A stretch of 64,000 bases of DNA from Leptolyngbya sp. FACHB-321 (lineage in GTDB: Bacteria > Cyanobacteriota > Cyanobacteriia > Leptolyngbyales > Leptolyngbyaceae): positions 62,001-126,000 of the forward strand of contig NZ_JACJPI010000061.1 in assembly GCF_014695975.1 (NCBI RefSeq). Reading direction: 5' to 3'. The position numbers were made by a program, and so were the translations under genes. Shown here in pieces: positions 1 through 64,000 of the stretch (position 1 is its first letter; each line of letters begins with the position of its first letter). The notes under the pieces were generated by a model. The model saw nothing but the letters and a program-made list of their open reading frames with translations. It searched no databases and was not told where the DNA came from.

Positions 1-333
1 TGTTCCTCTAGCAGGTGACGATCGTCATGGTTTGAGAGCCTACATTTAGGAAGTAGGGTTAGGTAGTTCAGTGCTAGCCTGGAACGATCGTTCGGACGAG
101 ATCTGATACGCTATCTGTAGACTAGTTAGATGAACTCAACTCCATATGTAGAGCCAGATTGCTAAATTTGCTTGTGCTTATTCATCCTGATTTGCTCATT
201 CTGGACTTGCAATCAAGCTAACTTCGGTGCATCTTTGTAGGGCAGTGCAATGATTGCAGCCCAAAGCAAGAGAGTCGATCGCCTCGGCTCACTCTGCTTC
301 ATGTCGCCATTTACTGGTAAGGGGTAACGATTC
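1..333. other. dnaA upstream region
   Basis: No gene could be supported in these 333 bases. I looked for DnaA boxes close to TTATCCACA on both strands and found no convincing cluster, so there is no evidence for a replication origin here. A purine-rich Shine-Dalgarno-like AAGGGG lies at about 319-324, just before the GTG start of dnaA. The region presumably holds the dnaA promoter, but no clear -35/-10 pair stands out. Confidence 0.5.
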
Positions 334-1722
334 GTGGTCGAAATTACGCTTGAAACGCTTTGGATACAGGTGCTGGAACGCTTGCAGCTTCAGCTCAGCC
401 GCCCTACCTTTGAAACCTGGATCAAAACAGCGATCGCGGAGCAGTTGGATGACAACTGTCTGGTTATTCGTACACCGAATCCCTTTGCCCGTAACTGGCT
501 TCAAAAGTACTACATCAAAACGATCGCCGAAGTGGTACAGGAAGTGATGGGGCATCCGATTGACATCCACATTACGATCACGCAGGGCGATGATGCCTCT
601 GAGAACCCAGAGATGTTCTGGCCCCTCCCCTCCCACGAAAACGTTACTGAACCATCCCCGCCGGACTCGGCAGCAGCAAACAACGGTGCGCGCAGCGCTC
701 TCAATTCCAAATATGTCTTTTCGCGACTGGTCGTTGGTGCCAATAACCGCATGGCACATGCAGCGTCCTTAGCAGTGGCAGAATCACCTGGACGCGAATT
801 TAACCCGCTCTTTCTTTGCGGTGGTGTAGGGCTGGGCAAAACGCACCTTATGCAGGCGATCGGGCACTATCGGTTGGAAATCTGCCCCTCGTCGCGCATC
901 GTCTACGTCTCCACCGAGCAATTCACCAATGACTTAATTACTGCCATCCGTAAAGACAGTCGTCAAAGCTTTCAGGAGCGTTATCGTGCCGTTGATGTGC
1001 TGCTAGTGGATGATATTCAGTTTATTGAAGGCAAAGAATACACACAGGAAGAGTTTTTTCACACCTTCAACACGCTGCACGAGACCGGTAAGCAGGTTGT
1101 GCTGGCATCCGATCGCCCACCCAACCAGATTCCCCGCCTTCAGGAGCGGCTCTGCTCTCGCTTTTCGATGGGCTTGATTGCCGACATTCAACCCCCCGAT
1201 CTGGAAACGCGGATGGCGATTCTGCAAAAAAAAGCAGAGTACGAGAATATGCGCCTGCCCCGCGATGTGATTGAGTACATCGCCTCTAGCTACACCAACA
1301 ACATTCGCGAGCTAGAAGGGGCGCTCATTCGAGCCGTTGCGTATATTTCTATCTCTGGGCTGCCTATGACCGTGGAAAATATTACCCCAGTGCTGAATCC
1401 GCCTGTAGAGAAGGTAGAAGCCTCGCCAGAAGCAGTGATTTTGGCGATCGCCGAAACCTTTGATGTGTCTGTCGAAGATTTGAAAGGCAGCTCTCGTCGT
1501 CGAGAAATTAGCGTTGCTCGTCAGATTGGGATGTATCTGATGCGGCACCACACCGACTTGAGCCTGCCCAAGATTGGTGAGGAGTTCGGCGGTAAAGACC
1601 ACACCACTGTTATGTATAGCTGCGACAAAATTTCTCAGCTTAAAGAGAGTGATCCCAGCATGGCGCAAACGTTACGGCAACTAGGCGATCGCATCAACCA
1701 CACTAGCCAAATGCGGAAGTGA
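334..1722 (+). CDS. dnaA: Chromosomal replication initiator DnaA
   Basis: DnaA is the AAA+ ATPase that binds DnaA boxes and opens the origin. The 462 residues are full length. An N-terminal helicase-loading domain (about 1-80) is followed by a low-complexity linker (about 95-120). The AAA+ core has Walker [10 protein letters not shown] at 163-171 and Walker B LLVDDIQF at 223-230, with an arginine-finger region [12 protein letters not shown]. The C-terminal DNA-binding domain carries the signature [16 protein letters not shown] chose the GTG at 334 because AAGGGG precedes it and the product begins at the usual place for the family. The neighbour is an ABC permease on the opposite strand, not dnaN, as is common in cyanobacteria, where dnaA and dnaN are usually apart. 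Confidence 0.97.
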
Positions 1723-1730
1723 AATAGCCA

Positions 1731-1811
1731 TCAGCTGTCAGCGGTCAGAGTAGAAATCATGCCGACCATCCATGTTTAGCGCTAGCTCTCAAGCTGAATG
1801 CTGATAGCTGA
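1731..1811. repeat. Imperfect inverted repeat between convergent genes
   Basis: Arms at 1731-1748 and 1794-1811 match at 15 of 18 positions (TCAGCTGTCAGCGGTCAG against the complement of CTGAATGCTGATAGCTGA). It lies between the ends of dnaA and the converging permease gene, so it could end transcription in both directions. The TCAGC/GCTGA wording resembles dispersed palindromic repeats common between cyanobacterial genes. There is no T-tract. Confidence 0.55.
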
Positions 1812-1821
1812 CTGCTCCTCC

Positions 1822-2649
1822 TCAATCTTGCTGGTGGGAAAACTGACGTGCACCGATCGCCGAGAGCACGATCGCCGAGAGCAGCAGCACGGGAACCACA
1901 TACCAGGGGAATTGAGCAAACGGTAAGTAAGCAGCCGCTCGTAGCCCCAAGCTCGTGTAGGTCAGAGGAAGTAGATACACAACGGCTTTGAGGGCGATCG
2001 GTAGCGTTGTAGGGTCAAAAAACGTGGCACCCAAAAACGACATTGGCACAATCACAAAGTTGTTGTAGATGCCGACGCTCTCTAGCGACTTGACATTTAA
2101 CCCTACAATCACGCCCAGAGCCGAAAAGACCGCACAGTTTAGCACCAGCACTAGCAAAAACAGCGGATTTAGAAAACTCCAGACCTTGCCCGTACAGACA
2201 ATGGCAACCAGAATAACTGAACCTGCGGTCAGCATCCCTCGTACAATGCCTGCCATCATCTTGCCAACGTGCAGCGCCAACGGGTGCACTGGCATCAACA
2301 GCATTTCCTCAAAGGTTTTGGTAAAGAGGCGATCGCCGCAAATAGAAAACGTTGTGCCGCCGAAGCTAATCACCATTGATGACAGGGCCACCATTCCTGG
2401 CAGAATAAACTGCAAGTAGTTATCCCCAGCTGATGGCTTCATGGCAGAATCAAGCGTACTGCCTAGCCCTAACCCAAAGCCCACAATATAGATCAAAGGC
2501 GACACTAACCCAGAAGCAATGACCTGCACTAACCGCACGCGCAAGTCGAGCCAATCGCCCCAAAAAACAGTGAGGCAATCGTTCCAAAGCGTCTGTAGCG
2601 TTGAGTAGGACGTAGGCTTGCTGAATGGTACGCGGGTTTGAAGACTCAC
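1822..2649 (-). CDS. ABC-2 type transporter permease (NodJ/DrrB-like)
   Basis: This is a membrane permease of the ABC-2 family, which exports lipids, polysaccharides or drugs with a separate ATPase. About six hydrophobic segments are visible (for example LVSPLIYIVGFGLGLG near the start and YVVPVLLLSAIVLSAIGA at the end), with the family-typical stretch FEEMLLMPVHPLALHVGKMMAG between them. The frame is open up to a TTG at 2775, but the first 42 codons do not look like protein. I prefer the GTG at 2649, about 275 residues; it lies 4 bases after the stop of a short upstream frame that has a strong ribosome site. The start remains uncertain. No ATP-binding partner is adjacent, so the ATPase must be elsewhere. 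The substrate cannot be told. Confidence 0.85.
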   Translation of the reverse strand: MSLQTRVPFSKPTSYSTLQTLWNDCLTVFWGDWLDLRVRLVQVIASGLVSPLIYIVGFGLGLGSTLDSAMKPSAGDNYLQFILPGMVALSSMVISFGGTTFSICGDRLFTKTFEEMLLMPVHPLALHVGKMMAGIVRGMLTAGSVILVAIVCTGKVWSFLNPLFLLVLVLNCAVFSALGVIVGLNVKSLESVGIYNNFVIVPMSFLGATFFDPTTLPIALKAVVYLLPLTYTSLGLRAAAYLPFAQFPWYVVPVLLLSAIVLSAIGARQFSHQQD

Positions 2650-2653
2650 AAGT

Positions 2654-2731
2654 TTAACTGATTGATAGCACTCGTCTATTGTGACACCTTGAATGCGTGT
2701 CCAAGAGTACACGATCGCCCTTATAAAACAT
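2654..2731 (-). CDS. Possible 25-codon leader ORF before the ABC permease
   Basis: An ATG at 2731 follows a strong ribosome site (GGAGGG, complement of 2736-2741, spacing 4). It opens a frame of 25 codons ending at TAA (2656-2654), 4 bases before the GTG preferred for the permease. The arrangement would allow translational coupling. The peptide (starting MFYKGDRVLLD) matches nothing I know. An alternative is that it marks the true N-terminus before a frameshift. Confidence 0.3.
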   Translation of the reverse strand: MFYKGDRVLLDTHSRCHNRRVLSIS

Positions 2732-2888
2732 AGAACCCTCCAACATAAACGTTTGATCCTGCCACTTTCAAGCAAGTGTCCCTGAGTTTGCGTCGCTGCT
2801 GCAAAGGTTTACTGGCTCTGCCCCTAGGAAGAGGAACCTTTACTGCCGTGTTTTTATGCTGGTTTCAGTAATAGATAAGGAGATGGTT

Positions 2889-3134
2889 ATGACTAAAAAA
2901 ATTGAAGATTTTCCACAAGAGATTCAACAAAACTTAGTGGATGGTGCACAACAGATTTTTGTCACCGCTTTCAACAGTGCTGTCAGTGATGGTTTAAGTG
3001 AAGATGCTGCCACTGAGGTTGCCTGGAACTCGCTCAAGCCCAATTACGAGCAAGATGCTGATGGCAAATGGCACTTTAAACAAGCGTCAGACACAGGCAT
3101 CCACAACAAAGCCATCACTACAGGCGGCAACTAA
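2889..3134 (+). CDS. ChaB family protein
   Basis: This small acidic protein of 81 residues starts MTKKIEDFPQEIQQNL and carries the ChaB pattern: a helical N-terminal part, GAQQIFVTAFNSAV, then EDAATEVAWNSLK and a tail ending near KWHF. ChaB was named as a regulator of the E. coli ChaA cation antiporter, but its biochemical role is poorly defined. An upstream in-frame ATG exists at 2856; I chose 2889 because AAGGAG at 2878-2883 is ideally spaced for it. The gene stands alone between the permease and the DUF3172 gene, with no chaA nearby. Confidence 0.85.
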   Translation: MTKKIEDFPQEIQQNLVDGAQQIFVTAFNSAVSDGLSEDAATEVAWNSLKPNYEQDADGKWHFKQASDTGIHNKAITTGGN

Positions 3135-3273
3135 ACTATTTCCTGTATAGGAAAGGTCTAGGAGTGCCGTAGGAAGAACAGCGGTTAGATCTGTGCAGTC
3201 TGCTCCCAATTAGCGGCATACTGGGGAAGAAGGATACCTCTTTTTAACGCTTTCCAAACCGGGTCAGACGAGT

Positions 3274-3867
3274 ATGAAACGTAAATCCAGGAACTCCGGC
3301 TATGACCGGGATGTCGATCGTGAGTACGATCGCGACTACGACGATTTCGATTCCTCAAAGCAGAAACCAGCCAAATCATCGATCGCGGCACTCTTTAACG
3401 CCACTGCTCTTGCAGTGCTGGCAGGTGTTTTTATCCTGGGCATTGGGATTGGGCTTGGCTTCAGCTCTGTTTCCAGCTCGGCTTCCGGTAAGATCGTGAC
3501 TGCCCTTGACTTGAGCCAGCGAGCACCTAGCCCTGAACTCTGTGCTCAGTTCGGTTCTGCTGCCATTACTATGGATACCCGTGTTTTTGTAACACTTGAT
3601 CCGTTGAATGTTTATGTCTCTCAGCCAAGCACTCAACCAGGCTGTGTTTTGCGTACAAACAACTGGTCAATTCTGGAGCAAAAGGGTTTAGTTAAACCTG
3701 ATCAGGTGCGGGACTGCAAAAACCGTATGAATACTTTTGGCTTCATTGATGCACTCGAACGAACGCCTCGGATTGATTGCATCTACCAGAACGACGCTGC
3801 CAAAAACTTCTTCTTGAACAGTCCTGGTTCTGGCGGTGCCGCTATGCCAGAAAATGAGAAGTACTAA
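3274..3867 (+). CDS. DUF3172 membrane-anchored protein
   Basis: The 197-residue protein has a very charged N-terminus rich in Arg, Asp and Tyr (about 1-30). One membrane segment follows at about 40-65 (ALAVLAGVFILGIGIGLGFS), then a soluble domain of about 110 residues with four cysteines (APSPELCAQFG, QPGCVLR, VRDCKNR, RIDCIYQ). This fits the cyanobacterial DUF3172 family, whose function is unknown. The cysteines suggest a lumenal or periplasmic domain held by disulfides, which is inference. The gene appears monocistronic and is followed by a strong hairpin. Confidence 0.8.
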   Translation: MKRKSRNSGYDRDVDREYDRDYDDFDSSKQKPAKSSIAALFNATALAVLAGVFILGIGIGLGFSSVSSSASGKIVTALDLSQRAPSPELCAQFGSAAITMDTRVFVTLDPLNVYVSQPSTQPGCVLRTNNWSILEQKGLVKPDQVRDCKNRMNTFGFIDALERTPRIDCIYQNDAAKNFFLNSPGSGGAAMPENEKY

Positions 3868-3896
3868 ACTTAAGGGTAAAGGCTAGCTTTAAAGTG

Positions 3897-3948
3897 AAAG
3901 GGACGGTAGAGGTTGGACTGCTAAAGTCTACTTTTACCGTCCCTTTTT
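3897..3948 (+). terminator. Rho-independent terminator after the DUF3172 gene
   Basis: A perfect 12-bp stem (AAAGGGACGGTA at 3897-3908 with TACCGTCCCTTT at 3935-3946) runs into a short T-tract. It is placed 30 bases after the stop codon of the DUF3172 gene. Confidence 0.8.
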
Positions 3949-4103
3949 ACGTTGCATACTTTGGGAGCCAATAGATTCTAAGCAAGAAGCTACCGTTTTG
4001 TAAGGGCAGCTTTTGCCAAAGTTTTTACCTTCAGCCGCTAAACAGATCGCTGAAACTGTCCCTACAGGTTTTTTATAGAAATCGCCTCAAAATGTTGTGC
4101 GGC

Positions 4104-6764
4104 TTAGAGGCTCAGATCTTGCGTCAAACGCACCTGAATCAACTGATCGGGCTGTATCATGGCAGGTTTAGGCGCAGTAATCAATGTAGCTGCCGCACCC
4201 GCTGCCGCACCACCGAGCGCGCCCAAGCCAGTTGAACCACTAATGGCACCCAGCACACCACCTGCTAAAACACCAATACCAGAATTGCGTGCCAGGTCGG
4301 TGCCTGCAACCTGACGGCTACCATTTAACGCTTCAGACTGCGCCATCAGCGGCAGAGTACGACCTGTCAAAGCGATCGCCTGCGTAACAAATTGGCTGCC
4401 TGCGGTTGTTGTTTCAAAGCGTCCTGTCACCAGACTACCTGCGGGTGCTAGAACATTGCCAGAGACATCACGCAAATCTGCTTGCAGTACCAGCACTTCT
4501 TGCTGCGGGCTGTCTGTACGTAAACTCAGCGCTGACTTGCCGGGATAACGCAGGTTCAAGGGTGTGCCAGCAGGCAGCAAAACATTGGGTGCTGTAGGGT
4601 TCAGCGCCTGACGAACCCCTGGCGATTGATTCACCAATGCCAACGGTTGACCGCTAACTCTCGCGGCGCTAGAGGTTACTGGCAATGGTTGCCCAAAATT
4701 GACGATCGGTGTTGGGGCAGGCTTTGTTGGAGCCTGTCTGACGGTACTGGCATCATAAGTCGGCGAGGCGAGCGCGGGCATAGCAGGTGCTTGTAAGGGT
4801 GCAAGCTCCAGTGGTGGTGCCAGGTTAGCTGATGGTGGCTGCCTCACTGTGTTGGCATCATACGCAGTCACCCCTGGTGGTGTAGTTGGTGCCTGCCTGA
4901 TGGTATCTGCATCATAAGACGCACCTGCTTCTGGTGGTAAAGGCGTAGATGGGGCTACTGTTTGTTGCAGGGGAGGCGAACTTTGCAGGGGTGGCACACT
5001 GACGGCAGATGGCGCTGCGCTTAAAGATGGCGTGTAGGGTGCTGCTTCAATACGTGGTCTACTATTGGAAGAGCCTAGAGCAGGCGTGCCAACTTGAATA
5101 GGCGGAGGTACGCTGATGCTTGGTTGGTTTGGAGCAATAGCTGGCACGGCAGATACTATCTCCGGAGCGGTTGTAGTTGGAGAGGGTGGCGCGATCAAGT
5201 TAGAGGACGGCGCTGGTCTAACACTCTGATTAGTCGGGATTCGATCACTCTGCCTACGATCCAGTGGCGGCACGCTCACACTAGGAACGTCTGCTGAGGG
5301 TCGTGCTGCTAGGGATAGGGGTATATTGGCTGCTGTGTCTGACGTAGCAGTTGGCGCTGGTTTTGCAGTGGTCAGAGGACGAGCGGTGTTAGCAGGCTGA
5401 ATGCGCGACGCCATACTGGTGGTCGATCGTGGCGTTGGGGCAGCAGGCTTTGTAGGGACATTCGCTACTGGTTTTGGTGTAGCTGGCAATGCGGCTGCTA
5501 AAGGTGAAACTATTGAAGGCGTGGCTGGTGGTGGTGCCACAGGTGTTGAGGGGTTAGCAACCGGTGACGGCACTGCGATCGCCACACCACCGCTAGTATC
5601 AATGCCCATATTGGGGTCAAGAGGGTTCAGTGAAGCAGGTGTTCTTTTTGCTGCGTTTTGAGTCGGTGCAGCGGGTAACGCAGGAGCCAGAGCGATGGGA
5701 GCCGCTGGTGCAGCACTCATTGAGCCAGCAGGTTTGCTGTCGTTAGCATCATTCTTAGCATCTGCTGCCGTATTAGTTGTTGCGGATGGATCAGCGCTTT
5801 CCGCAGGTGGTGGCGAAGGAAGATTACTCCCAATCGCGGCTGGCTGTTGGCGGGTTGAATTCTTGTCAATCGGTGCAGCGGGTAATGCAGGAGCTAGAGC
5901 TACAGGAGCCGTTGGCGCAGCGCTCATTGAGCCAGCAGGTTTGCTGTCGTTAGCATCATTTTTAGCATCTGCTGCCGTATTAGTTATTGCGGATGGATTA
6001 GCGCTTTGCGCAGGTGGCGGCGAAGGAAGATTACTTCCGATCGTGGCTGGCTGGCGGATTGGGTCATTGCCAATCGGCACAGAAGCAGACGGTGCTACAG
6101 TCGTTGGCTTTGTAGGCGCAATCGACGCAACGGGTTGCAGAGGCTTCACAGCAGACGGGTTAACCGCTGTTGCTACATTGGCAGAAAGCGATTTACTGAC
6201 GAGAGGACGCACCACCCAGCGCGAGTTGCCTGCCTGCGCCGTGCGGTCGCCAACTTTTTGCAGCTCTACCTGCCCCGGTGCTAACGAAACCCCTGGCGAG
6301 ATTTCCATCACAATGCGGGTTAGCCCTGGCTCAAACTGAGAGACCCGAATCTGGCGTACTGGACCCGCGTAGGTTTTTTGAGCACTCACGTTGCCGATCG
6401 CAGTGTCAGGCAGGTCAACCACAATACGAGCGGGCTGAGCCATCAGGAAGTAACGGGGCGTTGTGCCATCTTTGACCGTGATTTCAAGCTGATTGACGGT
6501 TGGGTCAAAGCTCCAGTTTGTGAGCGACGCTGCCTGCACTGAGCAAAGAACCGCGTCTCCTACGATCGTACTTAAAGCAACAATAGTCCCCAAAAGTAAC
6601 TGTGGCATACCCAACGGCGGCGCGGCTGGTTGCCTTACTTGTAGCTGAGATTCCGAAGGCTGAAATTCCGGCTTAATCTGACTTTGCATCACTTTAGTGC
6701 TGAACGCATCTAACAAATTTGGCTGATAGGCTTGGCTTGAGACTGAAGCTAGGCAAGCAGGCAT
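4104..6764 (-). CDS. AMIN-domain protein with VirB10/TrbI-like C-terminus
   Basis: The predicted 886-residue exported protein has three parts. A membrane/signal segment lies at about 53-80 (LLLGTIVALSTIVGDAVLCS). An AMIN domain follows at about 80-190 (NQLEITVKDG, RIVVDLPDT, RQIRVSQFEPGLTRIVMEI). A Pro/Ala/Ser/Thr-rich linker of some 500 residues holds two 69-residue tandem repeats and three copies of YDAxTxRQ. The last 150 residues (VLLPAGTPLNLR, VLAPAGSLVTGRF, Gly/Ala-rich hydrophobic loop, IQPDQLIQVRLTQDLSL) have the cadence of the VirB10/TrbI beta-barrel domain. AMIN domains bind cell wall in AmiC and PilQ. I infer a periplasm-spanning envelope protein. A later ATG (residue 26) is also possible. 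Confidence 0.75.
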   Translation of the reverse strand: MPACLASVSSQAYQPNLLDAFSTKVMQSQIKPEFQPSESQLQVRQPAAPPLGMPQLLLGTIVALSTIVGDAVLCSVQAASLTNWSFDPTVNQLEITVKDGTTPRYFLMAQPARIVVDLPDTAIGNVSAQKTYAGPVRQIRVSQFEPGLTRIVMEISPGVSLAPGQVELQKVGDRTAQAGNSRWVVRPLVSKSLSANVATAVNPSAVKPLQPVASIAPTKPTTVAPSASVPIGNDPIRQPATIGSNLPSPPPAQSANPSAITNTAADAKNDANDSKPAGSMSAAPTAPVALAPALPAAPIDKNSTRQQPAAIGSNLPSPPPAESADPSATTNTAADAKNDANDSKPAGSMSAAPAAPIALAPALPAAPTQNAAKRTPASLNPLDPNMGIDTSGGVAIAVPSPVANPSTPVAPPPATPSIVSPLAAALPATPKPVANVPTKPAAPTPRSTTSMASRIQPANTARPLTTAKPAPTATSDTAANIPLSLAARPSADVPSVSVPPLDRRQSDRIPTNQSVRPAPSSNLIAPPSPTTTAPEIVSAVPAIAPNQPSISVPPPIQVGTPALGSSNSRPRIEAAPYTPSLSAAPSAVSVPPLQSSPPLQQTVAPSTPLPPEAGASYDADTIRQAPTTPPGVTAYDANTVRQPPSANLAPPLELAPLQAPAMPALASPTYDASTVRQAPTKPAPTPIVNFGQPLPVTSSAARVSGQPLALVNQSPGVRQALNPTAPNVLLPAGTPLNLRYPGKSALSLRTDSPQQEVLVLQADLRDVSGNVLAPAGSLVTGRFETTTAGSQFVTQAIALTGRTLPLMAQSEALNGSRQVAGTDLARNSGIGVLAGGVLGAISGSTGLGALGGAAAGAAATLITAPKPAMIQPDQLIQVRLTQDLSL
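5663..6076 (-). repeat. Two 207-bp tandem repeats inside the AMIN protein gene
   Basis: Two adjacent units of about 207 bp (69 codons) are nearly identical. For example, the segment starting at 5701 recurs at 5908. They encode the Pro/Ala-rich linker with TNTAADAKNDANDSKPAGSM in each unit. The period is a multiple of three, so copy number can change without breaking the frame. Confidence 0.85.
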
Positions 6765-6868
6765 ACACGACTGACTGTATACCTATTTAGGGATGACACC
6801 TATTACTGCATCCCATGATGGCACTAGGTGTAGAGTTTGCATACTTTATACGTTAAATTTTATTACGA

Positions 6869-7483
6869 CTATTCCTGCTGTACAAGCGCTAGCACGTGGG
6901 CACATCGAGCACGGTAGTCTGCTGTCTCTAATACAGGCGTGCTGTCAGCCAACGCACTAGCAAAACCGTCTGTCTGTGCGATCGCCTCACTCAAGTCAAG
7001 CCAAGACTTGCAACCACCATAGACAGGGTTGTAGGGAATAATCTGCGGCTGACCCAGCCGATAAACTCGTAGCAGCAGTACCTCGATCGGCTGGTTAGGC
7101 TTCCACTTGAGCCGTTCTGCTGCAAAGGCTTCGTTCCAGATGTGGAAGGGGAGCAAGGCTGCTAATGGAGCCGCTTCGCTGACTTGAATACTATCAGTAA
7201 TCGTTGCCCAAGAGCCAAGCCGAACCGTTTCAGGATGCCAACCCGATGCAACAGGAACGATAGCATTCGTGTACTGTGCCTTCACCAGGTGCGGTTGCTG
7301 ATGCTCATAGGTGGGGTACAGCAAGATGTGTTGATACGCGATCGTAAACCGCCCTTTTGCCTCACGCAGCCCGCCCTTCCGCAGCAGGACGATCATCTCG
7401 CCCTGCTCCAGTGCCGTCACTGCTACCTGCCACTCCTTTAGCCCATACGTTACTGTCGGCAGGCTTTGCTTTGCGATCGTCAT
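6869..7483 (-). CDS. DUF1802 family protein
   Basis: This 204-residue soluble protein opens YGLKEWQVAVTALEQGEMIV and continues LLRKGGLRE and ILLYPTYEHQQ, the typical DUF1802 sequence found across cyanobacteria. The function is unknown. I chose the ATG at 7483, giving MTIAKQS, because GGAGGG-like purines (complement of 7486-7495) lie right before it; an upstream in-frame start would put that ribosome site inside the gene. The next gene upstream on the same strand ends about 57 bp away, so the two may be co-transcribed. Confidence 0.85.
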   Translation of the reverse strand: MTIAKQSLPTVTYGLKEWQVAVTALEQGEMIVLLRKGGLREAKGRFTIAYQHILLYPTYEHQQPHLVKAQYTNAIVPVASGWHPETVRLGSWATITDSIQVSEAAPLAALLPFHIWNEAFAAERLKWKPNQPIEVLLLRVYRLGQPQIIPYNPVYGGCKSWLDLSEAIAQTDGFASALADSTPVLETADYRARCAHVLALVQQE

Positions 7484-7539
7484 TCCACCCTCCTTCATCG
7501 CCCGCTCAATTTCCTACTCCGTCCTCCTCAAGTCCAGTC

Positions 7540-7893
7540 CTATTTCACAAAAATCTTGGCAAGAAATTCTCCTGCCACCATCACAAATGGAAAAACAATC
7601 CCTGCCATCCCGATCGAGCCGCCAAACTGCCCCAACAGACTAAGAAGAGTTTTGCTGCTGCTAGCAGCACGTTCATTCATCACCGCTACAAAGCGGGAAC
7701 TGCCACCAAGCAAAAACGCGCCACCGATCCCTAGCGGAATGCTGAGACCAAACCAATACTTCAGTCGATCGCCCGGTTGAATAGCTCCAATCCCTGGCAA
7801 GATCAAAAAACTAAACACCTCAATTACGATCCAGAGGACGAAGCCCCTCATAAAGTCTTTCCGCCACAGGTCGTCAAAAGAAAAGTTGCTCAT
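7540..7893 (-). CDS. Small conserved membrane protein, function unknown
   Basis: The 117-residue protein has three or four hydrophobic stretches (FVLWIVIEVFSFLILPGIGAI, YWFGLSIPLGIGGAFLLGG, a short SSKTLLSLLGQFGG, and GMAGIVFPFVMVAGEFLAKIF). It has no catalytic motif I recognise. The start at 7893 (MSNFSFDDLWRKDF) gives a natural cytoplasmic N-terminus before the first membrane helix. It lies just upstream of the DUF1802 gene on the same strand. Confidence 0.7.
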   Translation of the reverse strand: MSNFSFDDLWRKDFMRGFVLWIVIEVFSFLILPGIGAIQPGDRLKYWFGLSIPLGIGGAFLLGGSSRFVAVMNERAASSSKTLLSLLGQFGGSIGMAGIVFPFVMVAGEFLAKIFVK

Positions 7894-8233
7894 AAGTGAC
7901 CCAAGGTTGATGCAAGCATAGAAGCAAGATACTTCAGAAATCGCTTTCTACACAAACTGAGCGCCTTTATGTGGATTACATAGAAGAGTGTGCAGCGTTC
8001 TACAAGTGTAAGATTTTTGTCATACAGTACCAGCATCCCCTGCTGCCGCTACTACTGCCTTGAGACAAAAAGTAGCGAGCGCTTAGTACAATCTTCAGCT
8101 TTTCTCAATGCTTTTGCGATCGAGCGTTAAGCCAGGTTGACTAGGATAAAGCTAAAGTCGCGATCGCAGCCACAAAAGCACTAGCCATCAGTGGCTGCGA
8201 TCGCCACCTTGTACCAACTACCAAAGAAAAACA
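7894..8233. other. Intergenic region with a HIP1-containing inverted repeat
   Basis: No gene longer than a few codons is convincing in these 340 bases. The main feature is the inverted repeat at 8160-8204. The rest presumably holds the divergent promoters of the 7540-7893 gene and the small ORF at 8234. Confidence 0.5.
8160..8204. repeat. 14-bp inverted repeat containing two HIP1 sites
   Basis: GCGATCGCAGCCAC at 8160-8173 is matched perfectly by GTGGCTGCGATCGC at 8191-8204, with a 17-base loop. It lies 30 bases before the 31-codon ORF at 8234. There is no T-tract, so it is more likely a regulatory or repeat structure than a terminator. Confidence 0.7.
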
Positions 8234-8329
8234 ATGACTACTCATGATCTCCTGATGCTAGTGCTGATGCTAAGTCCCGGCATTCTTCTCTCCGTTGCTG
8301 TTATGGGAATGTTTGCTGCTGGAGGCTAA
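8234..8329 (+). CDS. Possible 31-residue membrane peptide
   Basis: The ATG at 8234 opens 31 codons ending at TAA 8327-8329. The peptide runs MTTHDLLMLVLMLSPGILLS, then VAVMGMFAAGG: a polar start followed by one membrane helix, the shape of small photosystem and thylakoid subunits. I do not recognise it as a named subunit. There is no strong ribosome site, though cyanobacteria often lack one. A 14-bp inverted repeat lies just upstream. It could be chance. Confidence 0.4.
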   Translation: MTTHDLLMLVLMLSPGILLSVAVMGMFAAGG

Positions 8330-8330
8330 G

Positions 8331-8483
8331 GGGGAGAGGAACGAGGGATGCAGGCTAAAGGATGAGGGCTGAAAGTTCTGAGTTTTCTGTCCGTCTTCTG
8401 CTCCGCTGCTTCCCCTGCTCCTTCTATCTCCCTCAGCCTTCTGCCCACTGCTTCCCCTGCTCCTTCTGACCACTGGCTTCCCT
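8331..8483. repeat. Purine/pyrimidine-biased repeat tract
   Basis: A purine-rich part (8331-8375, with GGATGCAGGCTAAAGGATGA) is followed by a pyrimidine-rich part containing a 20-bp direct repeat, CTGCTTCCCCTGCTCCTTCT, at 8406-8425 and 8448-8467. Similar tracts occur at about 45.7, 47.1 and 41.8 kb in this window. The tract touches the 3' end of the oxygenase gene. Confidence 0.65.
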
Positions 8484-8487
8484 TGCT

Positions 8488-9444
8488 TTACCCCGCCAAG
8501 CCAATTTCTCGTAGCCGCTGCTGTAAATACGCTCCGGCAGTGATGCTTGGAAATAGTTGTGCTCCGTTAGCAATGCAACTGGAAAGTGGAGTCAGGTCAA
8601 CGTCGGGGCGTGGATGCGCGAAAAACGGCATAGAGAAGCGCCGTCGTCGATCGTCCACTGGATTGACGACCCGATGAGTTGTGCTTTTGAGCCGTCCGTT
8701 GGTGATCTGCTGGAGCATATCGCCGCTATCGACAATGATCTGTCCTGGTAGTGCCCGAATCGGTCGCCAGGTGCCATCGCGCTGCAATAACTCCAGCCCG
8801 TCGTCGGTTGCTTCGCACAAGAGCGTCAGTAAATTAATATCTTCATGCGCTGCTGCACGCAGGCTTGCTGGATGAGCATCTGGGGCGATCGGGGGATAGT
8901 GAATTACGCGGAGAATGGTATCACTGTCTCGCATCATGTCACTCAACAGAGACTCTGGTTCGCCTAGATACAGGGCGCAAGCTTTCAGTAACGCCATTGC
9001 ACACGCCTCTAGTTGGGCATAAAGCTGATTCATCACAGTGGTAAACTGCGATACTTCCAGCGGCGAAAGATTAGCTGGATAACGAGCCGCTAAGGGATGG
9101 TCGGGTGGTAGTGATCGACCAACGTGCCAAAACTCTTTGAGATCAGGAACAGGATGATCTTTAGCGTGTTCGCGTCCAAAGGCTGTGAAACCACGCTGCC
9201 CCTGCAAGGCTGGCTCTTCATAGCAACGTTTTGCAGACTCCGGCAACGTAAAAAACGCTTGAGCGGCTTCGTAAGCAGACTGGATGAGCGTTGAGTCAAC
9301 CCCATGATGGGTTACAGCAAAAAAGCCGATGTCTTCCAGGGCACTGCCCAGTTGGTGGATAAAGGCTTGGCGACGATCGTTTTTCTGATCGTCTGCGTAA
9401 AAGTCGCGTAAATCCAGGACGGGAATAGTCTGTGTAAGAAGCAT
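8488..9444 (-). CDS. 2-oxoglutarate/Fe(II)-dependent oxygenase, isopenicillin N synthase family
   Basis: This is a non-heme iron dioxygenase of 318 residues. The N-terminal DIOX_N part (IPVLDLRDF, IGFFAVTHHGV) precedes the double-stranded beta-helix core. The iron ligands are readable as H200 and D202 (AAHEDINLLTLL) and H257 (STTHRVVNP). The 2-oxoglutarate contact RxS is RFS at 269-271. The plant- and cyanobacteria-type spacing is normal, so the enzyme should be active; its substrate cannot be read. I chose the ATG at 9444 rather than an upstream start at 9510, which would overlap the divergent TMEM14 gene and adds residues unlike the family. Confidence 0.9.
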   Translation of the reverse strand: MLLTQTIPVLDLRDFYADDQKNDRRQAFIHQLGSALEDIGFFAVTHHGVDSTLIQSAYEAAQAFFTLPESAKRCYEEPALQGQRGFTAFGREHAKDHPVPDLKEFWHVGRSLPPDHPLAARYPANLSPLEVSQFTTVMNQLYAQLEACAMALLKACALYLGEPESLLSDMMRDSDTILRVIHYPPIAPDAHPASLRAAAHEDINLLTLLCEATDDGLELLQRDGTWRPIRALPGQIIVDSGDMLQQITNGRLKSTTHRVVNPVDDRRRRFSMPFFAHPRPDVDLTPLSSCIANGAQLFPSITAGAYLQQRLREIGLAG

Positions 9445-9490
9445 TATAACGACGAGAAGCGAACGACCAGAATAGGGTGTAGGGTGTGAA

Positions 9491-9838
9491 ATGTCGCAAG
9501 AAGGAGACACACCTTTGGCATCTATTATTTGGCTTATTTTAGTCTACGCACTGCTGGTGGCGATTGGTGGCGTTATCGGCTATGTCAAAGCAAAGAGCAA
9601 CCAATCACTCATATCAGGTTTAGGTAGCGGGGTTGCACTGGCAATCGCCTGGTACATCAGTCTCCAAAATCCTACGGTTGGTTTGGCGCTGGCAGCCGTC
9701 ATTGCACTTGCGTTGCTGGTCGTCTTTGCCCTCCGCTTTCGCGCTACTGGCAAGTTTATGCCCGCAGGCTTACTGGCAATTTTGAGTTTGGTTATGACGG
9801 TTTTGTTTGTCACTGCCTTTTTCCTACCACAAGCTTGA
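9491..9838 (+). CDS. TMEM14 family (UPF0136) membrane protein
   Basis: The 115-residue protein has four hydrophobic helices with the glycine-rich pattern of the TMEM14 family: ALLVAIGGVIGYVKAKSNQS, LISGLGSGVALAIAWY, VGLALAAVIALALLVVFALR, RFRATGKFMPAGLLAILSLV. Eukaryotic relatives include mitochondrial TMEM14 proteins and the plastid fatty-acid exporter FAX1, so a lipid or metabolite transport role is possible but is inference. A GAAGGAG stretch overlaps the start codon region (about 9500), and the gene diverges from the oxygenase gene. Confidence 0.85.
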   Translation: MSQEGDTPLASIIWLILVYALLVAIGGVIGYVKAKSNQSLISGLGSGVALAIAWYISLQNPTVGLALAAVIALALLVVFALRFRATGKFMPAGLLAILSLVMTVLFVTAFFLPQA

Positions 9839-9865
9839 ACGACTACTGTAATCCTTCTGGCACAA

Positions 9866-9891
9866 CACCCGTTTGTTAAGACGAACGGGTG
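9866..9891. terminator. Small hairpin after the TMEM14 gene
   Basis: CACCCGTT (9866-9873) pairs with AACGGGTG (9884-9891) around a 10-base loop. It falls between the TMEM14 stop and the VanW gene and lacks a T-tract. It covers an upstream GTG that could otherwise be taken as the VanW start, which argues for the later ATG. Confidence 0.45.
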
Positions 9892-9957
9892 ATCGGGTTG
9901 CGAAATGAGTCGCGAAAACGTTGTATAGAGGAAAAAGCGCTCTTAGAAAGCCGTTCT

Positions 9958-10713
9958 ATGATGAAGCAGTTGATTCCAGCCCGTTGGCGAGTGCAGTACA
10001 AGGTGATCCAGCGATCAACCGCTGATGTCTTCACCGGGCAGCGTTCAAGATTAGTGCCCTTCAGCCCGATGGGTGGCAGCCAGTTACAGCAATTCACGCC
10101 ACAGGTGACGATCGCCCAACCCATTCCTGCCACGACCCTTTCCGAAAATAAAAAGCATAATTTGGCGTTGGCAGTACAGCGTCTTCAAAACGTCGTCGTG
10201 CAGCCTGGAGCTATCTTTTCCTTCTGGCATTTGGTCGGGGAACCGAACCGCGCTAAAGGCTATCTCGAAGGACGGACGATTATTCAAAATCAGCTCAAAG
10301 CAGACGTGGGTGGTGGCCTTTGCCAGCTTTCTGGTCTACTGTACGTTTTAAGCTTAAAAGCTGGACTCAAAGTGCTGGAGCGCCACCCCCATTCACAAGA
10401 TATCTATACTGATGCCACTCGGTTCGCGCCGCTAGGCTCTGATGCCACTGTTGTCTATGGCTACAAAGATTTTCGGTTTAAGCAGACGCTTGCCATGCCA
10501 ATCTGCCTTCGCTTTGAATTGAGCGATCGAGCAATCCGCGCCATGCTCTGTGCGCCTCTGCCAATTCCAGAGTATGCGATCGACTTTCAGCGGGAGAACG
10601 TAGATGGTGGCATTAGGGTGAATGCCGTGCGCTTACTCAATAGCGAGACGAACGTTGAAGTGCTGCATTCTACAGTGTATCAAACGAAGCAAGCCGAACT
10701 CGCAGAAGCCTGA
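9958..10713 (+). CDS. VanW family protein
   Basis: About 251 residues. The family signature is clear: LAVQRLQNVVVQPGAIFSFW, GYLEGRTIIQNQLKADVGGG and LCQLSGLLYVLSLKAGLKVL, then ERHPHSQDIYTDATRFAPLG. VanW was named from vancomycin-resistance clusters, but the domain's biochemical role is not established and it is widespread outside them. No other van gene is nearby, so resistance should not be assumed. An in-frame GTG lies at 9889 inside a hairpin stem; I prefer the paired ATGs at 9958/9961, giving MMKQLIPARWRVQ. Confidence 0.85.
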   Translation: MMKQLIPARWRVQYKVIQRSTADVFTGQRSRLVPFSPMGGSQLQQFTPQVTIAQPIPATTLSENKKHNLALAVQRLQNVVVQPGAIFSFWHLVGEPNRAKGYLEGRTIIQNQLKADVGGGLCQLSGLLYVLSLKAGLKVLERHPHSQDIYTDATRFAPLGSDATVVYGYKDFRFKQTLAMPICLRFELSDRAIRAMLCAPLPIPEYAIDFQRENVDGGIRVNAVRLLNSETNVEVLHSTVYQTKQAELAEA

Positions 10714-10756
10714 ATGCTGCAACACTTGGGTCAGCATCATGCACTACAACGAACGG

Positions 10757-11446
10757 TTACAGAGTCTCTGGATTGATACCCAATTCTTTCAGTTTGGCAG
10801 CCAGCTTATCCGATCGTTGCCGTTCCTGTTCTAGCTGGTGTTGAGCCTGCTGGTTCTGCTCTATCAGTTCTAGATAGGTCGCAAACTTCTCCCCATCAGG
10901 GCGATAAATTTCTACGCCATCTACCAGCTCAAAGCGGACGTTCAAACGGGGACTGATCCAGCCGATCGGGTTTTCGATCACTTCGAGGAAATCGCCAGCA
11001 CGCAGCCAACCACTAAAATCACCTTTATCTGGATCGTAGAGGTAATATTCCTCAACGCCATAGCGTTCGTAAAAGCGGAACTTCTTTGCCATTTCTACGA
11101 GCGTATTTCCAGGGGAAAGAATTTCAAACGCGACTTGGGGCGGTATGTTTCCTTCTTTCCATTGTTGGTAAGAACCACGTTCGCAAAGCGTCGTCTCTGG
11201 CGATTCGCCCTTCGGACGACCAAAAATCACCATCGTATCGGGAGCCGCTTTGATCGTCTTGCTTCCCTCTACGGGATACCAGAGCAAATCGCCTGCTATG
11301 AAGACGTTGGGATCATGTTTGAACAGAGCTTCACAGCCCAGCTTGATGTAAACAATCTAGTTAAACTGCTTCGTATTGTCAGCCATTGGTTGCCCATCGC
11401 TGTCGGGATAGCTGATGTCTTGGTTGAGTGCAGGCGATCGTGTCAT
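10757..11446 (-). pseudogene. Uma2-family (DUF820) putative nuclease gene with an in-frame nonsense codon
   Basis: The intact-looking start ATG (11446) gives MTRSPALNQDISYPDSDGQP, followed by MADNTKQFN. A TAG at 11359-11357 follows, then the same frame resumes IVYIKLGCEALFKHDPNVFI and LLWYPVEGSKTIKAAPDTMV, to a normal end at 10757. The Uma2 core is present after the stop: VIFGRPKG, SYQQWKEGNIPPQVAFEILS, EYYLYDPDKGDFSGW, and a Gln-rich coiled-coil tail. Uma2 relatives usually have Trp near the TAG position, so one TGG to TAG change would explain it. No strong internal start rescues the rest. I read it as a recent pseudogene, or a sequencing error. Uma2 proteins carry a PD-(D/E)XK nuclease fold of unknown role. 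Confidence 0.8.
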
Positions 11447-11452
11447 GGCAGC

Positions 11453-12280
11453 TTATCCGTGCGTGTTCGCAACAGCAAATGGAAGCACCTGATTTAACTT
11501 ACCACTCCGAAAACCCTCCAGGTCGAGGGTGACGTAGAGAAAGCCAAAGGATTGAAAGGTCGCGACCAGTCTAGGCAAATCTGTAGTCAGGACAAACTCT
11601 TTAAGCTGCTCGGCAGGAAGCTCAATCCGAGCGGTATCGCCTTCAGATCGTACTCGGAAGGTGCTCAACCCCATTCGTCGCAATGAGGCTTCGGCTCGAC
11701 CCACACGCTGTAGTTTGGCGATCGTAATTTCCTCACCATAAGGAAAGCGCGAACTGAGGCACGGTTGGGCAGGCTTATCCCAGCAGGCAAGCCCCAGATG
11801 TTTGGCAAGGGCACGCACGTCTGCTTTGGTAATGCCCAGTTCCGCTAGGGGCGATCGGGCACCCCTTTCCTTGGCTGCCTGAATGCCGGGTCGATAGTCA
11901 GTGAGGTCATCGGCATTAACACCATCCACCACATAGGGATAGCCGCGCTCCAGTGCCAACGGTTTTAGCGTGTCGTGCAGTTCACTCTTGCAGAAATAAC
12001 AACGATTGACCGGATTCGCCGTGTAGTTGGGATTATCCATTTCGTGGGTTTGCACCAGTTCATGGACAATACCAATCTCGGCAGCCTGCACATGGGCATC
12101 TTCGAGATCTTCTGGCAAGAGAGACGGTGAAACAGCGGTAATGGCAAGGGCACGATCGCCCAGCACATCATATGCCACTTTGGCGACCAGGGTACTGTCA
12201 ATGCCGCCAGAGTAAGCAATCAGCGCCCGTTCCATTTCTGCAAACAGGCGCTTGAGTGGTTCAAGTTTGTCGATCGACAT
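11453..12280 (-). CDS. larE: ATP-dependent sacrificial sulfur transferase LarE
   Basis: LarE activates and thiolates the pyridinium dicarboxylate precursor of the nickel-pincer nucleotide, the cofactor of lactate racemase, by giving up its own cysteine sulfur. The 275-residue protein has the PP-loop SGGIDS at 24-29. The family cysteines follow: C94 and C97 (NRCYFCKSEL) and C174 (AQPCLSSRFPYG). C174 sits where the sacrificial cysteine of the Lactobacillus enzyme lies. With three cysteines it could instead hold an iron-sulfur cluster, as described for some LarE proteins. larB and larC are not in the window. The gene ends 6 bp upstream of the start of the Uma2 pseudogene on the same strand. Confidence 0.92.
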   Translation of the reverse strand: MSIDKLEPLKRLFAEMERALIAYSGGIDSTLVAKVAYDVLGDRALAITAVSPSLLPEDLEDAHVQAAEIGIVHELVQTHEMDNPNYTANPVNRCYFCKSELHDTLKPLALERGYPYVVDGVNADDLTDYRPGIQAAKERGARSPLAELGITKADVRALAKHLGLACWDKPAQPCLSSRFPYGEEITIAKLQRVGRAEASLRRMGLSTFRVRSEGDTARIELPAEQLKEFVLTTDLPRLVATFQSFGFLYVTLDLEGFRSGKLNQVLPFAVANTHG

Positions 12281-12499
12281 TGCTAAAAGTCCTTCGCTAC
12301 AGCAGCAGGGAGCACCCCATTACTACCTTAACGTTTGTGAACAACGATCGTTTTAGTCTAATACCAGTTCAAATGCTGCGACAGAAAAAAGAAATTGAGC
12401 AACCACCAGTTAGGGCATCTGGCAGAACTGTGATGCTCCGACTGCTGACACTGATGCCCTTCCTTAGCTAGTCGTTTGGTTAAAGCCAGCGATCGATCG

Positions 12500-13537
12500 T
12501 TAGCCTAACCACTCCGGATTTTGGGCAGTGCCGTCAAACTGACTACTGGTTTTGAATTTTTCGTATTCTCCCTTAGCAGCTGCCTGGGCTGTACGCTGAC
12601 GCAATGCAGCTACTTGTTCCTGGCTTAACGGCTTAAATGTCCGCGCAGCTTCCAATGCCTGAGCGAGAATGTCCATTTTTTCAAAGCCTGTAATGACCGT
12701 TGAAACGGGTAGATTCATGGCGTAATGCAGACACTCGATCGGCGTTACCGTCTTACTTTGAAGAATACTGTTAGCGCCGAGCGCTTTCATCCCCAAAACA
12801 CCAATGCCATCCTTGAGCAAAACGGGCAAAACCTGCTTCTCAAAGCTGCGAAAGTGAGCGTCCATCACGTTAAGTGGCATTTGCACAGCATCAAAGCGGA
12901 AGTTGTTCTGAGCGGCAATTTCAAGCATTCGCAGATGGACAACCGGGTCTTTGTGCCCTGTAAAACCGATATAACGAATCTTGCCTGCTTTTTGTGCCTC
13001 TAGCATTGCTTCTTGAGCACCACCCACTGCAAAAATGCGATCGGGGTCTTCCATCCGAATAATTTCGTGATGCTGCATCAAATCAATGCGATCGGTTTGC
13101 AGCCGTTTGAGCGACTCATCAATTTGCTGGGCAGCCGCCTTCTTCGTCCGACCATCAATTTTGCTCATCAAAAAGACTTTTTCGCGGTAGCCATTCTGAA
13201 GTGCTTTACCCATACGGATTTCGCTGCCGCCGTTGTGATAATCCCAGCAGTTATCCATGAAGTTAATACCGCGATCGATCGCACTCTGAATGAGCTTGAT
13301 GCTCTCTAGCTCCTCTTTGGGTCTACCAATGTGATGACCACCCAAACCAATTAACGAGACTTTTTCGTTGGTGCGACCAAGGGTGCGATACAGCATTTCG
13401 CCCTGTTTCGTTGAACTGGGAGTAGCAGTCGTTTGAGCCAAAAGTGGTTTTAACAAACCCCCAGCTACTACCACACCTGCGGCAGCGACGCTCGAAGTCG
13501 AAACAGCCTTCAGCAAATCGCGTCGATTGATTTCCAC
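12500..13537 (-). CDS. Aldo/keto reductase with twin-arginine leader
   Basis: The 345-residue protein begins MEINRRDLLKAVSTSSVAAA, with NRRDLLK close to the Tat consensus and a hydrophobic run ending near LLAQTTA, so export by the Tat pathway is likely. The mature part is an aldo/keto reductase barrel: LGRTNEKVSLIGLGGHHIG, GINFMDNCWDYHNG (catalytic Asp and Tyr), VFLMSKIDG (Lys) and DLMQHHEI (His). These NAD(P)H enzymes reduce carbonyls or act on sugars; export would need folding with cofactor first, which suits Tat. The substrate is unknown. It is flanked by larE on the same strand, 219 bp away. Confidence 0.9.
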   Translation of the reverse strand: MEINRRDLLKAVSTSSVAAAGVVVAGGLLKPLLAQTTATPSSTKQGEMLYRTLGRTNEKVSLIGLGGHHIGRPKEELESIKLIQSAIDRGINFMDNCWDYHNGGSEIRMGKALQNGYREKVFLMSKIDGRTKKAAAQQIDESLKRLQTDRIDLMQHHEIIRMEDPDRIFAVGGAQEAMLEAQKAGKIRYIGFTGHKDPVVHLRMLEIAAQNNFRFDAVQMPLNVMDAHFRSFEKQVLPVLLKDGIGVLGMKALGANSILQSKTVTPIECLHYAMNLPVSTVITGFEKMDILAQALEAARTFKPLSQEQVAALRQRTAQAAAKGEYEKFKTSSQFDGTAQNPEWLG

Positions 13538-13747
13538 GAAACTCTCCTGGTTGTAGGGATGGTTAAATCTATTCCCTTCAAAGTGGCAGAGTGGCAGTTG
13601 CCCAGCATCTAACGATCGACAGAAATCACGATTGGCAAAAAATGAGCGCGATCGTGCCCTTTAGCCAAAGGCTTCCTGATTAATACAGCTTCGGCTGAGA
13701 CCCATAAAAGGTGAATGCCTGCTCGTCCCACATCAATTCACAACGAA

Positions 13748-15763
13748 TCAATCTCTAGCCAATTTGACGTGCTGGGTTAGGAGTTGCGCTAAGGCTTTCA
13801 AATCAATCGGCTTAGAAATGTAGGCAGTGGAGCCAGCTTCTAGACAAAGGTCACGATCGCCGGTCATCGCCATAGCGGTTTGAGCAATAACGGGAATCGA
13901 TCGATAGCGAGCGTCGCGCTTGAGTTCTTGCGTCAGAGCTAACCCGTCTTCATGGGGCAAGTTGACATCCATCAAAATCAATGCTGGCAGCGCACGCAAT
14001 AAGGCTTGTCGCATCTCGTAGCCGTCCTTGACCCATGTCACCTCATAGCCCAAACGGCTGAGGTAGGTCAACACTAATTTGGCATTGTAGTAGTTGTCTT
14101 CGACGAGCAGAAGATGATTCGATCGGGACGGTGTTTTAGTTGTTTTAGAGCTGATCTGAGAAATATTGTCGTGGGAAGTGTTGCCAGCCTGTAGTCGCTC
14201 TACCACCTTCGAGCCTTTACCTGTCACTGCTGCTTGTACTGCAAAATGAATTTCTGAGCTTGGCTGGGCGATCGATCGCTCAACTGCTTTCTCTTCATTG
14301 CATTTAGTTTCACCGGACTTATCTTCACTGGACTTATCTTCACCGGACTTATCTTCACCGGATGCCAGCATAGGAGGCACCAGTGGCAGGACGATCGTAA
14401 AGCGTGAACCAAACCCCAAAGTCGAACTGACTTCAACCGAACCACCGTGGAGTTCCGCTAGTTTTTGAGTCAGCGCCAGCCCCAAACCCGTGCCCTCATC
14501 ACGGTTAGCCTCTGCGTTAACAAGCTGAGAGTAAGGGCGAAACAATAGTTGCTGCTGGTCTTCTGAAATGCCTGTGCCAGTATCCCAAACAGTGAAGCAA
14601 AGACCGCCATTGATCGCGCTGACTTGCAGCCCCACACTACCTTTAGAGGTAAACTTAAGCGCGTTTGACAACAGATTAAACAACATTTGCTTCAGCCGTA
14701 GCGCGTCGACGACGAGGGTATCAACTTGTGGTGCAATCTCTAGTTTCAGCGTTAGCCCCTTATCGCTTGCTTTCTCCCGCACTAATGTGATCGCCGTTTC
14801 ACAAACCGCTTTCACGGCAGTGGATTCGCAAAATAGATCGAGCTGATTCGCTTCAATTTTCGAGAGATCCAAAATATCGTTAATCAGCGCCAGTAAATGC
14901 TGACCACTGCTTAAAATGATGTTGAGATACTCTTGATGCCGCTTGCTACTGGCGTTAAAGCCCTGTTCGCGCATGAGATGGGTAAAACCCAGAATCGAGC
15001 TAAGAGGGGTGCGAATCTCATGGCTAGTGTTTGCCAAAAAATCGCTTTTGAGCTGGCTGGTTTGGTTCAGTTCTCGGTTGCGGGCAACTAATTCTTGCTG
15101 CTGCTGCCGCTGAGCCTGGATTAGCTCGACCTGAAGCAGAGCAGAACAGAAGCGATCGCAGCTTTGTTCAAGCAGCCAGGGTCTCAACTGCGCCAAGTAG
15201 GACTCTGCTTCACTAAGGCGCTCGTGGGGAGCCGTAGCAACCGGAGCCAAGAGCAGCCAGCCCACAGCAGCCTGACCGTGGCGAACCTGCCAACTGCTAG
15301 CAGAAGAATAGGCTTGCCAAGATTGGAGATCGCGATCGCTCAGGGTTTGACCAACGGCAATTGGCAGTGGGGCAGTTGTATGAGAGTCACTAGAGGCGAT
15401 CGCCCACACGGTAAATGTTGCCGCTGGTGGTTCGTTGGGTGTCGGTCGATCGCTCAAAACGTCTGTAGGCTGCAACGCAAGGGCACACCATTCTCTCAGT
15501 GCTGCACTCAGCTCATTCACCAAAATCTGTGCTAAATGCACTCTAGTAGAGTCGATCGTCTCTAGAGGGGAAGTAGCAGCAAGGAAGGTTGAAACGCAGG
15601 CATTTAGTTTCAGCCCTAATTGGTTCAAGCATCGTTCAGCTTGCAGTTCTACCGCTAGCTGCTGCCCTGTCCTCGCTCCTTCTAGTGTTGTGGGAGCCAC
15701 CGTTATTGGGGGAGATAGTGCGCCCTTACCATCCTGTCCCGGCACATCTGAAGGCTGAAGCAT
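13748..15763 (-). CDS. Hybrid sensor histidine kinase/response regulator
   Basis: About 671 residues from the ATG at 15763, chosen because AGGAG (complement of 15768-15772) precedes it; a start at 15799 is also open. The N-terminal 220 residues look GAF-like but diverged. HisKA has NTSHEIRTPLSSILGFTHLM with the phospho-His at about 248. HATPase_c follows (LFNLLSNALKFT, FTVWDTGTGI, GTGLGLALTQKLAELHGGSV). After a Ser/Glu/Lys-rich linker comes a receiver domain (HLLLVEDNYYNAKL, LILMDVNLPHEDGL, YISKPIDLKAL). There is no membrane helix, so the sensor is cytoplasmic. No partner regulator is adjacent. Confidence 0.95.
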   Translation of the reverse strand: MLQPSDVPGQDGKGALSPPITVAPTTLEGARTGQQLAVELQAERCLNQLGLKLNACVSTFLAATSPLETIDSTRVHLAQILVNELSAALREWCALALQPTDVLSDRPTPNEPPAATFTVWAIASSDSHTTAPLPIAVGQTLSDRDLQSWQAYSSASSWQVRHGQAAVGWLLLAPVATAPHERLSEAESYLAQLRPWLLEQSCDRFCSALLQVELIQAQRQQQQELVARNRELNQTSQLKSDFLANTSHEIRTPLSSILGFTHLMREQGFNASSKRHQEYLNIILSSGQHLLALINDILDLSKIEANQLDLFCESTAVKAVCETAITLVREKASDKGLTLKLEIAPQVDTLVVDALRLKQMLFNLLSNALKFTSKGSVGLQVSAINGGLCFTVWDTGTGISEDQQQLLFRPYSQLVNAEANRDEGTGLGLALTQKLAELHGGSVEVSSTLGFGSRFTIVLPLVPPMLASGEDKSGEDKSSEDKSGETKCNEEKAVERSIAQPSSEIHFAVQAAVTGKGSKVVERLQAGNTSHDNISQISSKTTKTPSRSNHLLLVEDNYYNAKLVLTYLSRLGYEVTWVKDGYEMRQALLRALPALILMDVNLPHEDGLALTQELKRDARYRSIPVIAQTAMAMTGDRDLCLEAGSTAYISKPIDLKALAQLLTQHVKLARD
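14311..14362 (-). repeat. 15-bp minisatellite in the hybrid kinase linker
   Basis: Three to four tandem copies of a 15-bp unit (CACCGGACTTATCTT and close variants) encode SGEDK/SSEDK in the linker between the ATPase and receiver domains. The unit length keeps the reading frame, so linker length can vary between strains. Confidence 0.8.
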
Positions 15764-15777
15764 AGCTCTCCTAACAA

Positions 15778-16317
15778 TTAACCGACGAGCAGTCGGCAAG
15801 CAAGACTCTCAAGGTAAGGCAATGAAATCGAAGAGGGCAAAGAAAGTGAAGCCTCTGCGATCCCGGTGCTACAAGCAGCCAATCTCTTAGATGCCCAATG
15901 TTCTACGTAGCTTGAGCAGGTCCACCTAATGCAGTGGGCGATCAATTCGCCTGAAGGCATTAAGTCTGCTGGTCGAATCTTAGGAAATAAGTGCTGTAAC
16001 AAGATGGCTAGCGGCACAGAAAGGGACGGACTGCAAAAAAGCGTTCTTAAACGATGAGACGGGTTAGCAGACGATAGAACGTAGGGGCGTAACGCTAAAA
16101 GATGCAACTGCATTGACCCAAGACCCTCATCATTGCTCAGGAGATTTCTAGCAAGCAAAATACCCGTAGGGGCAGGTTTGATACCAACGTGATCGGCTAT
16201 TCGCAAAGCTTCTGGCAAAACCTGCTCCCTAAAAGCGGTACATTCTTTCTCAGGAATCTCCTTAACGTAAAAGTAGACATCCCATAAAGCTGGTCTGCCT
16301 TCAACGCCGCTACGCTA
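15778..16317 (-). CDS. Unrecognised open frame, possibly a decayed gene
   Basis: An open frame of about 180 codons runs from after a TAG near 16317 to a stop at 15778. It has no ATG in its first part; the only early starts are TTG codons, for example at 16218. The first half is protein-like (RPALWDVYFYVKEIPEKECT, then FREQVLPEALRIADHVG), with a charged helical composition. The second half is serine- and leucine-rich and less convincing. I do not recognise a family. It overlaps the extended start of the hybrid kinase gene by 22 bases if that gene starts at 15799. It may be the remnant of a gene lost beside the BREX-like pair. Confidence 0.3.
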
Positions 16318-16580
16318 TTGCAACAAGTAGGACAGCAATTGCTTGCAAAGCTACCAATTCACTACAGGTTAACAAACCGTCGCTAACATTAGACACAAAA
16401 CTCCGTGAAATTACTGTGTAGCTCCCAGTTCGGTACAGCTTCTACGCCCCTGTAGGATGGCATCAAGCTGATGAATCGCTTAAACAGACGCAGCGTATTG
16501 CCATTCAAGTCTTACTATGGTGAATAATGCGATCGCCCTGGTACACATGAACCGGGTACGAATGAACTAAATAAACGCCC
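16318..16580. other. Upstream region of the BrxD-like gene
   Basis: Nothing coding could be supported. The bases just before the ATG at 16581 show no clear ribosome site. Confidence 0.4.
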
Positions 16581-17909
16581 ATGTCACCCCCCAAACTTTC
16601 CAAACGAGTCTCGACTGCGCTGATTAATGCCCTCAGTGCTGGTGTTGTGCCACGGGTTGGGCTAGAACACATCGCTGTGGGGCGCGAACGGGAGATACAG
16701 GCACTTTTGCAAGACCTTGACAATATTGCAGGGGGTGGAGCAGCCTTTCGTTTTGTGGTGGGGCGCTATGGCGCAGGTAAGAGCTTCACTCTCCAGTTGC
16801 TTCGCAATCACGCGATGGAACAAGGCTTTGTCGTTGCCGACGCCGACCTTACTCCAGAACGTCGTTTGGCAGGCAGCAATGGTGCCAGTCTTGCTACGTA
16901 CCGTGAGCTAATGCACAACTTGGCAACGAAAAGTAGACCCGATGGTGGCGCACTGACGATTATTCTAGAGCGTTGGATTGCCGGTATACAGACGCAGGTA
17001 GCTCAAGAAACGGGCAAAAAACCAAACGACGATGGGTTTGACAGTCAGGTCGAAGCAAAAATTCGCGAAGTGGTCAAAGATGTCGCTGATTTAGTGAATG
17101 GCTTTGAATTCGCCAACGTCATTATTGCCTACTGGTCGGGCTATCGCACGGATGATGACACCAAGAAAACAGCGGCACTCCGTTGGTTGCGGGGCGAGTT
17201 TGCGACCAAAACGGAAGCGCGGGCGGCTTTAGGCGTACGGGTGATTATTGATGACGAAACCTGGTACGACTACATCAAGCTCGTAGCTCGATTCGTGTCA
17301 GATTTGGGTTATAAAGGCTTGCTCATCTTTCTGGATGAAGCCATTCATTTGTACAAAATCAACACAACGATCGCCCGTCAGAATAACTACGACAAGTTGC
17401 TGGCAATGTTTAACGATGCCATGCAGGGGCGAGTTGGTCACCTGGGCACAGTGATCGGCGGCACACCGCAATTGCTGGAAGATCCACGTCGAGGGCTTTA
17501 CAGCGATCCAGCTTGGCAGCGTCGTACTGCCAAAAGTCGTTTTGTCAAAGCTGGCGTTCAGGATATGTCGGGTCCTGCTATTTGGCTAGAACCGCTTACG
17601 AAAGAAGATATTCTACAACTACTGCAACGCCTGACGGAAATTTATGCGGCTCATCATACCAGCCAGCCGCAGCTTACCCAACGAGAGCTTCAGGATTTTC
17701 TAGGAGCCGTCACTAATCGCGTGGGTGCAGAAACTCTCCTGACACCGGGCGAAGTCGTGCGCGATTTCATTGGGGTGTTAAATATCTTGCAGCAGAACCC
17801 GCAAATGACACTCAATCAGATTGTACACAGTGCCAGTTTTCAGCCATCGAAAGCGCATAAAGATGTGTCGATCGACGAAACCAGTGAGTTTGCTGAATTT
17901 ACGGTTTAA
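16581..17909 (+). CDS. BrxD-like P-loop ATPase (DUF2791 / BrxC-BrxD family)
   Basis: The 442-residue protein has Walker A GRYGAGKS at 61-68, Walker B LLIFLDEA at 247-254, an HVNIxVGR-like start motif (HIAVGREREIQALLQDLDNI) and a C-terminal helical part (RVGAETLLTPGEVVRDFIGV). This is the layout of the DUF2791 family, which includes BrxD of type 2 BREX phage-defence loci. In those loci brxD lies next to the helicase gene brxHI, and a matching helicase follows here after 121 bp. None of pglW, pglX, pglY or pglZ is present in the window. The pair also occurs elsewhere beside TerB-domain genes; none was seen here. A role in DNA-level defence or DNA repair is inference. Confidence 0.8.
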   Translation: MSPPKLSKRVSTALINALSAGVVPRVGLEHIAVGREREIQALLQDLDNIAGGGAAFRFVVGRYGAGKSFTLQLLRNHAMEQGFVVADADLTPERRLAGSNGASLATYRELMHNLATKSRPDGGALTIILERWIAGIQTQVAQETGKKPNDDGFDSQVEAKIREVVKDVADLVNGFEFANVIIAYWSGYRTDDDTKKTAALRWLRGEFATKTEARAALGVRVIIDDETWYDYIKLVARFVSDLGYKGLLIFLDEAIHLYKINTTIARQNNYDKLLAMFNDAMQGRVGHLGTVIGGTPQLLEDPRRGLYSDPAWQRRTAKSRFVKAGVQDMSGPAIWLEPLTKEDILQLLQRLTEIYAAHHTSQPQLTQRELQDFLGAVTNRVGAETLLTPGEVVRDFIGVLNILQQNPQMTLNQIVHSASFQPSKAHKDVSIDETSEFAEFTV

Positions 17910-18030
17910 AGCGTGCAAACTCAAGACGCTTTGTGCGTAAAGAGGCTCGGGCTTAGTCATAACCAGGCTTAGTCACATGACTCTGAGCTTAGAATGAGCT
18001 TTTTAAACCAGAGCCTTTCTTGTAATTGCT

Positions 18031-20220
18031 ATGTCTTCCTCCTATCACCGTCTTGCGCCCTTTATTCAAGCCTATATCTACAATCAGGGCTGGGCTGATC
18101 TGCGCCCCGTGCAGCTTGAGGCGTGTCGCGTCATCTTTGAAACTGACGCGCATCTGTTGATTGCAGCCGGTACCGCTTCTGGCAAGACCGAAGCCGCCTT
18201 TTTGCCTGTGCTGACGCTGTTGCATGATGACCCACCGACCAGTATCGGTGCCATTTACATTGGACCGATCAAAGCGCTGATTAATGATCAGTTCGATCGC
18301 CTCTCCGATCTTCTGAAGCAAGCGGATATTCCGGTTTCGGCATGGCATGGTGATATTGCCCAAAGCCGGAAAAAGCAAGTGCTTCGGCAGCCTAGAGGCA
18401 TTCTTCAAATTACGCCCGAATCATTAGAAAGCTTGTTAATCAACAAGAGTACCGAACTCGATCGGCTGTTTGGTGACTTGCACTTTATCATTATTGACGA
18501 AATTCATGCGTTTATCGGCTCCGATCGTGGGGCGCAAATTCTTTGCCAGTTGTCTCGTCTGGCTCAGATTACGCAAAACCAGCCACGACGGATTGGGCTA
18601 TCTGCCACGCTAGGCGATTACGGTATGGCAGAAGACTGGTTGCGAGCAGGCACCGATCGTCTTGTCACCACACCCCATCTGCCAGCAGTGCCACGTAAAA
18701 TTCAACTGGCGCTAGAGCACTTCCACACAGCCAGTCTTGTTGTGCGGGCACGCGGTGATACACGAGATGAAGCTTTTAGCCCGTATCAGCGTCACCTTTT
18801 TGAGCAAAGCCAGGGTCGCAAATGCCTGATCTTTGCCAACGGACGGTCTGAAACCGAAAACGTTATCGCCTCACTGCGACAAATTGCCCAGGCTAAAGGA
18901 TCTCCCGACATCTATCACGTTCATCACGGCAGCATTGCGGCACCGCTAAGGGAAGCAGCAGAAAACGCCATGCGCGATCCGACTAGTCCTACCGTGACAG
19001 CGGCAACCGTCACCTTTGAGATGGGGATTGATCTGGGGCAGCTCGATCGCGTGATTCAACTTGAAGCACCACCCTCGGTTGCCAGTTTTCTACAACGATT
19101 GGGGCGATCGGGTCGGCGGGGTAGCCCTGCCGATATGCGGTTTGTTTGCGCTGAAGACAAGCCGACGGGTGGTGAATCGCTCCCCGAACTCATTCCCTGG
19201 CAGTTGCTTCAGTGCATCGCCGTCATTCAGCTTTATTTAGAAGAGAAGTGGATTGAGCCGATCGCCCCACTGCACTATCCCTTTAGCCTCCTGTATCAGC
19301 AAACGATGAGCACTCTAGTTGCGTTGGGTGAACTCTCTCCCGCAGCCCTGGCGCAGCGCGTCCTGACCTTGCCGCCCTTTCGTGCCATCACTCAGGATGA
19401 TTTCCGCCAGGTGCTGCGCCATCTGATTGAGCTTGACCACATCCAGCGCACTAAGGAAAACGGACTGATTATCGGGCTAACCGCCGAACGGATTGTGAAA
19501 AGCTTCAAGTTTTACGCGATCTTCCCCGACACGGAAGATTACGCCGTATGGAGTGACGGCATTGAACTGGGTACGGTTGTTGTGCCGCCAGCCGTTGGCG
19601 ATCGCCTTTCCCTCGCTGGACGCACCTGGGAAGTGACTGAAGTAAACAGCAGCCGTAAGGTGCTTCAGGTGAAGCCTGCGCTCGGCGTTTCTACCGTTTC
19701 CTGGCGCGGCAGCAGCGGCAACATCCATACCCGTGTGCTGCAACGAATGCGACAGGCGTTACTAGAAGAGACTGAATACCTCTATCTTCAGCCTGGTGCC
19801 AAAGCTCGGTTAGCCGCAGCACGCAAACTCGCTCAGAAAGAAGGATTAGAGAGCAGTCACCTCTTTCCTCTGGAAGGGAATGCCTGCTGCATTTTGCCCT
19901 GGGCTGGCACGATCGCAGTTCGCACCCTAGAACGTTTTTTGCGTCTCCATTGCCGCGATGCACTCAAGATCAAAGGTGTAGTGGGACGATCGCCCTATTT
20001 TCTGGTCGTCAATATGGGCAAATGCAGCACCGTTAGCCTGTATCACGAACTTAAATCTCTGAACGATCGTCGGCTCAGCGCGATCGAGCTACTAGGCGAA
20101 GAAGAGGCACCCAAACTGCAAAAATATGACGAATTCATACCGACCGATCTCCTGCGTCGAGCGTTTGCAAGCGACCAACTAGATGTCACAGCCCTGGGAA
20201 GCCTTATCAACGATTGGTAG
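18031..20220 (+). CDS. BrxHI-like DEAD/DEAH-box helicase (Lhr-like)
   Basis: The 729-residue superfamily 2 helicase has a Q-motif-like LRPVQ, motif I AGTASGKT at 46-53, Ia YIGPIKALINDQ, II DEIH at 156-159, III SAT at 191-193 and VI QRLGRSGRRG at 355-364. Beyond the two RecA lobes (to about 380) lies a winged-helix-like and beta-rich region typical of Lhr-type enzymes. Together with the preceding BrxD-like ATPase it reproduces the brxD-brxHI pair of type 2 BREX. The start ATG at 18031 gives MSSSYHRLAPFIQAYIYNQG. The 121-bp gap makes one transcript likely. Substrate (DNA or RNA) and direction are not evident. Confidence 0.85.
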   Translation: MSSSYHRLAPFIQAYIYNQGWADLRPVQLEACRVIFETDAHLLIAAGTASGKTEAAFLPVLTLLHDDPPTSIGAIYIGPIKALINDQFDRLSDLLKQADIPVSAWHGDIAQSRKKQVLRQPRGILQITPESLESLLINKSTELDRLFGDLHFIIIDEIHAFIGSDRGAQILCQLSRLAQITQNQPRRIGLSATLGDYGMAEDWLRAGTDRLVTTPHLPAVPRKIQLALEHFHTASLVVRARGDTRDEAFSPYQRHLFEQSQGRKCLIFANGRSETENVIASLRQIAQAKGSPDIYHVHHGSIAAPLREAAENAMRDPTSPTVTAATVTFEMGIDLGQLDRVIQLEAPPSVASFLQRLGRSGRRGSPADMRFVCAEDKPTGGESLPELIPWQLLQCIAVIQLYLEEKWIEPIAPLHYPFSLLYQQTMSTLVALGELSPAALAQRVLTLPPFRAITQDDFRQVLRHLIELDHIQRTKENGLIIGLTAERIVKSFKFYAIFPDTEDYAVWSDGIELGTVVVPPAVGDRLSLAGRTWEVTEVNSSRKVLQVKPALGVSTVSWRGSSGNIHTRVLQRMRQALLEETEYLYLQPGAKARLAAARKLAQKEGLESSHLFPLEGNACCILPWAGTIAVRTLERFLRLHCRDALKIKGVVGRSPYFLVVNMGKCSTVSLYHELKSLNDRRLSAIELLGEEEAPKLQKYDEFIPTDLLRRAFASDQLDVTALGSLINDW

Positions 20221-20538
20221 CCAGCATTGCAGCACAACTGGAACTGCGCGATCAGATTCCCAATGCTGTCTGGTGCTTGTGCACCAACTGAGACAATTGC
20301 CTCTAGTCCAGAGAGTCTGCAAAACCGCTTAGAGATAAAATTGCGATCGCTCTGTGAACGGTACAGACTCTAGAGCCTTTAAAGGGCTTGACCAGCTACT
20401 AGATGAGACCTTCAGCAGATTGTATTGTCCTGGGCTTTGGAAGAAAATTACGATAGCTTTACAAAGCTGTTAACCAGCCCAAGTGTTTCGTCGCTGAAAC
20501 CGCAAGCTGCTTCTCGAAAGCCCCACAGGAGATCCGCA
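20221..20538. other. Intergenic region before the GST gene
   Basis: No gene supported. The frame of the downstream gene is open to 20425, but that extension reads SFTKLLTSPSVSSLKPQAAS and is unlike any GST N-terminus. It probably holds the GST promoter. Confidence 0.4.
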
Positions 20539-21330
20539 ATGTTAGAGCTACACCAGTTTGAACTATCCCACTATGTTGAGAAGGTGCGGCTAATCCTCGA
20601 CTATAAGGGGTTGGCGTACCGCAAGGTGGAAGTCACACCCGGCATTGGTCAGATCGATTTGTACCGTTTGTCTGGGCAGCGGCAAGTACCTGTATTGCAA
20701 GACGGTAGCCAGATTATTGCTGATTCAACCGCGATCGCCGAGTATTTAGAACGGCAGTACCCCGATCGCCCCATCATTCCTACCGAACCAAAACTCCGTG
20801 GCTTAACGCTGTTAATGGAACAATGGGCAGATGAGTCGATCGGCTTGAATGCTCGCAAAGTGCTGATTGGCGCGCTGAACCAGGATCAGAGCTTTCGCGC
20901 TGCCCTTTTGCCTAGCTCCGTCCCAGATGTAGTCAGGAGTTTAGTCGGTGCGGTTCCAGGAGAGTTTTTGAGCATTTTGGGACAGGGCGTTGGCTTCGGA
21001 CCCGATGCAATCAAAACAGCAACTGAAGCGATCAAACGTGATCTAGCATCGCTCTGCTTTCTTTTGCACGATCAGCCTTACCTAGTGACTGACCACCCCA
21101 CACTTGCAGATTTTGCTGTGGCTGGGATGAGTATGTACCTGAAGTTTCCAACGGGAGACTTTCTCGAAATTCCTGACGCTTTGAAAGGTAAAGGCGTACC
21201 AGGTATTGCCGATGTTGGTACATTTGAGCCGTTCTTTAGCTGGCGTGATCGCCTATATGCTGAGTACCGTAAACCGCTCGTTGGCTCCTCGTCTTCAGCG
21301 CGCTCGCCCAATGCCATCAACATTGATTAA
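20539..21330 (+). CDS. Glutathione S-transferase family protein
   Basis: About 263 residues with a thioredoxin-fold N-terminal domain (MLELHQFELSHYVEKVRLIL, GQRQVPVLQDGSQIIADSTA) and an all-helical C-terminal domain. The SQIIADSTAIAEYLE segment contains the conserved DS pair that binds the glutathione gamma-glutamyl group. The catalytic serine region is LSHYVEKVR, with Ser and Tyr candidates. I chose the ATG at 20539 because CAGGAG at about 20526-20531 precedes it and the protein then begins exactly at the GST beta strand. The substrate is unknown. It follows the helicase gene after about 320 bp and is likely independent. Confidence 0.88.
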   Translation: MLELHQFELSHYVEKVRLILDYKGLAYRKVEVTPGIGQIDLYRLSGQRQVPVLQDGSQIIADSTAIAEYLERQYPDRPIIPTEPKLRGLTLLMEQWADESIGLNARKVLIGALNQDQSFRAALLPSSVPDVVRSLVGAVPGEFLSILGQGVGFGPDAIKTATEAIKRDLASLCFLLHDQPYLVTDHPTLADFAVAGMSMYLKFPTGDFLEIPDALKGKGVPGIADVGTFEPFFSWRDRLYAEYRKPLVGSSSSARSPNAINID

Positions 21331-21491
21331 GTGTTTAACAGCGCTGGCTGAACGGGCGATCGACTTACTTGAATCTGGTGTTTATCCAACGTTATTACCC
21401 GGTGCCAAAGCTTCCCAAGCTTGAGGCTATGAATCACACTTAGGGCTGATGGGGCTGACTATTGAAGGTATGTCCTTTTTTAGGCGGTAAA

Positions 21492-21764
21492 CTACAGCCC
21501 TATCAAACGTCCAATGCCAAGACCTAACAGGTAGAGAATGGCAACCACAACAACCTGGATCAAGTATGTGATCAGCAGCGATTGATAGAAGGCTCGATCG
21601 CGCCGTTGAAACAGGTCATGCCACAGAAACCATTTGTCTTGAATGTAAGCGGCTGTAAATACTATTCCTACAAGCAGAATTATCCAGGGCGAGATGCCCA
21701 CAAAGCCTACATAGAGAGCGATCGCGATCAGTCCTATCCCTAACAGTGGTTTGATGTACTGCAT
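21492..21764 (-). CDS. Small membrane protein, function unknown
   Basis: This 90-residue protein has three hydrophobic helices: MQYIKPLLGIGLIAIALYVG, ISPWIILLVGIVFTAAYI and QSLLITYLIQVVVVAILYLL. A charged loop, QDKWFLWHDLFQRRDRAFY, lies before the last helix. I do not recognise a named family. The ATG at 21764 directly opens the first helix. Confidence 0.6.
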   Translation of the reverse strand: MQYIKPLLGIGLIAIALYVGFVGISPWIILLVGIVFTAAYIQDKWFLWHDLFQRRDRAFYQSLLITYLIQVVVVAILYLLGLGIGRLIGL

Positions 21765-21944
21765 CGATTAGTCAAACGTCAGTTAAACGTTACTCCCTTA
21801 AAGAGTTTAAAGGCTCCGGATTCTTTAAGCATTCGGGCTGCTTGGTCGAATGTTTACTTCTTGCAAAAGCTCAGGCAGTAGGTCGATCGCCATTGGTGCA
21901 ACTATTGTAAACTCTTATGAAGCAGTGATTCAGGCAAAACGCTC

Positions 21945-22496
21945 ATGTCTCGTCGTGGTTTTCTCAAGCTGATGCTTACAGTTTGTCTAGCTGCTTTTGC
22001 CACCTTCAGTTCAGCGATGGCAGCGTCTGCAATGGGCGGTTCACAGCCTCCTCTTAATGAAGCCGCGCCCGCCTTTACTCTCTCTACCAATACAGGCGAT
22101 GGCACGGTTTCTCTGGCTGACTATAAGGGTAAATGGGTTGTGGTCTACTTTTATCCCAAAGATTTTACCTCTAGCTGCACACTGGAAGCACGTCGGTTTC
22201 AGCAAGATTTGCCGAAATATAACGATCGCAATACCCAAATTCTTGGCATCAGTGCCGACTCAGTTGATTCTCACGCCGAATTCTGCGATTCTGAAGGGCT
22301 AAAATTTCCGCTCCTGGCTGATACAGATGGCTCTGTCAGCAAACGCTATGGGTCATGGATGGGCATCGTCGCCCTGCGTCACACGTATGTCATTGATCCA
22401 GAAGGCATTCTCCGTGCAACGTTCACTGGGGTCAATCCAGCGATTCATAGTACTGAGGTGCTGGCAAAACTCGATGAGCTTCAGGCAAACGCCTAG
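21945..22496 (+). CDS. Exported peroxiredoxin, PrxQ/BCP type
   Basis: The 183-residue thiol peroxidase starts MSRRGFLKLMLTVCLAAFAT; SRRGFLK matches the Tat motif and cleavage is likely near AMAASA. The mature domain is an AhpC/TSA fold: KGKWVVVYFYPKDFTSSCTL, with the peroxidatic Cys at 78 in SSCTLEARRF. The resolving cysteine that PrxQ usually has five residues later is replaced by Arg. The only other mature cysteine is C114 (HAEFCDSEG). The enzyme may work by a 1-Cys or atypical mechanism. It should detoxify peroxides in the thylakoid lumen or periplasm. It stands alone, with pyrB 246 bp downstream. Confidence 0.9.
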   Translation: MSRRGFLKLMLTVCLAAFATFSSAMAASAMGGSQPPLNEAAPAFTLSTNTGDGTVSLADYKGKWVVVYFYPKDFTSSCTLEARRFQQDLPKYNDRNTQILGISADSVDSHAEFCDSEGLKFPLLADTDGSVSKRYGSWMGIVALRHTYVIDPEGILRATFTGVNPAIHSTEVLAKLDELQANA

Positions 22497-22742
22497 AAAT
22501 TGCTACATCATGCAGAAATCGGAGCGCTTGAGCGGGTTTATGAGCCATAGTCCTGCTAAAAACTCAAGCGACCGCAAGTTTAACCTGATGGCTGCGATCG
22601 AGTGAGAAGTCTAAAGGATGTAATTTAAGGTGAGTGCCTTGCTTACCGAAGTGCTGTGGATGTACCACAATGACGGGTGCAAGGCTTCAACCCATTTGGG
22701 CGATCGTACTTTTGATCGCCGTCACATCCTCTGTTCCCGCTT

Positions 22743-23804
22743 ATGACTGACACCTGGAATCGGCATCACGTTCTCTCTCTGGCAGATTTTACTCCCGACG
22801 AGTACGATACTGTACTGCAAACTGCCAACAGCTTTCGCGAGGTGCTGTCGCGCCGGACAAAAAAGGTGCCTACGCTGCAAGGACAGGTCGTTGCCAATCT
22901 GTTTTTTGAATCGTCTACCCGCACGCGGAGCAGCTTTGAGCTAGCCGCCAAGCGTCTTTCTGCCGATACCCTCAACTTTGCGCCCGGCTCCTCGTCCCTC
23001 ACAAAAGGCGAAACAATTCTGGATACTGCCAAAACCTATCTGGCAATGGGCACCGATATGATGGTAATTCGTCACCGCGAAGCTGGAGTACCTCAGGCGA
23101 TCGCCAACGAAATGGATCGGCTCGGCGTTAAAGTTGGTGTACTGAATGCGGGTGATGGGCAGCATGAGCATCCATCACAAGCGCTTTTAGACCTCTTTAC
23201 CATCACCACACTTCTAGATCCGAATCAACCGCAGTTGTCCTTGCTAAAAGACAAGAAAATTGCGATCGTTGGCGATATTCTGCACTCCCGTGTCGCCCGC
23301 TCTAACCTTTGGAGTCTTACTGCTAGCGGTGCCGAAGTGCATTTAGCAGGACCACCAACATTAGTACCACAACTCTTTGCGGACTTTGTCAAGGAGCCTA
23401 CGGATGAAGGCTTAGGGCTTAAGGCTAGCAGTAAGCAGCCTGATTCATCTTCCAGCCTTAATCCTTTAGCTTTTTCCCGCAAGCTCTTCCTCCATTGGTC
23501 GTTAGAACCCGCTCTCCGTAATGCTGATTTTGTGATGACGCTGCGGCTGCAAAAAGAGCGCATGACTAGCCATCTGTTGCCTAGCTTGCGGGAATATCAC
23601 CAGCAGTTTGGCATTACGCGCGATCGTCTGAAGCTCTGTAATCCTGATGTGAAACTGCTCCATCCCGGTCCCGTTAATCGTGGTGTCGAAATCAGCTCTG
23701 ACCTAATGGATGATCCCCAGTTCAGCCTCATTTCACAACAAGTCACTAGCGGTGTCGCAGTACGGATGGCGCTACTCTACCTTATGGGTAGCAGCAAGGT
23801 TTAG
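22743..23804 (+). CDS. pyrB: Aspartate carbamoyltransferase catalytic subunit
   Basis: PyrB condenses carbamoyl phosphate with aspartate in pyrimidine synthesis. The 353 residues include the carbamoyl-phosphate loop [10 protein letters not shown] at 57-66, [12 protein letters not shown] near 141-152, and [10 protein letters not shown] near 307-316. An in-frame insertion of roughly 25-28 residues (about 219-246, rich in Ser, Gly and Lys, including [17 protein letters not shown]) lies before the conserved [20 protein letters not shown]. It sits between the two domains' secondary elements and may be a surface loop. The enzyme's motifs are all intact, so activity is expected. carB and pyrE are elsewhere in the window. 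Confidence 0.96.
23403..23477. repeat. Palindromic insertion within pyrB
   Basis: The extra DNA in pyrB has inverted-repeat arms (GGGCTTAAGGCT near 23414-23425 and AGCCTTAATCCTTTAGC near 23454-23470) and resembles the intergenic tract at 8341-8365. It looks like a small palindromic repeat that inserted in frame. Confidence 0.5.
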
Positions 23805-23923
23805 AGACCATTTTGGAGTGGTGTGAGTTCACCCCTCGCTTTACAAAATATGAAAGCTACTGACTGACTTTTCAGACCCAGTACATTGCCCTGCTGTCAC
23901 TTGTTGTCTCTAGGGTACAAAAA

Positions 23924-23963
23924 TAAGGTAGGTGAGGCGATCGCGATCGCCTCACCTACCTTA
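23924..23963. terminator. Perfect 40-bp palindrome with overlapping HIP1 sites
   Basis: TAAGGTAGGTGAGGCGATCG is followed at once by its exact reverse complement, so the palindrome has no spacer. Its centre, GCGATCGCGATCGC, is two overlapping HIP1 octamers. It lies between the convergent pyrB and DUF4347 genes and ends ...ACCTTA without a long T-tract. A bidirectional terminator is the likely role; the absence of a loop also allows cruciform extrusion. Confidence 0.75.
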
Positions 23964-24005
23964 ATCCGTTGTATGACACTCAGAGACACAGCACTTAAAT
24001 GCCAG

Positions 24006-24918
24006 TTAACTGAGCAATGTTGGTTTATGCGACTGCGAACGGTCTGACGCGCCACTCACTCGGTACGCTAGGGAGCTGATACGACTGCAAATAGCTAGGG
24101 CTAAAGCCATTCAGTTGCCAGATGTCCGTTTGCCCCAGCGCTGCGTTGTGCCAGAGGAACTCCGGTGTCCGGTCACCGCCTAAATCAGCCACACCCACGA
24201 GCTGCCAATTCACATCCGGCACAGCCGTGACAAAGTAGCCACTCTGTAAACCCGTACTGTTCATCTGCCAAAGCGCATTCTGTCCCGTCGCACGGTTACG
24301 CCACACGATGTCAGCCGTGCCGTCCCCATCAATATCAGCGGTGTCAACCACTTGCCAGTTGGTATCCTCCACGCGGGTGAAGAAGAAGGTGCTCTTGGTC
24401 GTCAAGCCATTCATCTGCCAGATGGCATTCTCGCCTGTGGCTCGGTTACGCCAGAGGAGGTCAGTCGCCCCGTCACGGTCAAAGTCAGCGGTACTGACAA
24501 TTTGCCAGTTCACGTCAGCTACAGTCGTGAGGAAGGCAGTCGTTTGGATACTAAAGCCATTCATCTGCCAAATAGCGTTTTGACCCGTGACCTGATTGCG
24601 CCACACGAGGTCAGCCGTGCCATCAGCATTGAAGTCGCCCGTATCCATGATGCGCCAGTTCACATCGGCAACCGCGGTGAGGAAGTAGCCCGTTTGGTAG
24701 CCAGTGCTGTTCATTTGCCACAGGGCATTCTCACCCGTCACTTGGTTGCGCCACACGATGTCGGCAAAGCCATTACGGTCAAAGTCGGCAGTACTGATAA
24801 TCTGCCAGTTCAAATCAGCCACGGTGGGCATGTAGTAGCTGTTCTGGAGTGTGAAGTCTTTTAGTTGCCAGACCACGTTCTCACCCGTGCCAGTGGGAGC
24901 TGTGCCCGTGGTGCCATT
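24006..24918 (-). repeat. 913-bp direct repeat, copy 1
   Basis: By eye this segment is identical to 27639-28551 (constant offset 3,633). It runs from 19 bases past the stop codon of the first DUF4347 gene up through its FG-GAP domain. Identity ends sharply on both sides. Confidence 0.9.
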
Positions 24919-26928
24919 ACGCCACAGCAGGTTTGCATCTGCTATATTCAGCGTAATGCTTGTTAAAGCTGAAGACAGTGGTGCACCAGCACCAGGATTA
25001 CCATTGTCAGTGATGTTAACACTCAACGTCTGGGCTGTAGTATTGTTCAGGCTTGCTCTGTAGGTGAGATTATTACCAGTAATAAAGCTGTTGATGGCTG
25101 CTAGGGTACCTGCCAGGGTAAGGTTTGTAGCTGTACCGCCAACAGTGACTCCGTTACCAGTGACAGCAGCAAGGGTTCCTGCCGCAACGCTAAAGGTGGC
25201 AGTGAGGGTGCTATCAGCAGCCCCATCATCGGCAAACGTGATACCACTAATGGCACTGGCAGTATTCTTAAGGATGGTTGCGCTAGGGGGAGCGGTAACA
25301 GTGGGTGCGTCGTTGACCGCAGCGACCGTAATCGTTTTGTTGACAGCCGTACTGATGCCATTCGCACCATCCGCTACCACAAAACTGACCGTACGATTGG
25401 TGGTTGAAGGTGCATCTGAGACATTGCTATAAGCAACCCTTTGGAGTAGTGCTTGGGCGGCAACTGGGGTGGAGGCGTTATTAAAGGTGACAACTAACGG
25501 TGTTGTACCGACACCACCAGTAAAGGTGCCAATAGTAGTACCTCCGTAGGTCACGGTGTTACCAGAAACACCAATTTGACCGGGTGCACTGCCCTGATTC
25601 AAAATGGTGAGGCGATCGTCAGCCGTTGCCGTGTTGGAGAGGTTTGCTGTCAGAGTACCTGTGTTTAGGTTGGGAGAATCATCATCCCTTACAGTAGCGG
25701 TAGGGTCAATCGGCGCCGCAGGACCGTTTTCAGTGTAGGCGAGGGGCGCACCAGGAAGGGTGACGATAGGAGGATCGCTAAAAACACCGAATTGAAGATT
25801 GAAAGCAGCATCTACATTAAGGGTTGTCAACCAAGGTGCTGTCGTGATTAATTCACCAAAACTTCTGCTGTTGCTATAAACAAGGTTTCCACCAGGGTAA
25901 GTAGTGGGTGCAACACTGCCCATGCTACCAGAATCAAAGTCAGGTGCAGCATCCAAGTATTCTGTAACACTCAAAAAAGCAACATATTGCGAATTTGCAA
26001 CGACATTAGTACCACCGGTGGTAAATTTGAACTCCTCAAAATCAGGTTGTCCTGTAGTGGCTCGCTGAGGACTCTCGTAAAGTACGGGTCCTGTTGGTCT
26101 TGCTCCTGCTCCGTCCCAAGCCATGATGTAAGCACCGAATTTGATTGGCGCTGCAGTTGTATCGTTCAAGTAAAAGGTGAAAGAGGTTACAGTTGTTTCT
26201 CCAAAGGGTACAGTGAAGACCTGCCCATAGGTGGCTGAACCATCCTCCCCGAAAGGATTGACTGAAGTACGAGGATTCCAGGCTGAAGTTGTATCAACAA
26301 TCAGGGCTAGAACGTTCTCGTAGCTTTCCAGGGCTGTATTCTGTAAGGCAAAAGAAGATTCAATTTCCCCTGTGGACACTTCCAGGTTCCAGTTACCACC
26401 TACGGCGCTACTTCCAGTCAAGTCATTCGATGCCGCAACATCTGCTCCTGTTAACTGGCTCAGAATGGAGACAAACGCCTCGCCCAGTTCGCCCTGCGCC
26501 GTATTGCAGCCATAAAGCAAAATATCGGCATCATTTGTCAGCGCCTGACTCCACGATTGAATCTGCGCCGCGTACTGAGGCAAGTCTGTCAAGTTCAGTA
26601 CGCCACTGCCAAAGTTTAGTCCACCTACTTCACCATGAGAAACAATCTGTAGGCTAGAGACGTTGCTGCGTCCCAGCAGTGTATTAGTAATTTGAGTAAC
26701 GGCATCCTGGGTAGAGTTTAATACATAGACTTCGGTGCCCGGAGATACCCCCGCTATCAACTGCTGATAGTCAGCTACCGCCCCATCAACAAACAAGAGG
26801 GATTGGCTAGATTGTCCTAACGCTGGCAATACAGTTGTCAAACTGGTTGTAGCTAACGCTGGTGCAAGATTAGCGGTAGACAGCACATCAGCAGAAGCTG
26901 TTGTCAACCGAGGAAGCTCAAAGGTCAT
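24025..26928 (-). CDS. DUF4347 surface protein with cadherin-like and FG-GAP/VCBS-type repeats
   Basis: About 967 residues. The DUF4347 domain lies at about 40-200, with SLQIVSHGEVGGLNFGSG and DILLYGCNTAQGELGEAF. A putative beta-sandwich follows (TTVTSFTFYLNDTTAAPIKF), then cadherin-like segments (AAVNDAPTVTAPP). The C-terminal 290 residues hold at least six copies of a repeat of about 48 residues (VWRNQVTGENALWQMN, STADFDRNGFADI), with Asp-rich Ca-binding loops of a beta-propeller. This is a typical large secreted or surface adhesin. I start it at 26928 (MTFELPRLTT), preceded by GGAG; the frame is open to 26994. The last 894 bases of the gene are identical to the next DUF4347 gene. Confidence 0.85.
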   Translation of the reverse strand: MTFELPRLTTASADVLSTANLAPALATTSLTTVLPALGQSSQSLLFVDGAVADYQQLIAGVSPGTEVYVLNSTQDAVTQITNTLLGRSNVSSLQIVSHGEVGGLNFGSGVLNLTDLPQYAAQIQSWSQALTNDADILLYGCNTAQGELGEAFVSILSQLTGADVAASNDLTGSSAVGGNWNLEVSTGEIESSFALQNTALESYENVLALIVDTTSAWNPRTSVNPFGEDGSATYGQVFTVPFGETTVTSFTFYLNDTTAAPIKFGAYIMAWDGAGARPTGPVLYESPQRATTGQPDFEEFKFTTGGTNVVANSQYVAFLSVTEYLDAAPDFDSGSMGSVAPTTYPGGNLVYSNSRSFGELITTAPWLTTLNVDAAFNLQFGVFSDPPIVTLPGAPLAYTENGPAAPIDPTATVRDDDSPNLNTGTLTANLSNTATADDRLTILNQGSAPGQIGVSGNTVTYGGTTIGTFTGGVGTTPLVVTFNNASTPVAAQALLQRVAYSNVSDAPSTTNRTVSFVVADGANGISTAVNKTITVAAVNDAPTVTAPPSATILKNTASAISGITFADDGAADSTLTATFSVAAGTLAAVTGNGVTVGGTATNLTLAGTLAAINSFITGNNLTYRASLNNTTAQTLSVNITDNGNPGAGAPLSSALTSITLNIADANLLWRNGTTGTAPTGTGENVVWQLKDFTLQNSYYMPTVADLNWQIISTADFDRNGFADIVWRNQVTGENALWQMNSTGYQTGYFLTAVADVNWRIMDTGDFNADGTADLVWRNQVTGQNAIWQMNGFSIQTTAFLTTVADVNWQIVSTADFDRDGATDLLWRNRATGENAIWQMNGLTTKSTFFFTRVEDTNWQVVDTADIDGDGTADIVWRNRATGQNALWQMNSTGLQSGYFVTAVPDVNWQLVGVADLGGDRTPEFLWHNAALGQTDIWQLNGFSPSYLQSYQLPSVPSEWRVRPFAVA

Positions 26929-27638
26929 CGTTTTTCGCTCCAGAGATGGAGTGCAGGACAACACCAGACTTCGATATAGGCTAGACGACAGCAAAGGAGT
27001 CGTACTTGCTTACAGAGATCATCCGGTATGTCTGCACTTTAATTTGTTCTCTAAGATTGTGCCCTACCTTGCAAGCAGAGTAATCATTGCATTTAAACCC
27101 CTCAAAATAATTTTTCACAAAAAGTTTACACTCCGTATTGGCACTTAGAGAAGTGACTGAACAATTTAAGATAAACCAATTTTTTCAGTAATGTTACAGA
27201 GCAAGTTGGACAATTAGGCTCTATGAGTCTTTAGTCTGTTCTAAAGACTTAGTGTCACATCTCGCATCTTCATGACACGATATGCTGCTAGCTCAAACTG
27301 TCCCTCAGCGCTAACTGCTATGTCACCAAGTCCTTCAGTTAAGCACAACTGTTTTAATCGCTTCTAAGATATGTCAATTCGTTAGGCAGAGTTGTCCTAC
27401 TCTGACACGGACTTTCTATTTTGCCGCTTGGTTCCTGGTCGTAACCTCTTGGCATCTGCCAGACAGGCTCTTACAGGCTCTTCTATTAACCTGGTAACCA
27501 AAGACCTTAACAGCAGATTCTGAGTAGCGTTGAAAGCCACTCAGAATCTGCACCATTACGTGTTGAACCTAGTTGAAACACGATCGCTAAACCCGTAGGA
27601 ATTAGGATCGTCGATTGAATAGAATACTGGTTAACCGA
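26929..27638. other. Intergenic region between the two DUF4347 genes
   Basis: No gene is supported in these 710 bases. The region is AT-richer than its surroundings. A perfect 11-bp stem (AGATTCTGAGT at 27515-27525 with ACTCAGAATCT at 27539-27549) lies about 110 bp downstream of the second DUF4347 gene's stop and could act as its terminator, though no T-tract follows. The promoter of the 24025-26928 gene must lie near 26930-27100. Confidence 0.5.
27515..27549. terminator. 11-bp perfect hairpin downstream of the larger DUF4347 gene
   Basis: AGATTCTGAGT pairs perfectly with ACTCAGAATCT over a 13-base loop. There is no T-tract on either side, so termination is plausible but not certain. Confidence 0.45.
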
Positions 27639-28551
27639 TTAACTGAGCAATGTTGGTTTATGCGACTGCGAACGGTCTGACGCGCCACTCACTCGGTACG
27701 CTAGGGAGCTGATACGACTGCAAATAGCTAGGGCTAAAGCCATTCAGTTGCCAGATGTCCGTTTGCCCCAGCGCTGCGTTGTGCCAGAGGAACTCCGGTG
27801 TCCGGTCACCGCCTAAATCAGCCACACCCACGAGCTGCCAATTCACATCCGGCACAGCCGTGACAAAGTAGCCACTCTGTAAACCCGTACTGTTCATCTG
27901 CCAAAGCGCATTCTGTCCCGTCGCACGGTTACGCCACACGATGTCAGCCGTGCCGTCCCCATCAATATCAGCGGTGTCAACCACTTGCCAGTTGGTATCC
28001 TCCACGCGGGTGAAGAAGAAGGTGCTCTTGGTCGTCAAGCCATTCATCTGCCAGATGGCATTCTCGCCTGTGGCTCGGTTACGCCAGAGGAGGTCAGTCG
28101 CCCCGTCACGGTCAAAGTCAGCGGTACTGACAATTTGCCAGTTCACGTCAGCTACAGTCGTGAGGAAGGCAGTCGTTTGGATACTAAAGCCATTCATCTG
28201 CCAAATAGCGTTTTGACCCGTGACCTGATTGCGCCACACGAGGTCAGCCGTGCCATCAGCATTGAAGTCGCCCGTATCCATGATGCGCCAGTTCACATCG
28301 GCAACCGCGGTGAGGAAGTAGCCCGTTTGGTAGCCAGTGCTGTTCATTTGCCACAGGGCATTCTCACCCGTCACTTGGTTGCGCCACACGATGTCGGCAA
28401 AGCCATTACGGTCAAAGTCGGCAGTACTGATAATCTGCCAGTTCAAATCAGCCACGGTGGGCATGTAGTAGCTGTTCTGGAGTGTGAAGTCTTTTAGTTG
28501 CCAGACCACGTTCTCACCCGTGCCAGTGGGAGCTGTGCCCGTGGTGCCATT
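27639..28551 (-). repeat. 913-bp direct repeat, copy 2
   Basis: Identical by eye to 24006-24918. It covers the FG-GAP domain and stop of the larger DUF4347 gene plus 19 bases downstream. The N-terminal DUF4347 domains of the two genes are similar but clearly diverged, so the identity of the 3' ends points to recent duplication or gene conversion. Confidence 0.9.
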
Positions 28552-31500
28552 GCGCCAGAGGAGTGTGGCAGCATCATCATTATTGATCGTGCCTGTGCCT
28601 GTACCTGTCGCGATCGTTCCATTGGTCAGAGCCGTGAGATTGACCAGGAAGGTTTCGTTGGCTTCAATGAGACTGTCGCCCTTGCCTAGCACAGTGATGG
28701 TTTGGCTCGTGGTACCGGGGGCAAAGGTGAGGACACCAGACGTGGCTGTATAGTCATTGTCTGCAAGTGTTGCGGTACCGTTGGCAGTCGCATAGCTGAT
28801 GGTGACCGTTTCATCGGTGGCATTAGAAAGGCTGGCAGTAAAGGCATACGGTGTAGTGCCAATGTTGCCTTCAGTTTGACTAACGCTGTTGATGCTGATC
28901 GTGGGGCGGGTATCTTCATTGACGATCGTGCCAGTGCCAATGTTATTGCCAAGGCTACCGCCATTGCTGGCAAGGGTGCCATTGCTGGCATTGCTTAATG
29001 CGACGCTAAAGGTCTGATCTGCTTCAAACTTGGTGTCACCATTGACTAGTACGGTAATGGTTTTGCTGGTTTCACCAGGGGCAAAGCTGAGGGTGCCAGT
29101 AGCAGCAACATAGTCACTGTCAGCCATTGTAGCTGTGCCATCAGCGGTAGTGTAGTTGACGGCAACGGTTTGGGTACTGGCATTAGAAAGGCTGACTGTA
29201 AAGCTATAGGCAGTCGTGCCGCTGTTGCCTTCGGTCTGGCTGACGTTGCCAATACTAATGGTCGGCTGGCTGTCATCATTGGTGATGGTGCTGCTAGCAG
29301 TGGATGTACTGCCAAGATTAACGGCACCAGAAATAGTCGCCGCGCCCGTTAGAGAGAGTTGGAAGGTTTCATCAGGCTCAAATTTAGTGTCACCCGTGGC
29401 ATTAACCGTGATGGTTTTGCTATATTCACCAGGGGCAAAGTTGACCGTGCCCGTAGCGGCGGTGTAGTCGCCATCAGCAACAGTCGCCGTGCCATCCTGA
29501 GTCGTGTAGTTGATGTTGATCGCCTCAAAACTGGAGTTCGAGAGCGTGACTGTGAACCCATAAGCGGTAGCACCGCTGTTGCCTTCAGCCTGGATGAGCG
29601 TAGGTATGATATTCGCCACAGGTATGCTGTCATCGTTAACGATCGTGCCGCTGACGCTGTTACTGCCAGCACCGATCACGCCGTTGATGGCATCTGAGAG
29701 ATTCACCAAGAAGGCTTCGGTGTTCTCATACTTGTCATCAGGGTTGACGTTGACAGTGAAGGTTTTGCTGGTTTCACCTGCGGCAAAGATGAGCGTGCCA
29801 GATGCGGCTGTATAGTCATTATCTGCAAGCGTGGCGGTGCCGTCAGCCGTGGCATAGTTCACGCGCACTTCCTGGGTGCTGGTGTCGTTCAGGCTGACGG
29901 TGAAGGTATAAGGAGGAGTGGGGCCTGGGGTGGTATCTTCGCTCTGGCTGACAGACGTGATGCTGATTATGGGCTGGGGCTTGACGGTAATTGTAAAGGT
30001 TTGCACAACGGAGGTGTCAGTACCATCGTTTGTAGTGCCACCGCTGTCACGCACACTGACGCTGATCGTCGCGGTCGTGGCAGTGGCGAGATTGGTGGCA
30101 GGTGTGTAGATGAGGTTGCCAGCGTTGTCGATCGTCGGTGGGACGGCAAAGATATCCGCGTTGTCTACGGTGACGACATACGCCTGCACGGTTTGACTCA
30201 CTTCGTCAGCAGGTCCGGGGTTGAAGCCTGTTGCCCAGTTGGAGATCGTTTGCTCCCCGGCTCCGGCTGTAATGGTCTGGTCCGAGCCTTTGGTAAATGA
30301 CGGTGCATCATTTACAGCAGTTATGTTGAGACTAATGTTTGTCGTGCCTGAAGGCAGGGAGCCACCTGTGCCTGTATTACCGTTGTCATTGATGCTGACA
30401 CTCAGCGTTTGAGTCGCTACAGAGTCGGGGACTGGAATGTAAGTGAGACTGTTAGCTGCAATGAAGCTGTTGATAGCGGTGATGGTGCCGCTGATGGTGC
30501 GGCTTGTGGCAGTGCCGCCTACAGTAACTTCACCTCCAGAAGTCGCAGCCAGAGTGCCTGCACCAACAGTGAAGGTGGCGGTGACACTGCCGCTACTTGC
30601 GTCTACATCAGCAAACGTAATACCTGCTAGTACGCTAACGCTGTCTTCAATGACAGTGATCGCCGCCGGAGCCGTAACAGTAGGTGCATCGTTTACCGCT
30701 GTTACATTCAATGCCACGTTAGTCACAGCCGAAGACAGTGCCCCACCGCCAGTACTGCTGTTGTCATTGATGCTGACACTGAGTGTTTGGGAGGCAGTAG
30801 CATTCGAGTCTGTGATGTAGGTGAGGTTGTTACCGGTAATAAAGCTGTTAATGGCTGCAAGAGTGCCGCTGAGTGTGCGATTCGTAGCTGTACCGCCGAC
30901 TGTCACGCCACCACCAGAGGTTGCTCCCAGAGTGCCAGTACCAACGGTTAAAGTCGCAGTTACGATGCCGTTGCCAGCATCTGGATCGGCGAACGAAATG
31001 CCTGAGAGAGTGGTAGTGACATCTTCAGTTACAGCGATCGCGGCAGAAGCGATGACAGTGGGTGCATCGTTTACAGCCGTAATACTGATGTTACGAGTTG
31101 TGGTACCAAAGTTGTTGTTAAAACTGCCATCATTGGCGGTAAAGGTAGCTATGCGGGTAGCTGTGCTGGGATTATCACTGTTGTTCTGGTAAGTGATGGT
31201 GCGCAAGGCAGTTTGATAGTTTGCTAGAGTGCTGTCTCCCGTCAGAGCGAGGGTACCTGTTATCGCATTAAAACTGCCTGTAATTCCCAGTTGATCAGTA
31301 AACGCCAGCAAATCTTCACCGTTAACGTAGCCGCTGGTGAGTTGAACGGTAGCTCCCACTAAGTTGTTGTTGTCTATATCGTCGAGCGTGATGGCGGGAT
31401 CAATTGCTTTCGCTACCTGGTTCTCGATGTAAGTTAATGGAGCACCACTACTAAGCGTAGGCGGAGCGTTGGAACCGACAATAATGTTATCAATAAACCA

Positions 31501-32637
31501 ACCGAGTCCTCCGGCAAAAGAACCGGCGCTAAAGCCCCAACGCAATTGGATATTCTGACCCACGGCAGCACCTGGTAGGTTAACAACAACTGTTGAAAAA
31601 GTGCTTAAAGACCCAAACCAGGCTTGCCGTATACCAAACGGACTACTTTCGGCCCCATTCAGATTTCCTACATAGCCGCCCTGCACAAAGCTGCCTCCAG
31701 CAGACAGGATGTCAGTAAAAGCGCCACCGTTAATCGAAATATCTAAAACGCCACCGTCAAAGCTACCATCCGTTCCATAACGGTGGTCAAAGGTCAACGG
31801 GGTCGTTGAAGGCAGGTTAAAGACAGGTGAAGTCAGGTAATTGGTACTGGTGGAGCCGAAATCCGTGGTAAAGGCACTATTGGGCGCTGAACTACTACTT
31901 GAGTTAACTGTTGTCCAAACTGGAACTGCACCAGTACTAGCAACTGTCCATCCAGACGGTAATGTACCAGCAGAAACAGCATCAAAATTTTGACTGAAAA
32001 AGATAGGTAATACCATTTGGTAAGACCGTATGCTATCAGCACTGAATACTAGGGCAGACTCAATACTTCCTATATGAACTTCCAGATCCCAATTGCCGCC
32101 AAGGATTACATTCCCCGTTAAACCATCTGACGCAGCAACGTCAGCTCCGGTTAACTGGCTGAGGATGCTGGTAAAGGCTTTGCCTAGTTCCCCCTGCGCC
32201 ACGTTGCAGCCATACAGCAAAATGTCGGCATCATCTGTTAGCGCCTTGCCCCAACTCTGCAACTGCGCGGCATACTCCGGCAGGTCGCTCAAGTTCAGCT
32301 TGCCAGTGCCAAAGTCCAATCCGCCTGCTTCGCCGTGGGAGACGATGTGAAGGCTAGAGATGCCGTTTCGCCCTAGAAGCGTATTCGTAATTTGGGTGAC
32401 GGCATCCTGGCTAGAGTCCAGGATATGCACTTCTGTGCCCGAAGACGCTCCTGCTACCAGGGTTTGATAATCTGCGACCCCGCCATCCACAAACAGCAGC
32501 GATCGGCTTGACTGATTCGGGCGATTCACACCTAGCGGGTCAACTAACCCACCGACCTCAGGCTGAAGCAACAAGGGTATCGAAAGAGCAGAATCAGCCG
32601 TGGAGAGAGCCGACAACGAAGTAGTTTGAGCAGGCAT
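27658..32637 (-). CDS. Giant DUF4347 surface protein with cadherin-like, Calx-beta and FG-GAP/VCBS-type repeats
   Basis: The 1,659-residue protein starts MPAQTTSLSALSTADS. DUF4347 lies at about 45-210 (SLHIVSHGEAGGLDFGTG, DILLYGCNVAQGELGKAF). A beta-sandwich (GTLPSGWTVASTGAVPVW) follows, then about four cadherin-like units marked by AVNDAPT, then about four Calx-beta units (ATADGTATLADNDYTAASGT, DDKYENTEAFLVNLS, IVNDD). It ends with the same FG-GAP repeat domain as the neighbour. Calx-beta and FG-GAP loops bind calcium. No classic signal peptide is seen, so type I secretion via the C-terminus is a possibility. It probably works in adhesion or matrix building; DUF4347's own role is unknown. 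Confidence 0.88.
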   Translation of the reverse strand: MPAQTTSLSALSTADSALSIPLLLQPEVGGLVDPLGVNRPNQSSRSLLFVDGGVADYQTLVAGASSGTEVHILDSSQDAVTQITNTLLGRNGISSLHIVSHGEAGGLDFGTGKLNLSDLPEYAAQLQSWGKALTDDADILLYGCNVAQGELGKAFTSILSQLTGADVAASDGLTGNVILGGNWDLEVHIGSIESALVFSADSIRSYQMVLPIFFSQNFDAVSAGTLPSGWTVASTGAVPVWTTVNSSSSSAPNSAFTTDFGSTSTNYLTSPVFNLPSTTPLTFDHRYGTDGSFDGGVLDISINGGAFTDILSAGGSFVQGGYVGNLNGAESSPFGIRQAWFGSLSTFSTVVVNLPGAAVGQNIQLRWGFSAGSFAGGLGWFIDNIIVGSNAPPTLSSGAPLTYIENQVAKAIDPAITLDDIDNNNLVGATVQLTSGYVNGEDLLAFTDQLGITGSFNAITGTLALTGDSTLANYQTALRTITYQNNSDNPSTATRIATFTANDGSFNNNFGTTTRNISITAVNDAPTVIASAAIAVTEDVTTTLSGISFADPDAGNGIVTATLTVGTGTLGATSGGGVTVGGTATNRTLSGTLAAINSFITGNNLTYITDSNATASQTLSVSINDNSSTGGGALSSAVTNVALNVTAVNDAPTVTAPAAITVIEDSVSVLAGITFADVDASSGSVTATFTVGAGTLAATSGGEVTVGGTATSRTISGTITAINSFIAANSLTYIPVPDSVATQTLSVSINDNGNTGTGGSLPSGTTNISLNITAVNDAPSFTKGSDQTITAGAGEQTISNWATGFNPGPADEVSQTVQAYVVTVDNADIFAVPPTIDNAGNLIYTPATNLATATTATISVSVRDSGGTTNDGTDTSVVQTFTITVKPQPIISITSVSQSEDTTPGPTPPYTFTVSLNDTSTQEVRVNYATADGTATLADNDYTAASGTLIFAAGETSKTFTVNVNPDDKYENTEAFLVNLSDAINGVIGAGSNSVSGTIVNDDSIPVANIIPTLIQAEGNSGATAYGFTVTLSNSSFEAININYTTQDGTATVADGDYTAATGTVNFAPGEYSKTITVNATGDTKFEPDETFQLSLTGAATISGAVNLGSTSTASSTITNDDSQPTISIGNVSQTEGNSGTTAYSFTVSLSNASTQTVAVNYTTADGTATMADSDYVAATGTLSFAPGETSKTITVLVNGDTKFEADQTFSVALSNASNGTLASNGGSLGNNIGTGTIVNEDTRPTISINSVSQTEGNIGTTPYAFTASLSNATDETVTISYATANGTATLADNDYTATSGVLTFAPGTTSQTITVLGKGDSLIEANETFLVNLTALTNGTIATGTGTGTINNDDAATLLWRNGTTGTAPTGTGENVVWQLKDFTLQNSYYMPTVADLNWQIISTADFDRNGFADIVWRNQVTGENALWQMNSTGYQTGYFLTAVADVNWRIMDTGDFNADGTADLVWRNQVTGQNAIWQMNGFSIQTTAFLTTVADVNWQIVSTADFDRDGATDLLWRNRATGENAIWQMNGLTTKSTFFFTRVEDTNWQVVDTADIDGDGTADIVWRNRATGQNALWQMNSTGLQSGYFVTAVPDVNWQLVGVADLGGDRTPEFLWHNAALGQTDIWQLNGFSPSYLQSYQLPSVPSEWRVRPFAVA

Positions 32638-32772
32638 GGGTAAAATCCAGGGTGACTGGTGGCGGAATTAAGTAGATCATGAGATTTTCCTCTACTTGTA
32701 GAATCCGTTTAATTACGGTCATTTGCCAAAACCGTAACGCCTTATACAGTAGTTACACTCTCGCTTTTAATA

Positions 32773-32808
32773 GATAAGGGACTCGCACAGGTTTGAGCGT
32801 CCCTTATC
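32773..32808. terminator. 10-bp stem hairpin
   Basis: GATAAGGGAC (32773-32782) pairs with GTCCCTTATC (32799-32808). It lies downstream of cysE on the minus strand and upstream of the DUF4347 gene. No T-tract. Confidence 0.45.
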
Positions 32809-32899
32809 ACTCATAACGTGGGTAAAACCACCTTTCGAAGTCCCTACCATCTAGCAGCAACGATTACGCCTTCATACCCAAAAACAAACCACAGCAATA

Positions 32900-32946
32900 C
32901 TTTCATGGTGGCTAGTTAGTTCACAACTAACTAGCCACCATGAAAG
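32900..32946. terminator. 22-bp perfect hairpin with 3-base loop after cysE
   Basis: The arm at 32900-32921 (beginning CTTTCATGGTGGCTAG) is exactly complementary to 32925-32946, leaving the loop CAC. It is 63 bases past the cysE stop. It is unusually long and perfect for a terminator and lacks a T-tract, so it may be a mobile palindrome that serves as one. Confidence 0.6.
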
Positions 32947-33008
32947 AAACCTGATCGCTTCAGCAGTAGTATTACGGGGATGGTCGGAACAACGTCGCGC
33001 TGTTCTTC

Positions 33009-33842
33009 CTAGATGCCAGCACCGTCCAAAAATTCTTCGATTACCTTGTCACGGATGCGGCAACTACGAGAAGTCTCCTCAGCAGACACCTCAGGCTGGT
33101 TAGCAACATACGAGCCGTTGCCGTTTGTACTACCATTACTGCCACCATTAGCTGTTGCAGCAACTGCCGAAACCAGCACCCGCGATTCGTTCAAAGGCTG
33201 CTTTGTGTGCAGGCGTTGAATTTGTTGTTCTAGCGATTCAATGCGATCGACTAGCGCGCGAATAACCTGTGCTTCGGAGTCCGGTAAGCGCCCATGCTCA
33301 AGTGGATCAACCCGTTCGCCCGATCGATGCACAATGCGACCCGGTACGCCAACGACTGTGCAATCTGAAGGGACTGCCCGTAGTACCACTGAGCCTGCCC
33401 CAATGCGAACGCGATCGCCAATTTGAATATTACCCAGCACTTTGGCACCCGCGCCAACCACGACATTCTCCCCTAAGGTTGGATGCCGCTTACCGCCCTC
33501 TTTCCCGGTACCACCGAGAGTCACGCCCTGGTAAATTAGCGCATAGTTACCAATAATCGCCGTTTCCCCAATCACAACACCCATGCCGTGATCAATAAAA
33601 ACGCCTCGCCCAATCTGTGCCCCAGGGTGAATTTCAATGCCTGTCAAAAACCGTGCTAGTTGAGAAAGCAAACGGGGAAAGAACGGCAAGCCCAACCGAT
33701 GCAGCCCATGCGAAAAGCGGTGAAACACTAGCGCCTGCAAGCCTGGATAGCAGAACAAAACCTCTAACCAATTGCGAGCAGCCGGGTCACGCTCAAAGAT
33801 AATGCGAAAATCGGTAAGAAGGTTAGTTAGCACGAGAGACAA
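33009..33842 (-). CDS. cysE: Serine O-acetyltransferase
   Basis: CysE makes O-acetylserine from serine and acetyl-CoA, the first step of cysteine synthesis. The 277-residue protein has the short N-terminal helical region of the EpsC type ([20 protein letters not shown]), then left-handed beta-helix hexapeptides ([40 protein letters not shown]) with the catalytic His in DHGMG. After the hexapeptides come a coiled segment ([18 protein letters not shown]) and a Gly/Asn/Ser linker. The tail ends [10 protein letters not shown], which in cysteine synthase complexes is the kind of end (terminal Ile) that enters CysK. It appears monocistronic. Confidence 0.95.
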
Positions 33843-33988
33843 ACCCTGCGGCAGAACAAATCACTATCTATCTTAACGTCTGAATGACTTGAATCAACGA
33901 GTGTCGTGGTAGCCAACATGGCATACTCTTTAACAGAACGTGTCTCATGCGATTCATGTCTCGTTCACCCTAACCGTCACCGTCACTG

Positions 33989-34381
33989 ATGACCGAGCAT
34001 TTAGACCCATTAAACGTTGCTTATCAAGCGTTTGGGCATTTCGAGCATGGGTTGGCAACTGGAGAGTGGCAAGGGTTTATCAATATGCTCTCCGATGATT
34101 TTACGTTCTGGTTTCCTGTCGGACCTTACCACGGGTTAAATGTGGGCAAGGAGCGGGCGATCGCCTTCCTCCAGTATGTTTCAGAGAGTTTCAGTGAGGG
34201 TCTGACGCTCACGCTTGACCGTGTTACTAGCAATGAAACAACCGTTGTGTTTGAGTTTCGGGATGAGGGCTTGTTGTTAGGGCAACCCTACAAAAACCGA
34301 GTGGCAGTCTCGTTTGACGTACGGGGCGATCGTCTTTGCGCCTACCGAGAATACTTTGGCAGCGATGGTAAATCAAACTAG
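33989..34381 (+). CDS. SnoaL-like / NTF2-fold protein
   Basis: The 130-residue protein shows the NTF2-like cone pattern: an N-terminal helix (VAYQAFGHFEHGLATGEWQG), FINMLSDDFTFWFPVGPYHG, GKERAIAFLQYVSE, then strands ending RLCAYREYFGS. Such folds act as small isomerases or hydrolases, or as sensing and binding modules, and the sequence does not say which. The start ATG at 33989 gives MTEHLDPLNVAY. It diverges from cysE and lies 98 bp before carB on the same strand, but nothing ties it to that pathway. Confidence 0.75.
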   Translation: MTEHLDPLNVAYQAFGHFEHGLATGEWQGFINMLSDDFTFWFPVGPYHGLNVGKERAIAFLQYVSESFSEGLTLTLDRVTSNETTVVFEFRDEGLLLGQPYKNRVAVSFDVRGDRLCAYREYFGSDGKSN

Positions 34382-34479
34382 TGCAGATCACAAACTCTAG
34401 GATTAGAAAAAAGGCTACCGTCTAGATTGAAGAAAGCCTTTACAATAAGTGGGATTTTAGCCCTAGACTCAACAACGCC

Positions 34480-37400
34480 ATGCCACGTCGCAACGATCTC
34501 CACAAAATTCTGCTGATTGGCTCCGGTCCCATTGTGATTGGGCAAGCCTGCGAGTTTGACTATTCGGGCACACAAGCTTGCAAAGCTTTACGGGACGAGG
34601 GTTATGAAGTCGTCTTGGTAAACTCCAATCCGGCGACGATTATGACTGACCCGGAAACGGCCGATCGCACCTATATTGAGCCGCTAACCCCAGAAATTGT
34701 CGCGAAGATTATTGATAAAGAGCGCCCTGATGCCCTGCTACCGACAATGGGCGGACAGACCGCACTCAACCTGGCGGTGTCGCTCGCAAAAAATGGCACA
34801 CTCGAAAAGTATGGCGTAGAGCTAATTGGGGCGAAATTGCCTGCGATCGAGATGGCAGAAGATCGAAAGCTCTTTAAAGAAGCGATGGCGCGAATTGGTG
34901 TGGCTGTCTGTCCCTCTGGCTTAGCCACGACATTAGACGAAGCACGACAAATTGGGCATGAAATCGGTAGCTATCCCTTGATCATCCGCCCTGCCTTTAC
35001 GATGGGTGGTTCGGGTGGTGGTATTGCCTATAACCAGGAAGAATTTGAAGAAATTTCGCAGTCGGGTCTTGATGCCAGTCCAGTTTCCCAGATCTTGATC
35101 GAAAAATCGCTGCTCGGCTGGAAGGAGTACGAACTCGAAGTCATGCGTGATCTGGCAGATAACGTGGTGATCATCTGCTCGATCGAAAACCTTGATCCCA
35201 TGGGCGTTCACACTGGCGACTCGATTACCGTTGCGCCAGCCCAAACCTTAACTGACAAGGAATATCAGCGCTTACGCGATGCCTCGATCAAAATCATCCG
35301 CGAAATTGGCGTCGAAACAGGTGGCTCCAACATCCAGTTTTCCGTCAATCCCGATAATGGCGATGTGGTGGTGATTGAGATGAACCCCCGTGTGTCGCGT
35401 AGTTCCGCGCTGGCATCCAAAGCAACAGGTTTTCCGATCGCCAAAATGGCGGCAAAACTTGCGGTTGGCTACACGCTAGACGAAATCCCCAACGACATCA
35501 CCAAGAAAACGCCTGCCAGCTTTGAACCCACGATCGACTACGTTGTTACCAAAATTCCCCGCTTTGCCTTCGAGAAATTTCCCGGCTCGACGTCGACCCT
35601 CACAACTCAGATGAAATCTGTGGGCGAGGCAATGGCGATCGGGCGTACGTTTCAGGAATCATTTCAAAAAGCGCTGCGCTCCATGGAAACGGGACGAGCA
35701 GGCTGGGGCTGCGATCGCAACGACAAGGTGCCGAGTCTAGAGCAAATTCGCGCTGGCTTGCGGACTCCAAATCCAGAGCGCATTTTCACCATTCACCATG
35801 CCTTTCAGGCTGGCATGACGGTCGATGAGGTATACGAGCTAACGGCGATCGATCCCTGGTTTCTAGACAAGCTGTATGCACTGCTAGATACCGAAAAAAG
35901 ACTGAAGCGCACTGCCCTCAGCAGTCTGACCAAAGAGCAGCTTTTTGACATCAAGCGGCAGGGCTTTAGCGATCGTCAGATTGCTTTCGCTACTAAAACC
36001 ACTGAGGACGAAGTTCGCACCTATCGCCAGTCGCTGAACGTGATCCCTGTTTACAAAACGGTCGATACCTGCGCGGCTGAATTTGAAGCACTCACGCCCT
36101 ACTATTACTCCACCTACGAAGAGGGCGAAAACGAAATTCTTCCCTCTGACCGACGTAAGGTGATGATTTTAGGCGGTGGTCCCAATCGTATTGGTCAGGG
36201 CATTGAGTTTGACTACTGCTGCTGTCATGCATCGTTTTCCCTGGGCGACGATGGCTTCGAGACAATCATGGTCAACTCCAACCCCGAAACGGTTTCGACC
36301 GACTACGACACCAGCGATCGCCTCTACTTTGAGCCGCTGACAAAAGAAGATGTCCTCAATATCATCGAAGCCGAAAAGCCTGAAGGGGTAATTATCCAGT
36401 TTGGTGGACAAACGCCGCTGAAGCTGGCAGTACCCCTGCAAAAGTACCTGAGCAGTGAGGAGTGCTCTGTTGCAACCAAAATCTGGGGCACCTCGCCTGA
36501 CGCGATCGACATTGCTGAAGACCGAGAGCGCTTTGAGAAAATTCTGCGCGAACTCGATATTAAACAACCTGCTAACGGACTTGCCCGCAGCTATGGCGAA
36601 TCGCTAGAAGTTGCTCGTCGCGTTAACTATCCTGTTGTTGTGCGTCCCAGTTACGTGCTGGGCGGGCGCGGGATGGAAATCGTTTACTCCGATACCGAGC
36701 TACAGCGCTACATGACGGCAGCAGTTTTGGTGGAACCTGATCATCCCATTCTTATTGACAAGTACCTGGAAAATGCAGTGGAGGTGGATGTAGACGCGAT
36801 CGCCGACCAGGAAGGTAACGTCGTCATTGGCGGCATTATGGAACATATTGAGGAAGCGGGGATTCACTCAGGCGACTCAGCTTGCTCACTGCCGTCTGTT
36901 TTTCTGAGTGAAACTGTGTTAACTCAAATTCGCACCTGGACGGTAGCACTGGCAAAGGCACTAAAGGTGGTTGGGCTGATGAATATTCAGTACGCGGTGC
37001 AGGGCGAACAGGTTTACATTCTGGAAGCAAATCCTCGGGCGTCCCGGACTGTGCCGTTTGTGTCCAAGGCGATTGGTGTACCCCTGGCAAAAATGGCAGC
37101 CCGTGTGATGTCTGGTAAATCTCTGGCAGAACTAGGCTACACGGAAGAAGTCATTCCCAAACATATTGCTGTCAAGGAAGCCGTACTGCCCTTTGAAAAG
37201 TTTCCCGGCACCGACACGATTCTCGGTCCCGAAATGCGCTCTACAGGCGAAGTGATGGGCATTGATGACAACTTTGGTACTGCCTTTGCCAAAGCTGAAC
37301 TGGGAGCAGGGCAGCGTTTACCGCAGAGCGGCACTGTCTTTGTTTCCACCAGCGATCGTGACAAAGCGGCTGTAGTAACTGTTGTCAAAGACTTACTGGA

Positions 37401-37722
37401 ACTTGGCTTCCATATTGTCGCTACTGAAGGCACCCGCAAAGCGCTACGCGAACACGGGGTGACTGTTGACCTAGTGCTGAAGTTGCACGAAGGTCGCCCG
37501 AACGTCATGGATGCGATTAAAAATGAGAAGATTCAACTCATTATTAACACGCCCTCAGGTGAAGAAGCCAAGGCAGATGGTCGCTTGATTCGCCGCACTG
37601 CTTTGTCCTACAAAATTCCGATCGTGACAACGATCGCTGGGGCTAAAGCAACGACTGCCGCTATTCGATCGCTCCAGTCCCAATCGCTATCTGTGAAAGC
37701 ACTACAGGACTACATCCATTAG
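34480..37722 (+). CDS. carB: Carbamoyl-phosphate synthase large subunit
   Basis: CarB makes carbamoyl phosphate from bicarbonate, ammonia (from CarA) and two ATP, feeding pyrimidine and arginine synthesis. The 1,080 residues have the expected duplicated layout. The first half begins [20 protein letters not shown] and has an ATP-grasp ([35 protein letters not shown]). The second begins [20 protein letters not shown] with its own ATP-grasp ([35 protein letters not shown]). A C-terminal MGS-like allosteric domain (about 940-1080) starts near [14 protein letters not shown]. carA is not in the window. The ATG at 34480 gives [16 protein letters not shown]. Confidence 0.98.
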
Positions 37723-38304
37723 CACGACTGACTCAGTTAGGAGCCCCATTGCAACTCTTAGCTGAGTTAGTACGTCAGCAAACATCTCTGTGTCTATCTA
37801 GCAAACGATTTAATTAAGAAGCTTAAATCTTCTTAACATTGAAGTGCTTAAGAGAAGATGAACTTTTCTTGTGTTGGGCGCTCTAGGAGTGCATTTTGTT
37901 TAATGGGATGCAGTTACAAAGCACTATCCTAGGTACTCTTGTCTCACTCACCGCATCGTACAAGTTAGCCAAGCTTAAAAGTAATACGTCCGTAGGTATA
38001 TACGTCTTCTCTCATGAATGTTACATTTGTTAATACGTTGCATCAGCAATTCTGATATGAAGTTCGTGGTGTAAGACCTGTTCATTCTTTAGTGCAGTCA
38101 TGTATGTGAAGACCCTGCTTCACTCTTGTTTGAAACCTTCTCCTACGCTCAATCACCTTTAAAACCTGCTCTTAACGTTAAAGAGCAAAGGCTGTCCGGT
38201 TCGGACTGGGACCGCTCAACATCGTTTATCTTTTCTACCCTCTCGCATAGTTGTACCGGCTGCTGACTCCAGCCTCTATCCACTGTCGTTTTTTCCATAG
38301 CGCT
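37723..38304. other. Long leader region before the sigma factor gene
   Basis: No gene supported in 582 bases. A small hairpin, TTAAGAAG (37814-37821) with CTTCTTAA (37829-37836), follows carB at about 90 bp. The rest is AT-rich and probably contains the sigma factor promoter and a long untranslated leader. No known riboswitch was recognised. Confidence 0.45.
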
Positions 38305-39261
38305 ATGAAGACTGCACAAACATCAACCGACTTGGTACGCGCTTACTTAAGAGAAATTGGTCGTGTTCCCCTGCTGACTCATGAGCAAGAAATTCTCTAT
38401 GGCAAACAGGTACAGCGCTTATCCTCACTATACGAAGTAAAAGAAACGCTGACTCAGCAGCTAGATCGTGAGCCATCGTTAACTGAGTGGACTCAAAAAG
38501 TCGATCTTTCTGAAGCTGAACTACAGCACGCGATCGCCGAAGGCGAGAACGCTAAACGCAAGATGGTCGAAGCAAACCTGCGTCTGGTTGTCTCAGTTGC
38601 GAAAAAGTACACCAAGCGCAACGTTGACTTGCTGGATCTAATTCAGGAAGGCACGATCGGGATGCAGCGTGGTGTTGAAAAGTTTGATCCCACTAAGGGC
38701 TATCGCTTCTCAACTTACGCCTACTGGTGGATTCGTCAGGCAATCACGCGCGCGATCGCTGAGAAGGGTCGCACAATTCGCCTACCGATCCATATCACTG
38801 AAAAGCTCAACAAGATTAAGAAAGCACAGCGTCAGCTTTCGCAACAGTTGGGACGAGCTGCCACTGCATCTGAACTTGCCAGCGAACTGGAGCTAACTCC
38901 TCGCCAGGTACGAGAGTATTTAGAGCGATCACGCCAACCCCTCTCCCTTGATCTGCGAGTGGGTGACAACCAGGATACAGAGCTAGGCGAATTGCTGGAA
39001 GACACAGGCGCTTCACCAGAAGACTTTGCATTGCAATCGTCGTTGCGTGCGGACTTAGAGACGCTAATGGCAGATCTAACGCCTCAGCAGCGAGAAGTGT
39101 TAGCGCTTCGGTTTGGGCTAGAAGATGGACAGGCGCTTACTCTGGCAAAGATTGGCGATCGTCTCAGCATCAGTCGTGAACGGGTGCGCCAAATTGAACG
39201 TGAAGCCTTGACCAAACTACGCAAGCGCAAAGCGGCGATCGGCGAGTACTTAGCGAGCTAG
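38305..39261 (+). CDS. Group 2 RNA polymerase sigma factor (RpoD-like)
   Basis: The 318-residue sigma-70 protein begins [20 protein letters not shown], the region 1.2 start typical of cyanobacterial group 2 sigma factors (SigB-SigE). Region 2 reads [20 protein letters not shown] and [20 protein letters not shown], with the -10 recognition stretch [17 protein letters not shown]. Region 3 is [20 protein letters not shown]. Region 4 has [18 protein letters not shown] and the helix-turn-helix [19 protein letters not shown]. These factors adjust transcription to stress, light or nutrients; which member this is cannot be decided without a tree. I chose the ATG at 38305; the frame is open to 38251. 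Confidence 0.95.
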
Positions 39262-39709
39262 TAGCGTTAACAAAACGTCCTACCATGCCTTTACTCCTGA
39301 CCTTTCTCATGGTTTTGCTTAAGAGAATGGTCAGGGGTAATAGGGACTGATGCGGTCTTCACTAGGCAAGCTATTAGTTACTAAAGCGTTACAAATCAAA
39401 AGACTTTATGGCTTAAAACATTTTCTTTGGATGCTGTTGCAAAGCCTGACATCGACTTTTTAGCGTTCCTAATCATCTGGAGTCTATAACTACTCGTACG
39501 ATCACCGTGGGGCGTACTTCACTCAGGCATAGTGGTCGTTTCCTATCTCAAGTGACGCTCATAACTGAGTGCGATCAAGGTGGCTCCAGTTCAAGTTTAG
39601 GATAGCTCTGGGAATGATTGTGTCATCGAGTCCTGTCGATCGCGCGACGTTCATAGTGTAGAACGCAGCGAATGGAGGAAAATAAAGTACAAGTTCCTGG
39701 TGCATAAGT
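39262..39709. other. Intergenic region between sigma factor and kinase genes
   Basis: No gene supported. The hairpin at 39292-39339 lies near its left end; the remainder is presumably the promoter region of the kinase gene. Confidence 0.45.
39292..39339 (+). terminator. Hairpin after the sigma factor gene
   Basis: TACTCCTGACC (39292-39302) pairs with GGTCAGGGGTA (39329-39339) with one wobble pair. It starts 30 bases after the stop codon. There is no T-tract. Confidence 0.5.
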
Positions 39710-41782
39710 ATGACCTGTTGTCTTAACCCAGACTGCCAGCAGCCTCAAAATGCCGACGATGTCGAGTTCTGTCTCAGTTGCGGTACAAAACTGACAGTGC
39801 TGCTGCGGGGACGTTACCGCGTTATGCGACCGATCGGACAGGGTGGTTTTGGCAGAACGTATCTGGCGCTGGACGACGATCGACTCAAAGCACGCTGTGT
39901 TATCAAGCAATTTTCGCCCCAGATTCAAGGCACAAAATCGCTTGAAAAGGCAGTCAAACTTTTTGAGCAAGAAGCAGTGCGGCTCTATGAATTGGGCGAA
40001 CATCCTCAAATTCCAGCGCTGTTAGCATATTTTGAGCACGACAAACGCCTTTATCTGGTGCAGCAGTTTATTGAAGGCAATACGCTACTGCAAGAACTTT
40101 CTCAGAACGGTGTGTTTATCGAGCAGCGCATTCGTGAAGTGCTGGCTGGCATCTTGCCCATTCTCAAATTTGTCCATGATCATCAAGTTATTCATCGGGA
40201 CATCACCCCATCCAACATCATTCGCCGCAAGTTTGATAACAAGCTGGTGCTAATTGACTTTGGCGTTGCTAAACTGCTGTCTGTTGAAGCCAGCAATCAA
40301 CCAGGCACTAAGATTGGCACCGAAGGCTACGCACCGATCGAACAACTGCGGAGCGGCAAAGCATACCCTGCCAGCGATATTTATAGTCTGGGTGCTACCT
40401 GTCTGTTTTTGATGACTCAGGTGAAACCAGAAGATTTGTACGATCCGCTAGAGGGGCGCTGGCTTTGGCGAGAACGCTTGCGCGAAAAAGGGCGGGCAAT
40501 CAGCGAACCGATCGCTCAAATCCTGGACAAAATGTTGAAGGATTTGGTTAGTGAACGCTATCCCTCCGCTGCTGCTGTCATGAAAGATCTACGAACTGCC
40601 CTGTCTAGTCCTCCGCTTGTGGCTAGCTCAGTTGGCGGTGCCGTTCGATCATCTGGGGTGACAAATGCCTCTTCTCCGTCGTCAAGCGCAAGTCGGTCTG
40701 CGAACCGGTCGCCTGTTAGCCAACCTTCTGTTATTCAACCTTCTGTGGGTCAGCCGAACCTGAGTCGACCCAACGTGAGTCAGCCTGGTGCAAATCAAGT
40801 CCATGCAGCAGGTGCGCTACCCTCCAAACCGCCTGTCTCTAGAGCGCCTGTCTCTAAAGCACCCCTCTCAAGGCAACCTGTATCAGGTTCACAACAATGG
40901 CATTGCCTGCATACCTTGACTGGGCATTCTCGCTGGGTGACAGCCGTTGCCATTAGTGCCGATGGAAGCACGATCGCCAGTGGCGGTTTAGACGACAGCA
41001 TTAAAGTCTGGGATCGTTCTACAGGCGAACTCTTGCGAACCCTGACTGGGCACCACAAGCCCATTAATTGCTTAAGCATTAGCCCGGATGCTCAAACGTT
41101 AATTAGCGGCAGTGATGACGACACGGTTCGTCTCTGGCACTTAGCAAGTGGTAATTTACTGCGCTCGCTGACCGGGCATACCAGGGATGTAAGCTCAGTT
41201 GTCATTAGCACCGACGGGCAACTGCTTGCTAGCGGTAGTGAAGACCGCACAGTGCGGCTGTGGAATCTGGCTACAGGTGAAATGCTACGTGCCTTTTCTG
41301 GTTTAGCCGGTATGGTGCGATCGGTTGCTCTTAGCCCCAATGGTCAGTTTCTTGTTAGCGGTGGGTTGGATAACCAGATTAAGCTTTGGAGCCTGAAAAC
41401 GAATGAGCCAGTTCGCACACTGCCGAATGGACACTTTAACTCGGTGAATGCAGTCGTGATTGCGCCAGATGGCAAAACGCTTGTTAGCGCCAGCAAAGAT
41501 AAAACCATTAAGGTATGGGATCTGACGGCAGGTGCTGTAGTGCGTAACCTGGCAGGGCATATGGACTCGGTGAACGCGATCGCTATGAGCGGCGATGGTA
41601 AGCTCCTTGCCAGTGGCAGTAGCGACACAACTATCCGGCTCTGGAACCTGGAAACAGGCACTCTTAGTGGCAGCTTAACCGAACATATCAGTGCCGTTAA
41701 TGCGGTTGCTCTCACAGCAGACGGCAAGTTTTTGGTTAGTGGCAGCTCGGATAGCAAGGTGAAAGTATGGCAGTTGGGGTAA
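39710..41782 (+). CDS. Serine/threonine protein kinase with WD40 repeats
   Basis: The 690-residue fusion has a short zinc-ribbon-like start (two CxxxxC/CxxC pairs: CCLNPDC and FCLSCG). The kinase domain follows: glycine loop IGQGGFGRTY at 42-51, VIK Lys66, HRDITPSN at 162-169, DFGVAKL at 183-189 and the activation-segment GTEGYAPIEQLRSG. A linker of about 90 residues is rich in Ser, Pro, Val and Gln. The last 300 residues form seven WD40 repeats (LTGHSRWVTAVAISADGSTI, DSIKVWDRSTGELLRTLTGH and so on), a beta-propeller for partner binding. All catalytic residues are present. Such fusions are common in cyanobacteria; targets are unknown. No membrane helix is evident. Confidence 0.95.
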   Translation: MTCCLNPDCQQPQNADDVEFCLSCGTKLTVLLRGRYRVMRPIGQGGFGRTYLALDDDRLKARCVIKQFSPQIQGTKSLEKAVKLFEQEAVRLYELGEHPQIPALLAYFEHDKRLYLVQQFIEGNTLLQELSQNGVFIEQRIREVLAGILPILKFVHDHQVIHRDITPSNIIRRKFDNKLVLIDFGVAKLLSVEASNQPGTKIGTEGYAPIEQLRSGKAYPASDIYSLGATCLFLMTQVKPEDLYDPLEGRWLWRERLREKGRAISEPIAQILDKMLKDLVSERYPSAAAVMKDLRTALSSPPLVASSVGGAVRSSGVTNASSPSSSASRSANRSPVSQPSVIQPSVGQPNLSRPNVSQPGANQVHAAGALPSKPPVSRAPVSKAPLSRQPVSGSQQWHCLHTLTGHSRWVTAVAISADGSTIASGGLDDSIKVWDRSTGELLRTLTGHHKPINCLSISPDAQTLISGSDDDTVRLWHLASGNLLRSLTGHTRDVSSVVISTDGQLLASGSEDRTVRLWNLATGEMLRAFSGLAGMVRSVALSPNGQFLVSGGLDNQIKLWSLKTNEPVRTLPNGHFNSVNAVVIAPDGKTLVSASKDKTIKVWDLTAGAVVRNLAGHMDSVNAIAMSGDGKLLASGSSDTTIRLWNLETGTLSGSLTEHISAVNAVALTADGKFLVSGSSDSKVKVWQLG

Positions 41783-41850
41783 GGGATGAAAGAGAAGGGA
41801 TGAATGCTAAAGGCTAAGTTTTTCTTTACTTCCCCTCTTTACCCAGGTTA
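41783..41850. repeat. Purine-then-pyrimidine tract after the kinase gene
   Basis: A purine-rich stretch (GGGATGAAAGAGAAGGGATG, then AATGCTAAAGGCTAAG) is followed by TTTTTCTTTACTTCCCCTCT. It can fold into a loose hairpin and ends in pyrimidines, so it may act as a terminator. It belongs to the same family of tracts as those at 8.3, 45.7 and 47.1 kb. Confidence 0.45.
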
Positions 41851-41961
41851 AAACGGTTGGACAAACAGTATTAGCTGTTACAAAATGTGCTTGACTATCT
41901 ACGCCTTTAGAGAGATCTTTCCCGATCTCAGGCGCAGGGGTGATAGTCTACTGCCTTAATT

Positions 41962-42279
41962 ATGGGTAGTCTGAAGGAATATCCTTCTACCAGTACCCTT
42001 ATGGACTCTGCCCAGTACCCGTTTGGGAAGATTCACTACTTGTTTAGGAAGGCTGACCATGCAAACTGGCAGCGGCAGGAAAGTAAGCGGCACATTCTGC
42101 GATCGCAGCTAGGCTTTACTGACGTTGTTTCTACTCGCCCTAAGCCCTGTGTCGGTTGTGCAAATTATCATGGGATGGCATATGGCTACAGCCGTGAATC
42201 GCGTACGCCGCTGATTTGTGGCTTTCATCCCTACGGTTGGCAAAGTGAAAGCGCCTGTCCTGATTGGTGTAGTGTTTAG
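41962..42279 (+). CDS. Small cysteine-rich protein, function unknown
   Basis: The 105-residue protein has a basic N-terminal half and a compact C-terminal half with five cysteines: KPCVGCANYHGMAYG, LICGFHPYGW and ESACPDWCSV. The spacing (CxxC ... C ... CxxxC, with two His) suggests a metal-binding or disulfide module. I believe similar proteins exist in other cyanobacteria, but I do not recognise a named family. The ATG at 41962 is the first in the frame. It lies about 180 bp after the kinase gene on the same strand. Confidence 0.65.
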   Translation: MGSLKEYPSTSTLMDSAQYPFGKIHYLFRKADHANWQRQESKRHILRSQLGFTDVVSTRPKPCVGCANYHGMAYGYSRESRTPLICGFHPYGWQSESACPDWCSV

Positions 42280-42478
42280 GCTGCATACAGCGCTTTGCTC
42301 GACTCGCATCTAGCTGCCCAACAGGAAATAGACGGAGCCATCGTCCGATACATACTGCGCCCTTGATCACAATTTGATCTGCAACTTTGTAGCGTTTGGG
42401 TTAAGCACTACCGCTTGCAGGCATGGTGCCGGCTAATCTCAAAACACAATAGAAGAAAGTGTGTCTGCTACGACCATT

Positions 42479-43711
42479 TCATCGGCTGACTTTCTCCTTT
42501 GGTGGCGGTACGATACCAACGCGGTGCAGGTTTGTATCGATCGCCTTGAGCAGCTCGAAATCTTGTTCTGGCAAGGGGGGGCGTGTAGCTTCGCCGTCTG
42601 CTGGAGTCTGTTCCAGAAAGGCAAATGCCTGCCGAAACTGGTGCGGTTCTGCCTGAATGGGAGCGTCAAAGTGGCAGGGAATGATGCGTTGCATGGGCCA
42701 GCTAGCTACATGGTCAGCCCAGTCGAGCGTCTCTTGTGGTGCGCGATTAAGGATGAGGGTTTGCAAAATCGGTGCCACGAAAAGTCGTCCATCACCCTGT
42801 AGGGCATGGAACGATTGCAGCCAGTCCTTCTCCCACTGAAACGGGAACAGTCCAAAATAGCCTTTTTGGGAACGGTCTGTAGCTTTAAAGGCGTTGTAGA
42901 TCGTTTGGCTAGCAGTCCTGACTGCCAGGACGCTGGGGCGAAAATAAAGCGTAAAGAGGGCAATGCGATGCCATCCTTTGCGGCGGTTAGCAGGACTATC
43001 TACCACCTCATCATCAGCGCTATCTCTCGCGTGGAACAGCAGTGGATAGGGGTCAAGCTGCACGATCGCAGGCGGTTCGATAGGAATAGAAACGATGGTA
43101 TCGGTGACAAGCAGAGTGCGCGATCGTCGGTGAAAAAACGCGACTTCGGCAAACCGCCCTGGACCCAGCGCGATCGGACCCAAAATGGCGTAGTCAAATT
43201 CAGCCGCAAACGGCGCTTGGCTGCTGTCATCTGGCAAGATGTGCGTCCGTTTAGCAGGCAACCCTAGCCAGCTTAACGGTAGATTCAGTGGAAAGCTCCA
43301 TTGATGCGGTGCGACGAAAACGTGCGCATTTTGAAACTGCCTGGCAAAGGGACCAACAAAAACCTTGTGCTCAACCCCCGAAATAGTCGGCAAAATAATG
43401 TACTTTACATCGCCGTATTGAGCTACCAGCTCATTAACTAGCCGTAGGCATTCAGGCGTAGGTGCAATGGGGGCATACACCAACAGCCCGCCTCCATCTA
43501 GCTTCACCACCGTCATCCGAATGGGTACTACGACGTAAAAGATGCCCTGGATCTGGTCAAAAGTCCATGCTGTCCCTGGCACAACTTCTGTTCGCAGCGT
43601 GCGTCGCTGGCTACGTGGGTAAAGCGGCACAGTAAGCCAAAATCGCCACAACCAATCGCTAGAGCGCTGCTCTTGCTGCCGTTCCTGTCTGTCAATCGTG
43701 GTTTTACTCAC
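42479..43711 (-). CDS. DUF4336 protein (metallo-beta-lactamase-like)
   Basis: The 410-residue protein fits the DUF4336 family, which resembles the metallo-beta-lactamase fold: VPIRMTVVKLDGGGLLVYAP, IILPTISGVEHKVFVGPFAR, FFHRRSRTLLVTDTIV and MQRIIPCHFDAPI. The function is unknown; some zinc ligands of true lactamases are not obvious, so catalysis is uncertain. The GTG start at 43711 is well supported: AGGAGG (complement of 43721-43726) lies 9 bases upstream. It is 137 bp downstream of bioA on the same strand. Confidence 0.85.
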   Translation of the reverse strand: MSKTTIDRQERQQEQRSSDWLWRFWLTVPLYPRSQRRTLRTEVVPGTAWTFDQIQGIFYVVVPIRMTVVKLDGGGLLVYAPIAPTPECLRLVNELVAQYGDVKYIILPTISGVEHKVFVGPFARQFQNAHVFVAPHQWSFPLNLPLSWLGLPAKRTHILPDDSSQAPFAAEFDYAILGPIALGPGRFAEVAFFHRRSRTLLVTDTIVSIPIEPPAIVQLDPYPLLFHARDSADDEVVDSPANRRKGWHRIALFTLYFRPSVLAVRTASQTIYNAFKATDRSQKGYFGLFPFQWEKDWLQSFHALQGDGRLFVAPILQTLILNRAPQETLDWADHVASWPMQRIIPCHFDAPIQAEPHQFRQAFAFLEQTPADGEATRPPLPEQDFELLKAIDTNLHRVGIVPPPKEKVSR

Positions 43712-43847
43712 GCCACGATGCCTCCTATGCCAATGCTTGCGCCGTTTAAATGCGATCGCTGAAGCTAAAGTTTAGCAAATCGTTCAGCGTGCCATGAAGG
43801 AGACTGACTGCACTTAAGTCAACTTATTGATCTGTTAGTCATTCTCC

Positions 43848-45125
43848 TTAGGTAAGCTCATTCAGAATAGTGCCAAGACCGCGATAGATAAAAGCCAACT
43901 CATCGTCAGTGATGCAGTAGGGCGGCATGAGATACAGCACATTACCCAAGGGACGAAGGAGCAAACCTTGCGCGATCGATCGATGGCGAATGTCGATCGA
44001 CAGTTGGCTCAGGTAGCCCGGTTGATCGGTAATGATGTCCATGGCGGCGATCGTTCCCGTCACTCGTAGATTGGTCAGCCGGGGATGATCGCTTAAGGCG
44101 GCTAAATGCTGTCTGTGCTTGGCTTCCATCTGCTGAAACGCGGGTTCATGCTCTACCATTAGTTCGAGCGATGCCAACCCTGCGGCGCACCCTAAAGGAT
44201 TGGCAGCATAGCTATGCCCGTGGTAAAGCGTTTGTAGCGGATCGTCACTATAAAAAGCGTTGTAAATTGCCTCGGAACAGACCGTGACTGAGAGGGGTAA
44301 AAAACCGCCTGTAATGCCTTTTGACAGGCAAAGAATGTCTGGTTCCACTCTGGTTTTGGTGCAGGCAAACCAGTCACCTGTACGACCAAAACCCGTCATT
44401 ACTTCATCAAAAATCAGGAGGGTATTATGCGCATATGCTAACTCCTGCAACTGCTGGAGAAACTGCGATCGCCCCATCCGCATTCCAGAAGCACCCTGAA
44501 CCAGCGGCTCGATGATAATGCCTGCATAGCGATCGCCCGACTCGCTCAGTTTTTGTGCAATCTCATCAAGAATTGTCTGCTCCGTTGCCGTGGCAAGCGC
44601 AGCATCAGAGTGAGCAATGGGATAGGGTACAAATTCCACCTCGAACAACAAGGGCGCAAACGCTTGGGAGAAGAGCGATCGTGCCCCCACTGCCATTGCA
44701 CCAAACGTATCGCCGTGATACGCACCTTCAAACGCCAGAAAGGTTGATCGCGGTTGCCCCTGATTCGTCCAATACTGATACGCCATCTTCAGCGCCACTT
44801 CAACTGCTGTAGAGCCATTGTCAGAATAGAACACACGGCTCAAGGATGAGGGCAGTCGGCTAACCAACTTTTCGGCAAGCTGCTCCGCTGGATCATGGGT
44901 GAAACCAGCAAAGATCACGTGCTCTAGATGTTTGGCTTGCTGAAAAATCGCTTCAGCGATTTTAGGATGGGCATGACCATGAAGATTGACCCACCAGCTC
45001 GAAATGCAATCGAGAATTCGTTCCCCAGTTTCTAGCTCAAGCCATGCCCCTTGTGCAGCTTTCACCTTCAACGGCTCAGGAGCAGTTTTTGCCTGGGTAT
45101 AGGGATACCAGATGTTTGGATGCAT
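43848..45125 (-). CDS. bioA: Adenosylmethionine-8-amino-7-oxononanoate aminotransferase
   Basis: BioA converts 7-keto-8-aminopelargonate to 7,8-diaminopelargonate in biotin synthesis, using S-adenosylmethionine as amino donor and PLP as cofactor. The 425 residues begin MHPNIWYPYTQAKTAPEPLK. The BioA-typical WWVNLHGHAHPKI at 44-56 is present, SDNGSTAVEVALKMA binds the cofactor phosphate, and D240/E241 of LIFDEVMTGFGRTG and Lys269 of LSKGITGGFLPLSV form the PLP site. Length and motifs are complete. sufU ends 24 bp upstream on the same strand, so the two are probably co-transcribed. Confidence 0.96.
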   Translation of the reverse strand: MHPNIWYPYTQAKTAPEPLKVKAAQGAWLELETGERILDCISSWWVNLHGHAHPKIAEAIFQQAKHLEHVIFAGFTHDPAEQLAEKLVSRLPSSLSRVFYSDNGSTAVEVALKMAYQYWTNQGQPRSTFLAFEGAYHGDTFGAMAVGARSLFSQAFAPLLFEVEFVPYPIAHSDAALATATEQTILDEIAQKLSESGDRYAGIIIEPLVQGASGMRMGRSQFLQQLQELAYAHNTLLIFDEVMTGFGRTGDWFACTKTRVEPDILCLSKGITGGFLPLSVTVCSEAIYNAFYSDDPLQTLYHGHSYAANPLGCAAGLASLELMVEHEPAFQQMEAKHRQHLAALSDHPRLTNLRVTGTIAAMDIITDQPGYLSQLSIDIRHRSIAQGLLLRPLGNVLYLMPPYCITDDELAFIYRGLGTILNELT

Positions 45126-45149
45126 AAGTTTATGGACTACGGCGATCGC

Positions 45150-45632
45150 CTAAGCCGTTTCCTCATTACTCACAAACCCGTCTGACTGGCTGGCTTGAGG
45201 GTTTTCTAATGCTGCTTTGAGCGTCTGCCAGGTCAGCGTCGCGCATTTAATCCGTACAGGAAATTGCGACACACCTTGCATCACGTTCAGCTTGCGAAAC
45301 TCAGTCGGGAACTCGTCCTTACCCTGCATCATGGTATGAAAGTGTTGCACCATCGCCAATGCTTCCTCCAAGGTGCGTCCCTGCATTGCTTCTGCCATCA
45401 AGTCTGCCGATGCCATCGCGATCGCGCAACCTTCTCCCTCAAATTTGACCGTTTCAATGCGATCACCCGTTGCATCAAGCTGCACCGTAAGCTCGATTGT
45501 GTCACCACAAGAAGGATTGTGCCCGCGCTGACGACGATCAACCGGCTCAGTTGTACCGCGATGCCGAGGCTTCTTGTAGCGTTCCAGAATGACTTGCTGG
45601 TATAGATCGCGCAGATTGCCAAGAGAAGACAT
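45150..45632 (-). CDS. sufU: SufU/IscU-type iron-sulfur cluster assembly protein
   Basis: The 160-residue protein has the three conserved cysteines of the U-type scaffold: C42 in HNPSCGD with Asp44, C69 in GEGCAI, and C130 in RIKCATLTW. The region between the second and third cysteine (about 82-120) is longer than in IscU, the mark of the SufU group, which acts as a zinc-dependent sulfurtransferase accepting sulfur from SufS, or as a scaffold. The gene is followed after 24 bp by bioA. Biotin synthase BioB needs iron-sulfur clusters, so co-expression with bioA would make sense, though this is inference. Confidence 0.92.
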   Translation of the reverse strand: MSSLGNLRDLYQQVILERYKKPRHRGTTEPVDRRQRGHNPSCGDTIELTVQLDATGDRIETVKFEGEGCAIAMASADLMAEAMQGRTLEEALAMVQHFHTMMQGKDEFPTEFRKLNVMQGVSQFPVRIKCATLTWQTLKAALENPQASQSDGFVSNEETA

Positions 45633-45699
45633 GAGTCAAATTTTTAAACATTATTCATCCTTCTTCATCCTATCAGCGTCTTTTGTTAGTGGGGGCATC

Positions 45700-45835
45700 C
45701 AGGCAAGGAAGGCAAAATTCAGAAGGTAGAGGAAGGAGGACAGGAATAGAGCGTCTAGGGTTAAGAATCAGCAACCAGCGTTTAGCTGCCAAAACTCAGC
45801 ACCCTTCTACCCCTTCACTTCTTTACCCTTCTAAA
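45700..45835. repeat. Purine/pyrimidine repeat tract overlapping a gene end
   Basis: A purine-rich part (45706-45750, with AGGCAAGGAAGG and AGGTAGAGGAAGGAGGACAG) is followed by a pyrimidine-rich part (45790-45835, with CACCCTTCTACCCCTTCACT). The two halves can pair imperfectly. The right end overlaps the last codons of the heme-oxygenase-like gene. Confidence 0.5.
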
Positions 45836-46944
45836 TCTGCCTCTCGTACCGCCCGTGCTGTTGCTTCGCCCGCACGATCGCTCATTAAGCGCTGTTGGTC
45901 GTAACCCAGCACCAGTTCCCAGGCATCTGCAGGATAGCGATCGACTAGGGGCAACGCTACTTCATCCATCATCCAGCGACCATGAAGCTGATCAACTTTG
46001 ATGTGTAGTGTCCAGTAGCTCATAGCATTGTCCGACAAGCCAAGACGTTGAGCAGCCGCATAATAAGGGTTAAAGCCAGCAGGAACCGAAAGCTCGCCAT
46101 AGAGTAAGCCACCGGCATAGCGGAGAAAATCACGTTTGCGTTCAGACAGTAAGAAACTGTGATTGATGATTGCCAGCACTTCCCACGGCACCGCGTCAAA
46201 GTAAGCTTCTGGTTCAGTACTCATCCCTAAGTCAGAAAGCATGGTGGCAAAGTAGGTAGAATGCTTGCGTGCTAATTTGCCAGCGCCATATTCTTCTACT
46301 ACCAGGCGAGTCAGAACGCTGTGAACCTCGTTTGCAACACCGCCCAGCATCCGAGAAAGCTGACTAGCTTCAATCAAACCGTCCAGCGAGGCAATCTCTA
46401 ACAGCTTGCGGTAACCTGCAAGGGTCATTTCGTCTCGAAAGTAGCGCCCCGTAGCGGAAAGCTCAGGATCAAGGTCAGCAGCAACTCGATCGCGCAGAGC
46501 ACTGACAACATCCAATTGCTTTAAGCTATCCACATCCAACTGAGACAGTTCCCAACTTTGCCAAGCCGCTTCAATCTGGTTGCGGATCGTTTGCAAATAG
46601 AGCGATCGCTCATTCTCATAGTTACTTAGCGCGTCGTACCAGAAGAACTTGAGACGGTTGATGCGGTAAAGCACGCGCTGCAAAAACCGATGCGCCTCAT
46701 TGGAATTGTAAACGTCACCATAAGCCGCTACTAACGCCGCTGCCACTGCCTTCTCGAAAGACTCGCGCGTGGGCAGCAATTGCTCCAGGTTTTCATCAAG
46801 AGCAGGAGTGTTGAGTAGAGTAAGAAATAGCTGTTCGGCTTCGTCGTAGTCGGGTGCAGTTGCACGTGTCAGTGGATGATGCATAACTGCTGACGTTAAA
46901 CGGTCTGACATTTCGCGGTCTGACATCTCTTGGTAACGGCGCAT
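45823..46944 (-). CDS. Heme-oxygenase-like iron-dependent redox enzyme family protein
   Basis: The 373-residue all-helical protein fits the iron-containing redox enzyme family with a heme-oxygenase-like di-metal fold. The candidate metal ligands are in helices: RLVVEEYGAGKLARKHSTYF (Glu, His), EVLAIINHSFLLSERKRDFL (His, Glu), and YWTLHIKVDQLHGRWMMDE (His, Asp, His). Related enzymes oxidatively modify amino acids or cleave fatty acids. No pathway partner is adjacent, and the substrate is unknown. The annotated start (MRRYQEMSDREMSDRLTSAV) could be later, at one of the next two methionines. The last codons overlap a repeat tract. Confidence 0.8.
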   Translation of the reverse strand: MRRYQEMSDREMSDRLTSAVMHHPLTRATAPDYDEAEQLFLTLLNTPALDENLEQLLPTRESFEKAVAAALVAAYGDVYNSNEAHRFLQRVLYRINRLKFFWYDALSNYENERSLYLQTIRNQIEAAWQSWELSQLDVDSLKQLDVVSALRDRVAADLDPELSATGRYFRDEMTLAGYRKLLEIASLDGLIEASQLSRMLGGVANEVHSVLTRLVVEEYGAGKLARKHSTYFATMLSDLGMSTEPEAYFDAVPWEVLAIINHSFLLSERKRDFLRYAGGLLYGELSVPAGFNPYYAAAQRLGLSDNAMSYWTLHIKVDQLHGRWMMDEVALPLVDRYPADAWELVLGYDQQRLMSDRAGEATARAVREADLEG

Positions 46945-47227
46945 AAGGTTCGTTGAAGTTTTTCCTGAATACCCCTTTATCGTGATGGTTTGTTACATAA
47001 ACTTCATCTACTTGAGTAGTAGATTTAATCGTCTACATACGTATCTAGAGAGAGAATATCTTACCTGGTAAAGGCGTGGAAGGGTGGGAAGGTGAAAGAG
47101 TAGGAAGGTGGAAGAGTGGGAAGGCGGGAAGGTAAAAGGGTGAAAGGGTAGAAAGGTGGAAGGGGCGTTAGCGTTGCCATATTTCTACTAATTCTTCACT
47201 CCTTCACCTCTTTACTCCCTCATCCCC
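46945..47227. repeat. Intergenic region with heptamer-like GGGAAGG repeats
   Basis: From about 47068 to 47166 the sequence is a chain of degenerate 7-8-bp purine units (GTGGGAAGG, GTGGAAGAG, GCGGGAAGG and variants). From about 47187 to 47240 a matching pyrimidine chain (CTCCTTCACCTCTTTACTCC) follows and runs into the 3' end of the next gene. The halves could fold on each other. This is the short tandemly repeated type known from cyanobacteria. Confidence 0.7.
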
Positions 47228-48202
47228 TTACCTCTTCACCTCAAGTCGATCGCCCGGTTTCTGCCTCAAATACCAGACCAAGGCAGTAAATAAGGCAATG
47301 CCTACGCTGTACTTCAGCACATCTGGTACCGCAGGATTGGGTGAGAAAAACCCTTCAATGATGCCAGCAATGACTAGCATGGGCACAATGCCATAGATCA
47401 ATTGAACAGCCTGAATACCATAGAGCTTGAGCGCCTCCGATCGCTTATAAACACCTGGAAACAGTAGCGCTCTAGCAAGCAAGAAACCAGCGCCACCCGC
47501 AAGAAAGATGGCAGGCAGTTCTAACGCTCCATGGGGAAACACAAACGCCCAGAACGGCAAGGCAAGGTTGTTTTGCCCGACTAACGTGCCGATCGTGCCA
47601 ATCAGGGTGCCGTTGAGAAGCATGGCATAGGTAGTAAATAGCCCTCCTGTCATGCCGCCTGCGACTGCCGCAAACGAAACCTTGATGTTGTTGATCATGA
47701 TGTTAGTAGAGGCAAACGGCTCAATACCAACGATCGACCCCATCCAAAGCTCACCACGATCGCGTACCTGCTCGATCATTGCGGCTGGCACCACTAGCGC
47801 TAAAAAGGCAGGATCACGCCATGCTAACCACCACGACACTAAGCCTGCGATGACGAATAAGCCTGCTGCTAGAGCAATGTAACCTCGTGACTGCTGTACA
47901 ACGGCTGGAAACCCCCAGCGATAGAACAACCAGAGGGCTTGCCATTCTTGACGGCGCGACCCTTGATAGATTTGGGTATAGCTACGGGTTGCCAGCGTCT
48001 GTAAATCTTGCACAATAAGGTCGCCTACTTCATGAGTGCGGGCGCGTGCCAGGTCAGCAGCGGTCGATCGATACAAGCTAGCAAGTTGCCGGATTTCGTT
48101 GGCATCCAGTGCTTTTAAGCCTTGCTTTTCTGCTTTTTTGAGCAGGGTATCCAGTTCACCCCAACTGGGTTGCCGCCGCGCCAGCCAGCGCTGAATGTTC
48201 AT
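47228..48202 (-). CDS. Stage II sporulation protein M-like membrane protein
   Basis: The 324-residue protein has a soluble helical N-terminus (about 1-110: RQPSWGELDTLLKKAEKQGL, IRQLASLYRSTAADLARART). Five to six membrane helices follow, with the SpoIIM/DUF95 pattern NNIKVSFAAVAGGMTGGLFT, YAMLLNGTLIGTIGTLV and FPHGALELPAIFLAGGAGFL. Outside spore formers this family often accompanies RDD and MoxR/DUF58 genes. Here an RDD gene diverges nearby with a second membrane protein. The function in non-sporulating bacteria is not established. The last codons lie in a pyrimidine-rich repeat tract. Confidence 0.9.
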   Translation of the reverse strand: MNIQRWLARRQPSWGELDTLLKKAEKQGLKALDANEIRQLASLYRSTAADLARARTHEVGDLIVQDLQTLATRSYTQIYQGSRRQEWQALWLFYRWGFPAVVQQSRGYIALAAGLFVIAGLVSWWLAWRDPAFLALVVPAAMIEQVRDRGELWMGSIVGIEPFASTNIMINNIKVSFAAVAGGMTGGLFTTYAMLLNGTLIGTIGTLVGQNNLALPFWAFVFPHGALELPAIFLAGGAGFLLARALLFPGVYKRSEALKLYGIQAVQLIYGIVPMLVIAGIIEGFFSPNPAVPDVLKYSVGIALFTALVWYLRQKPGDRLEVKR

Positions 48203-48286
48203 AATCTGTGATATTTTCTGGGACCGTAGAAAGATCGTTTAGAATCGCGTCAACATCTAATGCTCTGAATAGCCAAAGTGTAGCTC

Positions 48287-49288
48287 ATGGCTTCTCCTTC
48301 TAATTCGCCTAGTTCCGTCCAGCCGCTTAGTGTGGGTAATGTTGTTAGCGCTGGGTTTCAGCTTTACAGCACTCACGCCAAGCAATATTTGACGATCGCC
48401 CTTTTTGCAACGCTATGGATTCTGCTGCCGTTTGCTGCGGTCATCCCGGTCGTTCTATTTTTTGTGTCAGTGCAGAACTACTACGCCACACTGGGCTTGA
48501 TCATTCCTGCCTTGATTGTGCTGCTTCTGTATGCCACTGCCAAGTACCTGACCAACTTAGCGTTGATCGCACGTCTGGCGTTTGGTGAACTGACCAACCA
48601 GCCCGAATCCTTGAAGGATGCTCGTCGTTATGTGCGATCGCGTCAGTGGAGTTTTCTCATCGCGTCACTGCTACTGGGCTTGATTGGCATGGGTGTTGCC
48701 ATTGTCTTTTACCTGGTGCTGGCGATCGCCGTTGTGGGTTTGTTAAGCGCAGCGGGTGGGTTGTCGCTTTTCTCGAACCCATCACCAGAAGCACTAGCGG
48801 CAAACGGTGGTACATTCGTGCTAATCGGTCTCCTGTTTCTCCTCCTCTTGCTGGCATTTTTGGTCTTTCTGTTCTGGTTTGCTGCCCGCTTTGTGGCGGC
48901 TGAAGTCCCTTTAGCAGTGGAACCTGGAGTTACCGCAACGAAAACAATCGATCGCATGTGGTCACTGACAAAAGGCAGTGCCTGGCGAATTGCTCTCATT
49001 TTGTTCATCACGTCTTTGGTGACAATGCCCATTCAACTGCTGGTACAGATTGGGATTAGTGCCACCAATGCGATGATTGAAGCCGCTGGTTTTACGCCTG
49101 GTGATCCTAGCTATACCGCGCTGTCTCTTGTAATCACGTATGTTTTGAGCTTCGCCGTTTCGATCGTCGTCATACCACTGTGGCAGACCATCAAAGCGGT
49201 CATATATTACGATCTGCGGAGTCGCCGTGAAGGCTTGGGCTTACAGTTGCGCGATCGCGGTACACACGATCGCGGCACATTGAACTAA
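48287..49288 (+). CDS. Multi-pass membrane protein, function unknown
   Basis: About 333 residues with roughly six membrane helices. It opens with a short polar region and QPLSVGNVVSAGFQLYSTHA, a pattern seen in DUF-type proteins related to the membrane domain of glycerophosphodiester phosphodiesterases. Later segments include KTIDRMWSLTKGSAWRIALI and IPLWQTIKAVIYYDLRSRRE, whose end is typical of that group. The gene lies 7 bp before the RDD gene on the same strand, so they form an operon, and diverges from the SpoIIM-like gene. An envelope role is likely; nothing more can be said. Confidence 0.8.
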   Translation: MASPSNSPSSVQPLSVGNVVSAGFQLYSTHAKQYLTIALFATLWILLPFAAVIPVVLFFVSVQNYYATLGLIIPALIVLLLYATAKYLTNLALIARLAFGELTNQPESLKDARRYVRSRQWSFLIASLLLGLIGMGVAIVFYLVLAIAVVGLLSAAGGLSLFSNPSPEALAANGGTFVLIGLLFLLLLLAFLVFLFWFAARFVAAEVPLAVEPGVTATKTIDRMWSLTKGSAWRIALILFITSLVTMPIQLLVQIGISATNAMIEAAGFTPGDPSYTALSLVITYVLSFAVSIVVIPLWQTIKAVIYYDLRSRREGLGLQLRDRGTHDRGTLN

Positions 49289-49295
49289 TCACCCC

Positions 49296-50102
49296 ATGCG
49301 TTTCTTCAACCGAGTTTCGTTATCCACACCAGAAAGCATCGAGCTAGAGTTTACGCTGGCAGGTATCGGCAATCGCACGCTGGCATTAGCGATTGACTAC
49401 CAAATTTTGGGTCTGTTGCTGGTTGGCTTCTGGGTGGTTTGGAGCGTGTTTAGCCTTGGACTGATGAGCTATCTGAGCCAAGCCAATTTCAGCTACGCCT
49501 CAGCTCCACTCTGGCTACTGGCGATCGCGCTACTGATCAGTTTCTTCCTCTTTACAGGCTACTTCGCTTTTTTTGAGGTCATTTGGCAAGGGCAAACCCC
49601 CGGCAAACGCATGACCAAAATTCGCGTTATCCGCGATGATGGTAGACCGATTGGGCTAGCGCAAGCCGCAATGCGTGCTTTATTGCGACCACTAGATGAC
49701 CTTTTCTTCATTGGCGTTTTCTTCATTCTCTTGGGCAAGCAAGAAAAACGACTGGGCGATTGGGCAGCCGGAACGCTCGTCGTACAGGAACAACGGGGCG
49801 ATCGCAAAGCCACGCTGACCATTTCTGACCCAGCAAAGCAACTGGCGATCGATCTACCCAAGCTGGCAGATCTGAACCAACTACTGCCGGATGACTTTGC
49901 CGTTGTCCGCGCCTACCTGCAACGACGACGCACGATGGAAACCCAAGCCAAAAACGACCTGAGCATGAATCTGGCACGGCAGCTTCGGACGGTCATTGCG
50001 CTCGAAACTATTCCCCCCAACACTACGCCTGACCAATTTCTCGAAGCCGTCTATGAGGCGTATCAGCAGATGGCAGGGAGGGGATTTAGCGATCGAGGTT
50101 AG
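49296..50102 (+). CDS. RDD family membrane protein
   Basis: The 268-residue protein has the RDD domain: an Arg in the first helix region (GNRTLALAIDYQILGLLLVG), then an Asp in the second half of that helix, two or three membrane segments, and FEVIWQGQTPGKRMTKIRVI, RALLRPLDDLFFIGVFF and RLGDWAAGTLVVQEQ. A cytoplasmic C-terminal tail of about 90 residues follows. RDD proteins are implicated in transport or stress in some bacteria, but their role is not settled. It lies 7 bp after the preceding membrane gene. Confidence 0.9.
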   Translation: MRFFNRVSLSTPESIELEFTLAGIGNRTLALAIDYQILGLLLVGFWVVWSVFSLGLMSYLSQANFSYASAPLWLLAIALLISFFLFTGYFAFFEVIWQGQTPGKRMTKIRVIRDDGRPIGLAQAAMRALLRPLDDLFFIGVFFILLGKQEKRLGDWAAGTLVVQEQRGDRKATLTISDPAKQLAIDLPKLADLNQLLPDDFAVVRAYLQRRRTMETQAKNDLSMNLARQLRTVIALETIPPNTTPDQFLEAVYEAYQQMAGRGFSDRG

Positions 50103-50260
50103 CCAGAATTGGTAATGCAGTCGGTGCAACCATCGGTTAGACAGTGCTGCGTAGACCCATCGATTGGTGATAGTAGCAAGATGCGAGTCACAGGCTGCAA
50201 ATTACAGACCGGAGCGATCTACGCTAGTGTAGAAATTGCTCCCTTGCCCGATCGTGTGTT

Positions 50261-51355
50261 GTGTTTCTAAGCCGCTCCCCTGCTTCCTTACTCCTCACTG
50301 CTTGCTTGTTAATTCCCCTAACAAGCTGTGCAAACAGTTCGCTCGGTGAATCGCTGGAACAATCCTTTGCTGCTGACCCTAAACTAGAAGAAAATGCGTC
50401 TTCTCAACCAACTGAAACCCCAACGGTAAGCGCAACACCTCCCTTTCAACCATCTATTCAGGGCAGCGAAACACCTACACCAACGTTGAGTCCGTCCCCG
50501 TCGGTCACGCCTCAGACAAACGGTAGCCAAGCTAGCATCCCTCCCTTCTCAGACAGTACAGTGGTTGGTGCGTCTGGCAATTCTGATGGCAGTATTGATA
50601 CCACCACTGCGTCTAACAACTCAAATGGTGGGCAAGCGACAGGGACAGATGGCGCCATCGCCTTTAGTGACCTGACGAAAGCGCCTAAAGCGCTACAACA
50701 ATATGTGTCGGATTTGGCACAACTGGGCGTTCTCACACCAGCAAGCAGCAGCAGCAAAGCCAACCAGGCAAAAGAAAAAACACTGTTTGAACCCAATAGC
50801 GTGATCACTCGTCGTGATTACGTGCGCTGGCTAGTAGCGGCAAACAATCGGCTCTATGCTGCCCAACCTGCTAAACAAATTCGCCTCAGTACTGATGCTG
50901 CCCAACCTGCCTTTCAGGACGTGCCTCGCCAAGACCCTGACTTTTCAGCCATTCAGGGATTAGCAGAAGCAGGCTTGATTCCCAGCCCGTTAACAGGTGA
51001 TAGCACGACTGTCACCTTTCGTCCCGATGCGCCGCTCACCCGTGAAGCGCTCATTCTCTGGAAAGTACCGGCGGATACTCGTCAAGCACTGCCAACTGCT
51101 AGTCTGGATGCCATTAAGCAAACCTGGGGCTTTCAAGATGCTGCCCGCATCGACCCTAAAGCGATGCGAGCGGTGTTAGCCGATTTCCAAAACGGCGATT
51201 TAGCCAATCTTCGGCGTGCGTTTGGTTACACCACATTGTTGCAACCCAAGAAGGCTGTCACTCGTGCCGAAGCTGCTGCTGCGCTCTGGTATTTTGGCTT
51301 TCAGGGTGATGGGCAGTCGGCTCAGGATGCACTTAAGATACCTTCCAAGCCTTAA
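50261..51355 (+). CDS. S-layer homology (SLH) domain lipoprotein
   Basis: The 364-residue protein opens MFLSRSPASLLLTACLLIPL followed by TSCAN; LTSC is a lipobox with the lipidated Cys at 23. A Ser/Thr/Pro-rich linker (about 25-140) leads to SLH-like segments: AFSDLTKAPKALQQYVSDLA, NSVITRRDYVRWLVAANNRL, FQDVPRQDPDFSAIQGLAEA, VTFRPDAPLTREALILWKV, and KKAVTRAEAAAALWYFG. SLH domains bind cell-wall polymers. Combined with a lipid anchor it could tether outer membrane to wall. The GTG at 50261 is the only start in frame near the signal peptide. Confidence 0.85.
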   Translation: MFLSRSPASLLLTACLLIPLTSCANSSLGESLEQSFAADPKLEENASSQPTETPTVSATPPFQPSIQGSETPTPTLSPSPSVTPQTNGSQASIPPFSDSTVVGASGNSDGSIDTTTASNNSNGGQATGTDGAIAFSDLTKAPKALQQYVSDLAQLGVLTPASSSSKANQAKEKTLFEPNSVITRRDYVRWLVAANNRLYAAQPAKQIRLSTDAAQPAFQDVPRQDPDFSAIQGLAEAGLIPSPLTGDSTTVTFRPDAPLTREALILWKVPADTRQALPTASLDAIKQTWGFQDAARIDPKAMRAVLADFQNGDLANLRRAFGYTTLLQPKKAVTRAEAAAALWYFGFQGDGQSAQDALKIPSKP

Positions 51356-51590
51356 GAGCGTTTGAACCAATGACCGTATGGAGCAGCCGTCATCCCGTCT
51401 GTAACATCCTATGAATCGCGTCGGGTTGGTCTTCACAGTTCCCTACAATGATTTTAGAGCAGTCGCTATCTGGGCAAGGGCAGGCTAAAGGGGTGTTCCC
51501 TGAGCTAGAGTAATGCCTCCATAGACCCTTGAATGCCCACAACCTGTTTAGCGATCGCCCTAGCAAACGATACGAGAGTGCCGAAGCAGT

Positions 51591-52058
51591 ATGCCCAAAA
51601 CCGTTGCCGATGTGATGACCCGTGACCCCATCACTGTCACACCTGAGACACCGCTTACAGACGTTATTCGGACAATTTCCGATCGGAAGATCAGCGGTTT
51701 ACCTGTTGTTGACAACACAGGCAAACTTGTTGGGGTCATTTCTGAAACTGACCTTATGTGGCGCGAAACCGGAGTAAAACAGCCGCCTTATATCATGCTG
51801 CTAGACAGTGTGATCTATCTAGAGAACCCCGGACAATACGAGCGCGACTTGCATAAGGCATTGGGGCAAACCGTTAAGGAAGTCATGAGCCAAAAGCCGA
51901 TTACTGTCACTCCTGAAAAATCGCTACGGGAAGCCGCACAACTCATGCACGACCATAAAATTCATCGTCTGCCAGTGCTGGATGCTAAAGGGCAAGTGGT
52001 TGGCATTCTTACCCGTGGTGACGTGATTCGGGTTATGGCAGCAGAGCAGGACGGCTAG
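51591..52058 (+). CDS. CBS domain pair protein
   Basis: The 155-residue protein is two CBS motifs and little else. The first begins TVADVMTRDPITVTPETPLT and ends GKLVGVISETDLMWRETG. The second begins TVKEVMSQKPITVTPEKSLR and ends GQVVGILTRGDVIRVMAAE. Between them a loop (MLLDSVIYLENPGQYERDLH) is typical of this stand-alone group. CBS pairs bind adenosine nucleotides and act as energy or redox sensors; in plants stand-alone pairs regulate thioredoxins. The partner here is unknown. Confidence 0.92.
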   Translation: MPKTVADVMTRDPITVTPETPLTDVIRTISDRKISGLPVVDNTGKLVGVISETDLMWRETGVKQPPYIMLLDSVIYLENPGQYERDLHKALGQTVKEVMSQKPITVTPEKSLREAAQLMHDHKIHRLPVLDAKGQVVGILTRGDVIRVMAAEQDG

Positions 52059-52158
52059 GGGACGGTTTTGAGTTAGTTTGCTTCTGAGCATTCACTACTG
52101 ACTCCTCATTCGGTCCTCCTCACCCATAAATCATTATTAAAAAACGAGATTGATCAGC

Positions 52159-52818
52159 ATGAGTATTACACCTGAATCGGTTGGCGTGTTGTTGGAGTCG
52201 TCGGATTTTGGCGATCGCTTGCGAGCAGTGAACCAAATCAGACAATTGGAACCGTCGATCGGCTTTAAGTTAATTCAGGTTGCCATTCAAGATAGCAACC
52301 CGCGTGTACGCTACGCAGCAGTCAGTCAATTGTCTACGCTGGGACAGCAAGATTTGCCTCAGGTGGCAACCATCCTACGCGAGCGCCTGCGTGACGAAGA
52401 AACAGACGTGCAGGCAGCCGCTGCTGATTCGATCGGGGCACTCCAGTTAACTGAGGTGTTTGATGATCTGCAACAGCTTTATCACACGACCTCTGAATGG
52501 TTGGTGAAGTTCAGCATTGTAGCGACGTTAGGCGAACTGGGCGACAATCGGGCGTTTGGTTTGTTAGAAGAAGCGCTGAAGTCTGATAACGAGCTACTGC
52601 AAACGGCAGCGATCGGCTCTTTAGGCGAATTAGGCGACGATCGCGCCATTCAACTGCTCATCCCGTTTGCAACTAATCCCGATTGGCAAATCCGCTATCG
52701 AGTCGTGCAGGCACTCGCCCACCTGGATCATGCGACGGGTCAAGCCACTTTAGAAACACTGGCTCAAGACGACATGGAGCAGGTCGCCCAGGAAGCCCGC
52801 AACTACCTCAAAAAGTAG
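52159..52818 (+). CDS. nblB: HEAT-repeat protein, NblB-like
   Basis: The 219-residue protein starts MSITPESVGVLLESSDFGDR and is built of HEAT/PBS-lyase repeats (NPRVRYAAVSQLSTLGQQDL, ETDVQAAAADSIGALQL, LLQTAAIGSLGELGDDRAIQ, DWQIRYRVVQALAHLD). Length and N-terminus fit NblB, which in cyanobacteria is needed for phycobilisome breakdown under nitrogen or sulfur starvation and is related to phycobilin lyases. Other small HEAT proteins look alike, so the name is probable, not certain. A TTG at 52150 is also open; the ATG at 52159 fits better. nblA is not in the window. Confidence 0.75.
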   Translation: MSITPESVGVLLESSDFGDRLRAVNQIRQLEPSIGFKLIQVAIQDSNPRVRYAAVSQLSTLGQQDLPQVATILRERLRDEETDVQAAAADSIGALQLTEVFDDLQQLYHTTSEWLVKFSIVATLGELGDNRAFGLLEEALKSDNELLQTAAIGSLGELGDDRAIQLLIPFATNPDWQIRYRVVQALAHLDHATGQATLETLAQDDMEQVAQEARNYLKK

Positions 52819-52833
52819 AACCTCAAAATAGGC

Positions 52834-52860
52834 AAAAAAAGGGCGTTGCTTGCAACGCCC
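52834..52860 (-). terminator. Rho-independent terminator for the 67-residue ORF
   Basis: GGGCGTTGC and GCAACGCCC form a 9-bp perfect stem with a 2-base loop (52841-52860). Read on the minus strand it is followed by seven Ts (complement of 52834-52840). That polarity ends transcription of the minus-strand gene at 52908-53111; it also stands 23 bases after the NblB-like gene. Confidence 0.88.
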
Positions 52861-52907
52861 CATCTACACAGTGATCAAAACACCGAGGCATCGGAACGTA
52901 AGGCTGC

Positions 52908-53111
52908 TTAATTAATCAGTTTTAGACGACCAGTACTGATTTGATCGAAAATGCGGTTGATTTTGTTGCGTTCGCTATCCAGAAGTTTTTGTTCAGCCAG
53001 CAGAATGGAGGTGAGTTGCAGATGATCCTGCCGACTTATTTCACCAGCCGCAAGAATGTGATCAACCAGTTGATAAAGTGTTGCCTTTGGCTGACCTTGA
53101 ATGCTCCGCAT
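52908..53111 (-). CDS. Small conserved-looking protein, function unknown
   Basis: The 67-residue protein begins MRSIQGQPKATLYQLVDHIL and continues ISRQDHLQLTSILLAEQKLL, SERNKINRIFDQISTGRLKL. It looks like a soluble bundle of two or three helices with a charged middle. I do not recognise a named family. Two things support it as real: a strong ribosome-like GGGAGCATC before the ATG on the minus strand, and a strong terminator with a T-tract just downstream in the same orientation. Confidence 0.75.
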   Translation of the reverse strand: MRSIQGQPKATLYQLVDHILAAGEISRQDHLQLTSILLAEQKLLDSERNKINRIFDQISTGRLKLIN

Positions 53112-53456
53112 GATGCTCCCTTTTTAACCCAGTGCGTTTTTAGGGTTCTGAATTATAGGATGCTGAATTAAATATCTGTAGACCTCACAAGCTGTAGGGG
53201 CATCACAATGCCGCGCCTTCATGTGAAGAATGTAACTCTATTTAATTCGTGTCTTTAATCCGTGTCCCTTAGTAGTTGCTAGTAGATTGATTATTCCCAC
53301 CGCTAAGCCTCTTGTAGCAATAGTTCTATGGAGACTGTGCGATCATAGGGGTCAGCATGATGAAGCATTAATGAAGTTATGGCAATGCTCCGCCACCGCG
53401 TTTTCTCACCTGTTTGCTAAGGTAAGCGGGTAGCAACTACTTTAGGATGTTTAGCC
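53112..53456. other. Intergenic region before gloB
   Basis: No gene supported in 345 bases; it holds the divergent promoters of the 67-residue ORF and the glyoxalase II gene. No hairpin stands out. Confidence 0.4.
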
Positions 53457-54230
53457 ATGCAGGTTTATCGGCTCTCGGCGCTCTCTGACAATTACATCTT
53501 TTTGCTGCATGAGCCAGAGCAAAACATTGCAGCTGTTGTCGATCCGGCTGAAGCAAGCCCTGTGCTAGAACGCTTGAAAGAGCTGGGCGCAACGCTAGTG
53601 GCAGTCTTCAATACGCACCACCATTCAGATCATGTGGGCGGCAACACTAGACTCTTGCAGCAGTTTCCTGAGGCTATCGTTTATGGTGGGGCAGAAGACC
53701 GGGGCAGAATACCCGGACAAACAATCTTTTTGCAGGAGGGCGATCGTGTCTCTTTTGCTAACCGCAGCGCCGAAGTATTCTTTGTACCCGGTCATACTCG
53801 CGCTCACATTGCCTACTACTTTGCGCCCACTACAGTGGACGAACCAGGCGAGCTTTTTTGTGGCGATACGCTGTTTGCAGGTGGGTGCGGCAGGCTGTTT
53901 GAAGGCACGCCAACGCAAATGGTCGATTCCCTGAGTAAACTCCGCGCCTTACCAGACAAAACGCGCATGTGGTGCGCCCATGAATACACGTTGAAGAACC
54001 TGGAGTTTGCTCTGACAGTCGATCGCGCAAATATAGCGTTACAAGAGCGGTTAGCAGCGGTGAGAACTGCTCGTAGTCATAACGAAGCCACTATTCCGTC
54101 AAATTTAGGTGTAGAGAAGCGCACCAATCCCTTTTTGCGGTGGGATGATCTGGGGCTACGAGGTATTGTTAACGCTGAGAATGACATCCAGACCTTCGCC
54201 CGTTTACGAGGCATGAAGGAGCGCTTCTAA
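53457..54230 (+). CDS. gloB: Hydroxyacylglutathione hydrolase (glyoxalase II)
   Basis: GloB hydrolyses S-lactoylglutathione to lactate and glutathione, finishing methylglyoxal detoxification. The 257-residue protein has the dinuclear metal signature THHHSDH at 53-59, [12 protein letters not shown] with the next His, [20 protein letters not shown] with the bridging Asp, and the substrate-binding [16 protein letters not shown]. The C-terminus has NPFLRWDD and a short helix as in the family. Full length, with all metal ligands present. The ATG at 53457 gives [13 protein letters not shown], a normal start. Confidence 0.95.
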
Positions 54231-54297
54231 ACACCAGCCTCCCAACGTTCTGAAAGAACTAGGTAGCCACGGCAAGCGCAAGCGCTTGAGCGATCGC

Positions 54298-54822
54298 CTA
54301 ATCGAAGTAAAACAACGTCACGATCTTGCGCTGGTCTTCGGCTTCATGACAGGTTGTGAGGAGAGTTTGGCTGTCATGAAAGGCGAAACAAATAAGCTGT
54401 TGACAGCGCGAGATGATTTCAGAGTTGCAGAGTGCGCTTGCTTCTGCCAAAGACAGGGTATTGTTGCCAGGATTTTCCACCAGATGCATGACTTGCTCTA
54501 ACTGTTCGCGCGATTCACGCGGCTGGCGTTCCATGCTTTGCGGCAAAATTACCGTTAGCAGCGCTGGGTCTGCCCGCATCGCACCTCGAATTGCCGCCTG
54601 ATTTGTGCCTGTAGCACCAGACGTAATTAAGCGGTTGCCCTCTAACACCAGAGCGTAGCTCATCATTTCAATCAAGTTCTGATGCGTAATGGGAACGTGA
54701 CGAGAGCCTAGCAGCGCAATGCGCTTCGCGCCTGTTTGCTGAATGGTCGCCAGTTCTTGTAAAAAATCGTCTACCTTGGGCAGGTCTATGGACTGACTCA
54801 ACGATGCTATCAACCTGAACAA
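54298..54822 (-). CDS. DprA/Smf-like Rossmann-fold protein (DNA recombination-mediator protein A)
   Basis: The 174-residue protein has a DprA-like nucleotide-binding Rossmann pattern: RIALLGSRHVPITHQNLIEM, LVLEGNRLITSGATGTNQAA, IRGAMRADPALLTVILPQSM, REQLEQVMHLVENPGNNTLS and QLICFAFHDSQTLLTTCHEA. In cyanobacteria this short stand-alone form is annotated as DNA recombination-mediator protein A. True DprA loads RecA on incoming DNA; whether this short form does so is not shown. It lacks the extra DprA domains. The start at 54822 adds a short lead (MFRLIASLSQSIDLPKVDDF), and a later start is possible. Confidence 0.85.
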   Translation of the reverse strand: MFRLIASLSQSIDLPKVDDFLQELATIQQTGAKRIALLGSRHVPITHQNLIEMMSYALVLEGNRLITSGATGTNQAAIRGAMRADPALLTVILPQSMERQPRESREQLEQVMHLVENPGNNTLSLAEASALCNSEIISRCQQLICFAFHDSQTLLTTCHEAEDQRKIVTLFYFD

Positions 54823-55174
54823 CTTAAATATATTAGCAGACGGCGCTAGTGTTGCAGCGCCTCAACACCGTTGATCAGATTGAGGAAGGTTGTTTCAGCA
54901 TGCTAAAAGCCACAACACAGCGTTAGCTATCAGCTGTGTCACCCTAGCAAGCGCTCACTAATAGGTCGCTAAGACGATTACTCCGTGGGGCAGTAAAGAA
55001 GTGATTATAAGCTGGTGATAGCGCTCTGGTGCTGCAACCGTCACTATCATAGATTGCCTAACAACTTACCCAAAGCACGATCGAATGTCTTCGATCTGGT
55101 TATGGTCGCTTTAGGAGTTGTCTACGCTCAAATATTAGTAGAGAGCCATAAGTGAAAACGTCATTACTTTAGGG
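54823..55174. other. Intergenic region
   Basis: Nothing coding could be supported in these 352 bases. No hairpin with a T-tract and no RNA motif was recognised. Confidence 0.4.
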
Positions 55175-55489
55175 CTACTTCTTTTTCAGCACGTAGAAAA
55201 CAAATTCATCATCCAAGATGCCATTTTGAATGAGCGTTTCTTCAATTTGAAGAAGCACTTTAACCCAAGACCGAGCAACCTCATCGTGGTTTGATCGTTT
55301 AACTCTGGATAACCCTAACGAGATTATAATAACTGAATAACTTTGTCCGTAATATTCAGCCATTTCAGCCATTTGACTGAATAGCTGAAACTCTATTGTA
55401 TAGAAGCTGAAACACTGATTAGAGGTTAAACCACTAAACTTTTGAGTCCGAATTAGCGGATACATATAAGAAAGAAATAGAACTGGCAA
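55175..55489 (-). CDS. 104-residue ORF resembling a shortened GGDEF-like domain
   Basis: The frame encodes FYTIEFQLFSQMAEMAEYYG, then QSYSVIIISLGLSRVKRSN, RSWVKVLLQIEETL and ILDDEFVFYVLKKK. The order (helix, strand, helix, then a DEFxF strand) recalls a degenerate GGDEF fold, but the GGDEF motif itself is missing and the protein stops where such domains usually continue. It could be a truncated gene or a chance frame. Composition is AT-richer than the window, like the acyltransferase gene upstream on the same strand. Confidence 0.4.
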   Translation of the reverse strand: MPVLFLSYMYPLIRTQKFSGLTSNQCFSFYTIEFQLFSQMAEMAEYYGQSYSVIIISLGLSRVKRSNHDEVARSWVKVLLQIEETLIQNGILDDEFVFYVLKKK

Positions 55490-55636
55490 ATATATGGCAG
55501 TTCTATCGGTGAGGCGCTTATTATAAACGTCGCTACCCCTGGAGTGCTACAGTAGTCATGTTTAGTCACAATGGTAACGCCCCAACTCAGATTGCTTATA
55601 GTTGATGCCTCTTAAATTTATTTATGTAATATTCAG

Positions 55637-56647
55637 TCAATCTCGTTTTTTAGCAGTAATGAAATGTTTAGTCTTTTGATAGAGTCTCAGCTCGATCCAC
55701 CCAAATATAGCTCCCACCAGTAAAGCTAATATAATGCAGAGGACAGATAGTATCCAAGTAGATACCCGTGGTGTCGATAGCTTGATTATTAGCAGCAGCA
55801 CAGGTACGTGCAGCAAGTACGTACCGTAAGAATAATTACCCAGTTTTACTAAAAAAGACTTAGCGCTCAAATCTCTTACCGTAGCCTGAGCCGCAGCAAA
55901 AGTCACCAGAGATCCACAACCAATCGCTAGTCCTGAGAAAACCAGGAGCGGGTCGGAGCTAAAACGAGCAATACACAAACTGACAAGCGAAACTGGCAAC
56001 AATAACCAACGGTACGGGATGATGTAAGAATAGAGCTGATAAGAAACAATACCAGCAATAAAGGACAGATTCATGAGTGAGAAAGGAATAATATTCCAAG
56101 TTGGCAGTGGTTGTGTTAGAAGTGAACCCACAGTAAAGTAGCCTACTAAAATAATCAGCCCCCAGAAAGCTAGAGCTAAGTTAAATAGTAAACGGGAACG
56201 TAGAAGAGAGAGTGCTGCCAGCATTAGGTAGAAGAAAATTTCATATATCAGGGACCACTCGACCCCAAGTGGGTAGGGTAAAACACCAAGCGGCAGTAGG
56301 ATTAGTGATCGCCAATCAAGAGCTATTGGTTCTTTAAAGATTACAAAGTGCGCGGCAGCAAAAAGACAAGTTGCACCCCAGAAAGCTGGGTAAATCCGCA
56401 AAAAGCGTTGTACCAAGAATTGAGTAGTGGTAGATCGCTCCAAGGTGGGCATGAGCACGAAACCGCTAATGGCAAAGAATAGGAAGACGCTGTAGCCAAG
56501 CACTCTCTCATTGAAAAGAAGCAGGAAAGCTTCGGAGCGATTTCCGTTGACTTTGATGTAGTACCCGCTGTGAAGGATAACAACATTCAATGCCGCAAAG
56601 AAGCGTAAAGCTTGAAGAAGGTTAAAGCGAGTACGATGTTGAGGCAC
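55637..56647 (-). CDS. Acyltransferase 3 family membrane protein
   Basis: The 336-residue protein has about ten membrane helices and the acyltransferase-3 marks: RFNLLQALRFFAALNVVILH (catalytic His at the end of the first helix), SVFLFFAISGFVLMPTLERS, LVQRFLRIYPAFWGATCLFA and VEWSLIYEIFFYLMLA. These enzymes O-acetylate or succinylate sugars of polysaccharides, peptidoglycan or lipids. The gene is visibly more AT-rich than its neighbours and has an isolated position, which hints at horizontal gain. The substrate is unknown. The ATG at 56647 gives MPQHRTRFNLLQAL. Confidence 0.9.
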   Translation of the reverse strand: MPQHRTRFNLLQALRFFAALNVVILHSGYYIKVNGNRSEAFLLLFNERVLGYSVFLFFAISGFVLMPTLERSTTTQFLVQRFLRIYPAFWGATCLFAAAHFVIFKEPIALDWRSLILLPLGVLPYPLGVEWSLIYEIFFYLMLAALSLLRSRLLFNLALAFWGLIILVGYFTVGSLLTQPLPTWNIIPFSLMNLSFIAGIVSYQLYSYIIPYRWLLLPVSLVSLCIARFSSDPLLVFSGLAIGCGSLVTFAAAQATVRDLSAKSFLVKLGNYSYGTYLLHVPVLLLIIKLSTPRVSTWILSVLCIILALLVGAIFGWIELRLYQKTKHFITAKKRD

Positions 56648-56852
56648 TACTTAATTCCAATTATAAAGACAAGCAAGTTTAGCAATACTCAGTACTATTT
56701 AACTAATTCAAGCCGGAGCCGTAGGCAAACAACGAAACGAACCACCTGACTGTAGCAACACCAAACTACCTAAACGGTGGACGATCGCAGGATGCGCTCC
56801 AGCTGTAACCCACTCTATGCTGCTAGCAGTAAGTAATGTGCAGACGTTTGTA

Positions 56853-57032
56853 ATGAGCTGGAAAGTTGGACAGAAAGTAGTGTGCGATCGATATATAAAG
56901 CAAGCAGCGGACTGCTACATCCGCACCATTGACCTCCATCAAAGCGTCACTATTGTTTGCCCAAGTACGAACACTATTGTTTGCGGTCAGCGTCAAAATC
57001 TGGAGCGTTTAGGCTGGCGAACCATTCTGTAA
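56853..57032 (+). CDS. Small ORF, function unknown
   Basis: From the ATG at 56853 the frame gives 59 residues: MSWKVGQKVVCDRYIKQAAD, then CYIRTIDLHQSVTIVCPST, NTIVCGQRQNLERLGWRTIL. The alternation of short strands (VGQKVVC, YIRTID, VTIVC, TIVCG) looks like a small beta barrel of SH3 type. I do not recognise it. It could start at 56817. It converges with pyrE, 14 bases away. Confidence 0.45.
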   Translation: MSWKVGQKVVCDRYIKQAADCYIRTIDLHQSVTIVCPSTNTIVCGQRQNLERLGWRTIL

Positions 57033-57046
57033 GACAATGTAACGTT

Positions 57047-57682
57047 TTAACTTGCTGTTGCTTGCTCCCTTAACTCTGCTGATCGCTGTTGGATTTCTGC
57101 GATCGCAAAAATAGCCTGAAAAGGTAGACCAACCTTTTGGTAAAGCTCCGCGCCACCCTGCTGACGATCGACCAGCGAAATTACACCGTTCACCTGATAG
57201 CCCGCTTGCTGTAAGCGTTCTACCGCTTTGAGTGCAGATTGCCCAGTGGTAACAACGTCTTCCAACACTGTAATCGCGCTATCTTCCGGCAAGCCAGGAC
57301 CTTCAATATAGGCGCGAGTGCCATGCCCCTTTGCTTCTTTGCGGATGATTAGGGCAGGCAGCGATCGCCCCTCATAGGCAGCCACTACGCTGACAGCCGT
57401 CACAATAGGGTCGGCTCCTAACGTTAACCCAGCCACCGCTTGCGTTCCCTCGGGCAGCAACGGCAGCAACAAACGACCCACCGCCAAACCGCCCTGGGGA
57501 TGAAGCGTAATTTGCTTGCCGTTAATGTAGTAGGTTGCCCGTTGACCGGAGGTGAGTAAAAAGTCTCCTTCTTGATAAGCAACCTGACAAAATAAATCCA
57601 AAAGTTGCTGGCGCAAGGTACTTAGATCAACGGTCGCAATCGACTGCGGCGCATCGGTTAATGATCGATCAATTTTGGTCAT
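57047..57682 (-). CDS. pyrE: Orotate phosphoribosyltransferase
   Basis: PyrE joins orotate to PRPP, giving orotidine monophosphate in pyrimidine synthesis. The 211-residue protein has YINGKQITLHPQGGLAVGRL, VAGLTLGADPIVTAVSVVAA, ALIIRKEAKGHGTRAYIEGP (the flexible catalytic loop Lys) and the PRPP-binding signature ITVLEDVVTTGQSALKAVER. Length and motifs are complete. The start ATG at 57682 gives MTKIDRSLTDAPQSIAT. pyrF is not adjacent and the gene seems monocistronic. Confidence 0.96.
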   Translation of the reverse strand: MTKIDRSLTDAPQSIATVDLSTLRQQLLDLFCQVAYQEGDFLLTSGQRATYYINGKQITLHPQGGLAVGRLLLPLLPEGTQAVAGLTLGADPIVTAVSVVAAYEGRSLPALIIRKEAKGHGTRAYIEGPGLPEDSAITVLEDVVTTGQSALKAVERLQQAGYQVNGVISLVDRQQGGAELYQKVGLPFQAIFAIAEIQQRSAELREQATAS

Positions 57683-57911
57683 AGATTTGCGTAAACTCAG
57701 TAGAATTGATGCAGACTAGGGCATAAGTTTGGGTAGACTGCAATCAATAGATTAGCAAGTGCGGTGATAGCAATCGGATACAAAGCGTCTGAGCCTAACC
57801 GTTTTGAGTCACCAACTGATTTTGAGTTACCAGCTTAACGATCAGCCATCCGAGTCTTAGCTTAGTTTTAAGCGCAAATATCCACAGATCAAACTATTGA
57901 GGAGTGATTTT

Positions 57912-58400
57912 ATGGGCATCAGCTACAAGAGTACAATTATTGGGCTCGCAGTCATAGCACTCTCTACTGTTACTGCTTCAGCCGTGAGTGCACAGCAAGA
58001 CTTCGACCTTCCTACTACTGGGGTGCCCAACAACATACCTGATCAATTAAGCGACATACAGTTTTCCAACGATCGCGACTATTTCCGCAATCGCTCCATT
58101 CCCAGACAGGTAAGCTATATCTTTGGTCCTGGCATTCTCATCCGCAATTCTTTCCCAGAGAATGAAATTGCTCGTGATGGCAAAGCAATCTTTGACTTCT
58201 ACCAGGATCTGTTGGCGCGTCAGATGTCAAGCCGTCCTGTGGTTCGTACGCCTGATCTGCCCAACCAATTTAATCTATCCATTCGAGAACTGCCAGTTGA
58301 AACGGCGCTGCCGCCAGCAACGACTTTTTCTCCTATCGACTCTACTCCACCGAGACCAACGCCACTGCAAACAAGACCCCAAGTGCCCGCACTCTGGTAG
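57912..58400 (+). CDS. Exported protein, function unknown
   Basis: The 162-residue protein starts MGISYKSTIIGLAVIALSTV and has a signal peptide cleaved probably after SAVSAQ. The mature part is polar and Pro/Asn-rich (DLPTTGVPNNIPDQLSDIQF, YFRNRSIPRQVSYIFGPGIL), with a C-terminal proline-rich end. I recognise no family. The start is decided by GAGGAG at 57899-57904, well spaced for the ATG at 57912; a TTG at 57897 is unlikely. A strong hairpin follows at 58451. Confidence 0.75.
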   Translation: MGISYKSTIIGLAVIALSTVTASAVSAQQDFDLPTTGVPNNIPDQLSDIQFSNDRDYFRNRSIPRQVSYIFGPGILIRNSFPENEIARDGKAIFDFYQDLLARQMSSRPVVRTPDLPNQFNLSIRELPVETALPPATTFSPIDSTPPRPTPLQTRPQVPALW

Positions 58401-58450
58401 GTTACGCTTGAACCACGATCGTTTGTTGTAAGGCTCTTGGGTAATAAGCT

Positions 58451-58493
58451 ATAGGGACGCAGAGTGAGGAAAGCCTTCGCTCTGCGTCCCTAT
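58451..58493. terminator. Hairpin between an exported-protein gene and a tRNA
   Basis: ATAGGGACGCAGAG (58451-58464) pairs exactly with CTCTGCGTCCCTAT (58480-58493). It lies between the convergent 57912-58400 gene and the minus-strand tRNA, so it can end both. No long T-tract. Confidence 0.6.
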
Positions 58494-58530
58494 GTGTTTA
58501 GGTCTATACGTTTGATGCTGAACTTGCGGA

Positions 58531-58603
58531 TCCAGGGTGCAGGGGTCGAACCTGCCTGGGGCGAATTATGAGTTCGCTGCCTAAACCGCTCGGCCAACCC
58601 TGG
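58531..58603 (-). tRNA. tRNA with CAU anticodon, probably tRNA-Ile2
   Basis: The 73 nt fold as a normal tRNA: acceptor CCAGGGT with ACCCTGG, D arm GCC/GGC, anticodon stem GCGAA/TTCGC with loop CTCATAA (anticodon CAU), T arm GCAGG-TTCGACC-CCTGC, discriminator A. No CCA is encoded (TCC follows). The stem and loop ACTCATAATTCG resemble tRNA-Ile with a lysidine-modified CAU rather than initiator tRNA, which would have three G-C pairs next to the loop. Elongator Met cannot be fully excluded. Confidence 0.93.
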
Positions 58604-58846
58604 GTGCCATTATTGTACCTCGATTTTTTTGACTTGCCTCAGCCGTTCCTGGTTTACGCTTTGGTTCTCTGAGAAGGACAGGGTCAATGCCTCTATCTTC
58701 AAAGTTTTACTGCAAAATTCTAGTCGTTTAAAAATTTTATGCTGCATCATGAGCGTCTGTGTCTAGAATTAGAGCGATTGCCATTAACGTATTAGCTAGC
58801 GCTCTTACCCTCAGCTCATTGCCCTCAGCCTACCCAACACCAGCTC

Positions 58847-59512
58847 ATGAAACTGAATTCTACCGTAGCACTGACCTTGATTCTTCTGGTGTCGATGGTT
58901 GCCGCCGGATTAATCAGCGCTTCGTGGGGCACTGCGCTAGGGCGAGAAGCACTCAAAGGCATTACGCAACCAGATACTCGCCCCACGAACAACAAGGCTG
59001 GGGGGCAAACAGGTGCTGCTCGGCGAGAAGGACTCACTGTTTTGCCAGAAAACACAATTATTACTAATGTTAAAGCCCGCATGAATGGCAGTGCGGCGAA
59101 AGGCTCAAAGGTTAGCCCGCCTGAACCGCCCGCTGCAAAAGCACCGATCGTTCAAGGTGCGGTGCCGCAGTTTCCACTGACCACTAAAAGCCAGGAAGTT
59201 GTACTAGAAGTTAAATCGGCGCGTCAACAGGGAGAGCTTTTTGTCTTGACGGTTAGCCTTCGCAATGAAGGTCAGCAGCCAGTACAGTTTGTCTACGATG
59301 CGTTGACGATCACGGATGAGAAAGGGCAAACCCTTAAAGCCACGACTGATGGCTTGCCTGCGGAACTGCCAGCGTCTAGCGGTGCTTTTCCTGGCACGAT
59401 TAGCATTCCTGCTACGTCCCTTGAAGGGGTAAAAAACGTCGCTCTTTCCCTCAGCAGCTATCCTGACAAGCAGCTTCAGCTTCAGTTACCGAATGTACCG
59501 ATTGTTCGGTAG
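58847..59512 (+). CDS. Membrane-anchored or exported protein, function unknown
   Basis: The 221-residue protein opens MKLNSTVALTLILLVSMVAA, a signal peptide or anchor. A low-complexity part (about 40-110, Gly/Ala/Pro-rich) follows, then a beta-rich domain (SQEVVLEVKSARQQGELFVL, TVSLRNEGQQPVQFVYDALT, ISIPATSLEGVKNVALSLSS), which has an immunoglobulin-like cadence of the DUF4352 kind. I do not recognise a named family. It precedes the CNNM/CBS gene by 42 bp on the same strand, so an operon is possible. Confidence 0.7.
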   Translation: MKLNSTVALTLILLVSMVAAGLISASWGTALGREALKGITQPDTRPTNNKAGGQTGAARREGLTVLPENTIITNVKARMNGSAAKGSKVSPPEPPAAKAPIVQGAVPQFPLTTKSQEVVLEVKSARQQGELFVLTVSLRNEGQQPVQFVYDALTITDEKGQTLKATTDGLPAELPASSGAFPGTISIPATSLEGVKNVALSLSSYPDKQLQLQLPNVPIVR

Positions 59513-59554
59513 AAGTTTCTCGCTCCATACCCCTCTAGGAGAGATCCTTCGACC

Positions 59555-61084
59555 GTGCTACACCTGATAGGCTGCTTGCCCCTTAGCTTTGTCGTTCATC
59601 GTTTCGTCATCCCGATCGGGTTAATTACCCCCCCTACGACGAATTTCACCTGGTCAGATATAGTGGCGCGTCTTTCAGCAGTGCTGCTGCTGATTGCTAT
59701 CAATGCGTTCTTTGTAGCGGCTGAGTTTTCAATGGTTTCTGTGCGACGATCGCGCATTAATCAGCTTGTCGATGCCGGTGATCTTCAGGCACGCACTGTA
59801 CAGAACCTACAGCAAAGTATTGAGCGCTTACTGTCTACAACCCAACTGGGTATTACGCTTTCAAGTTTGGCGCTAGGCTGGATTGGGGAGAGTGCGATGG
59901 CAGGCCTGGTTTCCAATTCGTTGAGCCAGCTACCGCTAGCAGAAAACAATCGGCATGTGCTCACTCATTCGATCGCCATCCCCATCACGTTTTTGCTGCT
60001 TGCTTACCTGCAAATTGTGCTGGGTGAGTTGTGCCCTAAGGCTGTCGCACTCCTGTATTCAGAGCAACTGGCGCGGTCTCTTGCGGCTCCTAGTCTGGCG
60101 ATCGCCCGCATCTTTCACCCGTTTATCTGGATTTTGAACCAATCGACTCGGCTGCTGCTACGGTTGGGCGGCATTCAATATACCGGACAGGGCTGGTCAA
60201 ATCAGGTGACGCCGGAAGAACTTCAACTCATCATTGCCATGTCGAGCGAGTCCACTGGGTTGGAAGCGGAAGAGCGGCAGTTGTTACGCAATGTCTTTGA
60301 GTTTGGCGATGTGTCAGCAGGTGAAGTCATGGTGCCGCGTACTAGTATTGCTGCCATTCCCTACGATGCCACACTCAAGATGTTTCTCGAAGAAGTTGCC
60401 GAGTCAGGTCACTCGCATTATCCAGTAGTGGGTGAGTCACTGGACGATGTGCGCGGACTGCTTCATTTTCGGGAGTTAGCTGCTCCACTCGCGCAGGAAG
60501 CACTCAACCTGGACAGCCCTATTCGAGACTGGTTGCGTCCCGCTCGGTTTGTACCAGAATATATGCTGCTGAGTGAGCTACTACCGCTGATGCAACGATC
60601 GCGCCAGCCAATGGTGATGGTCGTTGATGAATATGGTGGTACAGCAGGTTTGGTGACGATCGAAGACCTAATTGCCGAAATCTTGGGCGATACGGCTGAA
60701 CTTGACAATGATGATACAGCAAGCATTCAGATTTTGGATGAGCGAACGTTCCTAGTCCAGGCGCAAATCGACCTAGAGGAAGTCAATGAGGCGTTAAATC
60801 TGGAATTGCCGTTAGCCGATGATTACCAGACGCTTGGCGGCTTTGTCCTTTTTCAGCTCCAAAAAATTCCACAGCTTGGCGAAAACTTGCACTACGGCGA
60901 TGCTGAGTTCACCATCATCTCGGCTGAAGGTCCTCGTTTACACCAAATCCAAATTCATCGCTTGGGAGTCGCTGAGACTAATCTAAGCGACTTTACTGCC
61001 ACTGAGGCGGAGGATAGTGAACATGCGCACTCTCTAGCTTCAGAAGAACGACCCGAAGAACCGGATCATTCGCTGTTTCTTTAA
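59555..61084 (+). CDS. CNNM/CorC-HlyC family membrane protein with CBS domains
   Basis: The 509-residue protein starts with about four membrane helices of the CNNM (DUF21) domain ([60 protein letters not shown]). Two CBS domains follow ([37 protein letters not shown]) and a C-terminal CorC/HlyC domain ([20 protein letters not shown]). The family includes magnesium and cobalt efflux or transport-related proteins; hemolysin is a historical name. The start GTG at 59555 adds some 30 residues before the first helix and could be later. Confidence 0.9.
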
Positions 61085-61155
61085 CTCATGGCGACATTCG
61101 GTCGTAGCGCCGTCTGTCGTGTTCTGTTAAGGCAGACTTGACTAACTACGATTAA

Positions 61156-62391
61156 CTACTTGCCGTGAGGAAGCGCGTAAAAGTCTCTACCTTCACCGAA
61201 CGCAAAACGGAGCGATTGGCTTAACGTCTTGCTGCTCTGAGTCACAAAAACGATCACAGACAGGAAGACTAGACCACTCGACAGCCCAAACAGCCCGCGG
61301 TAGCCAATTTGTTCAGCAAAGAGCCCCAGTGCTGGACCGGCGATCGCAATGCCGAGATCAAAACCACCGACGCATAGAGAAAAAACTCGTCCCCGTTCGT
61401 GCGCCTCCGAGCGATCAGCAACCAGCGCAATCATCAGCGGCAAAAAGATACCGATACCTGCCCCTTCGAGCAGCCCAGCCAGCAGAAAAACACCCGTACT
61501 GCGAGCAGACCACAACAGCAGCATTGTCACGGCATATAGCAGCAGACCAAGCGTAATAAACCGCCCCCGCCCGTGGCGGTCGGAGGCACGCCCTGTTAAC
61601 AGCCGGACGCTAAAGCTTGCGACGGCTGCTGCCGTATAGAATAGCCCCGCATTAAGGTTGACCCCAGCTTCTTGAATGAATAGCGGCACGAATGTACTCA
61701 AAACGCCAAACGCCATCCCTGCAAGCATCAATGTCAGCGTGGGCGTTCGCAGCCGTGGACTCCACAGCAAGCGCCAAAGGGTTGTTTTGCTTGTGCTTGC
61801 TATCGGTTGCGCAACAGGTACAGGTGCTTGAATCCATAGGGCGCCTACAAACCCCATAACCCCTAATCCAGTTGATAGCAAAAAGAGCGGCGTATACCCT
61901 GCCCACTCTTGCAAAAAGCCACCGATCGCAGGTCCAATTGCCACTCCAACTGGATTCACCAGGCTCATGTAGCCAATCACCTCACCCCGGTTTAACGGTG
62001 GCGATAGATCCACAACTAGCGTACTGTAAGCGGTAGTGAAGGCTGCAATGCTGAGTCCATGAAACGCCCGAACCGCAATCAGGAGTGGCATCGATTGGGT
62101 TGCCAGATAGCCAAGCGGTGCGATCGCCGCCGCAACTAGACCAATCAATAACACCACCTGACGACCCCGGCGATCGGCTAACTGTCCTAGCCACGGACGA
62201 AACAACAGCAGCCCAACCGCAAACGCTCCCATCACTACACCGATCTGAGACTTTGTGCCGCCAACATCACGAATGTAAAGCGGTAGCGTTGGCAGTAACG
62301 CTGCCAAACTTGCCCAGAACAGTAACCCAACGGCAAACAAGAGCAACAGGTTGCGGCGGGTTGCTGGCTCTAGAGTGCTAAAAACTTTCAA
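61156..62391 (-). CDS. Major facilitator superfamily transporter
   Basis: The 411-residue protein has about twelve membrane helices in two halves. The loop between helices 2 and 3 reads FRPWLGQLADRRGRQVVLLI, the MFS signature, and the second half repeats it as VRLLTGRASDRHGRGRFITL. The multidrug/sugar-efflux (EmrD/YajR-type) group fits, and efflux is likely, but the substrate cannot be read. The ATG at 62391 gives MKVFSTLEPATRRNLLLLFA, a natural start. It stands alone, with a 945-bp non-coding stretch upstream. Confidence 0.9.
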   Translation of the reverse strand: MKVFSTLEPATRRNLLLLFAVGLLFWASLAALLPTLPLYIRDVGGTKSQIGVVMGAFAVGLLLFRPWLGQLADRRGRQVVLLIGLVAAAIAPLGYLATQSMPLLIAVRAFHGLSIAAFTTAYSTLVVDLSPPLNRGEVIGYMSLVNPVGVAIGPAIGGFLQEWAGYTPLFLLSTGLGVMGFVGALWIQAPVPVAQPIASTSKTTLWRLLWSPRLRTPTLTLMLAGMAFGVLSTFVPLFIQEAGVNLNAGLFYTAAAVASFSVRLLTGRASDRHGRGRFITLGLLLYAVTMLLLWSARSTGVFLLAGLLEGAGIGIFLPLMIALVADRSEAHERGRVFSLCVGGFDLGIAIAGPALGLFAEQIGYRGLFGLSSGLVFLSVIVFVTQSSKTLSQSLRFAFGEGRDFYALPHGK

Positions 62392-62978
62392 GACTTGTCC
62401 TCTATCTAACGAATCTGATGGGCTGGCAACTCTTTCCTAAGCCTTACCCGTATTGCCTTCACTCTAATCGTTTGGGCATTCAAGCAAGCGGATGAAGGTG
62501 AGGGCGCTTTGCCAGTCAACCAGCTACAAACTCACCTTAAATAAGATGAGTTTTATCTAGCCAGCAGCGAAGGAAAGATGTTACTCAATAGCTGGGCGTA
62601 ATTACTGATAAGCTGCCTTTCGACTTCGCGTTCAACGTTTCGGCTAAACTCAACGCCGAAGCTTGAGCACTCAGGTCGAAAGCTCACGTCGAAGTCTCAA
62701 TGCTCTCCGTTCTATATGTAAGTTGGTTGAGCGCAGTCAAAACCTGGTCTCTAAGCAATGCTTAATTTAGCCCTCCTACTTAGCGCCGCGTTTAACGTCA
62801 ACGCTTAACCTCTCCTCTCTATGATGAAGATTTCTAACAATATAGCTACACCAGTAGGTCTCTTGCAGCCGTGAAATTTAGCTTGAAGTTTGACTTAGAG
62901 AACGCTCGATTCAGTGTTGATACCAGCCAGCATCCGTACCACATTTCCAAACGATTTAAGCCAACGGTTTAAAAAGAA
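62392..62978. other. Non-coding region upstream of the MFS gene
   Basis: No gene supported. Between about 62611 and 62745 it contains a cluster of short inverted repeats built on TTCGAC/GTCGAA and TTCGGC/GCCGAA (for example CTTTCGAC at 62617-62624 with GTCGAAAG at 62675-62682, and TTCGGC at 62639-62644 with GCCGAA at 62655-62660). It looks like a dispersed palindromic repeat rather than a gene. Confidence 0.45.
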
Positions 62979-63006
62979 ATAGGGGCACATTTTCATGCGC
63001 CCCTAT
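62979..63006 (-). terminator. Rho-independent terminator of the 6S-like RNA
   Basis: ATAGGGGC (62979-62986) pairs with GCCCCTAT (62999-63006). Read on the minus strand the stem is followed by TTTCTTTTTAAA, a U-rich tract, so it ends minus-strand transcription from the RNA at 63024-63209. On the plus strand no U-tract follows. Confidence 0.75.
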
Positions 63007-63023
63007 CCCAAAAAACTTGTTAA

Positions 63024-63209
63024 GGCTCCCCGCAACGCCGTCTTACCTCAGTTTTTGACCTGGTTAAAACACCAGGTGGGTACCAATGTGCTGTGACTTA
63101 AAGTTTCCGAGTACAAGCCCGGTATACTGCCGCCCAGCGGTCGGTTCCCATGTTCAAAAGGAATAGATCAAAAAACGTTATTGGCAGTCACCAACGTCGC
63201 AGAAGAACC
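63024..63209 (-). ncRNA. ssaA: 6S RNA (6Sa-like)
   Basis: The minus-strand transcript would be 186 nt; cyanobacterial 6Sa RNA is about 185 nt. The ends close in a long stem: GGUUCUUC-U-GCGACGUU (63209-63193) pairs with GGCGUUGCGGGGAGCC (63039-63024) over 16 pairs with one bulge. A second imperfect stem (GUGACUGCCAAU with AUUGGUACCCAC) continues inward. A terminal hairpin, CCGGG-CUUGUA-CUCGG, caps it (63122-63107), and a 7-bp hairpin, ACCUGGU/ACCAGGU (63077-63058), sits on the 3' side of the middle. This is the 6S plan: a rod with a bubble that mimics an open promoter and binds RNA polymerase. A -10 box TAAAAT (63222-63217) is correctly spaced, and a terminator follows. Confidence 0.75.
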
Positions 63210-63216
63210 TTTCATT

Positions 63217-63222
63217 ATTTTA
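63217..63222 (-). promoter_or_regulatory. -10 box of the 6S-like RNA
   Basis: TAAAAT on the minus strand lies 8-13 bases before the predicted RNA 5' end at 63209. No strong -35 hexamer is obvious upstream, so this call depends on the RNA prediction. Confidence 0.45.
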
Positions 63223-63336
63223 ACGGCTAAAACGGCAAACTGCCTACATCCCTCGATCGCCGTTTCAACTTTTGCCCTCAAAATGGCGCTGCTACAGATT
63301 CAAACAACGATACAGAAGCAGTTCTACCTCCTAAGA

Positions 63337-64000
63337 CTAATCTGTGATTCTTGCACATAAACCGGCTCCTGCTGCCATCAAAACGGCAGCGATCGCGAAC
63401 GAAGTGTTGATATTGTCCCTAAGCAACAGTGCTGAAACGGTGGCTCCAGCAAAGGGTGACAGAGCAAAGTAGGCACCGGCACGCGGCGCACCCAGATGTC
63501 GCAACGCCATGACAAAGCAAACCAGCGTTAGCCCACTGGTAAAGAAGCCAACGACTAAAACGCTACATAGGACGGGTAGCGCTGGTAGCTGTTGTCCCAG
63601 CAACAGGGCGATCGCCACATTCACGCTGCCAGCGAGACCTGCTTTCAGCATGGCGACCTGGATGGGATCTTTCGTCGCGACTTTGCTAGTGAAATTGCTA
63701 TCCAGCGCCCAGTGAAAGCAGGTTCCCAGAATCAGCAGTGCGCCCCACGTCATCCCTACTCCCGAGTGCTCGGCACGAGCCAGCACAATGCCTCCCGCTA
63801 CGATCGCCACAATGCCCAGAAAAACCTGCCACTGCCAGCGCTCCCCAAACAGCGTCCATGCCAACACTGCTGTGAAGACACATTCAAAGTTCAGCAGCAA
63901 AGAGGCTGCCGCTGCCGTTGTGTTTACTAAGCCCAACGTTAGCAGCACAGGTGCAATGACACCGCCAGTCAAGATGGAAGCTGCTAGCCAGCCCCAGTCG
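63337..64000 (-). CDS. EamA/DMT-type transporter, N-terminus beyond the window
   Basis: The frame is open to the window edge, so the gene is partial; 220 residues are visible of a family usually near 300. They include about eight membrane helices: VIAPVLLTLGLVNTTAAAAS, ECVFTAVLAWTLFGERWQWQ, VFLGIVAIVAGGIVLARAEH, then the second EamA unit with GALLILGTCFHWALDSNFTS and LRHLGAPRAGAYFALSPFAG. The FGERW and LSPFAG motifs are typical of the drug/metabolite exporter family. The substrate is unknown. It lies upstream of the 6S-like RNA on the same strand. Confidence 0.88.
   Translation of the reverse strand, partial: DWGWLAASILTGGVIAPVLLTLGLVNTTAAAASLLLNFECVFTAVLAWTLFGERWQWQVFLGIVAIVAGGIVLARAEHSGVGMTWGALLILGTCFHWALDSNFTSKVATKDPIQVAMLKAGLAGSVNVAIALLLGQQLPALPVLCSVLVVGFFTSGLTLVCFVMALRHLGAPRAGAYFALSPFAGATVSALLLRDNINTSFAIAAVLMAAGAGLCARITD

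What the first reader, a model, noticed from the sequence alone, without database searches (positions are those of the whole stretch)
16581..20220. Stand-alone BrxD-BrxHI-like ATPase/helicase pair without the rest of BREX
Seen: a DUF2791-type P-loop ATPase (Walker A 61-68, Walker B 247-254) followed after 121 bp by an Lhr-like helicase with all SF2 motifs. Known: brxD and brxHI are the accessory pair specific to type 2 BREX loci beside pglW, pglX, pglY and pglZ. Inference: here the pair is alone among housekeeping genes, so it may be a reduced defence or DNA-repair module with its own job. The pair is also known beside TerB-domain genes in other bacteria, so it probably can be recruited by several systems. 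This is the strongest candidate for an undescribed system in the window.
Basis: partly seen in the sequence, partly recalled or inferred. Interest (0 to 1): 0.75.

Follow-up and report, generated by a model that had tools for sequence, protein, structure and literature searches.

The report
Scattered Shango defence genes in cyanobacteria
The two adjacent genes are the ATPase and helicase of a Shango-type anti-phage system, not a leftover of BREX; in this cyanobacterial lineage the system's three genes are scattered over the chromosome yet are inherited together, and the third protein is a membrane-anchored form, which is unusual for a defence system.

Summary
The two genes are real: a BrxC/BrxD-family ATPase (16581-17909) and an SF2/Lhr-like helicase (18031-20220), 121 bp apart. 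The BREX reading fails. Against PADLOC they score as SngB (593 vs BrxD 190 bits) and SngC (805 vs BrxHI 431). A sister species' genuine PglZ-BrxD-BrxHI locus scores the opposite way, and the window's own genome has no PglZ match. The pair is not alone. Across 242 cyanobacterial genomes, all 58 with SngB also have SngC, 2 have only SngC and 182 have neither; 57 of the 58 also have a TerB_C protein (SngA). Yet SngB and SngC lie within 3 kb of each other in only 21 of 58, and in several near-closed genomes all three genes are 0.4-5 Mb apart. In the window's clade SngA has become a membrane anchor, a long coiled coil and TerB_C. It sits in an A-B-C operon in family f32 but on another contig in the window's genome. 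Best explanation: a vertically inherited, dispersed Shango variant in which membrane-tethered SngA recruits an ORC/Cdc6-like ATPase that loads the SngC helicase. Defence is inferred from canonical Shango; domestication is not excluded. New variant of a known kind.

The parts
16581..17909 (+). sngB-like gene: ORC/Cdc6-type AAA+ ATPase (442 aa), PF10923 BrxC/BrxD family, Shango clade
   Evidence: PADLOC SngB 593 bits vs BrxD 190; Pfam PF10923 553 bits; SngB tree places it in the cyanobacterial clade; model resembles ORC2/Cdc6
16761..16784 (+). Walker A GRYGAGKS, residues 61-68 of the ATPase
   Evidence: G61, Y63, G64, G66, K67, S68 invariant in 23 homologues
17319..17339 (+). Walker B strand LLIFLDE, residues 247-253 of the ATPase
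   Evidence: D252 and E253 invariant; beta strand 247-252 in the model
17910..18030 (+). 121-bp spacer; in a sister species (L033) about 0.85 kb with a small antisense membrane-protein ORF, and B-C gaps are about 0.8-1 kb in all six sister genomes
18031..20220 (+). sngC-like gene: SF2 (Ski2/Lhr-like) helicase (729 aa) with WH_Lhr winged helix
   Evidence: PADLOC SngC 805 bits vs BrxHI 431; Pfam DEAD, Helicase_C, WH_Lhr; tree
18169..18189 (+). helicase motif I GTASGKT (residues 47-53)
18496..18507 (+). helicase motif II DEIH (residues 156-159)
19102..19119 (+). helicase motif VI GRSGRR (residues 358-363)

Best explanation
The pair is SngB and SngC of a cyanobacterial variant of Shango whose third component, SngA, is encoded elsewhere in the same genome (G000:C83, about 111716-113236, 506 aa). 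SHOWN by sequence: family membership; near-perfect co-occurrence of the three genes; an A-B-C operon in one cyanobacterial family and dispersal in others; SngA remodelled to a two-helix membrane anchor, a long coiled coil and a TerB_C domain. INFERRED: TerB_C at the end of the coiled coil docks SngB at the membrane; SngB, an ORC/Cdc6-like AAA+ ATPase, oligomerises on DNA and loads or activates SngC, which translocates on or unwinds incoming or replicating foreign DNA, and this blocks phage multiplication as canonical Shango does. The scattered genes behave as vertically inherited, near-core genes rather than as a mobile cassette.
For: Discriminating profiles: SngB 593 vs BrxD 190 bits, SngC 805 vs BrxHI 431; control BREX pair next to PglZ in sister genome G002 scores BrxD 551 vs SngB 145 and BrxHI 910 vs SngC 461. 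Co-occurrence in 242 genomes: 58 with B and C, 0 B only, 2 C only, 182 neither (Fisher 4e-54); 57 of 58 B+C genomes have SngA (1e-44). A-B-C operon in G115, G124, G133, G153, G238 with gaps of 44-241 bp and in named species such as Sphaerospermopsis aphanizomenoides and Microseira wollei. Same TerB_C protein near SngB inside the window's own family in G008, G012, G013, G015, G024, G028. Trees of SngB and SngC: the canonical Shango sampled forms one clade in each; in the SngC tree the cyanobacterial window clade has 100% support and within it rows group by family. In the one clade that lost both B and C, the 24 most conserved TerB_C positions fall to 54-79% identity against 88-100% where B and C are present. 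SngA model: hydrophobic helix 19-46, continuous helix 49-307, TerB_C domain 341-427, two hydropathy peaks. SngB model resembles archaeal ORC2 and Cdc6, Z 12.2 and 11.3. Canonical Shango restricts phages (PMC10250203); BrxD has been proposed to load BrxHI (PMC12839542).
Against: No experiment on this variant. Fisher values ignore shared ancestry. Co-loss of B and C with TerB_C decay is one clade in the own family, and flanking parts of SngA also diverged there; two f32 genomes (G159, G195) keep an intact-looking SngA without B and C. The region is not a defence island; conservation (88-89% identity within the genus, the same as neighbouring PyrB) is unlike an arms race. The SngB model is moderate (pLDDT 72) and that fold match only says AAA+ of ORC type.
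Confidence: 0.68

Rival explanations
1. Domesticated genome-maintenance system: the scattered trio has left defence and works as a membrane-linked helicase-loading apparatus in replication, recombination or DNA repair.
For: Dispersed, vertically inherited, among housekeeping genes; no defence genes clustering with dispersed B and C loci (9 PADLOC families, each in one of 93 flanking ORFs); dN/dS about 0.04-0.05; no hits in phage records or viral contigs and no plasmid hit above 60% identity; SngC also resembles the ligase-associated DNA-damage helicase family at 210 bits, far below its cut-off of 850.
Against: Lost cleanly in whole clades, so it is not essential; present in only about a quarter of cyanobacterial genomes; operonic A-B-C in f32 and on Paenibacillus plasmids.
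Confidence: 0.25
2. Stand-alone BREX type 2 BrxD-BrxHI pair: a reduced BREX module.
For: PF10923 is named BrxC/BrxD; the helicases share a clade with BrxHI (PMC12278908).
Against: Profile margins of about 400 bits in favour of SngB and SngC; the sister genome's true BREX pair is a different, distant lineage; no PglZ in the genome.
Confidence: 0.02
3. Two-gene SngBC remnant: SngA was lost and the TerB_C protein on contig C83 is unrelated to it, so the pair is decaying or has a job of its own.
For: SngA lies on another contig and lacks TerB_N; its match to the SngA model is modest at 64-66 bits; G210 and G022 keep C without B.
Against: 57 of 58 genomes keep an A; the same protein is in an operon with B and C in f32 and near B in six genomes of the own family; strong purifying selection on B and C.
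Confidence: 0.05

Closest known systems
Shango (SngABC), Pseudomonas aeruginosa PA14 / E. coli type
   Same: Three genes: TerB_C protein, PF10923 ATPase, Ski2/Lhr-like helicase; same order A-B-C where clustered; best PADLOC hits
   Different: The sampled canonical Shango forms a separate clade in the SngB and SngC trees; SngA has no TerB_N/TerB but a membrane hairpin and long coiled coil; genes dispersed and vertically inherited rather than one mobile cassette
BREX type 2 accessory pair BrxD-BrxHI
   Same: Homologous ATPase and helicase, adjacent, same order
   Different: Distant sequence lineage, no PglZ, TerB_C partner instead
Hachiman, Dpd (DpdJ), Druantia helicases
   Same: SF2 helicases of defence systems; DpdJ and DruE group with SngC/BrxHI (PMC12278908)
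   Different: No ORC-type ATPase plus TerB_C partner set; weaker scores
Zorya (ZorAB membrane complex with long cytoplasmic tail plus helicase ZorD)
   Same: Only an architectural analogy from memory: membrane anchor, long helical rod, helicase
   Different: No sequence relation was tested or found

Membership tests
Shango | SngB ATPase of the Shango lineage | tested here: met
   593 bits to SngB vs 190 to BrxD; control pair reversed
Shango | SngC helicase of the Shango lineage | tested here: met
   805 bits to SngC vs 431 to BrxHI
Shango | TerB-family protein SngA in the same genome | tested here: met
   PDLC03958 match E 2.4e-17 at G000:C83; Pfam TerB_C 36.6 bits over cut-off 26.3
Shango | Full SngA architecture with TerB_N and central TerB | tested here: not met
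   Only TerB_C found; TM hairpin and coiled coil instead; TerB_N and TerB present in a canonical Phaeobacter SngA
Shango | One contiguous A-B-C operon | tested here: not met
   B and C adjacent, A on another contig in the window's genome; operon present in family f32 of the same clade
Shango | Anti-phage activity | not testable with these tools
   Shown only for canonical Shango (PMC10250203)
BREX type 2 | PglZ in the genome | tested here: not met
   No PF08665 match in G000, a draft of 97% completeness
BREX type 2 | BrxD equivalog score | tested here: not met
   191 bits against NCBIfam cut-off 350

The most novel reading that the evidence does not exclude
A defence system has been domesticated in cyanobacteria: its operon has broken up repeatedly and the three unlinked genes persist as near-core genes with a membrane-anchored coiled-coil SngA, forming a membrane-tethered ORC-like helicase loader that serves chromosome maintenance or resident innate immunity rather than a mobile defence cassette.
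Probability: 0.3. Interest if true: 0.8.

Novelty: new variant of a known kind. Interest (0 to 1): 0.62.

Why it matters
Defence genes are usually found because their parts sit side by side in mobile islands. The remodelled SngA also gives a concrete handle on the unknown mechanism of Shango: it points to TerB_C as the conserved docking part and to the membrane as the place of action. It makes directly testable whether a phage-defence system can become a resident core function.

Tried and rejected
Solved-structure sequence search for SngB gave nothing. Phage and viral-contig searches for SngB gave nothing. A PADLOC scan of the other window genes gave only single hits per family, mostly to many PD-T4-6 models, which I read as one generic protein kinase. 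The idea that the A-protein decay in B/C-less genomes is many independent events was rejected: the tree shows one clade. Domain-wide identity did not isolate the decay to TerB_C alone, as other parts diverged as well. Whether the dispersal is an assembly artefact was checked: in G011, G030, G033 and G224 all three genes sit on one multi-megabase contig 0.4-5 Mb apart, and several 'other contig' cases lie in contig interiors. The 2026 BREX survey has no mention of TerB or Shango, and literature searches found no account of Shango mechanism or of a cyanobacterial variant.

Full report
OBSERVATION. Both genes exist as described. The ATPase matches PF10923 at 553 bits and the helicase matches DEAD, Helicase_C and the Lhr winged helix. 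Walker A is residues 61-68 and the Walker B acidic pair is D252-E253. All SF2 motifs looked for are present.

NOT BREX. Pfam's name for PF10923 suggests BREX, but that family contains several lineages. Against PADLOC models the ATPase scores 593 bits to SngB and 190 to BrxD, and the helicase 805 to SngC and 431 to BrxHI; NCBIfam BrxD scores 191, below its cut-off of 350. The same test therefore separates the two systems in both directions. The window's own genome has no PglZ match.

THE MISSING THIRD GENE. The SngA model finds one match in the own genome, on contig C83, with E 2.4e-17. It is a 506-aa protein with a Pfam TerB_C domain above cut-off, two N-terminal hydrophobic segments and a long coiled coil. 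It sits between biotin carboxylase/DUF2459 and cobalamin/NDH/topoisomerase genes. A homologue from Sphaerospermopsis models as a hydrophobic helix 19-46, one continuous helix 49-307, a disordered linker and a compact TerB_C domain 341-427 (pTM is low, as expected for a rod). SngA proteins of Paenibacillus and Phaeobacter plasmids carry TerB_N and TerB_C, and in Phaeobacter also TerB.

CO-OCCURRENCE WITHOUT LINKAGE. In 242 genomes of the class, 58 have both SngB and SngC, none has SngB alone, 2 have SngC alone and 182 have neither; 57 of the 58 have an SngA. A further genome (G111) has only a 250-bit SngB fragment and was not counted. The scores are strongly separated: full-length true SngB above 530 bits, and the next lineage (BrxD-type) about 150. 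Yet SngB and SngC lie within 3 kb of each other in only 21 of 58, a few kb apart in 2, more than 10 kb apart on one contig in 6 and on different contigs in 29. In G011, G030, G033 and G224 all three genes are on one large contig, 0.4 to 5 Mb apart. Other genomes keep A-B (G008, G012, G024, G028), B-C (the window's genus, G021), or the whole A-B-C cluster (f32). On the SngB tree the B-C state needs at least 10 changes and the A-B state 6, with 6 and 5 forced by well-supported branches. Canonical-type Shango in cyanobacteria is also often split: 13 of 21 such genomes have SngC away from SngB; some of these assemblies are fragmented.

EVOLUTION. In the SngC tree the canonical Shango sampled forms one clade (99) and the cyanobacterial window clade another (100), with Paenibacillus plasmid operons next to the latter and Treponema outside them; in the SngB tree canonical Shango is likewise one clade (100), with Paenibacillus and Treponema beside it (some branches are long and their placement is unsure). 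Within the window clade rows group by family. The Paenibacillus neighbours are A-B-C operons with a TerB_N/TerB_C SngA, so the operon and TerB_N are likely ancestral, and the membrane-coil SngA and the dispersal are cyanobacterial changes (inference). dN/dS within the genus is about 0.04 for B, 0.05 for C and 0.13 for A, with synonymous sites near saturation, so these are rough. SngB is as conserved as PyrB within the genus (88-89% vs 88%) and less so across families. No phage or viral-contig homologue was found and plasmid hits are all under 60% identity.

FUNCTIONAL COUPLING OF A WITH B AND C. Seven genomes of the own family lack B and C but keep A; they form one clade. Their TerB_C core, TMPELLIDSINE in nearly all B/C-positive genomes, has changed to forms such as TTPEKLVASIND, TTPEEMLASINQ and TSLDELLDSINR; agreement with the 24 conserved positions is 54-79% against 88-100%. 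This is one phylogenetic event and the rest of the protein diverged as well, so it is supporting, not decisive.

MECHANISM (inferred). SngB models as an AAA+ ATPase most like archaeal ORC2/Cdc6, with TnsC also listed. BrxD has been proposed to load BrxHI like a replicative helicase loader (PMC12839542). The simplest model is a membrane-tethered loader: SngA holds SngB through TerB_C, and SngB loads SngC on DNA entering or replicating near the membrane. Canonical Shango gives 10-100-fold protection on plates against many of the phages tested (PMC10250203), and I found no description of its mechanism.

VERDICT. A new variant of a known kind. The surprising part is not the pair but the strict genome-wide co-occurrence of three often unlinked genes and the remodelled SngA. 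Whether it still defends or has been domesticated is open.

Noticed in passing
L136:1748-4552 (G058, family f25): An SngA variant directly upstream of SngB has TerB_C together with a C-terminal WD40 beta-propeller; the same genome also keeps a membrane-coil SngA elsewhere. SngA looks modular around a constant TerB_C.
   Followed up: partly
L179 (G010), L064 (G015), L065/L180 (G013): Three genomes of the own family carry a second, canonical-type Shango operon besides the dispersed one; SngA and SngC are split into pieces in G010, SngA in G013 and SngB in G015, so these look degraded.
   Followed up: partly
L033:11483-11752: A sister species has a small antisense membrane-protein ORF (transglycosylase-associated type, by eye) between sngB and sngC; the window's genome lacks it.
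   Followed up: no
G235, G204, G242, G216 (class survey): Canonical-type Shango with all three genes on separate contigs or far apart in family f26, an apparently independent break-up of the operon.
   Followed up: partly
L206, L207: Canonical Shango operons on Phaeobacter and Natrinema plasmids lie beside SbcCD-like SMC ATPase and exonuclease genes.
   Followed up: no
L204:3505-6663: A Paenibacillus peoriae plasmid SngA has an extra N-terminal region of about 600 residues without any Pfam match.
   Followed up: no

Follow-up and report, generated by a model that had tools for sequence, protein, structure and literature searches.

Two tandem genes of the DUF4347 type, here called A and B, carry one identical 3' tail on coding sequences that are otherwise diverged, and this tail was probably spread from one gene to the other by recent gene conversion, or an equivalent module replacement, between old tandem paralogs. 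The first-pass annotation of the window (the whole 64,000-base stretch analysed, to which all positions refer) had proposed gene conversion or a module swap, and this reading is well supported by the identical tail on diverged paralogs, a 5' edge that falls in older homology, and relatives that differ between the backbone and the module. Most likely, we are dealing with ordinary gene conversion, a known process, of which A and B provide a new example. The pair offers a clean case of two large, probably surface-located cyanobacterial proteins with one identical recognition-type domain and divergent other parts, and thereby bears on domain exchange among repeat-rich proteins.

The repeat and its edges

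The two copies, reported as identical base for base, do match at 913 of 913 positions between 24006-24918 and 27639-28551 (offset 3633), and exact matching extends precisely as far as first stated. Outside the block, similarity at this offset drops to approximately chance, with 6-21 matching positions per 50-base window, apart from two windows that straddle the edges. No other exact direct repeat in the window exceeds 38 bases, and in the assembly as a whole this sequence has two occurrences, besides a 143-base match (76%) and a 246-base match (67%). The draft genome is in 91 contigs, and both copies reside on the same one, which is 170913 bases long. A search for extra genomic copies yielded just a 53-residue remnant on contig C28 as well as partial modules, weaker in match, on C71 and C52. 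The C28 remnant sits in an 87-codon frame on the minus strand (L116, G000:C28, 1793-2056) and represents part of the tail of a third module, with nothing modular upstream; over 53 residues it is 64% or, in another comparison, 67% identical to the module tail.

At the 3' side, the edge is as sharp as initially described, lying 19 bases past each stop codon (the minus-strand frames begin with their stops at 24025 and 27658), and beyond it no alignment of the two flanks scored above shuffles. At the 5' side, the edge had been placed inside the sequence for TGTAPTGTG, which needs correction: in coding order the block begins slightly earlier, at the AAT (Asn) of LLWR|NGTTGTAPTGTG. The codons just before this point are CTG CTG TGG CGT in gene A and CTC CTC TGG CGC in gene B, both encoding LLWR with synonymous differences. 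Since LLWR is homologous and synonymously different outside the edge, the tract begins in pre-existing homology; judged from these codons, its 5' edge is located a few codons within the older homology.

The age of the tail differs from that of the rest of the genes. Divergence outside the repeat, a further claim of the initial annotation, is borne out by the DUF4347 regions, in which third positions of A and B agree at 0.49 of 164. The tract itself carries zero differences across ~195 synonymous sites, which bounds Ks at < ~0.015 (95%). Taken together, the identical tail, the old divergence elsewhere and the synonymous differences at LLWR imply that the tail was homogenised long after the genes had split.

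As a mechanism, we propose that A and B were old paralogs in tandem that both already possessed a propeller module, and that one gene replaced the 3' end of the other with its own via homologous recombination anchored in this module, whether by gene conversion or, to the same effect, by a double crossover between copies of the chromosome. The copied tract would extend from the first module codons to 19 bases beyond the stop, leaving an identical, predicted carbohydrate-binding-type propeller on both proteins, while their N-terminal and middle parts would have remained different. Within this explanation we infer the process (gene conversion), its recency and the binding of surface sugars. Counting against it, the signals of direction conflict, other tandem pairs show no rule of tail homogenisation (both below), and the tract is not flanked by homology at its 3' end, as a classical one would be, unless the old homology reached its limit there. 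Gene conversion or unequal recombination has been described as keeping paralogs of one cyanobacterial genome similar; those, however, stay alike over long times and in many species, whereas in A and B identity is confined to the 3' module, the remaining parts have diverged, and a single genome is concerned.

Genes A and B and their surroundings

Gene B lies upstream of gene A on the same (minus) strand, so that the pair stands in tandem order (Table 1). The ATG at 26928 is probably where gene A truly starts, as a start reading MTFE is common to the Myxacorys gene MyxA and, as MSFE, to Phormidesmis. The middle of gene A is putatively cadherin-like, a label that does not come from Pfam. The DUF4347 regions of A and B score 203.5 and 200.2 bits against PF14252, for which the gathering cut-off is 24.6.

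Table 1. Positions of the two genes, their domains, the repeat copies and neighbouring elements in the window
Feature	Positions	Strand	Description	Size or identity	Basis
Palindrome	23924..23963	-	40-base perfect palindrome, then T run on minus strand; probable terminator of gene A		
Repeat copy 1	24006..24918	-	gene A module minus first codons, stop, 19 bases downstream	913/913	
FG-GAP module of gene A	24025..24936	-	predicted six-bladed beta-propeller, 24 strands; same module in gene B		
Gene A	24025..26994	-	DUF4347, cadherin-like middle, FG-GAP module	989 aa from TTG	ORF, Pfam
DUF4347 of gene A	26290..26814	-			Pfam PF14252 E 2.3e-60, alignment
Spacer, gene B stop to gene A frame	26995..27657	.			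scan of 23700-33100
Repeat copy 2	27639..28551	-	gene B module minus first codons, stop, 19 bases downstream	913/913	
Gene B	27658..32637	-	DUF4347, Calx-beta (4 stretches), FG-GAP module	1659 aa	ORF, Pfam
DUF4347 of gene B	31993..32517	-			Pfam PF14252 E 2.4e-59, alignment

In both DUF4347 regions, SHG and YGC motifs are invariant and are reminiscent of a caspase-like His-Cys pair, so that DUF4347 may be a caspase-like peptidase. The fold of this domain was modelled poorly (pLDDT 42.7) and a profile search of the PDB gave no relative; neither gene A nor the profile of the module found anything there by sequence. Among the matches listed, none of the 4 papers that mention DUF4347 does so in its title or abstract, and a plasmid collection contained 2 matching records, at 38% identity.

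A scan of 23700-33100 detected no terminator-like site in the spacer between the genes. Two hairpins of different sequence, at 23924-23963 and 32900-32946, flank the pair, the latter between the 5' end of gene B and a hexapeptide-transferase gene, and no other hairpin in the window combines perfect arms of at least 14 bases with a loop of at most 8. On one side, the pair is bordered by argF-like, peroxiredoxin-like, glutathione-transferase-like and helicase genes, and on the other by hexapeptide-transferase-like, SnoaL-like, carB-like and sigma-factor genes. Duplication by a mobile element was rejected, as the eight flanking ORFs scanned include no transposase or integrase; nor did these ORFs reveal a recombinase or an array of silent cassettes near the pair. 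Synteny and a possible empty site could not be read, with the argF-like and hexapeptide-transferase genes on separate contigs in four of six same-genus relatives, among the matches listed. In G002 these two genes are ~35 kb apart, and in G004 the argF-like gene is absent among the matches listed. A scarcity in A and B of sites that we take to be HIP1 was dropped as a signal, given a second gap of similar size at 8197-15152.

The shared module, a predicted propeller

The shared C-terminal module comprises ~300 residues built of 50-residue units, in which the FG-GAP repeat families PF13517 and PF01839 score above cut-off. An AlphaFold2 model, computed from an alignment of ten sequences, has a mean pLDDT of 90.7, a pTM of 0.89 and 24 strands; these strands are confidently predicted and correspond, with the blade count being our own reading of the model, to six blades of four.

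Foldseek alone retrieved many propellers with similar scores. In a second-look structural comparison, the closest chain was UmbA4 (Z 26.7, rmsd 2.8, 294 residues), followed by a next-best chain at Z 17.5 and by fungal PVL-type lectins at ~17. UmbA4 of Streptomyces (9oee), a lectin, ends in a six-bladed propeller for which binding of teichuronic acid is described (PMC13274773), and the module of A and B matches this fold. UmbA4 differs in other respects, showing 15% identity to the module, having neither DUF4347 nor Calx-beta, and belonging to other bacteria. At an identity of 15%, the match speaks for a fold in common and gives a hint of carbohydrate binding. The module, a predicted carbohydrate-binding-type propeller, may bind a surface sugar. 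By sequence, the PDB holds no relative of the module at E 0.01.

Relatives and the direction of copying

Gene B is collinear with one gene each in G001 and G005, two genomes of the same genus. Their identity to B is 74-76% for DUF4347 and 72% for Calx-beta, and only 52-54% for the module, while the two genes are 71% identical to each other in the module and 79% in Calx-beta. The A/B module is instead 72% identical to that of MyxB, another Myxacorys gene, and groups with it in the module tree (support 96/94). A module clade of A/B with the G001 and G005 counterparts of B (G001B and G005B) is rejected (p-AU 3.7e-5), and one with MyxA has a p-AU of 0.0025. The DUF4347 tree is poorly resolved, with 8 of its 11 inner branches open, and a sister relation of A and B is not rejected (p-AU 0.10). 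The mismatch between backbone kin and module kin shows that B carries a module other than its backbone would lead one to expect; moreover, because the relatives of this backbone carry another module type, the module behaves as a replaceable unit.

Which gene was the recipient is indicated in conflicting ways, as the trees mark the module as foreign to B and third-position GC marks it as foreign to A. The latter amounts to 0.41 in the middle of A, 0.67 in the module and 0.58 in the Calx-beta part of B, and the step within A exceeds that in the five relatives measured. The module may have come from outside both backbones, prior to its copying between them. The 3' flanks of A and B were also compared with those of the C28 remnant and of five relatives; none of the 24 comparisons was convincing as to direction, the best score being reached by 15 of 300 shuffles.

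Alternative explanations

Long direct repeats favour deletion, and two of them 3.6 kb apart make good substrates for it, which lends some appeal to the earlier suggestion that recombination between the copies fuses the genes in frame and switches a surface protein, in the manner of phase or antigen-like variation. The predicted loss of 3633 bases holds, but the in-frame fusion does not: the computed product lacks gene A and contains gene B (4980 bases) letter for letter the same, since the tail and the stop lie within the repeat and no new fusion protein can arise. With the coding sequence of B kept 100% as is, gene A would be lost and could be regained only from other chromosome copies. Silent cassettes are also absent, the other module matches in the genome being partial and 43-56% identical, in addition to the one 53-residue remnant. 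We therefore regard a variation switch as highly improbable, and the case advises checking the deletion product before a long direct repeat is called one.

Two further explanations question how the repeat came to be identical. An assembler can walk the loop formed by a direct repeat and unroll two copies from one consensus, and two similar copies, or even one, may have been merged in one graph node here, making the identity partly a consensus. Some repeats do appear to be collapsed or lost in the assembly of this genome (G000, contigs C61 and C91): the sole 16S match begins with base 1 of a contig of 5031 bases, and the single PF00124 match is a D1-like psbA, with no second match in the assembly that could be psbD, of which most cyanobacteria carry two copies (PMC6053082). 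However, each copy of the repeat sits between coherent flanks that differ from those of the other copy, all in a single contig, and supplies the end of a full reading frame; merging would in any case require near-identical copies. Such an assembly effect is unlikely, and the near-identity of the two copies is likely safe; with other repeats probably collapsed, 'perfect' identity may mean 'nearly identical'. Identical insertion sequences were uninformative as a check on repeat resolution, as none of 11 transposase matches were alike over 150 bases. The other explanation is that a DNA circle carrying the 5' part of gene A and a module integrated into the module of B by a single crossover, an event after which the insert is bordered by direct repeats. 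Such an integration would produce the sharp-edged X-R-Y-R-Z layout, and among seven same-genus genomes searched only the own genome has two DUF4347 genes on one contig. Yet the circle still requires a near-identical module, merely moving the copying event elsewhere, and the eight flanking ORFs scanned contain no integrase, replication gene or transposase, making integration rather improbable. Copying between the resident paralogs A and B remains the preferred reading.

DUF4347 loci in other genomes

Genes A and B are a clear single instance and no general rule. DUF4347 (PF14252) was found in 37 of the 42 genomes of the family searched, and A and B share a strong domain match with the DUF4347 multidomain proteins of cyanobacteria. 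Unlike the A-B pair, none of 34 other DUF4347 loci (~30 distinct stretches, four being present twice) has a comparable repeat, the longest exact direct repeat measuring 149 bases. It is doubtful that the DUF4347 backbones of this cyanobacterial family repeatedly replace or copy in place a swappable propeller as a recognition head, by which different stalk proteins within a cell would keep, or switch to, the same sugar specificity. Comparing heads with tails, there was no tail match whatever in one of five other tandem DUF4347 pairs and 7 of 15 unlinked pairs, the tail was less alike than the head in two of five and 3 of 15, and it was more alike in two of five and 5 of 15, respectively; a tail more similar than the head is thus unspecific as a mark of tandem pairs.

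Two loci of same-genus genomes show irregular frames. In one (L115, G003:C429, 1-900), a module of the same subtype is broken into several frames with an in-frame stop. In the other, the G005 counterpart of B (L036 / L111, G005:C75) consists of two overlapping frames of 746 and 1037 aa, a split that represents a frameshift or a sequencing error.
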